This document shows positions 1 to 46,184 of a DNA stretch of 46,184 nucleotides, in pieces. The stretch comes from Puniceibacterium antarcticum. Its GTDB lineage: Bacteria; Pseudomonadota; Alphaproteobacteria; Rhodobacterales; Rhodobacteraceae. Under the pieces are notes generated by a model, which was given only the letters and a program-made list of their open reading frames with translations, was not told the DNA's origin and searched no databases. The stretch's first letter is position 1. Each line of letters begins with the position of its first letter. The position numbers were made by a program, and so were the translations under genes. The stretch covers positions 1 through 46,184 of the forward strand of contig NZ_AWWI01000049.1 of the NCBI RefSeq assembly GCF_002760615.1. Direction: 5' to 3'.

Positions 1-2
1 TG

Positions 3-95
3 AGATGTGCCGCCCAAAAAGCCGAAGTGGTGCGCCGCGCACAGACCATGCCGGGCGTGGGACCTCCGGTCCGCGCATCGCCATGCCAGCCTGCG
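3..95 (+). pseudogene. possible IS110-family transposase remnant
   Basis: In frame 3 the left edge reads like the C-terminal half of an IS110/IS116 transposase, with a motif similar to RRAQTMPGVGP (about positions 39-71). This resembles the 'PGVGP' segment before the helix-hairpin-helix of that family. The similarity fades by about position 95, before the IS5-type element. The fragment is short and cut by the window edge, so the assignment is tentative. Positions 96-194 hold nothing I recognise. Confidence 0.3.
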
Positions 96-194
96 GTCAC
101 ATCAGCGCCGCACACAGAGGCCTGATACCTGACCGCACCCGATCACACGCTTGCGCCGTTCGAAAATCACTTGCATCAACAGGGGCATCCATAC

Positions 195-1274
195 ATGCAC
201 AAATCAGCTGACGGACGGGGCTCCCCTTTCCCCAGACGGGTTTATCCAATGGCCTTGGTGATGGGGATGCCAAGGGCGGTGTAGCCGTTCAGGATCGCAA
301 CGCGCACCTGAACCTCGGCGACCTGGCGGTCAAAGTCGCGCGCCATTAGCCGCTGGCCCAGCAGTTTTACACAATGCATCTTTGTTTCGGCACGGCTTCT
401 TCGGTGGTAGCCGCTCGAGTTCCGCCAGAGTGCGCGGCCCAGATATCTTGATGCACGCAGCGCGTCGTTCCTGGCGATGGCGCCGGCGGTGGTTGGCTTC
501 CATGGCTGGGCATTTTTTCGCGGTGGGATGACCGCAGAGGTTCCACGATCGGCCCCTCTCATGCATGTAAACATGCACTGCCGGGCAGTGGATGGCGTTA
601 TGGCATCGGCGCGTGTCGTATGCGCCATCCGCGGTCACGCTGCCAATCTCCTGATCGTGCGGGATCTGGTTGAGTAGATGAAGTAGCATCGGTGCATCCC
701 CGGTGTTGCTACCCGTGATCTCGACTGCTCTGATTTCCAGCGTTTGCTCATCAATACCGATGTGGATCTTGCGCCAGACGCGCCGTTTGGGGCCGCCATG
801 CTTGCGGGTGTTCCACTCGCCTTCCCCTTCGACCTTGATGCCGGTGCTGTCGATCAGAAGATGTAGCGGGCCGTTCGCGCCGCGATACGGGATGTTGACT
901 GCAAGCGTCCTTTGCCGTCGGCAGATGCTGCTGAAGTCAGGCACGGGCCAGTCCAGACCCGTCAGCCGCAGCAGGCTCTCGACGAAGACCTTTGTCTGGC
1001 GAAGCGCCATCCCGAAAAGCACTTTCATGGTCAAGCAAGTCTGGATCGTGGCATCACTGAAGGTCCGCGATCTGGCCCTCTTGCGGGAGGGTTTGGCATC
1101 CCAGTCCATCTCGGCGTCGAACCAGATCGTCAGTGACCCGCGGCGCTTTAACGCCGCGTTGTGATCAGCCCAGTTCGTCGTCTTGTAGGTCGGTGATGTC
1201 GGTTTGCTCATGCGGGCCAGCTACCACACCGGATTCACGACATGAATCCCTCACCCGCTTTGTGAAACAAAGCC
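195..1274 (-). mobile_element. IS5-family insertion sequence, left end damaged
   Basis: The element is read leftward. Its upstream end is the terminal repeat that reads GGCTTTGTTTCACAAA on the minus strand (1259-1274), typical of IS5-type ends. At the other end only the inner part of the matching repeat survives (GCACAAATC, 197-205). The expected outer bases are replaced by unrelated sequence, so the left tip is lost or diverged and no target duplication can be read. The transposase inside is frameshifted. The element is probably immobile and abuts the IS4 remnant to its right. Confidence 0.75.
242..1211 (-). pseudogene. IS5-family transposase, frameshifted
   Basis: Start ATG at 1211. The first ~210 codons give a good IS5-type DDE transposase with LLIDSTGIKVEGEGEW (catalytic Asp) and GSVTADGAYDTRRCHNAI (second Asp). 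Near 545-600 the frame breaks. The conserved C-terminal part (IIPPRKN-like segment, then SGYHRRSRAETKMHCVKLLG with the catalytic Glu) continues in another frame to 242. The break coincides with a small inverted repeat, TGCATGTAAACATGCA (562-577), absent from family members I know, so a small indel probably occurred there. No intact product of the usual ~310-320 residues can be made without recoding. Confidence 0.85.
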
Positions 1275-1315
1275 GGCGCGAATACTCGCTGCGGTCTTAC
1301 CTGTCACGCTGCAAG

Positions 1316-1786
1316 GGTGAGCACGGCTTTACTGCAACCCTGCCAGCCAAGGCAGATCAGTCGGCCCTTGAACTGCACTTTGGCGCAAGGCGTATCAAAG
1401 GAGGTGAGTTGCTCATCGTTGCCTGCTCCGAACCGCTTCGTGGATCGCGCATCCTGCGATACTAGCGGTGGCGCTGGTTCATCGAGTGCATGTTTGCTGA
1501 CAGCAAAACAAAGGGGCCAAACCTCGAGGATACGAGGATGCAACTCTCCAAAAGGTTGAGCCTTCTGATGGAGGTCTGCGCGATCGCTCTCGCCATGGCA
1601 TGTCACACAGCTTCCAGGCTCATGGGGTCAAAATATCTCGCCCGGAAAAAGCACGGGTACTGTTCAAAGTCGTGGTTCAGAACTGGTTTCGATGAACTGC
1701 GCCGCCGCCTTCGCACAAACGACACTCCCCTGATCACAGGCAAAAAATACGCCATCAGAAAACGCTTCAGACCGAGAATCGCTTAG
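1316..1786 (+). pseudogene. IS4-family transposase, C-terminal remnant
   Basis: One reading frame from about 1316 to the stop at 1784-1786 matches the C-terminal third of an IS4-type transposase. It has GARRIKGGELLIVA, then RWRWFIECMFADSKTKG with the YREK-like Glu region, the LEDTRMQLSKRLSLLM helix and a KSWFRTGFDELRRRLR tail. A TAG stop (1463-1465) interrupts it just before RWRW. The N-terminal two thirds are missing; the left edge lies next to the IS5 element, which may have replaced them. Its last 86 bp recur at 4690-4775. Confidence 0.75.
1697..1782 (+). repeat. 86-bp direct repeat, copy 1 (IS4 3' end)
   Basis: This segment is nearly identical (two mismatches by eye) to 4690-4775. It encodes the final residues of the IS4-family transposase, LRRRLRTNDTPLITGKKYAI and onward. 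The match stops abruptly on both sides, so the copies are breakpoints of duplication or deletion events involving the same IS. Confidence 0.85.
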
Positions 1787-1869
1787 TGTGACAAGACCGA
1801 CCAGAGCTTCTCCGCCATGATCTACATCTCAGCCGGAATCATAAACGCACGCTGAATCTCAACAGGCCC
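1787..1869 (+). pseudogene. 3' end of an IS427-group (IS5 family) element
   Basis: The 22 codons before TGA 1853-1855 read CDKTDQSFSAMIYISAGIIN and onward, the usual C-terminus of an IS427-group transposase. They are followed by the terminal repeat ATCTCAACAGGCCC and a TA. The same repeat in mirror form opens the element at 2986. Everything upstream of this tail is gone and replaced by the IS4 remnant. The element once ended at about 1869, next to a TA target. Confidence 0.7.
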
Positions 1870-1871
1870 TA

Positions 1872-2030
1872 GGACGTGCCTTTGCTGCCACCCTTGTCGA
1901 TCCGGCAGATCGGGCAAGGCTCTGGCCCGCAGACAGCCCCGCAAGCATCCCTGCCGCCCGCGCCATCGGCCTAGCGGTGCAGACCCTGCGCGGCCCGCTC
2001 AACAAACTGCGCGATGGCCTGTCGTTCTGA
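1872..2030 (+). pseudogene. C-terminal remnant of an unidentified gene
   Basis: From the IS end at 1869 an open frame runs to TGA 2028-2030 and reads like real protein (GRAFAATLVDPADRARLW, later LAVQTLRGPLNKLRDGLSF). It has no start codon of its own and begins at the IS junction. It looks like the last ~50 codons of a chromosomal-type gene cut by the IS427-group insertion. I cannot assign the family. Confidence 0.35.
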
Positions 2031-2216
2031 CGGGGCGGGATCTTTCTTAACCATTTCCACCTAGCGTTGGCGCGCCCGCAGGCTCTGCGGATGCGAACCT
2101 CGGGCAAACCCTCGCCCTGCTTTGACAATCCCTGGCGAAATGAGGATGGTTCGGAACTGACCTGCCAAGACACCTGCCCGCATCGACCGCCCATCCCTGC
2201 CAAACACGGCCCAATC

Positions 2217-2945
2217 ATGACGCAAGACCCGTCTGAAACCAAAGACATACTGAACAAAATGAACCCAGAATTCGAAATCCTCAGGACACTGACCGTCATC
2301 AATCCCAGACAGCTCCAGTCCCGCATAGGAAACGAAACGCTGGTTGTGTGCGGCTCTCCCCGGGGCATGACATCGCTTGTGGCGTTCAGCATCTACGAAC
2401 TGGGGTATTTCATCGGCCATCACCTTGGCGCCAAGAACTTCGAAGATCAGGATTTTCTGGGTGCCATTCCGCCCGCAACCTGGCTGCCTGTCTCGCTCAC
2501 CAACCGAAAGAAGTTTGTGGATCTGGTGGCAGACCGAAATGCCAGCCACACGCGATGGGGATTCAAGCTGCCCCGTGCCTCTGAACATATCCCTGCGCTC
2601 AGAAAACATCTGCGCAATCCGATTTTTGTAGTTTGTGCCCGCAATCCAATGGGAATCGCCCGTTCCGTGCAGCGCCGGGAAGCTCAGTTCGACGGCACCC
2701 TGCGCGATCTGCTGACCATCGGCACACGCTATATTCAGGCCATTGAATTGTTGTCTCAGGACACGGAAACGCCGTCGATCATCGTGAATATGGACGAAGC
2801 GTCACATATCCCCGCAGTCTTTCTGCAGGAGTTGTCCGAAACACTTGGCCTGCAAGGGGACCTTGCGGCCATAAAGAACCGGATCACCGGCCGGGGCTAT
2901 AAGGAAGGATCGCCGCGCGACGGTGTGACCTTCAAGAACCAGTAG
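2217..2945 (+). CDS. sulfotransferase-like protein
   Basis: A 242-residue protein that looks like a small sulfotransferase or P-loop relative. It has a nucleotide-binding-like segment near the N-terminus (VVCGSPRGMTSLVAF, about residues 42-56) and an arginine-rich segment (FVVCARNPMGIARSVQRRE, about 140-158) similar to the PAPS 3'-phosphate site of sulfotransferases. The P-loop lacks the usual Ser-Gly-Thr, so donor use is uncertain. The frame is open from 2067, but ATG 2217 (or 2259) fits better because the upstream 50 codons look non-coding. It stands alone between IS remnants, probably a survivor of a larger polysaccharide cluster. It may sulfate a sugar residue of the plasmid's polysaccharide (inference). 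Confidence 0.6.
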   Translation: MTQDPSETKDILNKMNPEFEILRTLTVINPRQLQSRIGNETLVVCGSPRGMTSLVAFSIYELGYFIGHHLGAKNFEDQDFLGAIPPATWLPVSLTNRKKFVDLVADRNASHTRWGFKLPRASEHIPALRKHLRNPIFVVCARNPMGIARSVQRREAQFDGTLRDLLTIGTRYIQAIELLSQDTETPSIIVNMDEASHIPAVFLQELSETLGLQGDLAAIKNRITGRGYKEGSPRDGVTFKNQ

Positions 2946-2985
2946 CCTGCATCGCCTCCGTTGCCCGGCCCGCCTCTATCGCCTA

Positions 2986-3537
2986 GGTCCTGTTGAGATT
3001 CAGGATTCCCCATCGGTGTGATTTCTGATTCAAACTTCCAAAAGAGAGTTTTGAATGCGATCAGATCGTTTTGTCATCACGGATCGGATGTGGGCGCTTA
3101 TGGAACCACGTTGTTTGGGTAAGAAATCCGACCTGGGTCGCACGGGCAGTGATGCCCGACTGTTTCTTGAAGCGGTTTTGTGGATTGCCCGCACCGACAG
3201 CCCCTGGCGGGATCTCCCACCGCATTTCGGCAAATGGAACACCATCTTTAAACGGTTTCGGGATTGGGTCAAAGCCGATGTTTTCAAAAGAAGTTTTGAG
3301 GCGTTGTCCGGTGAGCCGGACATGGAATACGTCATGGTTGACGGAACGATCGTCAAAGTCCACCGTCACGGTCAGGGCGCAAAAGGGGGACTCAAAGCAA
3401 GGCTATAGGCAGGTCCCGCGGTGGGTTGAGCACCAAAATACTGGCGCTGGTGGACGGGCTCGGCAACCTCGTCCGTTTCAGCGTGATGCCCGGTCAACGC
3501 AGCGAAACGACGGGGTCAGTGGGCTGATGGAAGGGAT
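2986..3537 (+). pseudogene. IS427-group transposase, 5' part, split by a nested IS
   Basis: The terminal repeat GGTCCTGTTGAGATTCAGG starts at 2986 after a TA target. ORF A (3055-3408) starts MRSDRFVITDRMWALMEPR and holds the SPWRDLPPHFGKWN and MVDGTIVKVH (catalytic Asp) motifs. Synthesis would need a -1 shift near the A/G-run (about 3380-3390) into the IGRSRGGLSTKILALVDGLG frame. About 3510 one base is missing, which kills that second frame. At 3537 the gene is interrupted by the intact element 3540-4380 and resumes at 4383. Confidence 0.8.
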
Positions 3538-3539
3538 TA

Positions 3540-4380
3540 GGGCCCGTGGACATTCAGGATTCCCATTGGGCCTGATTTCTGATTCAAACTTCCAAAATGG
3601 AGGTTTGAATGAACGAGCATCGGTTTGTGGTGTCGGACGTCTTGTGGCAGCGGCTTGAGCCGCATCTTTCAGGTAAGGTCAGCGATGCCGGAGTCACGGC
3701 AAAGAACAATCGCCTGTTTCTGGAAGCGGTTTTCTGGCGGGTGCGCACAGGGTCGCCCTGGCGCGACCTGCCGCCTGCCTTTGGTCACTGGAACAGCCAG
3801 TTCCGGCGGTTTCGCCGGTGGGCCAGATCCGGAGTATTCGAGAGTCTTTTCAAAGCCATGAGCGAAGACCCCGACCTCGAATACGCGCTCATCGACGGAA
3901 CCATCGTTCAGGTTCACCAGAAGGCAACCGGCGCAAAAGGGGGGCTCGAACTCAAGCCATCGGACGCTCGCGCGGCGGGCTGACGACCAAGATCGTGGCG
4001 TTAGTGGATGCGCTCGGCAATCTGGTGCGCTTCCTGCTGCTGCCGGGACAAGCGCATGATATGAAAGGCGTCGCGCCGTTGATCAAAGGCGTTTCTTTTG
4101 ACGCACTGCTGGCGGACAAGGCGTTCGATGCGGACTGGTTGTTGCAAGACCTCGACCGGCGCGGTGCAACCGCTGTGATCCCTCCCGAAGCCAACCGCAG
4201 AATCCAGCGTGATTATGACGTGGAGGTCTACAAATGGCGGCATCTGGTGGAAAACTACTTCGCAAAGATCAAAGAGTTCAGAGGGATAGCCACAAGGTAC
4301 GACAAAACCGACTGCAGCTACGCAGCGTGTTGGAACCTCGTCGCAGCACTCATAGCCTCAAGATGATTGTCCACAGGCCC
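3540..4380 (+). mobile_element. complete IS427-group IS (IS5 family), nested
   Basis: An 841-bp element with terminal repeats GGGCCCGTGGACA (left) and, inverted, GGGCCTGTGGACA (right), flanked by a TA duplication (3538-3539 and 4381-4382). Removing the element plus one TA joins the host transposase exactly in frame (Gly-Ile-Ser-Cys-Ala-Ala-Phe-Leu-Ala). That proves insertion into the older IS of the same group. Both ORFs are intact apart from the expected frameshift, so this copy may still be mobile. Confidence 0.9.
3609..4366 (+). CDS. IS427-group transposase (programmed -1 frameshift)
   Basis: DDE transposase made from two overlapping frames. ORF A starts at ATG 3609 (MNEHRFVVSDVLWQRLEP) and contains SPWRDLPPAFGHWN and ALIDGTIVQVHQ, the first catalytic Asp. 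ORF B carries AIGRSRGGLTTKIVALVDAL, the second Asp in LLADKAFDADWLL, and the catalytic Glu region YKWRHLVENYFAKIKEFRGI, ending at 4366. The overlap contains an AAAAGGGGGG run (about 3935-3945), the usual slippery site of this group, and the frames are offset by -1. Full length is about 250 residues, normal for the group. ORF A alone would stop at 3983. Confidence 0.85.
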
Positions 4381-4382
4381 TA

Positions 4383-4615
4383 GTTGCGCAGCCTTCCTCG
4401 CCGACAGGGCTTACGACGCGGATTGGCTGCGGGAAATGTTGACGTCACGTGGCATCGAGCACGTCATTCCCGCCAGAAAAGGACGCAAACACCCTGCGCC
4501 CCGCGATGAAGAGAAATACAAATGACGGCATCTGGTGAAAAACTACTTTCAGAAACTTTAAGAATTCAAACGCATAGCCACAAGGTATGACAAAACCGCA
4601 GACTACACTACACTG
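4383..4615 (+). pseudogene. IS427-group transposase, 3' part of the split copy
   Basis: Continuation of the transposase interrupted at 3537. It reads AAFLADRAYDADWLREML, then SRGIEHVIPARKGRK, EEKYK, RHLVKNYFQKL and EFKRIATRYDKTA. Two in-frame stops replace conserved residues (TGA for the Trp of KWRH, TAA for a Lys before EFKR). The 3' end and terminal repeat are missing; homology stops near 4615, where unrelated sequence begins. The host copy was therefore decaying and is also truncated. Confidence 0.8.
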
Positions 4616-4689
4616 GGCACATGTTGCGGATTTTGGGGCTGGTGCCGACCGTCGAGATGGATTCTGAACACGAACTGTTTCCCTGCACA

Positions 4690-4775
4690 CTGCGCCGCCG
4701 CCTTCGCACAAACGACACACCCCTGATCACAGGCAAAAAATACGCCATCAGAAAACGCTTCAGACCGAGATTCGC
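4690..4775 (+). repeat. 86-bp direct repeat, copy 2 (IS4 3' end)
   Basis: Near-identical to 1697-1782 and encoding the same IS4-family transposase tail (LRRRLRTNDTPLITGKKYAI and onward). Here the preceding codons are unrelated and the frame continues without the stop of copy 1. It is an isolated 3'-end scrap. The two copies flank the whole IS/sulfotransferase block 1783-4689 in direct orientation, so recombination between them could delete that block. Confidence 0.8.
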
Positions 4776-5074
4776 CAGTGTGGTGCTCGTCATTGGAAAG
4801 CCATTAGGCGTCCATCCGGTCTTTGGAAATATCGAGTCCAATGGTATCAGTCACTGTCTTTTCCTCACCTTGTCTTGTCATGCGGGCCCAACGCTGAAAA
4901 CGGGGCCTAAGTATCCGTTCAGGTCAGTAGAAAAGACGGGTGCGACCATACTAATAGACGGCACACACCGGCCAAGAGGGTAACGGCCCGACCCCCGCCA
5001 CTGCCGGGTAAAATGCCACGCCGGGCAGCGGCTCCAATCTCGCACAGGAGCCGACTTATTCATAAGACAAGAGG
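4776..5074. other. stretch with no recognisable gene
   Basis: About 300 bp between the IS4 scrap and the IS5-type remnant. Short open frames exist on both strands, but none has a family-like sequence, a convincing ribosome binding site or a plausible length. It is probably a mosaic of eroded IS ends. Confidence 0.5.
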
Positions 5075-5414
5075 GGATCATGATTGTCTTGGGATCAGTG
5101 CTCTCGGCGGCCAGCCCACCATGATCCGGGCGAAAACCCCGTCATCGCTCCAGCGCTTGCAGCGATTGTAGAGGGTCTTCGCTGGTCCCTATTCCCTCGG
5201 TGCGTCGCACCACCGCAAACCATTGCGATTGATGAAGATAATGCCGCTCAGAATCCGCAGATCATCCATGCGTGGGCGGCCATGGCTCTTGGGAAAGAAG
5301 GGGCAAAGGCGCTCTATCTGCGCTTCGGTCAGCCAGAACAAGTTGCTCATCGATCAGGTCTCCTTTGCGGATCCTGAATCACGCCGAAAGCGTGAAATCA
5401 ATTGGTCTGGAGCC
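5075..5414 (-). pseudogene. IS5-family transposase, 5' fragment
   Basis: Reads leftward from the terminal repeat (minus-strand GGCTCCAGACC, from 5414, next to a TA at 5415-5416). ATG 5350 starts MSNLFWLTEAQIERLCPFFP, then GRPRMDDLRILSGIIFINR and NGLRWCDAPRE, typical of a two-frame IS5-type transposase. The next codon, a Tyr in relatives, is a TAG stop. After TLYNRCKRWSDDGVFARIM the frame shifts again, and homology ends just after PKTIMI near 5085. Only the first ~90 codons remain, so the copy is dead. Confidence 0.75.
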
Positions 5415-5586
5415 TAGTTACGTCTTGCAAGCCATGGCCTTTAGCTGATCCTGTGTTCTTATGGGACAGATCCATCGATATGGGTCCAGCCGAAAAACCG
5501 AAACAATCGCGGCCGGACCTTCTCTGCACAAAGAGGGAGAACTGCAGAGGTACGCAGGCCCGGAACGAGGGCATGTTGGTTGACGA

Positions 5587-8500
5587 TCATCCCGACGCAA
5601 AGAGCCCGCGACGCAAGGCGGCAAGATAGGCCCGTCCGTCTTTTTCGGTGGGCTCAAGGACAGCGCCTTCCGCCCACTCATTCCAGGCATTAACAAAGAC
5701 TAGCGGGGCGGGAAGCTGGCCGTCGCGGTGCTTGCGGATGGCATGCAGGGCAGCCTGCCGCGTCCAGTCCTCGAATTTCCCGGGGGTGGAGCCCACGAGG
5801 ATATTGGCCTGCCGGGCGCGTCGGGGCGAATTGTCCCAGTCCGGACAGATGCCGGGGGCAAGCTTTGGAAAGCTGTCGACCGCCTCAAGGCTCTGTACCG
5901 AGACCTGGTCATAGCTTTCAAAGAAATCTCCGCAGGCCTCGCTCGCCCCAGCAAGGCTTTCGCGGGCAAGCAGCCTGCGTTCAGAGCGCCGCGGAGTGCG
6001 ATGCGGCGGGAACTGGGCAACAAAATCAACAAGCTCTTCCCATTCCGGGCGGAAGTCCGGATTCCAGGTTGTCCCCAGGACCATCTCAAGCCCGAGAGAC
6101 TTGCGCAGACGCTCTCTCAAAAAATGAATCGTCCCCGGGGCGTCCGGCAGTTTGTTGAGCTGGTAGATCATCACCACCGGCTTGTCACCGATCCGGAAAT
6201 ACCGGCTGTCCGCGCTGGCCTCGATCAGATCCTGCGCGAAAAGGGACAGGGTATCCGTGCTGTAATCCTGCCGCAGGATCGCCTCGTGCGTCTTGCCGTC
6301 CCAGGCGCGTGTCCAGTCCTCGTTCGCCCAGCAATAAAAGAAGTTCGGCCCGCCCTCCGGCATCGAGAGCAACCGGTCGGTCACCGCCCCCATCAGCCGC
6401 TCGCTGCCGAAACGGTAGTAATAGACCGCCATGGCCGCGAGACCAAATTCCTGGGCGAGCTGCCCCTGCGCCGCCAGCGTTTCGGCTGTGCGCAGATCAT
6501 AATAGCCAAGCTCGCCAGGAAGACGCGGCTGGGGATGCCCATTATATCTGGGACCGGCCTTGACAACATTGCGCCATTCCGAAAAGCCGGGACCCCAGGC
6601 GCGGTCATTGACTGCAAGCGGATGGAACTGCGGCAGGTAAAAGCCGACCGCCTGGGCACGGGGTTCGTGCCGGCAGGTGAGCGCCGGAAACCAGCTGCGC
6701 GCCAGCCCGAGTGCAGGATGGTCCTGCAGTTCCCGGACTGCCGAGGACAGCCGTTCCGCGCCGTGTTTGCGGACCAGACTTTCCCATCCAGACTGGCTGA
6801 GCACCAGCCGACGTTCGTGGCTGAAGCTTTTTGACTTGGCATGATAGACATAGGTAGACAGCGTGATGCCGCAGGTCATGCCGATATCGGAGAGGCGCAG
6901 GCAATAGTCGTTCTCTTCACCATAGCCCTGCGGGAAGGCCTCCTCATCGAAATAGCCGATCCCATCAATGACCCGGCGTTTGATCGCAAAACAAAAGCCG
7001 TTCACAATCGGGCTTTGATAGACCGCCGCTGCGGGAATGCGCTCGCAGAGGCGCGCCGCCTCGGCTAGCGAGACACCTTCGGGAAGCGCGTTGAGCGCAA
7101 AATCGCCTCTGGAATCCTTGGCAAGAGGCACCGATTGCCAGGTGGCCGCATTGGACAGCGGCCCCACGATCCCGACATCAGGATCGGCTTCGCCCGCCGT
7201 CACCAAAGCCCGCACCCAGCCGGAGGGGACAATCGTGTCGCTGTTGAGAAGGATCACATAATCTGCGCAAGAGGCTTTCAGCCCGGCATTGGCGGATCGC
7301 GTGTAGCCAAGCGCGATATCGTGTCGGATCAGGATGTCAGAGGGGCAGGACACCAGATGCCTTGCAATCACCCGGCGTGTCGCCGGTGCGGAACCGTCAT
7401 CCACGATGAGCATCCGTGTACGACCGTCGCGCGCAAGGCGCGCCGAATGCAGGCAGCGCGCCACATCATCGGGGCTGTTGTGGACGCAGATGACCACATC
7501 TACTCTCAGCTGGTCACTGTCGGGGATCAGCTGGCCGGGCAAGCTTTCGCCCAGTTCGCGCAGAGGGTCGAGATGGGCGTGGCGCGTGCCGCCGTGATCG
7601 AGATAGGCAAAGCGCGGGTCCGCCCGGACCGAAAGCCCCGTGTCGATAAGCGATGTCTTTGCGGCACCGGCCTTCCAGCAGGCATAGTCGAAACTCAGCT
7701 GATCGCGACGGCTGTTGCCCTTGATCTCGCTCCACCAGATATCGAGCGCCTGTCGCGTCTCGGGCCTGCGCAAATCCATCACCATGAAGTTGGTTTCCGT
7801 CAACCCGCCATCATCGGGAAACCCTTCGGTGACATAGCGCGCCTGCTGGGCTCGCATGAGTCCGGGATCGTCCATCCTGTTGTGGATCAGCGCCGAGAGT
7901 TCCTCTGCCACGTTGGCGCGGTAAGGATGGGGCACCACGCCAAACGCCGCCCCGGCCCCGAGCGTCTGCACGATCAGCGGCGTGAGATCCCCCGTTGCGG
8001 CGATGTTTCCGTCGATCCAGACCGCGATATCGCAATCCTCAAGGACAAGATGCGGCTGCGTCTTGTGGCGGCGGGCAGTCCTGATCTGATCAGCTCCCTG
8101 AACCGCCAGGGGCCGCAGATCCCATTGCGCGCTTGGGCTAGACCCGGGTGTATCGGTGAAAAAGACGTAGCGCGCGCCGTCCACCAGGCTCTCGAAGGGA
8201 AGCGATCTCTCATAGCCTGCTGTCGCGCAGGTGAAGAAAGTGATCCTGAGCCCGGCCAAGGCCGGATTGAGCACGCTCGGTACATGGGCCATCTCACCCG
8301 TCTCAAGTCTGCGAAGACAATCAGAGGTATAGCGCGGCCCGTTAAGATAGCTGCGCGACAGCGAATGGGGTTTTTCGGCGCGGATCTGGCGGAAGGTAAA
8401 GCCGCGCCGGGCAGTGGCGAGCGGCAGCATCCGCTCGATGGCATGGGCCAGTGTCCCGTCAACCTGTCCTTCTTCGGCTTCAAACTCCGACAAGGTGAAG

Positions 8501-9375
8501 CCCCCCGCAAGCAGGGGCCGGATGGCCTCCGTCCGAGCGACAAAGAAGGACCCGGCCGGAAATGGGAGCAGGTCGGCTTCCGTTAAGGGGGAGGACTCTG
8601 CCCCAAGAAGCCGCAGCATTTCCTCTGCGACACGCGCGAAATTGCCCCCCCATTTAATCTGCTCGCTAACGCTCGGATGATAGACCGGAAAGGCCAGTCC
8701 AAGGCCGGGGGTATCGGCAAAGAGATTCAGAATCTGGGTGAAATGCGCTTTTGAGTGAAAGAGGTGGTGCCCCAGATGCAGGCCCCAGTCCCGCTTCGCG
8801 GCGGTATGGGCGCTTTTCTTGGAATGGAAATGGACGACAAGGTCATATCCGGCCAGACGCGGCCCAAAGCCGACAACCATCGGGGCGATGTCGCGTCCCC
8901 GGTTGGGCATAAGCTCGACATGAAGGCGCAGGAGACCCGGCAGGCTGCGCAGGGCTGCTTCGCACGGCCCTGCCGCATCCGCCTCGGCGACGCTTACATA
9001 AAGGTCGAAGGGAGCTTCTATCGACGCAAGCCAGATCTGGTACTGAAAGAGCATATCGAGATGGAAAAGATGCAGATGAACGGCCAGCCTGCCCTTAAAC
9101 TGCAGAACAGGGTGCTCCTTCTCTTCAAGGGTAACCGCAGGGCCGCGGTGGCTCGATACGTGTTCGCCCAGGATCTCGAATGACGGCTGCGGTTCTACGT
9201 GGCCTCTGGCTGTCGCGGGACCCTTCGGGCGCCCGATGTGGCGTCCGATGCGGTGCCAGTGTTCTGCCGGACAGAGACCGCTCAGGGCGACGTCGGGGAA
9301 TTGTGCGCCATACCAAGCCGCATCCAGGTCGGGATCAGCGTCAGCCAGAGCAAGGGGTTCAGCTGAATTTTTCAT
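5587..9375 (-). CDS. giant multidomain glycosyltransferase (RgpF / DUF616-like / GT2 / WbsX-like)
   Basis: A 1262-residue protein with four successive glycan-related domains. About 65-370 resembles rhamnan-synthesis protein F (RgpF), with HLFHLDML, MPNRGRDIAP and VVHFHSKKS. About 376-600 resembles the DUF616/TOD1-type glycosyltransferase fold, with ITFFTCATAGYERSLPFE and DCDIAVWIDGN. About 624-870 is a GT2 domain: DVVICVHNSPDDV, VDDGS (658-662), NSD (711-713) and GEENDY (819-824). About 908-1250 resembles WbsX-like transferases: AVGFYLPQFHP, WGPGFSEW, FFYCWANEDWTRAWDG and NAWNEWAEG. There is no signal peptide or membrane segment, so it probably acts at the cytoplasmic face. It likely adds several sugars, rhamnose among them (inference). 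It starts at ATG 9375 without a strong ribosome binding site and is divergent from the 9636 gene. Confidence 0.85.
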   Translation of the reverse strand: MKNSAEPLALADADPDLDAAWYGAQFPDVALSGLCPAEHWHRIGRHIGRPKGPATARGHVEPQPSFEILGEHVSSHRGPAVTLEEKEHPVLQFKGRLAVHLHLFHLDMLFQYQIWLASIEAPFDLYVSVAEADAAGPCEAALRSLPGLLRLHVELMPNRGRDIAPMVVGFGPRLAGYDLVVHFHSKKSAHTAAKRDWGLHLGHHLFHSKAHFTQILNLFADTPGLGLAFPVYHPSVSEQIKWGGNFARVAEEMLRLLGAESSPLTEADLLPFPAGSFFVARTEAIRPLLAGGFTLSEFEAEEGQVDGTLAHAIERMLPLATARRGFTFRQIRAEKPHSLSRSYLNGPRYTSDCLRRLETGEMAHVPSVLNPALAGLRITFFTCATAGYERSLPFESLVDGARYVFFTDTPGSSPSAQWDLRPLAVQGADQIRTARRHKTQPHLVLEDCDIAVWIDGNIAATGDLTPLIVQTLGAGAAFGVVPHPYRANVAEELSALIHNRMDDPGLMRAQQARYVTEGFPDDGGLTETNFMVMDLRRPETRQALDIWWSEIKGNSRRDQLSFDYACWKAGAAKTSLIDTGLSVRADPRFAYLDHGGTRHAHLDPLRELGESLPGQLIPDSDQLRVDVVICVHNSPDDVARCLHSARLARDGRTRMLIVDDGSAPATRRVIARHLVSCPSDILIRHDIALGYTRSANAGLKASCADYVILLNSDTIVPSGWVRALVTAGEADPDVGIVGPLSNAATWQSVPLAKDSRGDFALNALPEGVSLAEAARLCERIPAAAVYQSPIVNGFCFAIKRRVIDGIGYFDEEAFPQGYGEENDYCLRLSDIGMTCGITLSTYVYHAKSKSFSHERRLVLSQSGWESLVRKHGAERLSSAVRELQDHPALGLARSWFPALTCRHEPRAQAVGFYLPQFHPLAVNDRAWGPGFSEWRNVVKAGPRYNGHPQPRLPGELGYYDLRTAETLAAQGQLAQEFGLAAMAVYYYRFGSERLMGAVTDRLLSMPEGGPNFFYCWANEDWTRAWDGKTHEAILRQDYSTDTLSLFAQDLIEASADSRYFRIGDKPVVMIYQLNKLPDAPGTIHFLRERLRKSLGLEMVLGTTWNPDFRPEWEELVDFVAQFPPHRTPRRSERRLLARESLAGASEACGDFFESYDQVSVQSLEAVDSFPKLAPGICPDWDNSPRRARQANILVGSTPGKFEDWTRQAALHAIRKHRDGQLPAPLVFVNAWNEWAEGAVLEPTEKDGRAYLAALRRGLFASG

Positions 9376-9489
9376 TTGGAAATATGCTCATGTCATGGGA
9401 CAGAAATGACCTGAATGTCTGCTTTGTCGACAGTTCGCAGCGGCTGCCAGGGGCGGGTTCGTATTTTCCAGAGATTAGGAATTATCTGG

Positions 9490-9504
9490 TTAACGGGAGA
9501 TTAA
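9490..9504. promoter_or_regulatory. perfect CtrA-type box TTAA-N7-TTAA
   Basis: TTAA CGGGAGA TTAA lies in the 260-bp divergent region between the giant glycosyltransferase (start 9375) and the sulfotransferase gene (start 9636). It matches the full consensus of the alphaproteobacterial response regulator CtrA. Two further TTAACGGG/CTAACGGG half-site-like copies follow at 9516-9523 and 9553-9560. The direction of any effect cannot be read from the sequence. Confidence 0.5.
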
Positions 9505-9635
9505 GAAACATCTGCTTAACGGGCTTGGTGAAGCCAATGTGGTCAGAAGAGCCTAACGGGATTGAAGATTTCAATCTGTCTCGTGCTGATCGGGCACAGA
9601 GCCTGCAACAGGGCGTGACAAGGAGTGACAGGGTA

Positions 9636-11177
9636 ATGGCCAAGACCCCAAAGAGACCCGCCGCGAAACAGGACAAGCGCCGCGTCGCCGTCGTCATCCT
9701 CGGGATGCATCGCTCCGGAACCTCGGCGCTCGGGGGGGTTCTGGCGCAGCTCGGCTGTGATCTGCCTGCAACGCTCATGTCCGCACATGAGACAAACCCC
9801 AAGGGCTTTTTTGAATCCGCCGCGATCTGCCAACTCAATGACGACATCCTGGCTTCGGGCGGATCAGGGTGGAGTGACTGGCAGCCGTTCAACCCGACCT
9901 GGTTTGACTCACCGCGCGCCGAGGAATTTGCCGCACCCGCAGCCGAACTGGTCCACGGCGAATTCGCCAAATCCCATCTTTTCGTGATGAAGGATCCGCG
10001 CATCTGCCGCCTTCTGCCCTTTTGGACGGGGGTGCTTGAGGCGGAAGATGTCCGTCCGGTCGTCGTTCATATCCACCGCAACCCGCTTGACGTGGCAAAC
10101 TCTCTGCGCACACGGGACGGGATGGAAGAGGACCTTGCCCAGCTCATATGGCTGCGCCATGTTCTAAGCGCCGAGCGCGACAGCCGCGGGTTGCCGCGCA
10201 GCTTTCTCTCCTATGACCAGCTGATGCAGAACTGGGCCGGGCTGACAGACCGCATCGCCCGCGACCTCGGGTTGGGATGGCCACGGCTTTCAGCCCGTGC
10301 GGCTGCGGATATCGGCGCCTTTCTCATGCCCGCGCTGCGCCATCATCTGCGGCCAAAAGAACAGCTTCTTGAAAACCCCTTCGCCTCCGAATGGATCCGC
10401 AAGACCTATGCCATTCTGCAGGAATGGGCCGAGGGGGGCGAAAACAGCGCCGACTATCCCAGGCTTGACCAGATCGCGCGGGAATTTGACCACAGCGCGC
10501 CGACCTTTGCCCAGCTGATCGAGACCGGACGTGCCGCGATCAGGACGGTCGGCAAAGCCGAAACCCAGCTTGCCGAGGTAAGGACCGAACTGGGCGCGTG
10601 TCAGAAGGCGCTGGACGACGGGCAGCAGGCGCATGCGGCCCTGACCGAGGAGAAGACGCAGCTTGAAGAGGCGGCCCGTAGAGCAGAGGCGGCGCACCTT
10701 GAGGAAGCCGAGGCTCTAGCCCGGGCCAGCCAGGAGGTCCGGGTACAGCACAACACGATCTCCGAACTGCAGAGCGCGCTTGCACAGCGTCAGCTTGAGG
10801 CCGAAGACTGGATGTCCGCCGCGCGCGCGGCGCAGGCAGCACTGGAAGAGCAGCAGCAAGCGGCGCAGGCAGCACTGGAAGAACAGCAGCAGGCGGCGCA
10901 GGCCCAGAGCGAAAAAGCCCTGGCGCGCAACCGCACCGCCGAGGCCAGCGTCACGCGCCTAACCACGGAAATCGCAGCCTTGTCCAAGATCCTCGTCGCG
11001 GTCGAGAACCGCGAGGCACAGCAGAAAGCCGCCCTTCAGCGCGACCGCGACACGCAGATGGCCGAGGCCGAGGCGGCACGCATCGCATGTGACGCGCTTC
11101 TTGCCAGCACCTCGTGGCGGGTGACTGCACCGCTGCGCCGGATCAGCCGGTGGCTCAGGCCATCCGGGTTTGGTTGA
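9636..11177 (+). CDS. sulfotransferase domain with C-terminal coiled coil
   Basis: 513 residues from ATG 9636, preceded by AAGGAGTGACAGGGTA. The frame is open further upstream, but that part overlaps the divergent gene and looks non-coding. Residues ~15-280 form a sulfotransferase-like domain: the P-loop ILGMHRSGTSALGG (21-34) is a good PAPS 5'-phosphosulfate loop, and VVHIHRNPLDVANSLRTRDG resembles the 3'-phosphate site. Residues ~290-480 are a long Ala/Glu/Gln-rich coiled coil containing an 11-residue tandem repeat. The last ~25 residues (STSWRVTAPLRRISRWLR) match the tail often seen on glycosyltransferases of polysaccharide clusters. It probably sulfates sugars in the nascent polysaccharide, with the coiled coil mediating assembly (inference). 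Confidence 0.75.
   Translation: MAKTPKRPAAKQDKRRVAVVILGMHRSGTSALGGVLAQLGCDLPATLMSAHETNPKGFFESAAICQLNDDILASGGSGWSDWQPFNPTWFDSPRAEEFAAPAAELVHGEFAKSHLFVMKDPRICRLLPFWTGVLEAEDVRPVVVHIHRNPLDVANSLRTRDGMEEDLAQLIWLRHVLSAERDSRGLPRSFLSYDQLMQNWAGLTDRIARDLGLGWPRLSARAAADIGAFLMPALRHHLRPKEQLLENPFASEWIRKTYAILQEWAEGGENSADYPRLDQIAREFDHSAPTFAQLIETGRAAIRTVGKAETQLAEVRTELGACQKALDDGQQAHAALTEEKTQLEEAARRAEAAHLEEAEALARASQEVRVQHNTISELQSALAQRQLEAEDWMSAARAAQAALEEQQQAAQAALEEQQQAAQAQSEKALARNRTAEASVTRLTTEIAALSKILVAVENREAQQKAALQRDRDTQMAEAEAARIACDALLASTSWRVTAPLRRISRWLRPSGFG
10827..10904 (+). repeat. 33-bp in-frame tandem repeat, 2.4 copies
   Basis: Two consecutive 33-bp units (10827-10859 and 10860-10892) plus 12 bp of a third encode AAQAALEEQQQ repeats within the coiled coil of the sulfotransferase-like protein. 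The units differ by two synonymous changes by eye. Length variation here would change the coiled coil by whole turns without breaking the frame. Confidence 0.9.
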
Positions 11178-11219
11178 ACTGAGGTGGTGATGCCCGGCCT
11201 ATCCCTCCCTCGCCCTGAA

Positions 11220-12611
11220 CTAGCGGCTCAGCAAGTCGCGCAGCACATCCAGACCCTTGTCCAGCGTCGCAAATGCCGAAGTCTGATCTTCGCCCTCGAC
11301 ATAGAGCCGCAGTTCCGGTGCGTTGCCCGAGGGGCGGATATGGATCACCATGCCCGTCTCAGAGGTCAGGCGCATCCCGTCAGTCTGGTCCAGCTCCACT
11401 GCGCGCCCGAGATTCAGGCGCCCCAGCAGATCGTCCTGCACCGCACTGTCACCAGAGAGCCGCGCGACCAGATCGCGCGACCGCTCGAGCGGCACGTTTT
11501 CCAGCCGGTCGGCGGCAGTGAAGCGCGCCGGTTCCAGCGCCACACGGGCGGCAAGGTCGATCCCGTCACCAGCCCGCGCGGCGTAAAGCGCGCCCAGAAT
11601 GGGCAACATGCTGTCGCGGGTCATCAGCATCGGCAGCGTCCCGGCGGGACCCGCAGCATCATAGCCCAGAAGGAATCCGCCATTCGCCTCGTAACCGACA
11701 ACCTGTGTCCCGGCCTTGTCCTCCATCGCGGCGATCACGAAGGGAGAGCCGATGCGGGTGCGGATCACCTCGGCAAAACGCCCGCCCAAATCGACTCCGC
11801 TGTTCGAGGAGACCGGGGTGACAACCACTTCTGCCCCCAGCAGCACCGCCGTGATCTGGCCCAGAACATCCCCCACCACCACGCGGCCCGTGGCATCGCT
11901 GACCAGCGGGCGGTCGGAATCGCCATCGGTAGAGACAATGGCATCGACGTCGTGTTCGACCGACCAGGCGCGCAGTTGCGCGCGGGTGGCAGCATCCACT
12001 GCCTCGGTATCGACGGGGATGAAGATGTCGGACCGGCCAAGCTCAATCACCTCAGCGCCGACCCCCTGCAGGATCTCGATCATCAGATCGCGGCCCACGG
12101 CCGAATGGGAATAGACACCGACCCGCGCGCCACGCAGCGCGTCGGCACCAAAGGCACTGAGGAACCGATCACGGTAGCGGGCCGTGGCTTCGGTACCTTC
12201 GCTTTCTTCGGCACTCAGACCCCAGGCAGGCTGGCCCAGGGCGCCCAGAATCGCTGTCTCATCGGTCTTGGTGATCTCGCCCCTGCTGGTATAGAACTTG
12301 AGACCGTTGCGATCGGCGGGGATGTGGCTACCGGTCACCATCAGCGCCCCGGCCCCAGCCTTCAGCGCTGCCAGAGCCAACGCGGGTGTGGGCAGCGCGC
12401 CGCAAAACACGACGTCTACCCCCGCATCCAGCGCGGTCGCGCGGGCCACTGCCGCCAGAGCGGGAGAGCTGTCGCGCAGGTCATGGCCTACATAAAGCGT
12501 GCCCCCAACATCACAGACCGACAGAAAGGCGCGCAGATGGTCGGTCACGATCTGATCGGTCAGTTCCACAACAAGACCCCGCAGACCGCTGGTTCCGAAT
12601 TTGGCGGACAT
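11220..12611 (-). CDS. phosphomannomutase / phosphoglucomutase family
   Basis: 463 residues from ATG 12611, with AGGAGG about 8 bases upstream. The frame is open to 13388, but that extension is an artefact over the divergent gene. It interconverts hexose-6-phosphate and hexose-1-phosphate through a phosphoserine. All four alpha-D-phosphohexomutase signatures are visible: phosphoserine loop TGSHIPADRNGLK (93-105, Ser95), metal loop DGDSDRP (229-235), sugar-binding GYEANGGF (306-313) and phosphate-binding RPSGNAPELRLY (426-437). The Glu-Ala-Asn-Gly sugar loop fits mannose or glucose substrates, not glucosamine. With ManC at 24752 it would supply GDP-mannose, or glucose-1-phosphate for RmlA. Substrate preference cannot be decided from the sequence. 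Confidence 0.88.
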   Translation of the reverse strand: MSAKFGTSGLRGLVVELTDQIVTDHLRAFLSVCDVGGTLYVGHDLRDSSPALAAVARATALDAGVDVVFCGALPTPALALAALKAGAGALMVTGSHIPADRNGLKFYTSRGEITKTDETAILGALGQPAWGLSAEESEGTEATARYRDRFLSAFGADALRGARVGVYSHSAVGRDLMIEILQGVGAEVIELGRSDIFIPVDTEAVDAATRAQLRAWSVEHDVDAIVSTDGDSDRPLVSDATGRVVVGDVLGQITAVLLGAEVVVTPVSSNSGVDLGGRFAEVIRTRIGSPFVIAAMEDKAGTQVVGYEANGGFLLGYDAAGPAGTLPMLMTRDSMLPILGALYAARAGDGIDLAARVALEPARFTAADRLENVPLERSRDLVARLSGDSAVQDDLLGRLNLGRAVELDQTDGMRLTSETGMVIHIRPSGNAPELRLYVEGEDQTSAFATLDKGLDVLRDLLSR

Positions 12612-12937
12612 AAGGAAGGCCTCCTGGCTTTGAAAAATGCATTTTATGGCATTGCCGTAATATGGCTGCCGGTTTTCACGCCCCCTGTGACGGGTCACCG
12701 CGGATTTATGCGGACAGTAGACCGCGGTGTTCAGAGCCAAAAGACCTCTGTTGACGGTCCGGACGAAGGCTTTGCCATATGCCAAAGCCGTCAAAGACGG
12801 AGGAAACTCCCATATCCGATGTTCTTCTCGCCGGAAGGCCGGGGCCGGGACTTTGCGGCCGGAGATAGGGTGATAGGCCAGCGGGATATGCGGATACTGA
12901 GCTCCTACTGGATGCAGGGCGAAAAACAGGACATGCC
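12612..12937. promoter_or_regulatory. divergent intergenic region with two palindromes
   Basis: 326 bp between the phosphohexomutase (-) and the glycosyltransferase (+). It contains a near-perfect 22-bp palindrome, GGCTTTGCCATATGCCAAAGCC (12768-12789; one of 11 base pairs unmatched), and a perfect 12-bp palindrome, AAAATGCATTTT (12634-12645), just upstream of the mutase ribosome binding site. Both are operator-like. I cannot place -35/-10 boxes with confidence and see no gene here. Confidence 0.4.
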
Positions 12938-15274
12938 ATGACCCAGACCAAACCGCCGCTGATCCTGATCGTAATGGCCGTCTACCGGCCGCAACCGGCG
13001 CATCTGCGCGCGCAGCTGGCCTCGATCGCAGCACAGAGCCATAGAGCCCGTCATCTGGTGGCGGTGATTGCCGACATGCTCTCCGGCGATCTGGTGCGCG
13101 ACCTTGCGGCAGAGCTAGATCTGCCCTGCACCTGCCTGGAAAGCGACACAGATCTCGATGCGGTGCGCGCGGTTGAGGCGGGGCTGGTTCAGGCGCTGGA
13201 CCTGATCCCGGTCCTGACCGCGCCCAGCGATCCTGAACCGCTGATCGCCTTGTCGGATCAGGATGACATCTGGCAGGATGACCGGCTGGCGCGCGGCGTG
13301 GCCGCGCTGTCGAACAAGGGCCTGCAACTGGTGCATTCGGATGCGCGACTGGTGGGGCCGGATGGCTGTGCTGTCTGGCATGCTTCAATGTTCCGGTTTG
13401 AGCGGCGCCATCGCCATCCTAGTCTGCGCGGGCTGCTTTATCGCAACAACATCACCGGCATGACGCTGACCATGCGGGCGCGGGTGGCGCGGGTAGCCCT
13501 GCCTTTTCCGCCGCAGTCCGGCGTGCATTATTATCACGACCTCTGGCTGGGGCTGATCGCTGCGGCCACCGGCGGTGTCGGACTGATCGATGCGAAACTT
13601 GTCGACTACCGCCAGCACGGCACCAATGCCGTTGGCGCTGTGGACCGCCAGAAGGGCTGGCTGCGCGCAGGCAAACGCGCCCTGCCCGATGGCATGTGGA
13701 TCCGCCACGAGGCTGCGGCCTATGCGCTGGCACGCTACCTGGCACACTCCGCTCGAAACCGGATCTCGGATGCGGTAGGGGACGGACGGCTGCCCGCCGG
13801 GGATGCACATCCCGACCCTCTGCGGCCCTATCTGCGCCGCACGTGCGGGATGGGCCAGCATGTCCGCGACAGCGCGAAACTGGCCTTCACGGGCCATCTG
13901 GCGCTGGCGCGCATCGCCGCGGGATTTGCAGTGGTGGCTCTGGGCCGCACCCTTTGGACCCTGCGCGAGGCGCTGGGACCGGGGCTGGACAAGGCGATCA
14001 GCGCTTTCGATACCCGGCTCTATTCGATGTCTCCCGGCCTTTTCCCGAAACCGGCGCGGGACGCCATCGAACAAACCCTGAAGCCACTGGATCACGACAC
14101 GCTGATCGATCTGCGCAAGATCTCCCGCTGGCAGCCCCTCTTCGACGCCCCTGCCCCGGCGCTGACCGTGCTGGTGCCAACGCTGAACCCGACCGAGATC
14201 TTCGCGGGCATCGTCACGGCGCTCGATATCGGGCTGGGGCTGGCGGCGCGCGGGTTCCGAGTGCGCTTTGTCGCGACCGACCTGCCGGTCTCTTCCGTCG
14301 CCGTTTCGCGCAGCTTTGTGCTGAAGCGCTTACCGGGGATCACCCCCGAGGCTGCGGCGCGCATCTCGCTCCACTGCGGCGTACAGGGCCGCACGCTATC
14401 GGCGCACCGGGACGATGTCTTTCTCTCCACCGCCTGGTGGAGTGCGCATCTGGCCGATACGCTGATCCGTGAGCATGGCTACACGCAGGAACGGTTCGTC
14501 TATATCCTCCAGGATTTCGAGCCGAATTTCTACGCCTGGGGACCGGAATATGCCGATGCTATGGCCAGCTACGGATTCGATTTTGAACCGGTGTTCAACA
14601 CCACCCTGCTGCGGGATTACTTTGCGCGTCAGGGCTTTGGCTTTGCCACACCGGACAGGCTGGCGTTTCACCCGGCCATCGACATCGCGCGGTATGCAGC
14701 CGGCGTGCGGCGCGAAACAATCGGCCCGCGCCGCCTGGTGCTGTATGGCCGTCCCGAAGTGGCGCGCAACATGTATACCACCGGGATCGAGGCACTGTCG
14801 CTGTTTATCACAGCCGAAGGTCTGGGCGCGCAGGACATCACCCCCGTCTCGATCGGGCTGCACCACGATCCGGTGCGCCTGCCCGGCGGCGTGCTCCTGG
14901 AAAGTCTGGGCAAACTGCCTTGGGAGGCTTATCCCGGCTATCTGCTAGGCACCGATCTGGGTCTGTCGCTGATGTATTCGCCCCATCCCAGCCATCCGCC
15001 AATAGAAATGGCGGCGTCGGGCGTGCGCGTGGTGACCAACCATTTCCCCCAAAAGGATCTAAGCTTGCTCAGCCCCGCGATCTTGTCTGCAAAGCCCACC
15101 GCCCGAGCTCTGGCGGCAGCGCTGTCGCAGGCTTGGCACAGCGACCCTGTCACGGCTGCCGAACGCGCCATTGACCTTACCTCCATGGGCCTGCCGCTAG
15201 AGGAAATGGTGGACCGTCTGGCAGAACGGCTGACAAGGCTTATGAGAACCGAAGCCCCTGACAATCTGAGGTAG
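12938..15274 (+). CDS. bifunctional glycosyltransferase: GT2 plus WsaF-like rhamnosyltransferase
   Basis: 778 residues, ATG 12938 preceded by CAGGACATGCC. Residues ~8-250 are a GT2 domain of the rhamnosyltransferase type: LIVMAVYRPQPAHLRAQL at the nucleotide-binding strand, LSDQDDIW (105-112) as the metal-binding DxD-like motif, and HYYHDLW (197-203). Residues ~400-765 resemble WsaF/RgpA-type enzymes: LTVLVPTLNP, ILQDFEPNFYAWGPEYADA, a VLYGRPEVARNMY strand, and SLMYSPHPSHPPIEMAASG with the donor-binding Glu. WsaF of Geobacillus is a beta-1,2-rhamnosyltransferase using dTDP-L-rhamnose, which the rml operon here would supply. No membrane segments are seen. The two domains probably add consecutive rhamnoses (inference). 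Confidence 0.82.
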   Translation: MTQTKPPLILIVMAVYRPQPAHLRAQLASIAAQSHRARHLVAVIADMLSGDLVRDLAAELDLPCTCLESDTDLDAVRAVEAGLVQALDLIPVLTAPSDPEPLIALSDQDDIWQDDRLARGVAALSNKGLQLVHSDARLVGPDGCAVWHASMFRFERRHRHPSLRGLLYRNNITGMTLTMRARVARVALPFPPQSGVHYYHDLWLGLIAAATGGVGLIDAKLVDYRQHGTNAVGAVDRQKGWLRAGKRALPDGMWIRHEAAAYALARYLAHSARNRISDAVGDGRLPAGDAHPDPLRPYLRRTCGMGQHVRDSAKLAFTGHLALARIAAGFAVVALGRTLWTLREALGPGLDKAISAFDTRLYSMSPGLFPKPARDAIEQTLKPLDHDTLIDLRKISRWQPLFDAPAPALTVLVPTLNPTEIFAGIVTALDIGLGLAARGFRVRFVATDLPVSSVAVSRSFVLKRLPGITPEAAARISLHCGVQGRTLSAHRDDVFLSTAWWSAHLADTLIREHGYTQERFVYILQDFEPNFYAWGPEYADAMASYGFDFEPVFNTTLLRDYFARQGFGFATPDRLAFHPAIDIARYAAGVRRETIGPRRLVLYGRPEVARNMYTTGIEALSLFITAEGLGAQDITPVSIGLHHDPVRLPGGVLLESLGKLPWEAYPGYLLGTDLGLSLMYSPHPSHPPIEMAASGVRVVTNHFPQKDLSLLSPAILSAKPTARALAAALSQAWHSDPVTAAERAIDLTSMGLPLEEMVDRLAERLTRLMRTEAPDNLR

Positions 15275-15337
15275 AGTACCCTGAAGCAGACACCGCAGCG
15301 TTGAGATTTTAGGTGTTTCGGGTTTTATATGAGACAA

Positions 15338-15411
15338 AGAGCATATGATTTCGCGTTCAATCAAGGGCAGTGACCCATACCCGGTGTTTCACCATAAAAT
15401 CAAAATGCTCT
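15338..15411. repeat. inverted-repeat-bounded segment (MITE-like or terminator)
   Basis: The convergent gap between 15274 and 15464 contains AGAGCATATGATT (15338-15350) and, inverted at 15398-15411, AGAGCATTTTGATT, about 47 bp apart. GGTGTTTC also occurs twice nearby (15312 and 15383). This could be a small non-autonomous IS relic or a weak bidirectional terminator. No U-tract is adjacent to a strong stem. Confidence 0.3.
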
Positions 15412-15463
15412 AACAGCCTTTCCCCAGCCCCATACGGGTCTTGAAAAAGAAAGGAGGCCGGTG

Positions 15464-16150
15464 TCATCGTCCCGACGCGACGCTGTCCGGATGGGGCTGG
15501 CGCATCAGCTCCTGATAAAATGCGATGCCCGCACCCACATCGTCAAAGACCTCCAGCAGACCGGTTTCTAGCACGCAGACCTTGTCGCACATGCGCGAGA
15601 CCTCACCCAGTGAGTGGGTGATCATGATGGAGCCGCTGGTACGCATGCGTTCCCTGAACAACGCCTCGCTCTTGGACTTGAAGACGGCATCGCCCACCGC
15701 CATCACCTCGTCCACCAGATAGGTATCAAAGTGCAACCCCATAGACACGCCAAAAGCCAGGCGCGACAGCATCCCAGAGGAATAGGTCCGAATCGGCAGG
15801 TTAAAATGCTGCCCCAGTTCGGCAAAATCTGCGACAAAATCGGCCAGTTCATCCGTGTCCACGCCATAGACCCGAGCGATGAACCGGGTGTTCTGCAAAC
15901 CTGTCATGTCCCCATTGAAGGATCCCGAAAACCCTACCGGCCAAGAGATTGTTCCAGTCGAGCGGACCTCGCCGCTGTCGGGTTCCATCGCACCGGACAA
16001 CATGCGCATCAGGGTCGATTTGCCGGCGCCATTGCGCCCCAGGATCGCGACCGAGGCACCGGTTGGAAAAACCGCGTTGATATTCTGGGCCACCACCTTA
16101 CGCCGCCCGTTCAGCACAAAGGTCTTGCACAGGTTGCGCATCTCGATCAT
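15464..16150 (-). CDS. kpsT: capsule polysaccharide ABC transporter, ATP-binding protein
   Basis: 228 residues, the usual size for KpsT/BexA/CtrD. Walker A GRNGAGKST (38-46), signature YSSGMLSRL (123-131), Walker B TYLVDE (143-148) and the switch His in ITHSLGEV are present. The short ATPase without a C-terminal carbohydrate-binding domain fits the Kps group and not O-antigen Wzt. It powers export of lipid-linked polysaccharide through KpsM at the inner membrane. ATG 16150 is preceded by GGGAGAC and lies 20 bp after kpsE, so the two form an operon. kpsM is the divergent neighbour. Confidence 0.92.
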   Translation of the reverse strand: MIEMRNLCKTFVLNGRRKVVAQNINAVFPTGASVAILGRNGAGKSTLMRMLSGAMEPDSGEVRSTGTISWPVGFSGSFNGDMTGLQNTRFIARVYGVDTDELADFVADFAELGQHFNLPIRTYSSGMLSRLAFGVSMGLHFDTYLVDEVMAVGDAVFKSKSEALFRERMRTSGSIMITHSLGEVSRMCDKVCVLETGLLEVFDDVGAGIAFYQELMRQPHPDSVASGR

Positions 16151-16170
16151 CTGCCCGTCTCCCTAGCCGA

Positions 16171-17406
16171 TCAACGTCTGTCGCGCAGCGAATAATATAT
16201 CATCGTCCCGATCGACCAAGAGATCAGCAGAAATCCCCCGATGATGGCCATCAACACGAAGCGGCGGGGATATTGAGCCGTCTCGGCCCGGGTCGGTGCC
16301 ACGTAGCTTGCAAGATAGCGCGACTGGCGCTGCGCCTTGGCCACAGCGGCATTGCGCGCCGCCAGCGCCGCGAGGAAACTCTTCTCGGCAAACTCACGAT
16401 CCACCTCAAGCGACTCGTATTCTTCCAGCAGGGTGGAATAGGCGGCGTCGCCGACATCGACCGAGGCCCCTACCCCGGCAATATCCGTCCCAACGCCGCC
16501 GAACTGACTTCGCTCTTCGGCGATCTGCTTGCGGATCGCAGCGATGCGCCCGTCAAGTTGGGTCACCCGTGGATCATTCGTGCTGGTGGCGCCGTCCAGA
16601 AGAGTTTGGCGGGCCACTAGCCCTGCGGCAAGCTGGTTCTGAAGCGCATTGACCACGCCCATCTGACCTTGGATATCAGCCTTGGGATCGATAATCCCGG
16701 TACGATTGCGAAAGGCTGTCGTGGCCTGACGGGCTGTCTTGAGTCGTTCCTGAGCGCGCGCCAGCTCTTCTTCGGTATAGCGCATGACATCGGCTCGTGC
16801 GATGGCTGAGAGTTGATTGATCATCGCGCTGCTCTCGTCAAAGATCGCTGCCGCCACCGCCGTTGCATCAACCGGGTCAAAGGCCAGAACACGCACCTCT
16901 ATAAGCCCTGAACCGCGATCATAAAACACCCGGACCATGCGTTGCCAGTATTTTGCCAACGCCTCGATCCGCGCATCCTCGCCCAAAGCAAAGACCGGAT
17001 CATCTGGGACGATATAGATGTCGCGCAGGCCCAACCGAGCGTTTACGGCGCGTACCATCTGCTGGCTCTGGATATATTCATACAGGATATCAGTATCCGA
17101 AGAGGAGGAGCCCGAAAGCTCGGTAAGCCCGCCCAGAAACCCAAGCGACGATCCGACCTCCTCTGTGCGGACAGAAAAACCGACCTTGCTGGCATATTGA
17201 TCCTTGGCGAAGGCAAACAGATACCAGCCTGTTGCCGCAAGCGGGATCATCACCCAGAGCAGAAAGGTCAGCATCAGGATCCGGTGGCGCCGACGGACGC
17301 GCGCGGGGCCAGCGCCGACGCGAACGACGGACAGTGGCCCGTTCTGGGGACTGCCCTGCGGACTGGTCGCCGGAATGCCGTCCAGACCCTGTGTTGCATG
17401 TTTCAA
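16171..17406 (-). CDS. kpsE: capsule polysaccharide export inner-membrane protein
   Basis: 411 residues of the KpsE/BexC/CtrB (polysaccharide co-polymerase) type. It has a basic N-terminus, a membrane helix at ~43-66 (ILMLTFLLWVMIPLAATGWY), a long periplasmic region with coiled coil (~200-250 and 275-360), and a second helix at ~384-405 (VLMAIIGGFLLISWSIGTMI) before a short basic tail. It links the KpsMT transporter to an outer-membrane channel. The start is TTG 17406, supported by AAAGAGG 7 bases upstream; the next Met (residue 45) lies inside the first helix and cannot be the start. The ~40-residue Pro/Gly-rich N-terminus is longer than usual. Confidence 0.88.
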   Translation of the reverse strand: MKHATQGLDGIPATSPQGSPQNGPLSVVRVGAGPARVRRRHRILMLTFLLWVMIPLAATGWYLFAFAKDQYASKVGFSVRTEEVGSSLGFLGGLTELSGSSSSDTDILYEYIQSQQMVRAVNARLGLRDIYIVPDDPVFALGEDARIEALAKYWQRMVRVFYDRGSGLIEVRVLAFDPVDATAVAAAIFDESSAMINQLSAIARADVMRYTEEELARAQERLKTARQATTAFRNRTGIIDPKADIQGQMGVVNALQNQLAAGLVARQTLLDGATSTNDPRVTQLDGRIAAIRKQIAEERSQFGGVGTDIAGVGASVDVGDAAYSTLLEEYESLEVDREFAEKSFLAALAARNAAVAKAQRQSRYLASYVAPTRAETAQYPRRFVLMAIIGGFLLISWSIGTMIYYSLRDRR

Positions 17407-17447
17407 AATCGGCCTCTTTCAGCTGCGCCACGGGGGTCGCCCGCGCG

Positions 17448-17488
17448 TTAAGCAATTATTATCAGACCGCGCATTAATAATTTCTTAG
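17448..17488. promoter_or_regulatory. two near-consensus CtrA-like boxes between kpsE and kpsM
   Basis: In the 110-bp divergent promoter region, TTAA-GCAATTA-TTAT (17448-17462) and TTAA-TAATTTC-TTAG (17474-17488) each differ by one base from TTAA-N7-TTAA. The region is AT-rich and chance matches are more likely than at 9490, so this is weak evidence. Confidence 0.3.
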
Positions 17489-17516
17489 CGATGCTAAAGA
17501 GAGGCCGTCCTCTGCC

Positions 17517-18335
17517 ATGACACGATCTGTCCCCTTCCAGCTGCCGTCCCGGCCAGCACGTCCACCACACCGCCGGTTCGTGACGCTGCGCGTGATCGTG
17601 GCGCTAATGCTGCGCGAGATGTCCACCACCTATGGCAGCTCGGCGCTGGGATATCTCTGGGCCATTATGGAACCCGTTCTCGGCATCCTGCTGATGACCC
17701 TGATCTTTTCCTTCACCTTCAACGCCCCCAGCCTTGGCACCAGCTTTGCGCTGTTCTTTGCCTCGGGGATTATGCCGTTCATGGCCTACATGGATATATC
17801 GAGTAAAGTGGCCTACTCGCTCAGGTTTTCCAGCAAGCTTCTATTCTATCCGGGTGTGACTTTTGTCGATGCGATGATCGCGCGGACCCTGCTCAATGCG
17901 ATGACGCAGTTTCTGATCTCAGGTTTGGTCTTTTCCGGTATTCTGGTAGCCTATGACATCGATGTGATCTTGGACATTCCGGAGATCGCACTTGGCTTTT
18001 CCATGGCGCTGTCTCTGGCCGTATCTGTAGGAACGCTGAACTGTTACCTGCTGTCGCTCTATCCGATCTGGGAACGGATATGGGCGATCCTGAACCGGCC
18101 GATGTTCATGGTGTCCTGCGTGCTGTTCACCTTTGACACCGTTCCCATGCCCTATCGCGACTGGCTGTGGTGGAATCCGCTGGTACATGTGATCGGCCAG
18201 ATGCGCGGCGGAATCTATGCCACCTATGACAACAGCTATGTCTCACCGCTCTATGTGTTTGGCCTCTCTCTGACCCTATTGGCGCCGGGGCTGCTGCTTC
18301 TACGCCGCCATTACCGCAACATCATCAACATCTGA
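17517..18335 (+). CDS. kpsM: capsule polysaccharide ABC transporter, permease
   Basis: 272 residues with six predicted membrane helices in the ABC-2 arrangement. The N-terminus has LRVIVALMLREMSTTYGSSA followed by LGYLWAIMEPVLGILLMTLI, the KpsM/BexB signature. The C-terminus has WWNPLVHVIGQMRGGIYA before the last helix and RRHYRNIINI tail. It forms the inner-membrane channel for polysaccharide with KpsT. It is transcribed divergently from kpsE-kpsT and converges on parB, with an 83-bp gap containing two palindromes. ATG 17517 is the only plausible start. Confidence 0.93.
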   Translation: MTRSVPFQLPSRPARPPHRRFVTLRVIVALMLREMSTTYGSSALGYLWAIMEPVLGILLMTLIFSFTFNAPSLGTSFALFFASGIMPFMAYMDISSKVAYSLRFSSKLLFYPGVTFVDAMIARTLLNAMTQFLISGLVFSGILVAYDIDVILDIPEIALGFSMALSLAVSVGTLNCYLLSLYPIWERIWAILNRPMFMVSCVLFTFDTVPMPYRDWLWWNPLVHVIGQMRGGIYATYDNSYVSPLYVFGLSLTLLAPGLLLLRRHYRNIINI

Positions 18336-18379
18336 ACAGGCCCCTGTGGAAAGACCGTTCCGCATGGCAGTGGCCGGAT

Positions 18380-18415
18380 TTGTTTCGCACGCGAAACAAT
18401 TGACCATATGGTCAA
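18380..18415. repeat. two adjacent perfect palindromes; candidate parS or bidirectional terminator
   Basis: TTGTTTCGC-AC-GCGAAACAA (18380-18399, 9-bp perfect arms) abuts TTGACCATATGGTCAA (18400-18415, perfect 16-bp palindrome), directly before the parB stop codon on the other strand. The first closely resembles the chromosomal parS consensus TGTTTCACGTGAAACA, with two extra central bases. Position next to parAB favours a partition site. Convergent genes on both sides also allow a terminator, but no U-tract follows. Confidence 0.5.
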
Positions 18416-18418
18416 AAT

Positions 18419-19516
18419 TTAAATCACCCCCCGCAGCCACTGCGTCAGCGACAGGCGCAGATCCTCGTTCAGGCCCGGGCCTGACAGGGTCAGCGCCCCA
18501 TCAGAATGCCGTTGCAACCACAGACCCGGCACGATCTCTTCGCCCGCACCCTTTGAGGGAATGCCCTGTGGTACAGTCTGTGGCACCACAGGGGCAGCTG
18601 GGACCGGGGCGGGCGGCGGGGGCATAACCCGTGCCTGAGGCGTCACAGGTGCCGCCTCAGGGGCACGCGAGGCGGGCTCTTGAGGTGTAGGCTGCGGCAT
18701 CAGCGCGATCTGGATCAGCCTCTGTTCCGCCTCGGGCGTTTCGGGCGGTTCAGCAGCGAGCGCCTGCATGAGGCGCCGAGCAATATCAAGATCGTCCTCA
18801 AGCGCGCGCGACAGAGTCAGGCCGGTGCGTTCGGCCAGCGCCTCGGGAAAGCGCAGGACACCATCCATCACCTCGACGATCCCCAGAAAGCTGCCGATCT
18901 TGGAGCGCTTCGCGCGGGAGGCCGCGTGAAACAGCTGCTGCAGCGCCGTTTTGCGGCTGTCAAAGACCCCCTGTTCCACCGACTTCAGCACGATACGGGC
19001 ACGCTCGTAATAGCTGAGACCCACCCGGATCTCGTTCTCCTCGACCATCGCGAGATAGGCGTCCGAGGCCTGATCGGGCCGGCGCAGCAGCGCCAGCACC
19101 TGGGTAAACCGCACCTCGCCCGTCTCATCGGCCAGCTGGCGCAACGCCTGACAGCGCCGCCAGCCCGAAATCAGCCCGTAACGCCCCCCGCCCAGATCAG
19201 CGACCTCGACCGGGGTCTGCTGGCCACGTATGCGCAGCGACGCCTTCAGCGTCTCCATTTCTGCATCATCAACTGCCACACGGTCGCGCACCAGATAGCC
19301 GATGTCGATCCCCTCCAGCGGCAGGCTCAGGACCATGCGGCCCTCTGTGCGTGCCCGGGTCAGAGTATCGGCCATCTCCTCGAAGGCGGCCGAGTTGGAG
19401 GCCGCGCGGGCCACATCAGCGATCGGGGCTGACCGGGTGAACATGCCTGCCACTTGCGCCGCGGGATCCTCCATATAGACAGGGTTTGCCGGGGTCAGGC
19501 GTTTGCGCTTGGCCAT
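18419..19516 (-). CDS. parB: plasmid partition protein ParB
   Basis: 365 residues. ATG 19516 has AAGGAG about 8 bases upstream; the upstream frame to 19582 overlaps parA and is not needed. The ParB/Spo0J N-terminal domain shows LRIRGQQTPVEV and YGLISGWRRCQALRQL (the arginine-rich CTP-binding patch region). A middle HTH region follows around YYERARIVLKSVEQGVFDSR and KRSKIGSFLGIV. A Pro/Ala-rich linker (about residues 255-315) precedes a C-terminal segment. It binds centromere-like sites, possibly the palindromes at 18380-18415, and works with ParA. It forms an operon with parA (34-bp gap). Confidence 0.9.
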   Translation of the reverse strand: MAKRKRLTPANPVYMEDPAAQVAGMFTRSAPIADVARAASNSAAFEEMADTLTRARTEGRMVLSLPLEGIDIGYLVRDRVAVDDAEMETLKASLRIRGQQTPVEVADLGGGRYGLISGWRRCQALRQLADETGEVRFTQVLALLRRPDQASDAYLAMVEENEIRVGLSYYERARIVLKSVEQGVFDSRKTALQQLFHAASRAKRSKIGSFLGIVEVMDGVLRFPEALAERTGLTLSRALEDDLDIARRLMQALAAEPPETPEAEQRLIQIALMPQPTPQEPASRAPEAAPVTPQARVMPPPPAPVPAAPVVPQTVPQGIPSKGAGEEIVPGLWLQRHSDGALTLSGPGLNEDLRLSLTQWLRGVI

Positions 19517-19550
19517 CACAGGGCTCCTTGTATCTGGTGGTGCAGGGGGC

Positions 19551-20942
19551 TCATTCTGCAGCCTCCTCAGCGCTGAGCGCATCGCGCCGCCAAGCCCCGA
19601 TCAGCAACTGCTTGAAGGCGGCATAGGTCGCGTCAAATGTTTCGCGACCGCGCACATAGGTCTCTCGGTTGAAGTCGCGGTAATCCGCCTCGTAGATGCC
19701 CTGCACTTGCTCGCTGGCCTGTCCGATCAGTGCGGTGAAATCCTGCCGGTGCGGCGACAGGGTCTGGCCGAGGTACGCCTGCATCAGCGCGGCAAGCTCG
19801 GCCTGCTGGCTGCCGTCATAGCGCGTGACCACGGCCCGCACCGCGTCCCACTGAAACGACAACTCGTCGCGCCCCAGCGCCCGAGCGGCTATGTTTTCGG
19901 CCTCTTCAATACTGGAAAAAGTCGAATGCAACATGTCAAAGAACCGTCCGGTGGAGTCAAATTCAAGGAACGATGCCCCCAGCGGCACTAGCAGGATATC
20001 CGCCGCCGCCAGCCCGTTGATGGTGAGATATCCAAGCGCGGGCGGCGTGTCGAGAAAGACCACATCGTACTGATCGAGGATCCCGTCCGCATCCAGCATC
20101 TCGGTCAGGGCATCCCAAAGCTTCCAGCCACGTCCGGACATGCGCCAGACGGGAATCTGGAACTCGGCCCAGTAGAGGTTCAGCTGCGCGCCGATCAGGT
20201 CGATATTCGGCCAGTGGGTTTTATGAATGAGGCTCTGCGCCTTGACCTCTAGAGCATCCGAAAGCGTGTCATCCAGCGGCAGCGGTGCCTCGCCCCGGTC
20301 AAGCCTGCGCTGGTTTTCCCCGCGCAGGTGCAGCGCGTAATGGCGCGCGAGCAGCGGGAAGACGGTTTGCCATTCGTCGCGCACTTTACCGCCAAAGATC
20401 GAGGTCATCGAACCTTGTGAGTCGAGGTCGATCACCAGCACTTTGTAGCCATCGAGGGCGGCGGACATCGCGAGATGTGCGGCGGTACTCGTCTTGCCCA
20501 CGCCCCCCTTGAAGTTGGCCACAGCCACCATCTTGGCCGGCAGGCCCTTGGGACGGTAAGGAAGATACTCCTTGGCCTTGGAACCTTCGATGCCGAAATG
20601 TGCGCGCAGGCGCAGCACCTCGTCGAGTGTGAACCACTTGGCACCGCCATCTGTTTCGCTGCGCCCTTGTGGCAGGTCGGGGTGTTGTTTTAGCACCCGG
20701 CGGAAATGTCCTGTGGCCACGGGTATGAGATAGCGGGTGATTTCCCAAGTCGAGAACAGTCGCAGGCTACGCCCGCCGCCGCCCTCAAGACCGCGCGAAG
20801 CGAGATCAGACCGCCCGGCCTCACATGCCCGAGCGATAGCACCGAACCCCTTGGTTGAGGCAGGCTCACCCAGATGGCTCAGGGCAGCGTCCGGATCGAT
20901 GTTGAAATAGGGAGGCAGCTGCCCCCGCGCGTTGGATTTCAT
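19551..20942 (-). CDS. parA: plasmid partition ATPase ParA
   Basis: 463 residues from ATG 20942, with AAGGA about 9 bases upstream; a GTG one codon earlier is possible. The deviant Walker A KGGVGKT (145-151) sits in VAVANFKGGVGKTSTAAHLA. IDLDSQGSMTSIF follows, and Walker B is VVFLDTPPALGYLTI (about 294-308). The ~135-residue N-terminal extension with a MerR-like segment (WFTLDEVLRLRAHFGIEG) marks a type Ia ParA that also represses its own promoter. It drives plasmid segregation with ParB. It is divergent from repA across the origin, the arrangement of roseobacter RepA-type plasmids. Confidence 0.93.
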   Translation of the reverse strand: MKSNARGQLPPYFNIDPDAALSHLGEPASTKGFGAIARACEAGRSDLASRGLEGGGGRSLRLFSTWEITRYLIPVATGHFRRVLKQHPDLPQGRSETDGGAKWFTLDEVLRLRAHFGIEGSKAKEYLPYRPKGLPAKMVAVANFKGGVGKTSTAAHLAMSAALDGYKVLVIDLDSQGSMTSIFGGKVRDEWQTVFPLLARHYALHLRGENQRRLDRGEAPLPLDDTLSDALEVKAQSLIHKTHWPNIDLIGAQLNLYWAEFQIPVWRMSGRGWKLWDALTEMLDADGILDQYDVVFLDTPPALGYLTINGLAAADILLVPLGASFLEFDSTGRFFDMLHSTFSSIEEAENIAARALGRDELSFQWDAVRAVVTRYDGSQQAELAALMQAYLGQTLSPHRQDFTALIGQASEQVQGIYEADYRDFNRETYVRGRETFDATYAAFKQLLIGAWRRDALSAEEAAE

Positions 20943-21234
20943 CACTGCAGGTCCTTATAAATCCTGAGGTATCTTTGCCCAAGTCTGAGTGTTTTTTGGA
21001 GAATGTACGCCCTTTATGTTCTGATACCATAAAAAGGCTTACATTAAAGAAAAACCCGCATACGCTGTAATTTTTCAAGCAAATTCAATGATAAAATCTT
21101 GTCAGATGCCAACATGTCAGGCCCCTTTTCGGAAGAGCCAAGTTATTTTTTGTTAGTATATATGTTACGAGAAAAATTGTGCTCTTACTAAATCCCTATT
21201 TTCAAAGGCTTGAGAAAAATTTAGCCATCATTGG

Positions 21235-21288
21235 TGACTCTGATCCCCCGTTAGGCTGACTCTGATCCCCCGACAAGGCGACTCTGAT
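21235..21288 (+). repeat. iterons: three GACTCTGAT repeats at 22-bp spacing
   Basis: TGACTCTGATCCCCCG occurs at 21235-21250 and 21257-21272. A partial third copy, GACTCTGAT, lies at 21280-21288. Starts are 22 bp apart, about two helical turns, as expected for initiator-binding iterons on one DNA face. They lie upstream of repA. Confidence 0.75.
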
Positions 21289-21324
21289 ACATGGATCGCA
21301 GCGCACCCTGCGCTGGACGCATGA

Positions 21325-21333
21325 TGTGGATAA
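21325..21333 (-). promoter_or_regulatory. perfect DnaA box
   Basis: TGTGGATAA, the complement of the consensus TTATCCACA, lies 37 bp after the last iteron and 102 bp before the repA start. It supports DnaA participation at the origin. Confidence 0.65.
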
Positions 21334-21434
21334 CTCTAGGGTAGGTGTCACTGAAACCCCGATAGCGGAATAGCGCGAATAACCGGGGGCAGGCACAGCG
21401 GCAGAGCAGTCGTAGGACAGACGAGGGCAGGCAG

Positions 21435-22466
21435 ATGGCCGGATCAGATATGATCCCGGGTGCGGACGGGGGCAGTCTTTTGCCTGACCGGTATCCGGCA
21501 GAAGACTTCTTTGTCTGCGACATGTTTGGGGCGAGCCCCAAGGATGACCTCGGCTCGATGGAGCATCCGATCTTTTCGCTGAGCACCAGGCCCGACAGGC
21601 GGGTGCTTAGTTATGAGCACAATGGCTTGCAGATCGAGGTCACCCCGTCGGTCAAGGGCCGCGCCACAATCCATGACAAGGATGTGCTGATCTATTGCGT
21701 GAGCCAGCTGATGGCCGGGCTGAACGCGGGCCGCGCGATCAGCCGCACGCTGAACCTGAAAGCGCATGACCTTCTGGTGGCCACCAACCGCGACACATCC
21801 GGTGATGCCTATACCCGGCTCAAGGAAGCCTTTGAGCGGCTGGCCGGTACGCGCATCACCACCAATATCACCACCGGCGGCCAGGAGACGACGCGCGGTT
21901 TTGGTCTGATTGAGAGTTGGGAGATTGTGCGTCGCTCACGTGGCGGGCGGATGATCAGCGTGACTGTTACCCTGTCGGACTGGCTGTTCCGCGCGGTGCT
22001 GGGCCGCTCGGTGCTGACGCTCAGCAGGGTGTATTTTCACCTGCGCAAACCGCTGGAACGGCGGGTCTATGAACTCGCCCGCAAGCATTGCGGCCGCCAG
22101 TCCGGCTGGACGGTGTCTGTGGCGGTGCTGCACAAGAAATCCGGATCCACTGCGCCGGTGCGGGTGTTTCGCGCTGCGATCCGTCGCATGATCCAGGATG
22201 CCCATCTGCCCGATTACACCATGACGGAAAAGGACGGCGATCTGATCCTGTTCGAACGCGCCGGTGCGGTGACAGAGACCCGCGGCGCGCCGGTGCTGAA
22301 ACCCGACACGCTTGAGGCCGCACGCGAACTCGCTCCCGGTGCGGATGTCTATATGCTGCAGGCGGTCTGGCAGGAGTGGTGGGTTAACACCGGGCGCCCG
22401 CGGCTGGGCAATGCCGATGCGGCTTTCCTCGGCTGGGTAAGGGCGCGGGAAAAATCCTCGCGCTAG
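21435..22466 (+). CDS. repA: plasmid replication initiator RepA (RPA family)
   Basis: 343 residues, ATG 21435 with GAGGGCAGGCAG upstream. It matches the replication initiator protein A family (Pfam RPA) of alphaproteobacterial plasmids: FFVCDMFGASPKDDLGSMEHPIFSL near the N-terminus, DKDVLIYCVSQL, TNRDTSGDAYTRLKEAFERL and RVYFHLRKPLERRVYELARKHCG. Winged-helix folds bind iterons and open the origin. It is divergent from parAB. Its stop codon lies exactly at the left end of the IS630 element: the TA of the stop is the target duplication, and the original stop was TAA (now TAG). The protein is therefore unchanged. Confidence 0.92.
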   Translation: MAGSDMIPGADGGSLLPDRYPAEDFFVCDMFGASPKDDLGSMEHPIFSLSTRPDRRVLSYEHNGLQIEVTPSVKGRATIHDKDVLIYCVSQLMAGLNAGRAISRTLNLKAHDLLVATNRDTSGDAYTRLKEAFERLAGTRITTNITTGGQETTRGFGLIESWEIVRRSRGGRMISVTVTLSDWLFRAVLGRSVLTLSRVYFHLRKPLERRVYELARKHCGRQSGWTVSVAVLHKKSGSTAPVRVFRAAIRRMIQDAHLPDYTMTEKDGDLILFERAGAVTETRGAPVLKPDTLEAARELAPGADVYMLQAVWQEWWVNTGRPRLGNADAAFLGWVRAREKSSR

Positions 22467-23518
22467 AGCGCGTCGCGTTTAATTGGTTTGGTATCCCGCG
22501 GCTTTGAAGAAGTTGTAGCATTCCTCGTCGCTGAAGAGGTCGCACACATGACCGACCGCCTGCCAAAGCTCATTGTAGGTTCGGGCGGCAGCTTTTCTGA
22601 TCAAGGCCTTGAGCTTCGAGAATGCCATTTCGATGGGGTTGAGGTCGGGGCTGTAGGGCGGCAGGAACAGGAACCACGCGCCGATGTCGCGCAATGCTTT
22701 GGAGGCAGCGGGGCTTTTGTGGCTCGACAGGTTGTCGAGGATGACTACGTCGCCTTCGCGCAGCGTCGGGATCAACTGGGTTTTGATATAGAGGTCGAAC
22801 ATCTCGCCGTTCATCGCGCCGTCGATCACCCAGGGGGCATCGAGCCGGTCATGGCGCAGGGCGCCGATGAACGTCTGGGTGCGCCAATGTCCGAACGGTG
22901 CGTGATCGACCAGGCGCTGCCCGCGCGGAGCCCAGCCGGTGGTCTTGGCCATGTTGGTCTTCATAGAAGTTTCGTCGATGAAGGCCAGTCTTTCCAGATG
23001 GTTGGCCATGAAGGACTGGCGTTTGCCGATCCAGATGCGGCGCAGGTCGGCCACGTCACTGCGCTTCTACTCAAGCGCTTGCAAGTCTTTTTTTGTGTGA
23101 CAGCCCGAGCCTGAGCAATAGCCGACCGACGGACGAGCGATGCACCTTCACCCCGTGCTCTGCGGCCAGTTCCGCCGCCACCTCGTCAATTGTCAGATCG
23201 GGCTGCGCCGTGATCCTGTTCTGCACCCAATCCGTGACACCTGTCAGCTTACCGCGTCCGGGATTGCCCTGCCGCTTCGGCGCAAGCGACCCGGTCTCGC
23301 GCCTGAGGCGCACCATGTCGTTGACGAACTTGATCGAAACACACAACCGGCGCGCCGTCTCGGTGTGCGTGTTGCCCTGCTCGACAAGCGAAACGGCCCG
23401 TTCACGCAACTCAACAGGATGCGGTTTACCCATCTCTGACCCCCATATCTGCCTCCAGGCATGGAATCACAGGAGGATCGCAATGGGAATCCAGAATCCG
23501 ATCAGGGGCGACACGCTC
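22466..23518 (-). mobile_element. IS630-family insertion sequence
   Basis: A 1053-bp element bounded by inverted ends GAGCGCGTCGCG (left) and, inverted, GAGCGTGTCGCC (right), with a TA duplication at 22464-22465 and 23519-23520. TA targeting is diagnostic for IS630/Tc1 elements. It carries a two-frame transposase read leftward and sits in the repA stop codon. Confidence 0.85.
22479..23433 (-). pseudogene. IS630-family transposase (two frames, nonsense codon)
   Basis: ORF A (23433-23071) starts MGKPHPVELRERAVSLVEQG and is the HTH half. ORF B (to 22479) carries the DDE domain: LAFIDETSMKTNM (Asp), VVILDNLSSHKS (Asp) and FLPPYSPDLNPIEMAFSKLK (Glu). The frames meet at an A7 run (about 23088-23094, minus strand) where family members recode or read one frame. 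After that, DLQALE is followed by TAG (23067-23069), where relatives have Gln, then KRSDVADLRRIW. Unless that stop is suppressed no full transposase is made, so the copy is probably dead. Confidence 0.75.
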
Positions 23519-23599
23519 TAACCTCGCTTTGGGCCTGCCTGTTGACTTCGTGAAAGTGATGGCACTCAACAGGGGTGTTGTCACGTTAACGCGCCTGAA

Positions 23600-23935
23600 G
23601 TTGCCGGTTCATTGATCTGGGCGTAGACATTTCGTAGGAGACGATCCGGCGTTGGACCGTCAAATTAGGCCCCCTGATCGCCCACGTTCTAAGGCAACGC
23701 GAGCCGTGCGCTGGCGACGTCTAGCACCTACACGAAGACGTAGTGACGATTGCGGGCGGGTCATACTGGATCTGGCACGAAGTCGACCAAAACTTTTTTT
23801 TATTGAACAAATACTTCAATCGAGGCGAGACAAGCGCGCCGCAAAGCGGCTTTTGGTCAAGCTGATGAAACGCTTGGGCTTCGTGCCCAAGAGGAACATT
23901 ACGGACAAACTGCGACCCTACGGCGCCGCCACCCG
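23600..23935 (+). pseudogene. IS6-family transposase remnant
   Basis: Across changing frames the sequence matches an IS6/IS26-type transposase in order: DLGVDIS, stop, ETIRRWTVKLGPLIA, GDV, stop, HLHEDVVTIAG, YWIWHEVDQN, then after a frame change QSRRDKRAAKRLLVKLMKRL and GFVPKRNITDKLRPYGAA. At least two stops and one frameshift are present and both ends are missing. It joins directly to an IS110 remnant near 23935. Confidence 0.7.
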
Positions 23936-23939
23936 CCTA

Positions 23940-24630
23940 CGTCAAATCCTTCGTGAAGCGCCAGAGTGAGGTGGGCCGGGAAAACGATGCGGCCGATGCC
24001 GAGGCGATCTGTGAGGATTCAAGCCGTTCGCGCAGCGAGAAAACCCAAGGCGCGGCGATTGTGTTTCGCGTGCGCGAGCTTCTGATCCGGCAGCGGACCC
24101 AGGCCATCAATTCACTACGAGGGCATTTGAGCGAGTTCGGACAGGTCGTACCATAAGCGGGGGCCAACGCGACGAAGCTGATTGCAATCATCGAAGATCC
24201 AAAATGCGATCTGCCTGCCGACGCCAACCCTACGCCCAAGGTTCTGGTCGCAGCACTGGCGCAGTTGGAGGCAGAGATCGGCAAGCTTGACACCGAGATC
24301 GCCCTTCGTGCCAAGGAGAACGAATTGGCGCGGCGGCTGATGACGGTGCCCGGTATCGGCCCGCTGATCGCGACGGCCATCGAGACCCTTGCGCCGCCGC
24401 CCGAGACCTTCCGCAAGGCCCGGGATTTTGCGGCGTTGTGCTGAAAACACGCCTCTGGCGTGAGGCCACGACGACCCTCTCGGGACATTGCGTGCCGCAA
24501 TGCTTTGCCGAGATGTTGTCACGCAAGGCGCCAATGCTGGTACAGGTGGCGCTCGCGAAAAAAATGGCGTGCATCGTCTGGGCCCTGATGGCCCGGGGCG
24601 GCGTTTATCCGGGGCCGATCAGGCAAGGCA
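23940..24630 (+). pseudogene. IS110-family transposase remnant
   Basis: Reads YVKSFVKRQSEV, NDAADAEAICE, IVFRVRELLIRQRTQAINSL, RGHLSEFGQVVP, a TAA stop (24154-24156) where relatives have Gln, then LAQLEAEIGKLDTEI and LMTVPGIGPLIATAIETLAP. A deletion follows near 24440. The C-terminal MLSRKAPMLVQVALAKKMAC IVWALM segment appears in another frame. The DEDD N-terminus is missing. This is a decayed fragment lying just upstream of manC. Confidence 0.7.
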
Positions 24631-24751
24631 TTGGGGGATCTGGTATCGTTGCCATCACGATGCAGATGGCTGACAATGACAGGACTTGAGTTTCTATCTT
24701 GGCAACAGAAAATTAGATGTAAGGTCACATCTCATTGAGAAAGGCTCGCAG

Positions 24752-26173
24752 ATGATCACTCCCATTCTGCTTTGTGGAGGCTCCGGCACGCGTCTCTGGC
24801 CGCTGTCTCGCAAATCCTACCCCAAGCAATTTGCCAAGCTCATGGGCGATGAAAGCCTGTTTCAGGCTTCTGCCAAACGTCTGTCCGGCGAGGGGTTCAC
24901 CGCGCCCATGGTGGTGACAGGCGATCCCTTCCGCTTTATCGTGACCGAGCAGCTGGCGGCGATCAAACAGGCGGCGTCGGTCATTATGATCGAACCCGAA
25001 GGGCGCAATACCGCGCCCGCGATTCTGGCCGCCGCGCTGTTTCTCGAATCGCAGGATCCAGAGGCGCTGATGCTGGTGGCACCCTCGGATCACGTCATCC
25101 CGGATGAGTCTGCTTTTCGCGCTGCCGTGATGGCCGCCGTGCCGCGTGCTAAAGGCGGCGATCTGATCACCTTCGGCATCAGCCCGGACCGACCAGAGAC
25201 CGGTTATGGCTATCTTGAACTGGCCGCGGGGGCGAGCGCCGAGGCCGATGCGCCACAGAAGCTTGCACACTTTGTCGAGAAACCTGACGCGGCCCGAGCG
25301 GCCGAGATGATGGCCGCTGGCAACTTTCTCTGGAACGCGGGGATCTTTCTGTTCACGGCGGCGACCATTTGCGCCGCTTATGAAAAACATGCGCCTGAAC
25401 TGGTCACGGGTGTGCGCGCCGCCCTAGACGGGGCAATGATCGATCTTGGCTTTACCCGACTTGCGCCGGATCCGTGGGGGAAGATTGCGGATATCTCAGT
25501 CGATTACGCGATCATGGAAAAGGCCGACAACCTTGCCGTGATGCCCTATCGCGCGGGTTGGTCGGATCTGGGTGGCTGGGATGCAGTCTGGCTGGGATCC
25601 GGCCCTGATGCAGAGGGCAATGTCGCAGCTGATCGCGCAACGGCGATCGGCTGTTGCGACACGCTGCTGCGCTCGGAATCCGAGCGCCTGCAGGTGGTGG
25701 GAATAGGACTCAAGGACATCATCGTGGTGGCCATGGATGATGCCGTTCTCGTGGCGCATAAATCCGAAGCCCAGCGGGTGAAAGAGGCGGTCACAGCGCT
25801 CAAGGCCAAAGGAGTGGTTCAGGCGGTGCAGCTACCGCGCGATTATCGCCCCTGGGGCTGGTATGAAAGCTTGGCCATCGGCAACCGGTTTCAGGTCAAG
25901 CGCATCGTCGTGCATCCCGGTGCTGCGCTGAGCTTGCAAAGCCACCACCACCGGTCGGAACACTGGATCGTGGTCGAAGGCACGGCAAAGGTGACCGTGA
26001 ACGAGACCGTGAAGCTCGTGACCGAAAACCAGTCGGTCTATATCCCGCTGGGCGCTGTGCACCGGATGGAAAACCCCGGCAAGGTTCCGATGGTGCTGAT
26101 CGAGGTGCAGACAGGCTCCTATTTCGGCGAGGATGACATCATTCGCTATGAAGACGTCTACGCGCGCAGCTGA
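24752..26173 (+). CDS. manC: mannose-1-phosphate guanylyltransferase / mannose-6-phosphate isomerase
   Basis: 473 residues, the normal length of the bifunctional ManC/AlgA type. ATG 24752 is chosen because the protein then begins MITPILLCGGSGTRLWPLSR, with the nucleotidyltransferase signature GGSGTRLWPLSRKSYPKQF at residues 9-27. Further landmarks are FVEKPDA and WNAGIFLF in the catalytic domain. The C-terminal cupin (isomerase) part has RPWGWYESL, SLQSHHHRSEHWIVVEGTAK and QSVYIPLGAVHRMENPG. It makes GDP-mannose from mannose-1-phosphate. Its partner mutase is at 11220, 12 kb away. IS remnants flank it on both sides, so it is now an isolated transcription unit. Confidence 0.93.
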   Translation: MITPILLCGGSGTRLWPLSRKSYPKQFAKLMGDESLFQASAKRLSGEGFTAPMVVTGDPFRFIVTEQLAAIKQAASVIMIEPEGRNTAPAILAAALFLESQDPEALMLVAPSDHVIPDESAFRAAVMAAVPRAKGGDLITFGISPDRPETGYGYLELAAGASAEADAPQKLAHFVEKPDAARAAEMMAAGNFLWNAGIFLFTAATICAAYEKHAPELVTGVRAALDGAMIDLGFTRLAPDPWGKIADISVDYAIMEKADNLAVMPYRAGWSDLGGWDAVWLGSGPDAEGNVAADRATAIGCCDTLLRSESERLQVVGIGLKDIIVVAMDDAVLVAHKSEAQRVKEAVTALKAKGVVQAVQLPRDYRPWGWYESLAIGNRFQVKRIVVHPGAALSLQSHHHRSEHWIVVEGTAKVTVNETVKLVTENQSVYIPLGAVHRMENPGKVPMVLIEVQTGSYFGEDDIIRYEDVYARS

Positions 26174-26231
26174 GGCGTGAGACATGTGGCGGTGGGGCAC
26201 AGATGTTCCGTAAGCGGGAAGGCATGGCCGT

Positions 26232-26486
26232 TTAGGCGTTGTAGTTCCATGGTATGAGAGCATCGATTTCCGCACTGGGCCACTGGTTGGCTATGCTCCC
26301 CAAGGCCAGGGTCAGCCAGGCGACAGGGTCGACGTCGTTCATTTTACAGGTCTGTAGCCGCGTCGCGATTGTGGCCCATATCCGGCCACCACCGTCCGAC
26401 CCGGCGAAGAAGCTGTTCTTGCGTGTGATGGCCAGTTCCCGTTCATTCTGCCCATGTCGGGCAGGTTTATTGGGTTCATTATTCAT
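26232..26486 (-). pseudogene. IS66-family transposase, C-terminal remnant
   Basis: 84 codons resembling the extreme C-terminus of IS66-type TnpC: RKNSFFAGSDGGGRIWATIA, then LQTCKMNDVDPVAWLTLAL and DALIPWNYNA. Family members are about 500 residues; everything upstream is missing. The segment 26487-26672 to its right holds no recognisable gene. Confidence 0.7.
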
Positions 26487-26672
26487 GGCATGCCTATTTT
26501 GGCGCGGATGTGAAGGTTTTCCGGACCCTCAATCGCGGTGATGGACAACATGTCGGTCTTGAGCGCGATTCAGGTATTGCGATCCTTGCACCCGCCTCGA
26601 TTCTGGGTGCTTCAGCATGTCAGAGTTTCGAGCTTGGCGAACCCGTGGTGTCCACGGAGGCGCTTTTTGATC

Positions 26673-27954
26673 TGAGGTGCCCCCGAAAGCTGGACACTGA
26701 CGTAAGCTCTGATTTGCTGTCTGGTGATCTTCACACGAAGGAGATCGAAGATGTCGAAACGAAAGCAGCACGCCCGTGAATTCAAGGCGAAGGTGGCGCT
26801 GGAGGCGCTGAAAGGCGAGGAGACGGTGTCGGAGTTGGCGAGCCGGTTCGGCGTGCATCCGACGATGATCAATCAGTGGAAACGCGCGCTGCTAGAGGGC
26901 GCATCCGGCGTTTTCGAGCGCGGCAGCCGCAAGGCACCGGTTATCGATGAAGACCAAGTCAGGGACCTGCACGCCAAGATCGGGGAGCTGGCGGTAGCCT
27001 ACTCTTTTTTGGAAAGAAAGCTCAAGCCCTGGGGCGGGAAGTGAGGCGTGGTATGATTGAGCGCGGCCATCCGGACCTGTCTATCGGTCAGCAGTGTGCG
27101 TTGCTAAAGATCCCTCGGTCTTCGTTCTACTACGCGCCGCAGGGTGAGACGGACCAAAACCTCGCGCTGATGCGGTTGATCGACGTGCAGTTTTTGGAAA
27201 CGCCCTTTTTTGGCGTTCGTCAGATGACATGGCACCTGCGCAACGAGGGCCATGCGGTAAACGAAAAACGCATCCGTCGGCTCATGCGCCTGATGGGACT
27301 CATGCTGATCTATCAGAAGCCGAACACCAGCAAGCCGACGAAATGGCACAAGACCTACCCTTACCTCCTGCGCGGGCTGCGGGTGGACCGGCCCAATCAG
27401 GTCTGGTGCGTGGATATTACATACTTGCCGATGCGTCGCGGGTTCCTCTATTTGGTGGCGATCATGGACTGGCACACCCGAAATGGTCCTGTCATGGCGG
27501 ATCTCGAACACGCTGGACGCGCACTTCTGCGTCGACGCGCTGAACGAAGCCATCTATCGGTTCGGACCGCCGGACATCATAAACAGCGATCAGGGATCTC
27601 AGTTCACGTCATTTGTCTGGACTGACTGTCTGCGTCGGTCCGGCGTCGGCATCTCCCCTCTCATGTATGGACGGGAAGGGTCGTTACCTGGACAACATCT
27701 TCATCGAGCGTTTGTGGCGCACCCTGAAATACGAGTGCGTTTATCTGCACGCTTTGTAGCCCGGATCTCAAGCCCCCGCCGGTGTTCGAAAGTGGATGGA
27801 GTTCTATAATCAGCGCCGACCGCACAAAGCCCTTGGCGTCCAGCCACCAGCGGTGGTTTACTCACTGCAAGTCGAAGCGACGCAACCCGATCAGCAGGAG
27901 CAGATCAAAGCTTAAAAATCGCCAGATCCTGTCCAAGGAATAGGGAGCACCTCA
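26673..27954 (+). mobile_element. IS3-family insertion sequence, degenerate
   Basis: A 1282-bp element with ends TGAGGTGCCCCCGAAAGCTGG (left, first ~9 bases matching) and, inverted, TGAGGTGCTCCC (right, ending CACCTCA at 27954). The usual two ORFs lie inside. No clear target duplication is visible, so the flanks may have changed after insertion. Its right end is fused to a decapitated ORF (27955-28291). Confidence 0.75.
26751..27915 (+). pseudogene. IS3-family transposase OrfA/OrfB, frameshifted
   Basis: OrfA (26751-27044) starts MSKRKQHAREFKAKVALEAL and is an intact HTH protein with a leucine-zipper-like tail. OrfB starts at 27041 and carries the DDE integrase domain. RPNQVWCVDITYLPM gives the first Asp. 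A frameshift near 27475-27483 moves the NSDQGSQFTSFVW motif (second Asp) to another frame. A second one near 27640-27660 and a TAG near 27758 precede the final part RKWMEFYNQRRPHKALG. At least three lesions make OrfB non-functional. Confidence 0.8.
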
Positions 27955-28291
27955 CTCGGCGATAGAGAAAACCCACCAAGACAATTCTGTCTCGGAAAAA
28001 ATCTTTGATGCCTTTGCGCCCGGGGTGGGACCGCTTTACATTGGCGGTCCCACCCACCGGGTAAGTGATGTGGTGCCGGAGGCGAGCTTCCTCAATCTTT
28101 ACGGTCTGGGCGCGGAGAAAGCGGTCGGCAGAATTGCCAATTTCACTCTGACCGATGACCGGCTTCAGGCACATCTCTTAACGCAAGAGAGGCTTGCTAC
28201 GCTTTTCGCCAGCACCGCCGCCCTTTTGGATGAACGCGAACGCCTGCGTGCCGCGCTCGTGCGGGAGCTGGAACAGGTGCTGTCAGGGTAA
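27955..28291 (+). pseudogene. 3' part of an unidentified gene cut by the IS3 element
   Basis: An open frame enters from the IS3 junction (about 27956) and runs to the stop at 28289-28291. It reads IEKTHQDNSVSEKIFDAFAP, then GPLYIGGPTHRVSDVV and a C-terminal helix rich in Leu, Arg and Glu. GTG 28025 could start an 88-residue product, but the homogeneous coding look on both sides of that codon suggests a truncated larger gene. I do not recognise the family. It lies 94 bp upstream of rmlC in the same direction and may once have headed that operon. Confidence 0.4.
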
Positions 28292-28385
28292 CACTTGCGC
28301 AGTGTCTGTCCTTTGGCACTGGTGGCGGAGAACAGTTTTTGGCAACACTTGCCCATAAGTAAACAGTAACCCGTAAGAGGCTCCA

Positions 28386-28940
28386 TTGCAGATTGAACAG
28401 ACCTCCCTTTCCGGTGTCGTTATTCTGACCCCCGCCCGCCATGGCGATGCACGTGGCTTCTTTTCCGAAAGCTGGAATGCGCAGCGCATGGCCGAGGCAG
28501 GTCTGGACTATGCCTTTGTGCAGGACAATCATTCGCTGTCGGCCCAGGGCGGCACGGTGCGCGGGCTGCATTTTCAGGCGCCGCCCCATGCCCAGGCGAA
28601 ACTGGTGCGCTGCGGGCGCGGCGTGCTGTTCGATGTGGCGGTGGACATCCGACGCGGATCGCCCACCTACGGGCAGTGGGTCGGGGTCGAGCTGAGTTTT
28701 CAGACTGGCCGACAGCTGCTGATTCCCGCAGGTTTCCTGCATGGTTTCATCACACGGGCGGCGGATACCGAAATCGTCTATAAATGCACCGATTATTATG
28801 CGCCTGATTGTGACGGCGCGGTGCGCTGGGACAGCTGCGGCATCGACTGGGGTTTTGAGGAAATGCCTGTCCTGTCGGACAAGGACGCCCGCGCCCCCGC
28901 GCTTGCGGATTTCGAGTCACCCTTTGTCTGGGAGGGCTGA
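28386..28940 (+). CDS. rmlC: dTDP-4-dehydrorhamnose 3,5-epimerase
   Basis: 184 residues, cupin fold, normal length. The start is TTG 28386, with AAGAGG about 6 bases upstream; no ATG fits before the conserved MQIEQTSLSGVVILTP N-terminus. Catalytic and substrate residues are visible: the base His62 in GTVRGLHFQAPP, DNHS, PAGFLHGF and the Tyr132 proton donor in VYKCTDYY. It converts dTDP-4-keto-6-deoxyglucose to the L-lyxo form, the third step of dTDP-L-rhamnose synthesis. First gene of rmlCBDA; rmlB follows after 3 bp. A small inverted repeat, GGCAA-CAC-TTGCC (28341-28353), lies in its upstream region. Confidence 0.95.
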   Translation: MQIEQTSLSGVVILTPARHGDARGFFSESWNAQRMAEAGLDYAFVQDNHSLSAQGGTVRGLHFQAPPHAQAKLVRCGRGVLFDVAVDIRRGSPTYGQWVGVELSFQTGRQLLIPAGFLHGFITRAADTEIVYKCTDYYAPDCDGAVRWDSCGIDWGFEEMPVLSDKDARAPALADFESPFVWEG

Positions 28941-28943
28941 GCA

Positions 28944-29984
28944 ATGAAGCTTCTGGTCACCGGCGGTGCCGGGTTCATCGGATCCGCAGTGGTGCGTTTG
29001 GCCATCGCGCGCGGCTATGAGGTCGTGAACCTTGATGCGCTGACCTATGCCGCCTGTCTCGACAACGTCGCCTCGGTGGCGGACAGCCCAAACTATGCCT
29101 TCGTGCAGGCCGACATCTGCGACCGCGCGGCGCTGGATGCGGTGTTTGTGCAGCATCAGCCCGACGCGGTGATGCATCTGGCCGCGGAATCCCATGTGGA
29201 CCGGTCGATTGACGGTCCGGGCACCTTTATCGAAACCAACGTTCTGGGCACCTTTCACCTGCTTGAGGCGGCGCGCGCATATTGGGTGGGCCGCGACAGG
29301 CCGAAGGATTTCCGCTTTCACCATATATCTACCGATGAGGTGTTCGGCTCTCTGGGTCCCACCGGGCAGTTCAGCGAAACCACGCCTTATGACCCGCGCA
29401 GTCCCTATTCAGCGTCCAAAGCCTCATCCGACCATCTGGTGCGCGCCTGGGGGGAAACCTATGGCCTGCCGGTGGTGCTGACCAATTGTTCCAACAATTA
29501 CGGCCCCTATCATTTCCCTGAAAAGCTGGTGCCAGTGGTGATCCTGAACGCGCTGGCGGGCAAGGACATCCCGATCTACGGTGCGGGTCTGAACGTGCGC
29601 GACTGGCTTTATGTCGAGGACCATGCCGATGCCCTGCTGCTGGTGCTGGAAAAGGGCATTCTGGGCGAAAGCTACAATATCGGTGGAGAGAACGAGCGCA
29701 GCAATCTCGATCTCGTGCGCACGATCTGCACGCTGCTCGATGCCAAGCGCCCGCGCGACAGAGGACCCTACAGTGATCTTATCACCTTTGTCGCAGACCG
29801 CCCGGGCCATGATGCGCGCTATGCAATCGATCCGAGCCGCATCCGCAACGAACTTGGCTGGCAGCCCTCGGTGACAGTCGAGGAGGGGCTGGAGAAGACC
29901 GTGCAATGGTATCTCGAAAATGAGCTTTGGTGGCGCGCCTTGCAGGACCGCGCCGGCGTGGGCCAGCGGCTGGGCACGGCATGA
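28944..29984 (+). CDS. rmlB: dTDP-glucose 4,6-dehydratase
   Basis: 346 residues, extended short-chain dehydrogenase. NAD-binding GGAGFIGS (7-14), catalytic Thr-Asp-Glu at 130-132 ([11 protein letters not shown]) and Tyr155-xxx-Lys159 in [11 protein letters not shown] are all present, together with [13 protein letters not shown] and the [12 protein letters not shown] segment. It forms dTDP-4-keto-6-deoxyglucose, the second step of the rhamnose pathway. ATG 28944 is preceded by GGGAGGGCTGAGCA. Its stop overlaps the rmlD start (ATGA at 29981), indicating translational coupling. Confidence 0.96.
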
Positions 29985-30832
29985 AGATCCTGATGTTTGG
30001 CAAGACCGGTCAGGTGGCGAGCGAGGTGCAGCGCCAGGCCGATATCATCGCGTTGGGGCGTGACAGCGCCGATCTGTCCGACCCCGCCGCCTGCGCCGCC
30101 GCGATTGCTGCGCACCGACCTGATGCGGTGATCAACGCTGCCGCCTGGACCGCCGTTGATCGCGCTGAGGCGGAAGAGGTCGCCGCAGGTGTGATCAACG
30201 GCGACGCCCCCGGTGCCATGGCGCGGGCCTGTGCCGATCTGGGTATTCCTTTTGTGCATATCTCGACTGATTACGTCTTTGACGGCTCTGGCACAGCGCC
30301 TTGGCGGGAAACGGACACTGTGTCCCCGCAGAACGCCTATGGCCGCACCAAGCTGGCGGGTGAGGAGGAGATCGTGGCGGCGGGTGGGACCTATGCGATC
30401 CTGCGCACCTCCTGGGTGTTTTCGGCCCATGGCACGAATTTTGTGAAAACCATGCTGTGCCTGTCAGAGACCCGTGATGCGCTGAACGTGGTGGACGACC
30501 AGATCGGCGGGCCGACCCCTGCGGAGGCCATCGCTGCCGCCTGCCTGAGCATCGCGGCACAGTTGCAGCAGGATGCATCAAAATCTGGCATCTACCACTT
30601 CGGTGGCCAGCCTGGGGTTAGCTGGGCGGAGTTTGCCCGCGCGGTGTTTGAACGGGCCGGGCGGAGCGTGCGGGTGAGTGGCATCCCCACACGCGACTAT
30701 CCGACACCGGCGGCACGGCCGCTCAATTCCCGGCTGAACTGTGGCGCGGTCAAGACGGCTTTCCGCATCGACGCGCCGGACTGGCAGGCCGGGCTGGACC
30801 GGGTGCTGAAAGAGCTGGAGAGAACGACATGA
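29981..30832 (+). CDS. rmlD: dTDP-4-dehydrorhamnose reductase
   Basis: 283 residues from ATG 29981, which overlaps the rmlB stop; the longer frame from 29927 lies within rmlB. The Rossmann motif [23 protein letters not shown] (95-102) and the Tyr120-xxx-Lys124 pair in [10 protein letters not shown] mark Rml[17 protein letters not shown] and GIYHFGG are further family landmarks. It reduces the 4-keto sugar to dTDP-L-rhamnose with NAD(P)H, the last step. It overlaps rmlA by four bases. Confidence 0.95.
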
Positions 30833-31722
30833 GCAAACCCCGCAAGGGCATCATCCTGGCCGGCGGCTCGGGCACGCGGCTCTATCCCGTGACCATGGGT
30901 TTGTCGAAACAACTGCTGCCGGTCTATGACAAGCCGATGATCCACTATCCGATCTCGGCGCTAATGCTGGCCGGCATTCGCGAAATCTGCATCATCACCA
31001 CGCCGCAGGATCAGGACCAGTTTTGCCGCGTTCTGGGGGATGGTTCCCAATGGGGGCTGGACTTCAGTTATGTGGTGCAGCCTTCGCCCGATGGCCTTGC
31101 TCAGGCCTATCTTCTGGCCGAGGACTTTCTTGATGGTGCTCCCTCCGCGCTCGTTCTGGGGGACAACATCTTTTACGGCCATGGCCTGCCCGAGCAGCTG
31201 GCGGCGGCAGATGCCAAGACGGTGGGCGGAACCGTCTTTGGCTACCGAGTGGCCGATCCCGAACGCTATGGCGTGGTGGATTTCGACGCGGATGGCCGCG
31301 CCGTGTCGATCGTGGAAAAGCCCAAGGCGCCTGCGTCGAACTATGCTGTGACCGGGCTCTATTTCCTCGACGGCGAAGCCCCGGCACGGGCCCGTCAGGT
31401 CACGCCCTCGGCGCGCGGAGAGCTTGAGATCACTACCCTGCTGGAAATGTATCTGCATGACGGCACGCTCTCGGTGGAACTGATGGGCCGCGGCTATGCT
31501 TGGCTCGATACCGGCACCCATGGCAGCTTGCTGGATGCGGGCAATTTCGTGCGCACGCTGCAAACTCGGCAAGGCCAGCAGGTCGGTTGCCTGGACGAGA
31601 TCGCCTTTGCCCAAGGCTGGATTGACGAGGCGGCGCTGATGGAGCGGGCAGCGCTGTTTTCCAAGAATGACTACGGCGCTTACCTTGCCAGTCTGCCGGC
31701 TCAGAGCCGCAGGCAGCCCTGA
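30829..31722 (+). CDS. rmlA: glucose-1-phosphate thymidylyltransferase
   Basis: 297 residues, full length. The nucleotidyltransferase signature [12 protein letters not shown] (11-22), [16 protein letters not shown] (26-41), LGDNIFYG with the metal Asp, and YGVVDFD, VEKPKAP and AWLDTGTH identify RmlA. It makes dTDP-glucose, the first step of dTDP-L-rhamnose synthesis; glucose-1-phosphate may come from the mutase at 11220. Fourth gene of the rml operon (ATGA overlap with rmlD), followed 7 bp later by a rhamnosyltransferase-like gene. Confidence 0.96.
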
Positions 31723-31729
31723 TCATTGT

Positions 31730-32668
31730 ATGACGGATGGGGCGCCGCATATCGGTATTCTGATGGCGGTCTACAACGGTGGGCGCCATCTGCGCGAACA
31801 GCTCGATAGCATCGCCCTTCAGGACCACAGGGACTGGCAGGTGCTTGCGAGCGACGACGGATCGACAGATGGCAGCGACTCTGAACTCGACCGCTTTGCC
31901 GTGGCACATCAGCTGACCCGCATGGAGGGCCCACGTCGGGGCAACTCTGCCGACAATTTCCTGTCACTGATCCGCCGCGCCGGGGATCACCTGCTCGAGG
32001 GTGCCTGGATCTCCTTTTGCGATCAGGATGACGTTTGGCTCCCCGATAAGTTGTCGCGTGGCGTGGCCGCACTGTACGATCTGCCCAAAGGGCGCCCGGG
32101 GCTCTATTGTAGCCGGACCTGGATCACCGACGAGACGCTGACCACACGCCGTCTGTCGAGGCCGCGTCCGCGTCCGACGGGGTTTCGCAACGCGCTGGTC
32201 CAGAATATCGCTTCGGGCAACACGATCCTGCTGAACCCAGCCGCTGCGGCGCTGGTTCGTGCGGCGGCGGCTGAGGTCAAGGAGGTCGTGGTGCATGACT
32301 GGTGGCTTTATCAGATCGTCACCGGTGCAGGGGGCTGGGTGGCGCATGACGATGCGCCGTCGCTGCTCTATCGTCAGCATGGGGTGAATCAGATCGGCGC
32401 CAATGACACAACTTGGGCGCGCCTCTGGCGGATATATCAGCTGTTGCGAGGCGATTTCCGCAAGTGGAACCGGATCAATATCGCCGCGCTCACCGCCTCT
32501 GCCCATCGGCTGACGCCGCAGAACCGCGCCCGGCTGGAACGCTTTGCCAAGGTGCATAATTCTGGTCTCTGGGGGCGCCTGTCCGGCCTTGCGCGGCTGG
32601 GTCTCTATCGTCAGAACCATGCAAGCACCATCGCGCTATGGGTCTCTGCGCTTTTGGGTCGGCTCTGA
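31730..32668 (+). CDS. GT2 family glycosyltransferase, probable rhamnosyltransferase
   Basis: 312 residues from ATG 31730; the frame is open upstream into rmlA but that part is out of phase with coding. GT2 landmarks: IGILMAVYNGGRHLREQLDS (8-27), SDDGSTDGS (41-49), the metal-binding FCDQDDVWLPDK (96-107) and VHDWWLY, with LLYRQHGVNQIG near the C-terminal third. The CDQDDVW form is typical of WchA/RgpB-type rhamnosyltransferases. Position 7 bp after rmlA in the same operon supports dTDP-L-rhamnose as donor (inference). No membrane segments are seen. Confidence 0.85.
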   Translation: MTDGAPHIGILMAVYNGGRHLREQLDSIALQDHRDWQVLASDDGSTDGSDSELDRFAVAHQLTRMEGPRRGNSADNFLSLIRRAGDHLLEGAWISFCDQDDVWLPDKLSRGVAALYDLPKGRPGLYCSRTWITDETLTTRRLSRPRPRPTGFRNALVQNIASGNTILLNPAAAALVRAAAAEVKEVVVHDWWLYQIVTGAGGWVAHDDAPSLLYRQHGVNQIGANDTTWARLWRIYQLLRGDFRKWNRINIAALTASAHRLTPQNRARLERFAKVHNSGLWGRLSGLARLGLYRQNHASTIALWVSALLGRL

Positions 32669-32880
32669 GGGGGGTCCGTTCGGGCAGCGGTCAAGCCTGA
32701 TCATTGGCCGATCCTTGGATCGCCATCATTCTGGCTGTCAGGGCGCAGATGATGCCATAAGTCTGCCCAGAACCCCGCCCAGCGCAGGCTGCAGGTGCGA
32801 AAGCGCTTTCATCCTGAAACCCAGTCTTTTACTGATTGGGGTAGAGCTAGTTCACCCCTTTTATGATTTCAGGAAACCCG

Positions 32881-34098
32881 ATGACAGCGACCAAAGCCCG
32901 CCATATTCTGATTGTCGTCGAGAATCTGCCGGTTCCGCTGGATCGCCGTGTCTGGCTGGAGGCGACCACGCTCGTCAACGCGGGCTACGACGTGTCGGTG
33001 ATCTCGCCCATGGGGCGGGGCTGGACCAAGCCCTTTGAGGTGATCGAGGGGGTGAACATCTACCGCCACCTCGAACCCCCTGAGGCCCATTCCGGCGCCC
33101 TGGCTTATGCGCGCGAATGGGGGCAGGCGGTCTGGCACTGGTTCCGGCTGGCGCGGCAGGTCTGGAACACGCAGAAATTCGACGTGATCCAAGGCTGCAA
33201 TCCGCCGGACCTGATCTTTGTTCTGGCGCTCTGGTACCGGCTCTGGGGCGTGCGCTACATGTTCGACCATCACGACGTCTGCCCCGAACTGTTCGAGGCC
33301 AAGTTCGGCAAGCGCGGCCTGCTGTACGGTGTGATGCGGGTCTGGGAATGGCTGACCTTCAAGACCGCCACCGTGTCTATGGCCACCAACGGCAGTTTCC
33401 GCGACATCGCGATCCGGCGCGGCGGCATGGCACCCGAGGATGTGTTTGTCGTCCGCTCTGCTCCGAAGATCGAGACGTTCACGCCCGGTCCCGGCAATGC
33501 CGAGATGCGCCGCGGTGCCGGGGCGGTGATGGGCTATGTCGGTGTAATCGGCCAGCAGGAGGGGATGGACCTTCTGGTGCAGGCGGGCGAACACCTGATA
33601 CACACTCTGGGCAAAACGGATGTGCATTTCATCATCGTCGGCTTTGGCCCGACGCTGGAAGAGGTCAAGCAGGACGTGACCAACCGGGGGTTAGACGCTT
33701 ATTTCACCTTTACTGGCGCACTTTATGGCCCTGATCTGCTGGCAGCGCTGAACGTGATCGATATTGGCGTGTCGCCGGATCCCAAGAACCCGATGAACGA
33801 CATTTCGACCATGAACAAGGTCATGGAATACATGACCTTGGAAAAGCCGGTGGTGCAGTTCGACCTGACCGAGGGGCGCGTTTCCGCAGGCGAGGCGTCG
33901 CTTTATGCCCGGGCCAATGATCCGATGGATTTCGCCACCAAGATCGCTGAGCTTATCGAGGATCCAAACCGGCGCGCCCGGATGGGGGCGCAGGGACGTG
34001 CCCGGGTGCTGAACGACCTGTCTTGGGCACATACCACGCCTAGGCTGCTGGCAGCATATGAGCGGATCTTTGCGAAGATGGGCCGCAAGGCGCAATAG
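32881..34098 (+). CDS. GT4 family glycosyltransferase
   Basis: 405 residues from ATG 32881, with AGGAAA upstream; 32863 is an alternative six codons earlier. N-terminal Rossmann-like domain: ILIVVENLPVPLDRRVWLEA and FDVIQGCNPPDLIFVLAL, then YMFDHHDVCPELFEAKFG. C-terminal donor domain: VMGYVGVIGQQEGMDLLVQA, IIVGFGPTLEEVK, and the acidic NKVMEYMTLEKPVVQFDL segment. The sequence fits GT-B retaining enzymes of exopolysaccharide clusters; the acceptor is unknown. It follows the GT2 gene by 212 bp, long enough for its own promoter, and converges on the beta-barrel gene at 34155. Confidence 0.85.
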   Translation: MTATKARHILIVVENLPVPLDRRVWLEATTLVNAGYDVSVISPMGRGWTKPFEVIEGVNIYRHLEPPEAHSGALAYAREWGQAVWHWFRLARQVWNTQKFDVIQGCNPPDLIFVLALWYRLWGVRYMFDHHDVCPELFEAKFGKRGLLYGVMRVWEWLTFKTATVSMATNGSFRDIAIRRGGMAPEDVFVVRSAPKIETFTPGPGNAEMRRGAGAVMGYVGVIGQQEGMDLLVQAGEHLIHTLGKTDVHFIIVGFGPTLEEVKQDVTNRGLDAYFTFTGALYGPDLLAALNVIDIGVSPDPKNPMNDISTMNKVMEYMTLEKPVVQFDLTEGRVSAGEASLYARANDPMDFATKIAELIEDPNRRARMGAQGRARVLNDLSWAHTTPRLLAAYERIFAKMGRKAQ

Positions 34099-34154
34099 CG
34101 TCAGGACCCGATGGGGCGTGCGGCAGAGACAGGTTGCGCAGCCCGCAGGGCCGG

Positions 34155-35438
34155 TCAGAAACGGGTGACGAAGCTGCGCTGCATCTGCAGGAAGACCCGG
34201 TTTGAACGGGCTGTATCGCCGGCGTCATCTTCGCGGATGCGGTGATTATAACCTGTTGCGAAGGTCCAGTCGCTGGGGAGTTCGCGGTTGTAGGTTACGC
34301 CAAAATTCGCGTTTGATGACTGAGCGCCGTTGTCGGTTTCTTCAGATTTGCTGAGGTTTAGACCAAAGCGTATCCCTGAGATGGGCGTCAATTCCTGCGT
34401 CAGTCCCATCGAGGCCTGGGTGCGCAGCACTTCGGTGTCATCCGTGTCGCTGGAGGAGACGGCACGGGACAGACCGAACGTCAGTTTGCCGCGTGCCAGA
34501 TCGCGGCTCAGATCCAGCCCGCCACTCAGGTAGGTGTTGCCGCTGACGCTGCTGTTCAGGCCGATCTGTCCGGAGACCTGTCCCGATGGCATTTCAAGCG
34601 ACCGGCCCAGGGTGGCGCCGTAACGCTCTCCCTCTTCGGTGCTGGTGGCGTTAAGCCCGAGGGTCAGGGCGCCACGAACAAGCTCCTGCGTCAAGGTGCT
34701 GTTCAGCGACAGCGTTTCGCGGCGGTCGGGGATGGTGTCCTGTTCGAAATCGCTCCATGTCAGGCCCAGATCAAGGCGCCGCGCCGCATCCAGATCCATG
34801 CGGGACGTGGCGCCCAAGGTGCGGCGTGTGCTGTCATCCAGAGCCGCACCGTCCAGCCCGCTGGCGGTGCCATCGCGATAAGTGGTCGTGGCGATCCGGG
34901 CGAAGGTACCGAAGCCCAAGGAGCTGTCCTCGCCCCAGTTCAGGCTGGCTTCGGCATTTGTCAGACGACGGGTGGCGGTGCCGGTGACATAATCGAGCCC
35001 ATCTGCATCCAAATAATCCTGCGACAGCTCTGACTCGCGCAGAGAGGCGCTGAGGCCCAGGCGGGCACTGGCGCTGCTGCGTCCATAGGAGAGGGACACG
35101 CCCGGGGTGTCAAAGCCATTGTTTTGCGACGTATCATCGGGTGTGTCGATCGCGCGCAGGGTTCCGCTTAAATCCAGAGCAAGGCGGGAGACCTGTGTTT
35201 CGCGAAGCAGCCCGAACGACAGACGTGCCTGCGCTTCGGTACTGTTCCCCGCGCTTGTGGTCTCCAGCGCGCGATTGTCTTCGGACGAGACGCTCAGCTC
35301 GACTCCGGTGGTCAGCTCGATCCCGCCCGTGTCGAAAACTTCACCCGTGTCATAGGACTGGGCGGAAACCGACAGATTCAGGCCTCCTGCCGCAATCAGC
35401 GCGAGGGGCAGTGCGAACATCTTGATGGGAGACTGCAT
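34155..35438 (-). CDS. outer-membrane beta-barrel protein of an EPS locus
   Basis: 427 residues from ATG 35438, with CAGGGAG upstream. The frame extends to GTG 35498, but only the shorter form places a classic signal peptide (MQSPIKMFALPLALIAAGGL, cleaved after SVSAQS-like sequence) at the N-terminus. The rest is Ser/Thr/Gly-rich with alternating hydrophobic residues in ~20-residue strand pairs. It ends in a terminal Phe (QMQRSFVTRF), the BAM recognition signature. It resembles the barrel proteins found beside polysaccharide export genes of XrtA/PEP-CTERM-like loci. It forms an operon with the export gene 35495 and probably helps secretion of the polymer. Confidence 0.7.
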   Translation of the reverse strand: MQSPIKMFALPLALIAAGGLNLSVSAQSYDTGEVFDTGGIELTTGVELSVSSEDNRALETTSAGNSTEAQARLSFGLLRETQVSRLALDLSGTLRAIDTPDDTSQNNGFDTPGVSLSYGRSSASARLGLSASLRESELSQDYLDADGLDYVTGTATRRLTNAEASLNWGEDSSLGFGTFARIATTTYRDGTASGLDGAALDDSTRRTLGATSRMDLDAARRLDLGLTWSDFEQDTIPDRRETLSLNSTLTQELVRGALTLGLNATSTEEGERYGATLGRSLEMPSGQVSGQIGLNSSVSGNTYLSGGLDLSRDLARGKLTFGLSRAVSSSDTDDTEVLRTQASMGLTQELTPISGIRFGLNLSKSEETDNGAQSSNANFGVTYNRELPSDWTFATGYNHRIREDDAGDTARSNRVFLQMQRSFVTRF

Positions 35439-35494
35439 CACCCGGAACTCCCTGATTTTCTGGCACGGTCCCTGCAGAGGGGCCGGTTGCTGCG

Positions 35495-36142
35495 TCACTC
35501 GAACAGGTGGCGCTGGGGCACGACGATCACATCGCCATCCAACAGGGTGGTAAGCCCGTTCCCGCCGGTGCCAGACTCGATCGCCGAGTAGTTCAGCTTG
35601 TAGATCATTTCCTTGCCGCTGATGGGATCAGTGCGGCGCAGCTGGACCCGCTTGGTTGCGGCAAATTTGGTGAAACCACCCATCATCGCGAACATCTGCA
35701 GCACATTGGTGCCGGGCTCGACCTCGATCCGGCCAAGCGTGTTCGCTTCGCCCATCACATAGACGCCGATGAGCTCATCAGTCGGAGATTGCACGGACGG
35801 GGCAAGCCTGGGAGCCAGCTGTTCAAGTGAGACATAGACATTGGGCGTTGCGGCAAAGGCGCCAGACAGACGGCTTGTCAGCTCGCCCTGAATCGCATCG
35901 ACCGTGCGACCAGAGGCATTCAGATTGCCGGCCTGAGGCATGGAGATACGCCCGTCCGGGCCCACCAGCACCGTCCGGTTGAGGCTGGGATCCTCCAGAA
36001 CCTCAATACGCAACGTATCGCCGGGCTGAACGCCGTAGCCCTGCGCCTTGGCAAGTTCCGCGGTGGTTAACACGGCAATCCCCAGTGCGAGCAGCAGGGT
36101 GCGTGTGGCGCGGCCTGTCAGAACCGATTTAAGAAAGGTCAT
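35495..36142 (-). CDS. Wza-like polysaccharide export protein
   Basis: 215 residues. Signal peptide of ~33 residues (cleavage after AELAKA), then a polysaccharide biosynthesis/export domain with YGVQPGDTLRIEVLEDPSLN, VGPDGRISMPQAGNLNASG and ATPNVYVSLEQ, then an SLBB-type domain with GVYVMGEANTLGRIEVEPGT and DGDVIVVPQ. It lacks a lipobox Cys and the C-terminal amphipathic helix of E. coli Wza (about 380 residues), so it is the short form common in EPS loci of alpha- and betaproteobacteria. It probably forms a periplasmic ring and may rely on the barrel protein 34155 for passage through the outer membrane (inference). Confidence 0.82.
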   Translation of the reverse strand: MTFLKSVLTGRATRTLLLALGIAVLTTAELAKAQGYGVQPGDTLRIEVLEDPSLNRTVLVGPDGRISMPQAGNLNASGRTVDAIQGELTSRLSGAFAATPNVYVSLEQLAPRLAPSVQSPTDELIGVYVMGEANTLGRIEVEPGTNVLQMFAMMGGFTKFAATKRVQLRRTDPISGKEMIYKLNYSAIESGTGGNGLTTLLDGDVIVVPQRHLFE

Positions 36143-36299
36143 TCTGATCCGTCTCCCCGGGGCCTGCGCCCTCTTGAGTTATAAGCTAAATTTTAAGGTG
36201 TATGTGTCGATAAGTTCAAAGGAATTCCGACATAGGGCGTCCCAGACCCCCTGATCCTGTCCCGATTGTGCCGAGGGGGCAACAATCTGAATAGAAAAA

Positions 36300-38795
36300 T
36301 CAGGGGTTGGGCGGTGTCGCAGGCCCTGAAAGTTCGGCCAGAGTCTTTCGCGCCTGCTCGAACTGCGGCAACGGGCTGCCGCCCGCCATGTCCAGCGTTC
36401 GGGTCAGGGCCGTGATCGCATCCGCATCGCGTCCAAGCTTGGCATAGACCATGCCCAGATGGTACTGGGCCATCGGGTCGGTGGAAAGCCCTGCCGCGGC
36501 CGGTTCGAGATAACTCAGCGCTTCCTCGAAATTGCCGCGCAGATATTCGATCCAGCCATAGGTGTCCTGGAAGGCCGGCACCTTGGTGTCACGCAGGCGC
36601 CGGGCGATGGTAAACCCCCGCTCAAGGCTTTGCGGATCGTCGCGGTGCGCCGTGATCAGGCTGGCGAGGTTGTTGGCGATCACGATATTGCTGCTGTCGC
36701 GGGCATAGAGCATCTCGTAGACTTTGATCGCGCCGTCGAAATCGCCGTCACGCTCCAGAAGACTGGCCTCTATCCAGAGCAGGTTGGCGGCCTCCGGCAT
36801 CCGCTGAAGTGCTGCCTGCAGCACTTCAGAGATCTGATCCTGGCGTCCGGTGGCTGACAGCACCCCCAGCAGCAGGCGCACCGGCAGGTCATTCTGCGGA
36901 AAACGGTCGATCAGGGCGCGATAGCCAGCCTCTGCCTGGTCCATATCACCCATCAGGGCATGCAGGTTGGCATCAAGCAGTTGCAGGTCCGGATTGTCGG
37001 GGGATTTTTCCAGAATTCCGTTCAGATAGGCACGCGCTTCCTCGATCTTGCCACCCCGGATCTGGGTCTGAACGATCTGCACCACGGACCGGGTGGCCTG
37101 CCGGTCTGCGGCCGAGACGTTTTCGCCGACCTCTGCCTGCAGCACGGCCAAGCTGTCCTCTGTGCGGTTCTGGCCCTGCAGGATTGCGGCTTGAAGCGTC
37201 GGCGCTGCCTGCCGTGCCTCGGGTGTGTTGATTACACGCAAGGCGTCCACGATGCCCTGCGCCTCAGGCCAGGAACGGGCGCGCAGGTGAACCTCCGCCA
37301 GCAGCATAAGCACCTCAAGGTTCTGTGGCGCGCGCTGGCGGGCGTCCTCTAGCACGGAGATGGCCACCTGATCGCGCCCCTGTTTCAGCAGGAACCGGGC
37401 GTAGCGCAGGGCCTCCTCTGGCGCGGAGTCCGACACCTGAACCGCCAGAGCTAGACGTTCGCCCACAAGCTCCGTATCGCCGTCGCGTTCATGCGCCATG
37501 GCCATCAATGTCAGAGTTTCGGCATCCTGCGGATTCTGGTTCAGCGCCGTGCGCAGGGCGATGATTGCCTCACCTGGCTTGTCAGCGTCGATCAACTGTC
37601 CGGCCCGCAGCTTGAGTGCCGCCACATTGCTTGCATCTTCTGAAAGAACTTGGTTCAGCAGTGTGTCTGCCTCGGCAGGCGCACCGGTGGCGAGCAGCAT
37701 GCGCGCCAGAATCACCTGCAACTGCCGGGTCTGTGCGCTGGGTTCCGCCCCCTTGAGGGCTGTGCGCATGGCTGCAACTGCGCCCTCGGTCTGACCGGTC
37801 TGGAAATTCATCGAGGCCAGCATCGCCGTATAAAGCCGCGCATTATCCGTCTCGCCATTGGCTGCGATCAGGCGGGTCAGTTCGGCGCGTGCCGCATCGT
37901 CGCCACGGGCAGTCTGCAGCAACTGGACCACATTCAAATGGGCCGTGGTATCGCTGGTGTCCTCGCCGGCAAGTTGGCGCAGAAAGGCCTCTGCGCCGTC
38001 GATATCATTCTGCGCCATGTACCAGTTTATCTGTGCCTGCTGGATTTCGCGGTTGTCCGGGAACATCTCGATCATGCGCTGCAGCTGTGCACCGGTGGCC
38101 TCGGTGTCACCGGACTGCGCCAGAATCTGGGCCTTCATGACGTTCAGGTCCAGCGCCTCGGGCGAGCGGGACAGGGCGGCGTCAATGGCGGGCAGGGCTG
38201 CGGTCGGATCTTCGCCCGAACCGAGATTGTCGATCACGATACGCACCAGCGCCATGTTGTCCGGCCCGTTCCCTTCCCGCAGGCTGGCCAGCAGATCTGC
38301 AGCCTCAGCCGCGATCCGGTCGCGGGCGGACTTGTCTTGGTCTACCGAAGCCTGCCGGTAGTCCAGCGCCAGTCCGATGGCCCGGGTCTGAGGATCGTCG
38401 GGCGTCAGCGCGAGTGCGGCCTTTCCGTGGCGTTCCGCTTCGTCCCAGTTGCCGTTCTGAATGGACATTTCGGCAAGGGTGCGACGCACTTCGGCGGTGT
38501 CGGGATATTGTTCGATCAGCCGCAAATACTGGCTGTAGGCCTCCTGCAGCTTGCCTTGCTTGACCAGGATGTCGGCATAGGTCTTGCGGGCTTCTTTGTG
38601 AGAGCCATCATATTTGAAAACGTTGCGGAATTCGATCAGCGCGCGGTCTTCATCACCTGCTTCCAGCAAGGCCATGCCAGACTGGAAATAGCGCTGCGCC
38701 TTCTCCTCGGAGCTTTCACAGGCTGCCAGAAACAGACTGCTGCACAGGACAAAAAGGAGAGGAATAGAACGGAAGCGCTTTATATTGGTACTCAT
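36300..38795 (-). CDS. TPR-repeat lipoprotein, PrsT-like (EPS locus)
   Basis: 831 residues from ATG 38795; a TTG three codons upstream is possible. The lipoprotein signal peptide ends LFVLCSSLFLAAC, giving a lipidated Cys, then about 20 tetratricopeptide repeats fill the protein, for example YFQSGMALLEAGDEDRALIE near the N-terminus and AQYHLGMVYAKLGRDADAIT near the C-terminus. Length and signal fit the PrsT family found with exosortase (XrtA) polysaccharide loci. It probably scaffolds polymer export in the periplasm, as TPR proteins AlgK or PelB do (inference). The gene lies 157 bp upstream of, and in the same direction as, the Wza-like gene. Confidence 0.8.
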   Translation of the reverse strand: MSTNIKRFRSIPLLFVLCSSLFLAACESSEEKAQRYFQSGMALLEAGDEDRALIEFRNVFKYDGSHKEARKTYADILVKQGKLQEAYSQYLRLIEQYPDTAEVRRTLAEMSIQNGNWDEAERHGKAALALTPDDPQTRAIGLALDYRQASVDQDKSARDRIAAEAADLLASLREGNGPDNMALVRIVIDNLGSGEDPTAALPAIDAALSRSPEALDLNVMKAQILAQSGDTEATGAQLQRMIEMFPDNREIQQAQINWYMAQNDIDGAEAFLRQLAGEDTSDTTAHLNVVQLLQTARGDDAARAELTRLIAANGETDNARLYTAMLASMNFQTGQTEGAVAAMRTALKGAEPSAQTRQLQVILARMLLATGAPAEADTLLNQVLSEDASNVAALKLRAGQLIDADKPGEAIIALRTALNQNPQDAETLTLMAMAHERDGDTELVGERLALAVQVSDSAPEEALRYARFLLKQGRDQVAISVLEDARQRAPQNLEVLMLLAEVHLRARSWPEAQGIVDALRVINTPEARQAAPTLQAAILQGQNRTEDSLAVLQAEVGENVSAADRQATRSVVQIVQTQIRGGKIEEARAYLNGILEKSPDNPDLQLLDANLHALMGDMDQAEAGYRALIDRFPQNDLPVRLLLGVLSATGRQDQISEVLQAALQRMPEAANLLWIEASLLERDGDFDGAIKVYEMLYARDSSNIVIANNLASLITAHRDDPQSLERGFTIARRLRDTKVPAFQDTYGWIEYLRGNFEEALSYLEPAAAGLSTDPMAQYHLGMVYAKLGRDADAITALTRTLDMAGGSPLPQFEQARKTLAELSGPATPPNP

Positions 38796-39335
38796 GTCAC
38801 TCAATTACTGTGTTTCAGGGAACTTGGAACAATACATTATCTGTACGTCTAGCCTTAAATGCTTTCTGGGAAATACTGAATTGGAAAAGTGTCGCAAGGG
38901 TCTGCGGATATTCATAATGATGTGACCCCGGGCTGGCGGCGCCAGAGCTGTTCATTGCGCGTCTGCGCTTGCTAGGCCAAGTTTCAGATGCTCATAGATC
39001 TTGGTCTCGGGGCGGAGTTCCGTCTGGCAGCAGTGCATCGGACGCCGTTCGGCAAAAGAGCATGTCGCGCCACAGCAGTTTCCACGGCTGTTCGCTTGTT
39101 CAGAGACTCGTCACGCAGGATTAGGCCCGAAGTGGGTGATTCGCGGATCATGACGCCGCCTCTGTCGGCGGAGCCATCTGGCCCCGAGGCGAGGCGGCTT
39201 TCCTTCGCATCTGCCTGAAAAATGATCGGCTGCACTGCAGCCCCACCAAAATATGAGGTCGGCCCCAAGACGAAATGCAACTGGCGCGCGCTGCTAAGTG
39301 AGGTCCGCGAACGCTGCTAGAGTTGCATTGTTGAT

Positions 39336-39363
39336 GGAAGGCGCAATCCCTTCCAGCCTTTTT
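39336..39363 (+). terminator. weak Rho-independent terminator-like hairpin
   Basis: Stem GGAAGG (39336-39341) with CCTTCC (39349-39354), a 7-nt loop, then AGCCTTTTT. The stem is only 6 bp, and no known gene ends just upstream on this strand, so the transcript it would end is unknown. Confidence 0.3.
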
Positions 39364-39600
39364 GATCTGGGCGCTACAGGACCACAGGAGCTGCTGCCTG
39401 CATGTTTCAAGCGCATATCCAGACCTGGGGCGGGTTAACGATAAAAACAGAGTTAGAGTTCGCGCGTCACATTAGAAATGGGGGCTGCTTTCCTTGGCGG
39501 ATGGTAAACATATGCCGCTAAAAATGAAGAGAAATCATACGGCTTTGCAGTTTTTAGCGTCCAGGTTTGATGCGATTTCTGCTTCCCGTTGCGCTCTGAT

Positions 39601-39614
39601 TCCAGATATCTGGA
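39601..39614. promoter_or_regulatory. perfect 14-bp palindrome, candidate operator
   Basis: TCCAGATATCTGGA is perfectly self-complementary and lies about 145 bp upstream of the ExeA-like ATPase start, within the presumed promoter region of the EPS operon 39759-43640. Confidence 0.35.
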
Positions 39615-39758
39615 TTATGCGGTCGCAGGCTGCGTCTCGCGCTTGTCCGGAGGTATTATACAAGGTAGGTGAAACAAACCCTGTTTGGTCTTAAGTTACG
39701 GTCACAGTTTAACGCGTTCACTGAGGTATAAGGTTCTGCGACAGATTTCAGGCTTGGC

Positions 39759-40646
39759 ATGAACAGCACTCTCGACATTTACACCGCCTACTTCAAGCTT
39801 TCGGAAAGACCCTTTTCGCTGGTACCGGATCCGGACTTCCTGTTCTGGTCTGATCAGCACAAGCGGGCCTATGCCATGCTTGAATATGGTATAATGACCC
39901 GTGCCCCGATCACTCTGATCACTGGAGAGGTTGGAGCGGGCAAGACCACGTTGTTGCACCATTTGCTGCGCTCAATCGGTGAAGATGTGCGCATAGGGCT
40001 GATCGCCAATGCCCATGGTGATCGGGGCGAGTTGCTGCGCTGGGTGCTGCAATCGCTGGACCAGCCAGCCGGGGCGCAGGATAGCTATGTCGATCTGTTC
40101 GGACGGTTCCAGACCTTCCTGATCGCTGAATATGCTGCGGGACGGCGGGTCATTTTGATTTTCGACGAAGCGCAGAACATGTCGCGCGAATCGCTGGAAG
40201 AGCTGCGGATGTTCACCAACATAAACGCCAACAAGGATGAGCTGCTGCAGCTGGTGCTGGTGGGGCAGCCGGAACTGCGCGACATGATACATCGCCCAGA
40301 CCTACGTCAGTTTGCACAGCGGGTGTCGTCGGCCTTTCATCTGTCGACGATGGATGCGGACACGGTGCAGAAATACATCATCCATCGGCTGATGGTGGCC
40401 GGAGCCAAAACAGAGATCTTTACCCCTGAGGCCTGCGTGCTGATCGTCGCGGCGACGGGTGGCGTGCCGCGGCTGATCAACCAGCTGTGCGATCTTGCGA
40501 TGGTCTATGCTTTCACCCGGGACGAACAGAAGGTGACAGCGGTGACGGTGCAGCAGGTGCTGGATGACGGCGTGTTTTTCCCCAGCCAGACAACGGCGGC
40601 AGTGCTGGTTCTGGAACAGCATCAGAAGATAAAGGCGGACGAGTAA
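39759..40646 (+). CDS. ExeA-like AAA ATPase of an XrtA/PEP-CTERM-type EPS locus
   Basis: 295 residues. The N-terminus YFKLSERPFSLVPDPDFLFW is the ExeA/GspA-type lead, followed by Walker A GEVGAGKTT (56-64), Walker B VILIFDEAQN (131-140), LLQLVLVGQPELRD as sensor strand and GGVPRLINQLCD as sensor-2 region. It lacks the C-terminal peptidoglycan-binding domain and membrane helix of ExeA, as in the 'putative secretion ATPase' of PEP-CTERM loci. Probable role: ATP-driven assembly or regulation of the export complex. It leads an operon: the chain-length gene starts 3 bp later. Confidence 0.82.
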   Translation: MNSTLDIYTAYFKLSERPFSLVPDPDFLFWSDQHKRAYAMLEYGIMTRAPITLITGEVGAGKTTLLHHLLRSIGEDVRIGLIANAHGDRGELLRWVLQSLDQPAGAQDSYVDLFGRFQTFLIAEYAAGRRVILIFDEAQNMSRESLEELRMFTNINANKDELLQLVLVGQPELRDMIHRPDLRQFAQRVSSAFHLSTMDADTVQKYIIHRLMVAGAKTEIFTPEACVLIVAATGGVPRLINQLCDLAMVYAFTRDEQKVTAVTVQQVLDDGVFFPSQTTAAVLVLEQHQKIKADE

Positions 40647-40649
40647 ATC

Positions 40650-42248
40650 ATGGACCTGAAGTTCTATCTTTCCCTGTTTCTGCGACGCCTGCACTGGTTC
40701 CTGCTGTTTCTGGTGATTGGCTCTACCATCGGTCTGACCCTCGCCAAGGTTCTGCCGCCGGTTTACGTCGCCAAGGCGCGGCTGCTGGTGGAATCCGAAC
40801 AGATCCCCGATGATCTGGCGGCTTCGACCGTCAAGACCGAAGCCACCGAACAGCTTGAAATCATCCAGCAAAGGATCCTGACCCGGGACACGCTGCTCGA
40901 GATGGCCAACCGCCTGCAGGTCTATGCGCCCCAGTCGGGACAGTCGCAGCAGGCTTTGGATGCCGACAGCCTGGTCGAAGACATGCGTAAGCGGATTTCG
41001 ATTGTTACCACAGGAGGAACGGTTGCGCGCGGCCCGGCGCGCGCAACCTTGGTTGCCGTCAGTTTCGAGGCGCCCTCAGCAAGCCTGGCTGCCAGCGTTA
41101 CCAACGAGCTTGTCACACAGATCCTGCGCGAGGATGTGGCCATGCGGACGCGTGTCGCCCGCCAGACGCTGGAATTCTTCGAGCAGGAAGTGGCACGTCT
41201 GGACAAGGAACTTGCGCAGCGTGGCGCCACGATCCTGTCCTTCAAGGAGAAAAACCAGGAGGCCCTGCCCGACAGTCTTGATTTCCGGCGTACGCAGCAA
41301 GCTGCCAGCCAGGAGCGTCTGCTCCAGCTTGAACGGGAGGCCGCGTCTCTGAAAGACCGTCGCAGCCGCGTTGTCAGCCTGCGCGAAACGACCAACTCCA
41401 TGCAAGGCACCACCCCGTTTCAGGACCAGAGTCCTGAACAAAGGCAGCTGCAAAGCCTTCGGGACGAACTGTCCGGACTCAGGGCGGTTTTGTCCTCCGA
41501 AAACCCCAAGATCAAACTGCTTGAAACGCGCATCGCCGCGGTAGAGGCGGTGGTCGAGAACCAGATTGCCCGTGCCGGGGTGTCTGGTGACGGCGCGCCG
41601 ATGAGCCTGTATGATGTCGAATTGGCGGATATAGACGGCCAGCTTGATTTCAACGCTGCACAAAGGGCCCAAGTGGAGGCAACGCTTGCAGATCTTGCCA
41701 ACTCGATCGAGGCAACGCCGGGAAATGCGATCACACTCGATACGCTCGAACGCGACTATGCCAACGTGCGCACGCAATATGATCAGGCTGTGGCAAACAA
41801 GGCCCGCGCTGAAACCGGTGACGTGATCGAGGCGCTGTCCAAGGGGCAGCGGATTTCAGTCATCGAGCAGGCGGTGGTCCCACAGGAACCCGAACGCCCC
41901 AACCGTGCCATGATCGCGGCCGGCGGGGTTGGTGGTGGCATTGCGTTGGGTCTGGGTATGGTGGTGCTGCTGGAACTGTTGAATGCAGGGATCCGCCGAC
42001 CTGCCGATCTGACCGCAAAGTTGGGGATCCAGGCCTTTGCGACGCTGCCTTACTACCGCACTCGCCATGAGGTGCTGCGCCGCCGCAGTCTGATCATTAT
42101 CATCCTGGGTACCTTTCTGATAGGAATTCCCATTACGCTCTGGGCGGTGGACACATGGTATATGCCGCTGGACCAGCTTCTGAATGCTGTTGGACGGCGT
42201 ATCGGTCTGGCAAATCTCGCTTTGCCAACGTCGGCTGCGCAGGCCTGA
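40650..42248 (+). CDS. polysaccharide chain-length determinant (Wzc/GNVR type)
   Basis: 532 residues. Membrane helix at ~14-36 (HWFLLFLVIGSTIGLTLAKV), Wzz domain with PPVYVAKARLLVE, then a long periplasmic coiled coil (about 170-260 and 330-390). The GNVR-like segment (TLERDYANVRTQYDQAVANK) and the proline-rich VVPQEPERPNRA precede a second helix (~419-443). A third helix (~474-498, IIIILGTFLIGIPITLWAVD) is an addition seen in PEP-CTERM-locus members. It lacks a kinase domain; the separate CpsD-like gene 9 bp downstream supplies it. It controls polymer length in the inner membrane. Confidence 0.85.
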   Translation: MDLKFYLSLFLRRLHWFLLFLVIGSTIGLTLAKVLPPVYVAKARLLVESEQIPDDLAASTVKTEATEQLEIIQQRILTRDTLLEMANRLQVYAPQSGQSQQALDADSLVEDMRKRISIVTTGGTVARGPARATLVAVSFEAPSASLAASVTNELVTQILREDVAMRTRVARQTLEFFEQEVARLDKELAQRGATILSFKEKNQEALPDSLDFRRTQQAASQERLLQLEREAASLKDRRSRVVSLRETTNSMQGTTPFQDQSPEQRQLQSLRDELSGLRAVLSSENPKIKLLETRIAAVEAVVENQIARAGVSGDGAPMSLYDVELADIDGQLDFNAAQRAQVEATLADLANSIEATPGNAITLDTLERDYANVRTQYDQAVANKARAETGDVIEALSKGQRISVIEQAVVPQEPERPNRAMIAAGGVGGGIALGLGMVVLLELLNAGIRRPADLTAKLGIQAFATLPYYRTRHEVLRRRSLIIIILGTFLIGIPITLWAVDTWYMPLDQLLNAVGRRIGLANLALPTSAAQA

Positions 42249-42257
42249 GGGGAAGAT

Positions 42258-43076
42258 ATGGACAAGATACAAAGCGCCATCGCAAAGGCACGTGCCGCCC
42301 GCGGGAACGCCCCGTCCTCTGGCAGTCGAGCATCGGAGCCACCACGGGAACCCTCTGGGGATGTCAGGGCCGCCTGGCAGGCGCTGCCCGGGCTGACGCT
42401 GAGCGGCGATCAGATGGAACGAAAACGTATTGTCGCCTTCCGGGGCGGTAGCACAGCGACAGATGTCGACATGATGCGCACGCGTGTGCTGCAGCAGATG
42501 CGGGCCAACAACTGGCGCCGACTGGCCATCACCTCGCCTTCTGCGGGCTGCGGCAAAAGTACGGTGGCGCTCAACTTGGCCTTCAGCCTAGCGCGTCAGC
42601 CCGATCTGCATACACTACTGCTCGAACTTGATCTGCGGCGGCCCAGGCTTGGCAGCACCTTGGACGTGAGACGTGACATCAGCTTTGCAGCGGTGCTGGA
42701 AGGGACGGAGCCGTTCGAGAAGAACGCGATGCGTCATGGCGACAATCTCGCGATTGCGACCAATCCTGGCCCCAGCCGCAATCCGGCCGAACTGCTGAAT
42801 GGCCCGCATGTGGCAGAGGTGCTGGCTGAGATCGAAGCGCGCTATGATCCGACGCTGACGATCTTTGACATGCCGCCAATGCTGATGACCGACGATACGA
42901 TGGCCTTTGTCGGTCAGGTCGACTGCGTGCTTCTTGTCGCGGCGGCCGAGACGACCACAATAAAGGAAATCGATCTGTGCGAACGTGAACTGGCCAGCCA
43001 GACGAACGTGATGGGCGTGATTCTGAATAAATGCCGTTATATGGGTCAGGAATACGGTTACGGTTATCACGACTGA
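42258..43076 (+). CDS. CpsD/CapB-like tyrosine autokinase (BY-kinase)
   Basis: 272 residues. Walker A SPSAGCGKST (93-102), Walker A' LLLELDLRRPR (120-130) and Walker B LTIFDMPPM match bacterial tyrosine kinases of exopolysaccharide systems. The third residue of A' is Glu in place of the more usual Asp (LLELDLRRP). The C-terminus YMGQEYGYGYHD has four tyrosines in the last dozen residues, the expected autophosphorylation cluster. The first ~55 residues are a basic, flexible tail. It regulates the chain-length protein encoded just upstream, whose cytoplasmic end would activate it. ATG 42258 is preceded by AGGGGAAGAT. Confidence 0.85.
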   Translation: MDKIQSAIAKARAARGNAPSSGSRASEPPREPSGDVRAAWQALPGLTLSGDQMERKRIVAFRGGSTATDVDMMRTRVLQQMRANNWRRLAITSPSAGCGKSTVALNLAFSLARQPDLHTLLLELDLRRPRLGSTLDVRRDISFAAVLEGTEPFEKNAMRHGDNLAIATNPGPSRNPAELLNGPHVAEVLAEIEARYDPTLTIFDMPPMLMTDDTMAFVGQVDCVLLVAAAETTTIKEIDLCERELASQTNVMGVILNKCRYMGQEYGYGYHD

Positions 43077-43097
43077 GCCGAAAACAGGGACGGGGAT

Positions 43098-43640
43098 ATG
43101 GCATTGGAAAAAAATGGCCTGATGACGCGGCTGGGGCGTGTCCTACGGTCTTTCGTCCATCCCCAAGTACTGATCCATCCCTTCCGGATACTGCATTACT
43201 ACGGCTACAGCCATGCGCTTCAGCGTCCTCGCTTGACGATGGGCCGGGATGTGCGGCTGGCGCCAAACAGCTCTTTTCGCAACGGTGAAAGGATCGCGCT
43301 TGGTGAAAAGGTACAGGTGGGGGAATACTGCGCCCTCTGGGCCGGACGCAGCAGCAGCTGGATCCGCGTGGGGGCCCGCACGACCTTTGGTCCGGGGTGT
43401 TTCATAACCGCTGCCGATTATGGGCTGGCGGCAGATCAGCGGATCACGGATCAGGACATGGTCGAACGGGACGTGATCATCGGTGCGGACTGCTGGATCG
43501 GAACAAAGGCGGTCATCACGGCTGGCGTTACGCTGGGCGATGGCTGCGTGATCGGCGCGGGGTCGGTGGTGACCAAAGATGTGCCTGCAGGGGCCATTGC
43601 GGCTGGAATCCCTGCCAAGGTCATCCGCATGCGTACATGA
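43098..43640 (+). CDS. hexapeptide-repeat acyltransferase (WbbJ/LbetaH type)
   Basis: 180 residues with left-handed beta-helix repeats: LTMGRDVRLAPNS, RIALGEKVQVGEYC, SWIRVGARTTFGPGCFITAA, then DVIIGADCWIGTKAVITAGV, TLGDGCVIGAGSVVTKDVPA and GIPAKVIRMRT. The last block is the acetyl-CoA-binding end of O-acetyltransferases such as WbbJ or NodL. The ~45-residue N-terminus is basic and may contact the membrane. It probably O-acetylates the exopolysaccharide. Last gene of the operon started at 39759 (21 bp after the kinase), converging on the epimerase gene. Confidence 0.85.
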   Translation: MALEKNGLMTRLGRVLRSFVHPQVLIHPFRILHYYGYSHALQRPRLTMGRDVRLAPNSSFRNGERIALGEKVQVGEYCALWAGRSSSWIRVGARTTFGPGCFITAADYGLAADQRITDQDMVERDVIIGADCWIGTKAVITAGVTLGDGCVIGAGSVVTKDVPAGAIAAGIPAKVIRMRT

Positions 43641-43673
43641 GCTTGTGCTGGAGCCTGTAAGCGCTGGTACGCC

Positions 43674-44702
43674 TTACGACGAAGCGCCCGCCTCGTTCGG
43701 GCGGTAATAGTCGCGGTACCAAGCGACGAACTTGGCCACGCCCTCCGCCACATCCGTGCCGGGTCTATAGTCCGTCAGCGTTTGCAGAAGCGTTGCATCC
43801 GCCCAAGTGGCGGGCACATCCCCCGGCTGCATGGGCATCAAATTGCGAGTCGCCGACATGCCAGTCGCGGCCTCGATTGCGGCAATAAAATCCAGCAGCT
43901 GCACAGCATTGGAATTTCCGATGTTGACGACACGGTGCGGTGCTACGGGAGAGAGGCTGTCGCCGTCGGGCACGATGCCATCCTGGGGCCGCTCGGGAAC
44001 CGCGTTCATCAGCAGCCGGATCGCATGCACCAGATCGTCGATATAGGTGAAATCCCGCTTCATGTCGCCGTGGTTGTAGACATCAATCGGCTTGCCTTCG
44101 AGCACCGCCTTGGTGAACTTGAACAGGGCCATGTCCGGACGCCCCCAGGGCCCGTAGACGGTGAAAAAACGGAACATCGTGATCGGGAGATCAAATAGAT
44201 GCGCATAGCTGTGCGCCATGTTCTCCATTGCTTTCTTGGTGGCGGCGTAGAAGGACATCTGGTGGTCCGCCTTGTCGGTTTCTCTGTAGGGCATCTGCGT
44301 GTTGGCGCCGTAAGCCGAAGAGGTCGAGGCCAGCAGCATGTGTGTGGGCGGATAGGCCCGGGCCGCTTCGAGGATTTCGAAGGCACCGGTGATGTTGCTT
44401 TCCAGATAGGAGCGCGGATTTTCGATCGAATACCGCACCCCCGCCTGCGCCGCGAGGTGTACGACGTAATCCGGCCGATGTTCCTCGAACAGGCTCATGA
44501 CTAGCCCCGGCTCTTCGACACGCCCGATCACCGGAGTGAACGCTTCACCTGCGAGCATGGCGTGCCGCGCCTCCTTGAGCGAGATATCGTAATAATCAGT
44601 CAGTGCATCCAGGCCGACAACGCGAAAACCATCCGCCAGCAGTCTCTTGCAGAAATGATATCCAATGAAGCCTGCGGATCCGGTGACAAGCACTGTCTGC
44701 AT
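43674..44702 (-). CDS. UDP-glucuronate 4-epimerase-like NAD-dependent epimerase
   Basis: 342 residues from ATG 44702, with GAGGGA about 7 bases upstream; a TTG at 44717 overlaps the ugd stop and is less likely. Rossmann motif GSAGFIGYHFCKRL (8-21), LAAQAGVRYSIENP (83-96, the signature of UDP-glucuronate epimerases of the LspL/Cap1J type), Ser127-Ser-Ser-Ala-Tyr and Tyr152-xxx-Lys156 in SFYAATKKAME, then TVYGPWGRPDMA and KRDFTYIDD. It interconverts UDP-glucuronate and UDP-galacturonate. The gene is 11 bp downstream of ugd, which provides its substrate, so they form an operon. Confidence 0.88.
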   Translation of the reverse strand: MQTVLVTGSAGFIGYHFCKRLLADGFRVVGLDALTDYYDISLKEARHAMLAGEAFTPVIGRVEEPGLVMSLFEEHRPDYVVHLAAQAGVRYSIENPRSYLESNITGAFEILEAARAYPPTHMLLASTSSAYGANTQMPYRETDKADHQMSFYAATKKAMENMAHSYAHLFDLPITMFRFFTVYGPWGRPDMALFKFTKAVLEGKPIDVYNHGDMKRDFTYIDDLVHAIRLLMNAVPERPQDGIVPDGDSLSPVAPHRVVNIGNSNAVQLLDFIAAIEAATGMSATRNLMPMQPGDVPATWADATLLQTLTDYRPGTDVAEGVAKFVAWYRDYYRPNEAGASS

Positions 44703-44713
44703 GGTCAAATCCC

Positions 44714-45880
44714 TCAATCCCCGCCGAACAGATCGCGGGTGAAGACTTTGTCTTTTACGTCTGCAATGTCGTCGGTCAACCGGTTGGCCACGATCAGATC
44801 CGCCTCGGCCTTGAAGGCCGCGAGATCCGCGATCACGCGCGATTTGAAAAACTCTGTCTCCTCAAGCACCGGTTCATAGACGATGACTTCGATGCCTTTG
44901 GCTTTCAGGCGCTTCATGATTCCCTGAATGGAGCTTTGGCGAAAGTTGTCTGACCCCGCCTTCATCACCAGCCGATAGATGCCCACAACCTTGGGGCTGC
45001 GCAGCAGGATCTGGTCGGACAGAAAGTCTTTGCGCGTGCGGTTCGCATCGACAATGGCGCGGATGAGGTTCTGCGGCACCTGATCGTAATTCGCCAGAAG
45101 CTGCTTGGTGTCCTTGGGCAGGCAGTAGCCGCCATAGCCGAAGGAGGGGTTGTTGTAATGCCCGCCGATGCGGGGATCGAGGCTGATACCGTCGATGATC
45201 TGGCGTGAATTCATTCCGCCAGCCATCGCATAGCTGTCCAGCTCGTTGAAGAACGCCACCCGCATCGCGAGATAGGTGTTGGCGAACAGCTTGATGGCCT
45301 CGGCCTCGTCCGGATCCGTGAACAGCACATTCACATCCGTCTTTTCGGACCCTTCGAGCAAGAGATCGGCAAAGATCCGGGCCCGTTCGGAACGCTCGCC
45401 CACTATGATCCGCGAGGGATGCAGATTGTCATAGAGCGCACGGCCCTCGCGCAGGAATTCCGGGCTGAAGATCACCTGATCCGTCTCCATTTCCCGTCTG
45501 ATGTGGCGGACATAGCCGACGGGGATCGTCGATTTGATGACGATGGTGGCCTTTGGGTTGACGGCCATCACATCCGAGATCACCGTCTCGACGCTGGATG
45601 TGTCAAAATAATTGTTCTGTGAATCATAGTTTGTGGGCGTTGCTACGATCACGTATTCGGCGTCGGCATAGGCTGATGCGGCGTCTGTTGTGGCTTTGAG
45701 CTGCAAAGGACGGTTGGCCAAAAAATCCTCAAGCTCGCTATCCACGATGGGGGACTTGCCGACATTGACCATCTTCACCCTGGCTTCGGAGATATCTACC
45801 GCCATCACGGGATGGTTCTGCGCCAGAAGGACGGCGTTCGAAAGGCCGACATAGCCGAGGCCTGCAATTGCAATCTTCAT
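44714..45880 (-). CDS. ugd: UDP-glucose 6-dehydrogenase
   Basis: 388 residues, the short form of the family. NAD-binding [15 protein letters not shown] (7-21), [34 protein letters not shown] and the catalytic Cys253 in [14 protein letters not shown] are all present, with Lys197 in [17 protein letters not shown]. It oxidises UDP-glucose to UDP-glucuronate with two NAD+. ATG 45880 is the natural start. First gene of a two-gene operon with the epimerase; the ~300 bp upstream presumably hold its promoter. Confidence 0.95.
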
Positions 45881-46184
45881 GTCCCATGCCTCCTAGCATC
45901 GACTGAGTAGGATTTTTCTAATGTTGTGATAAGCTTAAGTTGTCACAGCCAATACATGCACCCAGTCTGTATAGACACAACTACCGGTGACCGCAATTGC
46001 ACACCTCCATCATATCTTGCCGGCTCTGATGGGCATCGATGATGTGATTGCCCCCCCGTCGGCATTGATGTGCCATATGTGGACGGCCCTCTCCTCGCAA
46101 GAACTCTTTGATGAATTTGATTGGCTTTGTTGATGGCGTGGATGCCCCTCCTGACGGCATCGCAATGTGCCATTGTGGTGAGTG
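45881..46184. other. upstream region of ugd, no recognised gene
   Basis: 304 bp at the window's right edge. A 76-codon minus-strand frame (45943-46173) resembles no family I know and could be a decayed IS scrap. The ugd promoter should lie within the first ~100 bp, which are AT-rich (TAGGATTTTTCTAATGTTG around 45908-45926). Confidence 0.45.

Follow-up and report, generated by a model that had tools for sequence, protein, structure and literature searches.

The window analysed here, the whole stretch of DNA from Puniceibacterium antarcticum, is one entire contig of 46,184 bases. It carries a gene for a single protein composed of four domains, RgpF, TOD1/MUCI70 (DUF616), GT2 and WbsX, of which TOD1 is the divergent one. 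We favor, with reasonable but not high confidence, the view that the product is a soluble cytoplasmic multi-module enzyme of a surface polysaccharide with Kps-type export, in which three GT-A-like modules are joined to a GH99-like WbsX module. The gene and its parts are as follows.

5587..9375, minus strand: RgpF-TOD1-GT2-WbsX fusion gene, 1262 aa, single ORF
9100..9375, minus strand: N-terminal region, aa 1-92 (motif WYxxxFPDVAxxG...H)
8404..9099, minus strand: RgpF-type domain, aa 93-324 (Pfam, motif residues and model)
7576..8262, minus strand: TOD1/MUCI70 (DUF616) domain, about aa 372-600 (Pfam, motif residues and model)
6691..7512, minus strand: GT2 domain, about aa 622-895 (Pfam, motif residues and model)
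5617..6648, minus strand: WbsX domain, putatively GH99-like, aa 910-1253 (Pfam), with the ExxE pair E1233/E1236 at 5668-5679

The ORF extends from an ATG at 9375 to a stop at 5587 on the minus strand with zero internal stops. The plus strand in register with the gene is broken by stops; plus-strand ORFs inside the gene reach up to 483 aa, and the homology lies on the minus strand. The strand of the gene is a detail absent from the initial annotation. Since an independent complete Shinella plasmid carries the same domain order, the gene is not an assembly join. The highest 19-residue mean hydropathy of the protein was 1.44, and no membrane-like stretch was found by hydropathy. The WYxxxFPDVAxxG...H region is weakly common to the starts of other glycosyltransferase-type proteins.

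It had been proposed that the four domains lie in this order in one 1262-residue chain, and the Pfam matches agree. RgpF (PF05045, E 3.9e-36, 125.2 bits against a cut-off of 25), GT2 (PF00535, aa 627-738, E 2.5e-18, 67 bits against 23.3) and WbsX (PF14307, E 9.5e-92, 308.6 bits against 25.1) exceeded their cut-offs; the RgpF match spans only profile positions 268-501 of 503, about half of PF05045, and the WbsX match positions 2-349 of 350. TOD1 (PF04765) stayed under its cut-off of 21.4 in the whole protein (E 0.0029, 17.4 bits) and passed it when excised (22.3 bits). Because the excised segment passes and 16/16 members of the TOD1 alignment, the fusion protein included, match PF04765 at E <= 0.01, we count four domains with a divergent TOD1. 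Motif residues are kept in all four modules: counted over columns that 85% or more of the relatives conserve, the fusion protein keeps 30/39 in RgpF, 34/42 in TOD1, 19/19 in GT2 and 73/86 in WbsX. The kept motifs include NRGRD (NxGRD) at 8890-8904, HxK and DGTxAH..ER in RgpF, the DxN of WIDGN at 8005-8013, HPxR and RDQ in TOD1, and NSD (DxD-type) at 7237-7245 and GEEND (EEND-type) in GT2.

The RgpF, TOD1 and GT2 modules look like GT-A transferases. AlphaFold models of RgpF+TOD1 and GT2+WbsX had pTM values of 0.62-0.66. The first solved-structure matches of the RgpF+TOD1 model were the tandem GT-A polymerases K4CP and PmHS2; because their TM by query was low (0.21-0.26 for the first seven) and the rmsd large (about 20-25 Å), they argue for two consecutive GT-A domains and not for the same arrangement. 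This model also matched LH3, LARGE1 and COLGALT1, and the GT2 half of the GT2+WbsX model matched ppGalNAc-transferases. The RgpF and TOD1 profiles gave no useful match among PDB sequences. With at least two transferase-type modules per chain, the fusion protein has the make-up of a multi-GT polymerase. K4CP, PmHS2, WbdA and WbbB likewise have several transferase modules per chain; however, these belong to other GT families and their activity is proven, whereas the fusion protein is known from sequence. We know of no GH99-like module in K4CP, PmHS2, WbdA or WbbB.

The WbsX module appears nearest in sequence, weakly, to GH99 endo-mannosidases, the ExxE pair included. When its profile was compared with 177,635 PDB sequences, the best two matches were both GH99 enzymes, and the alignment passes through NEWAEG/NEWHEG. 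These matches are weak (E 0.0069 and 0.0095, summed over three pieces; best single piece insignificant, i-E 3.3-3.4), and no GH99 entry was found among the first 50 structure matches listed for the GT2+WbsX model. E1233 and E1236 are invariant in 110/110 counted WbsX relatives. In GH99, ExxE is described as the catalytic pair (excerpt of PMC12394665) and EW[H/G]E as the catalytic motif (excerpt of PMC11025385). Among the 113 WbsX rows, 11 have EW[H/G]E and none has the GH99 motif H[I/L]EPY. The likeness to GH99 endo-alpha-1,2-mannosidases/mannanases (BxGH99, BtGH99) consists of the ExxE pair and flanking sequence; unlike them, the fusion protein has EWAE, is without H[I/L]EPY and is fused to transferases. 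Pfam names WbsX a transferase, the plasmid annotation names it GH99-like, and none of the papers listed in the literature searches assays a WbsX domain. The initial annotation suggested that the chain adds several sugars in succession. Since WbsX resembles, if weakly, GH99 glycosidases and not a nucleotide-sugar transferase, this is arguable for three of the modules, and four transferases in a row are unproven.

Smaller combinations of these domains are known, as had been stated, namely RgpF-WbsX, TOD1-GT2 and GT2-WbsX proteins. Pairs are common; the full combination is rare. Among the matches listed, only two Shinella plasmid records and a broken copy in one genome (L134) share the four-domain order, and two records, both Shinella, covered at least 80% of the fusion protein. 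This rarity refers to the best 80 of 584 relatives in one search and, in the others, to at most two candidates scored per genome among the matches listed; the E-value cut was 1e-20 in one search and 1e-60 in three, and the domain scan covered the retrieved loci. Among these records, no other roseobacter plasmid was found with the four-domain gene next to sulfotransferase genes. Sulfotransferase names are absent from the 28 features shown near one Shinella record and from the 24 features shown (31/58 kb) of a Tritonibacter plasmid with an RgpF-WbsX sibling.

The Shinella protein (WP_272809421 on pgSHIWSC3 of Shinella sp. WSC3-e, and also in WSD5-1), annotated as 'GH99-like domain-containing protein', is a 1240-aa open frame of the same length class and domain order, and its gene likewise sits in a capsule ABC-export cluster. 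It is 56% identical to the fusion protein in WbsX and 48% in RgpF, and keeps 74/86 and 30/39 conserved positions there, about as many as the fusion protein. Its TOD1 and GT2, in contrast, look degenerate, with 14/42 and 3/19 conserved positions kept (28/42 and 16/19 lost), and its GT2 has 24% identity to that of the fusion protein, inside the 19-35% of 30 shuffles. The broken copy keeps 33/42 in TOD1 and 18/19 in GT2. Since the middle domains look degenerate in the only full-length relative found unbroken, a full set of four active sites is not obligatory, and this suggests that the modules are usable separately.

Among the two-domain proteins, the RgpF-WbsX proteins of Rhodobacteraceae plasmids have the same outer modules but are without TOD1-GT2. 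An example is WP_011836245 on pA of C. sphaeroides 2.4.1; the C. sphaeroides records show about 34-35% identity over about half of the fusion protein. pA carries the same kind of cassette (rml genes, an ABC exporter and sulfotransferases), in which the RgpF-WbsX protein comes after the permease, near the sulfotransferases. The TOD1-GT2 proteins of Microvirga, Hoeflea, Devosia, Blastopirellula and others have the same middle pair, with up to 41% identity over aa 376-894 (best 80 of 584 relatives). Some are much longer, with additional stretches; no RgpF or WbsX match was found in the 18 TOD1-GT2 ORFs scanned. In the GT2-WbsX proteins of Rhodospirillales and others (38/80 loci, best 80 of 584 relatives), GT2 adjoins WbsX, but this GT2 is from another lineage.

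Placements were made first with FastTree and then with IQ-TREE 'quick' trees and AU tests (42/113 rows for WbsX; 44/107 rows for GT2, with the Shinella GT2 remnant left out). Holding the fusion GT2 with the GT2-WbsX proteins was rejected (p-AU 1.9e-91), and holding it with the TOD1-GT2 proteins was not (p 0.316); on these trees it clearly appears to belong with the latter, not with the former. The TOD1-GT2 group also includes a few plain GT2 rows, and it is joined by a long branch (L077). For WbsX, placements with RgpF-WbsX (p 0.665) and with GT2-WbsX (p 0.283) were both allowed. The fusion RgpF groups with two RgpF-TOD1 proteins (L136/L137), so a grouping of fusion, Shinella and RgpF-WbsX apart from those was rejected (p 0.001); a grouping of fusion, Shinella and WbsX-RgpF was rejected as well (p 0.0013). 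The very long Shinella row prevented a firm TOD1 placement. A history read from FastTree, in which the TOD1-GT2 pair was spliced into an RgpF-WbsX protein, was set aside; IQ-TREE supports only its GT2 ancestry part. The gene would have arisen by fusion of ready-made modules, TOD1-GT2 travelling as a pair.

The genetic setting consists of the following features.

9384..11177, plus strand: sulfotransferase-like neighbour, divergent (Sulfotransfer_3, 22.9 bits, under the cut-off of 27)
12938..15274, plus strand: separate glycosyltransferase with a weakly GT2-like N-terminus and WsaF domains
15464..16150, minus strand: ABC ATPase of a capsule-type exporter
16171..17406, minus strand: BexC/CtrB/KpsE-like exporter gene
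17517..18335, plus strand: KpsM-like permease
18419..22466: partition and replication block with weak ParB-like (minus), ParA-like (minus) and RPA initiator genes
21435..22466, plus strand: RPA replication initiator (PF10134, E 1.5e-96)
28386..31722, plus strand: dTDP-rhamnose genes rmlC, rmlB, rmlD and rmlA

The reading of the contig as plasmid-type and carrying polysaccharide-export genes, with a sulfotransferase-like gene next to the fusion gene, stands, the Pfam score of that neighbour being under cut-off. The ORF of the neighbour is listed from 9180, 9384 being the first in-frame ATG past the fusion gene start, and most of its listed relatives are annotated as sulfotransferase. The NCBIfam scores of the exporter genes (15464..18335) are under the cut-offs of those models. 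ParA is matched by AAA_31 (E 5.4e-30) and ParB weakly by ParB_N (E 0.0087, under cut-off). As in the RepA-I rhamnose 'biofilm' plasmids, an RPA-type replicase with ParAB and a complete rhamnose operon are present; PF10134 is what we take to be the RepA-I class. The contig ends showed no overlap at any of eight lengths between 20 and 141 bases. Further glycosyltransferases lie in the cluster at 31667-32668, 32863-34098 and 12938-15274, so the repeat unit need not be built entirely by the fusion chain, and the earlier picture of a one-protein assembly line for that unit is not supported as it was worded.

We suppose that the enzyme works in the cytoplasm on a surface polysaccharide still being made, at a stage that precedes its export by the Kps-type ABC system. 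The RgpF-type, TOD1 and GT2 modules would each transfer a single nucleotide-activated sugar, probably rhamnose in at least one case, and WbsX may act through its ExxE pair on a glycan with alpha linkages, cutting, trimming or transferring it. Multi-GT polymerases ahead of ABC export are established for WbdA and WbbB (excerpt of PMC11231755). It is possible, if doubtful, that a working GH99-like WbsX in a cytoplasmic polymerase lets one chain both build and cut or re-join the glycan, gain or silencing of TOD1-GT2 switching modules. WbsX might then serve editing, length setting or transfer on a GH99-type barrel, possibly via 1,2-anhydro-sugar chemistry. Such chemistry is known for GH99.

The fusion protein could instead decorate or terminate chains by side branches, capping or length trimming, and not build the backbone. 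Candidates for backbone glycosyltransferases elsewhere in the window, the glycosidase-like end module, which suits trimming, and the K. pneumoniae O12 protein with a GT terminator and a polymerase in one chain (excerpt of PMC11231755) are consistent with this; however, the RgpF-WbsX sibling adjoining exporter genes in one plasmid fits any late step, and we regard this role as rather unlikely. That all four modules are transferases adding successive sugars as a repeat-unit assembly line, WbsX being a transferase on a glycosidase-type fold, is clearly unlikely. WbsX is closest, although weakly, to GH99 hydrolases and shares their catalytic pair; this, the other glycosyltransferases in the cluster and the retention of a Shinella protein with two degenerate-looking modules speak against that reading. 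Nevertheless, of the 113 WbsX rows, 90 besides that of the fusion protein also carry a GT-type domain in the chain, and in 22 none is seen, in a sample biased by the GT-containing query used to collect it and by the shortness of some loci. Excerpts of other reports also point this way: wbsX mutations in phage-resistant Burkholderia gladioli, from which altered O-antigen was inferred by the authors (PMC13391952), a transferase family with a glycosidase/phosphorylase fold, GT108 with GH130 (PMC8950772), and three different transferases proposed in one chain of chlorovirus A111/114R (PMC7826918). That only RgpF and WbsX work, TOD1 and GT2 being acquired extras en route to decay, would fit the Shinella counts, its shuffle-level GT2 identity and the sub-cut-off TOD1 of the whole fusion protein, but is quite improbable given the TOD1 and GT2 columns kept in the fusion protein, DxN, NSD and EEND included, and in the broken copy.

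WbsX domains are widespread in surface-polysaccharide proteins, and the role of WbsX is raised here as a testable question. With the same order and the same outer modules, but a middle that is intact in the fusion protein and degenerate in the Shinella relative, the two proteins make a natural pair. Comparison of the products of this pair would separate the roles of RgpF and WbsX from the additions made by TOD1 and GT2.

P0001, the 1262-aa fusion protein, is encoded by a single uninterrupted ORF that fills positions 5587-9375 on the minus strand of the window, with its ATG at 9375. RgpF, TOD1, GT2 and WbsX domains had been proposed in this order in the initial annotation, and Pfam gave the following matches:

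RgpF (PF05045), E-value 3.9e-36, confined to the second half of the profile
TOD1_MUCI70 (PF04765, DUF616), sub-threshold in the whole protein, 17.4 bits against a cut-off of 21.4
GT2 (PF00535), E-value 2.5e-18
WbsX (PF14307), E-value 9.5e-92

The excised TOD1 segment scored 22.3 bits on PF04765, which was matched by 16/16 members of the TOD1 alignment, P0001 among them. Because of these results, the four domains and their order are right as proposed. No membrane helix is apparent, since the top 19-residue hydropathy mean is only 1.44. The P0001 gene is real, intact and rare.

Conserved columns were defined as those shared by at least 85% of reference rows, which came from several homologue searches and excluded P0001, the Shinella locus and L134, a broken copy of the gene. 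P0001 retains the following:

RgpF (34 rows), 30/39 columns, including N158/G160/R161/D162 and D306/E314/R315
TOD1 (22 rows), 34/42 columns, including D455/N457, H483-P484-R486 and R557-D558-Q559
GT2 (103 rows), 19/19 columns, including N711/D713, E820/D823 and H845
WbsX (110 rows), 73/86 columns, including E1233/E1236/E1241, each invariant in 110/110 rows

P0001 departs from the RgpF family at some positions, such as K182H, R191T, G194K and R198G, and from the TOD1 family at, for example, D402R. The putative catalytic residues of RgpF and TOD1 are inferred from conservation.

The AlphaFold model of residues 60-615 (mean pLDDT 80.1, pTM 0.62) matched best the tandem GT-A polymerases K4CP (chondroitin polymerase, E-value 1.5e-8) and heparosan synthase 2 (1.4e-7), followed by LH3, COLGALT1 and LARGE1 and then by ABO- and UGGT-type GT-A enzymes. 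Because TM-scores by query were low (0.21-0.26 for the first seven) and the rmsd was about 20-25 A, this supports only two consecutive GT-A domains in the predicted RgpF-TOD1 part and does not imply a common arrangement with the polymerases. The model of residues 612-1262 (mean pLDDT 77.9, pTM 0.66) matched ppGalNAc-transferases via its GT2 half, and GH99 was not found in the 50 structure matches listed. The two best viral matches of this model (m816bd83d8319, window 5590-7542) were from Mimiviridae sp. ChoanoV1 and Indivirus (TM-score by query 0.49 and 0.44, rmsd 28 and 17 A), and their alignments span most of the GT2-WbsX part. Hence, the GT2-WbsX pair may also be present in giant viruses.

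Searched against 177,635 PDB sequences, the WbsX profile had as its best two matches the GH99 enzymes 5lyr/5m03 (E-value 0.0069) and 4ad1 (0.0095), with a score summed over three pieces, each insignificant by itself. The alignment passes through NEWAEG in WbsX and NEWHEG in GH99; passages of PMC11025385 (section 6) and PMC12394665 describe the GH99 catalytic pair that lies in this motif. WbsX is GH99-like and is not assigned to GH99, because the H[I/L]EPY motif of that family is missing from 113/113 WbsX rows and EW[H/G]E occurs in 11/113.

Smaller combinations of the four domains exist, as had been stated: ORFs of the first 117 loci, picked by similarity to P0001, comprised 37 GT2-WbsX, 18 RgpF-WbsX, 18 TOD1-GT2 and 4 WbsX-RgpF proteins. 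Two-domain combinations are common. The four-domain order was not found in other genomes, among the matches listed, in searches of 295 (own genome included), 5 (E-value cut 1e-20), 385 and 398 (1e-60) genomes, sets that overlap; all but the 5-genome search scored no more than two candidates from each genome. In 297 genomes of family f174 (1e-60) it occurred once among the matches listed, in G1307, split into at least three ORFs. This broken copy (L134, 1498-5467, minus strand) largely retains the conserved positions (TOD1 33/42, GT2 18/19, WbsX 75/86). Two f174 loci, L136 (265-3654) and L137 (256-3609), both on the minus strand, encode RgpF-TOD1 fusions whose roughly 400 C-terminal residues match none of the four domain profiles; they are a further architecture. 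Among 72,556 plasmid records, two cover at least 80% of P0001, both from Shinella. Among the CC-licensed PMC papers listed, neither a published description of this architecture nor an assay of a WbsX domain was found. In Ensifer adhaerens, locus L038 encodes at 9956-11089 (plus strand), directly after a 1482-aa ORF, a stand-alone 378-aa WbsX protein of the P0001 subfamily, which is convenient for single-domain assays.

The Shinella protein (WP_272809421, plasmid pgSHIWSC3) is collinear with P0001. RgpF (30/39) and WbsX (74/86) are conserved in it as well as in P0001; TOD1 keeps 14/42 and GT2 3/19 positions, WIDGN has become WISPN, LNSDT has become IATGT, and GEEND is lost. The middle modules look degenerate. 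Because its GT2 is 24% identical to that of P0001, inside the 19-35% range of 30 shuffles, the case for homology in this domain is made by position, by a BLAST alignment that extends into it and by a weak profile match (10.9 bits). Hence, the outer modules are kept up without the inner ones.

The WbsX tree unites P0001, Shinella, G1307 and L038 in a single group (support 100), and in the RgpF tree P0001 and Shinella are sister to RgpF-TOD1 proteins (support 98). The GT2 of P0001 belongs with TOD1-GT2 proteins; a tree constraining it and the L134 GT2 to group with GT2-WbsX proteins was rejected (p-AU 1.9e-91). The chain was put together from pre-existing modules.

The window is one complete contig of 46184 bases and carries the following:

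RPA replicase and ParA, with a weak match to ParB
rmlCBDA
a ManC-type enzyme
a capsule-type ABC exporter, with NCBIfam scores under the models' cut-offs
a WsaF glycosyltransferase and more GT2 and GT4-type genes
a divergent sulfotransferase-like gene
11184-12941, plus strand, a 585-aa ORF without Pfam/NCBIfam match, flanked by the sulfotransferase-like and WsaF genes
34155-43640, a second, distinct export group: Poly_export/SLBB, a PrsT-like TPR protein, an AAA_22 ATPase, a Wzz-type protein and a CbiA-type ATPase
330-1211, 3818-4366 and 27041-27625, transposase genes or pieces flanking the cassette

The second export group, present beside the Kps-type set, resembles XrtA-type exopolysaccharide clusters. 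The transposase genes are a possible route for module shuffling. Plasmid pA of Cereibacter sphaeroides 2.4.1 has a like cassette, in which the permease is immediately followed by an RgpF-WbsX protein and sulfotransferases lie close by. The WsaF-exporter gene order recurs in Roseovarius faecimaris pMME07001, and no GH99-like protein is named among its 34 features shown. Passages of PMC4148953 describe a RepA-I replicon of Leisingera nanhaiensis with a rhamnose operon and mostly polysaccharide genes, and of PMC9044938 roseobacter 'biofilm plasmids' characterised by rhamnose operons.

The three transferase-like modules and the GH99-like module would work on polysaccharide ahead of ABC export, the latter by trimming or transfer. 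For ABC-dependent glycans, several transferases per chain are established, as outlined for WbdA and WbbB in part of PMC11231755, and three different transferases in one viral chain are proposed in a passage of PMC7826918. A part of PMC8950772 offers GT108/GH130 as precedent for a transferase family on a phosphorylase/hydrolase fold. In phage-resistant Burkholderia gladioli, wbsX mutations are interpreted as altered O-antigen in a passage of PMC13391952; this fits a glycan-synthesis role for a namesake and is silent on chemistry. An 'assembly line' is plausible for the RgpF, TOD1 and GT2 modules. The unusual feature of P0001 is its GH99-like end module.
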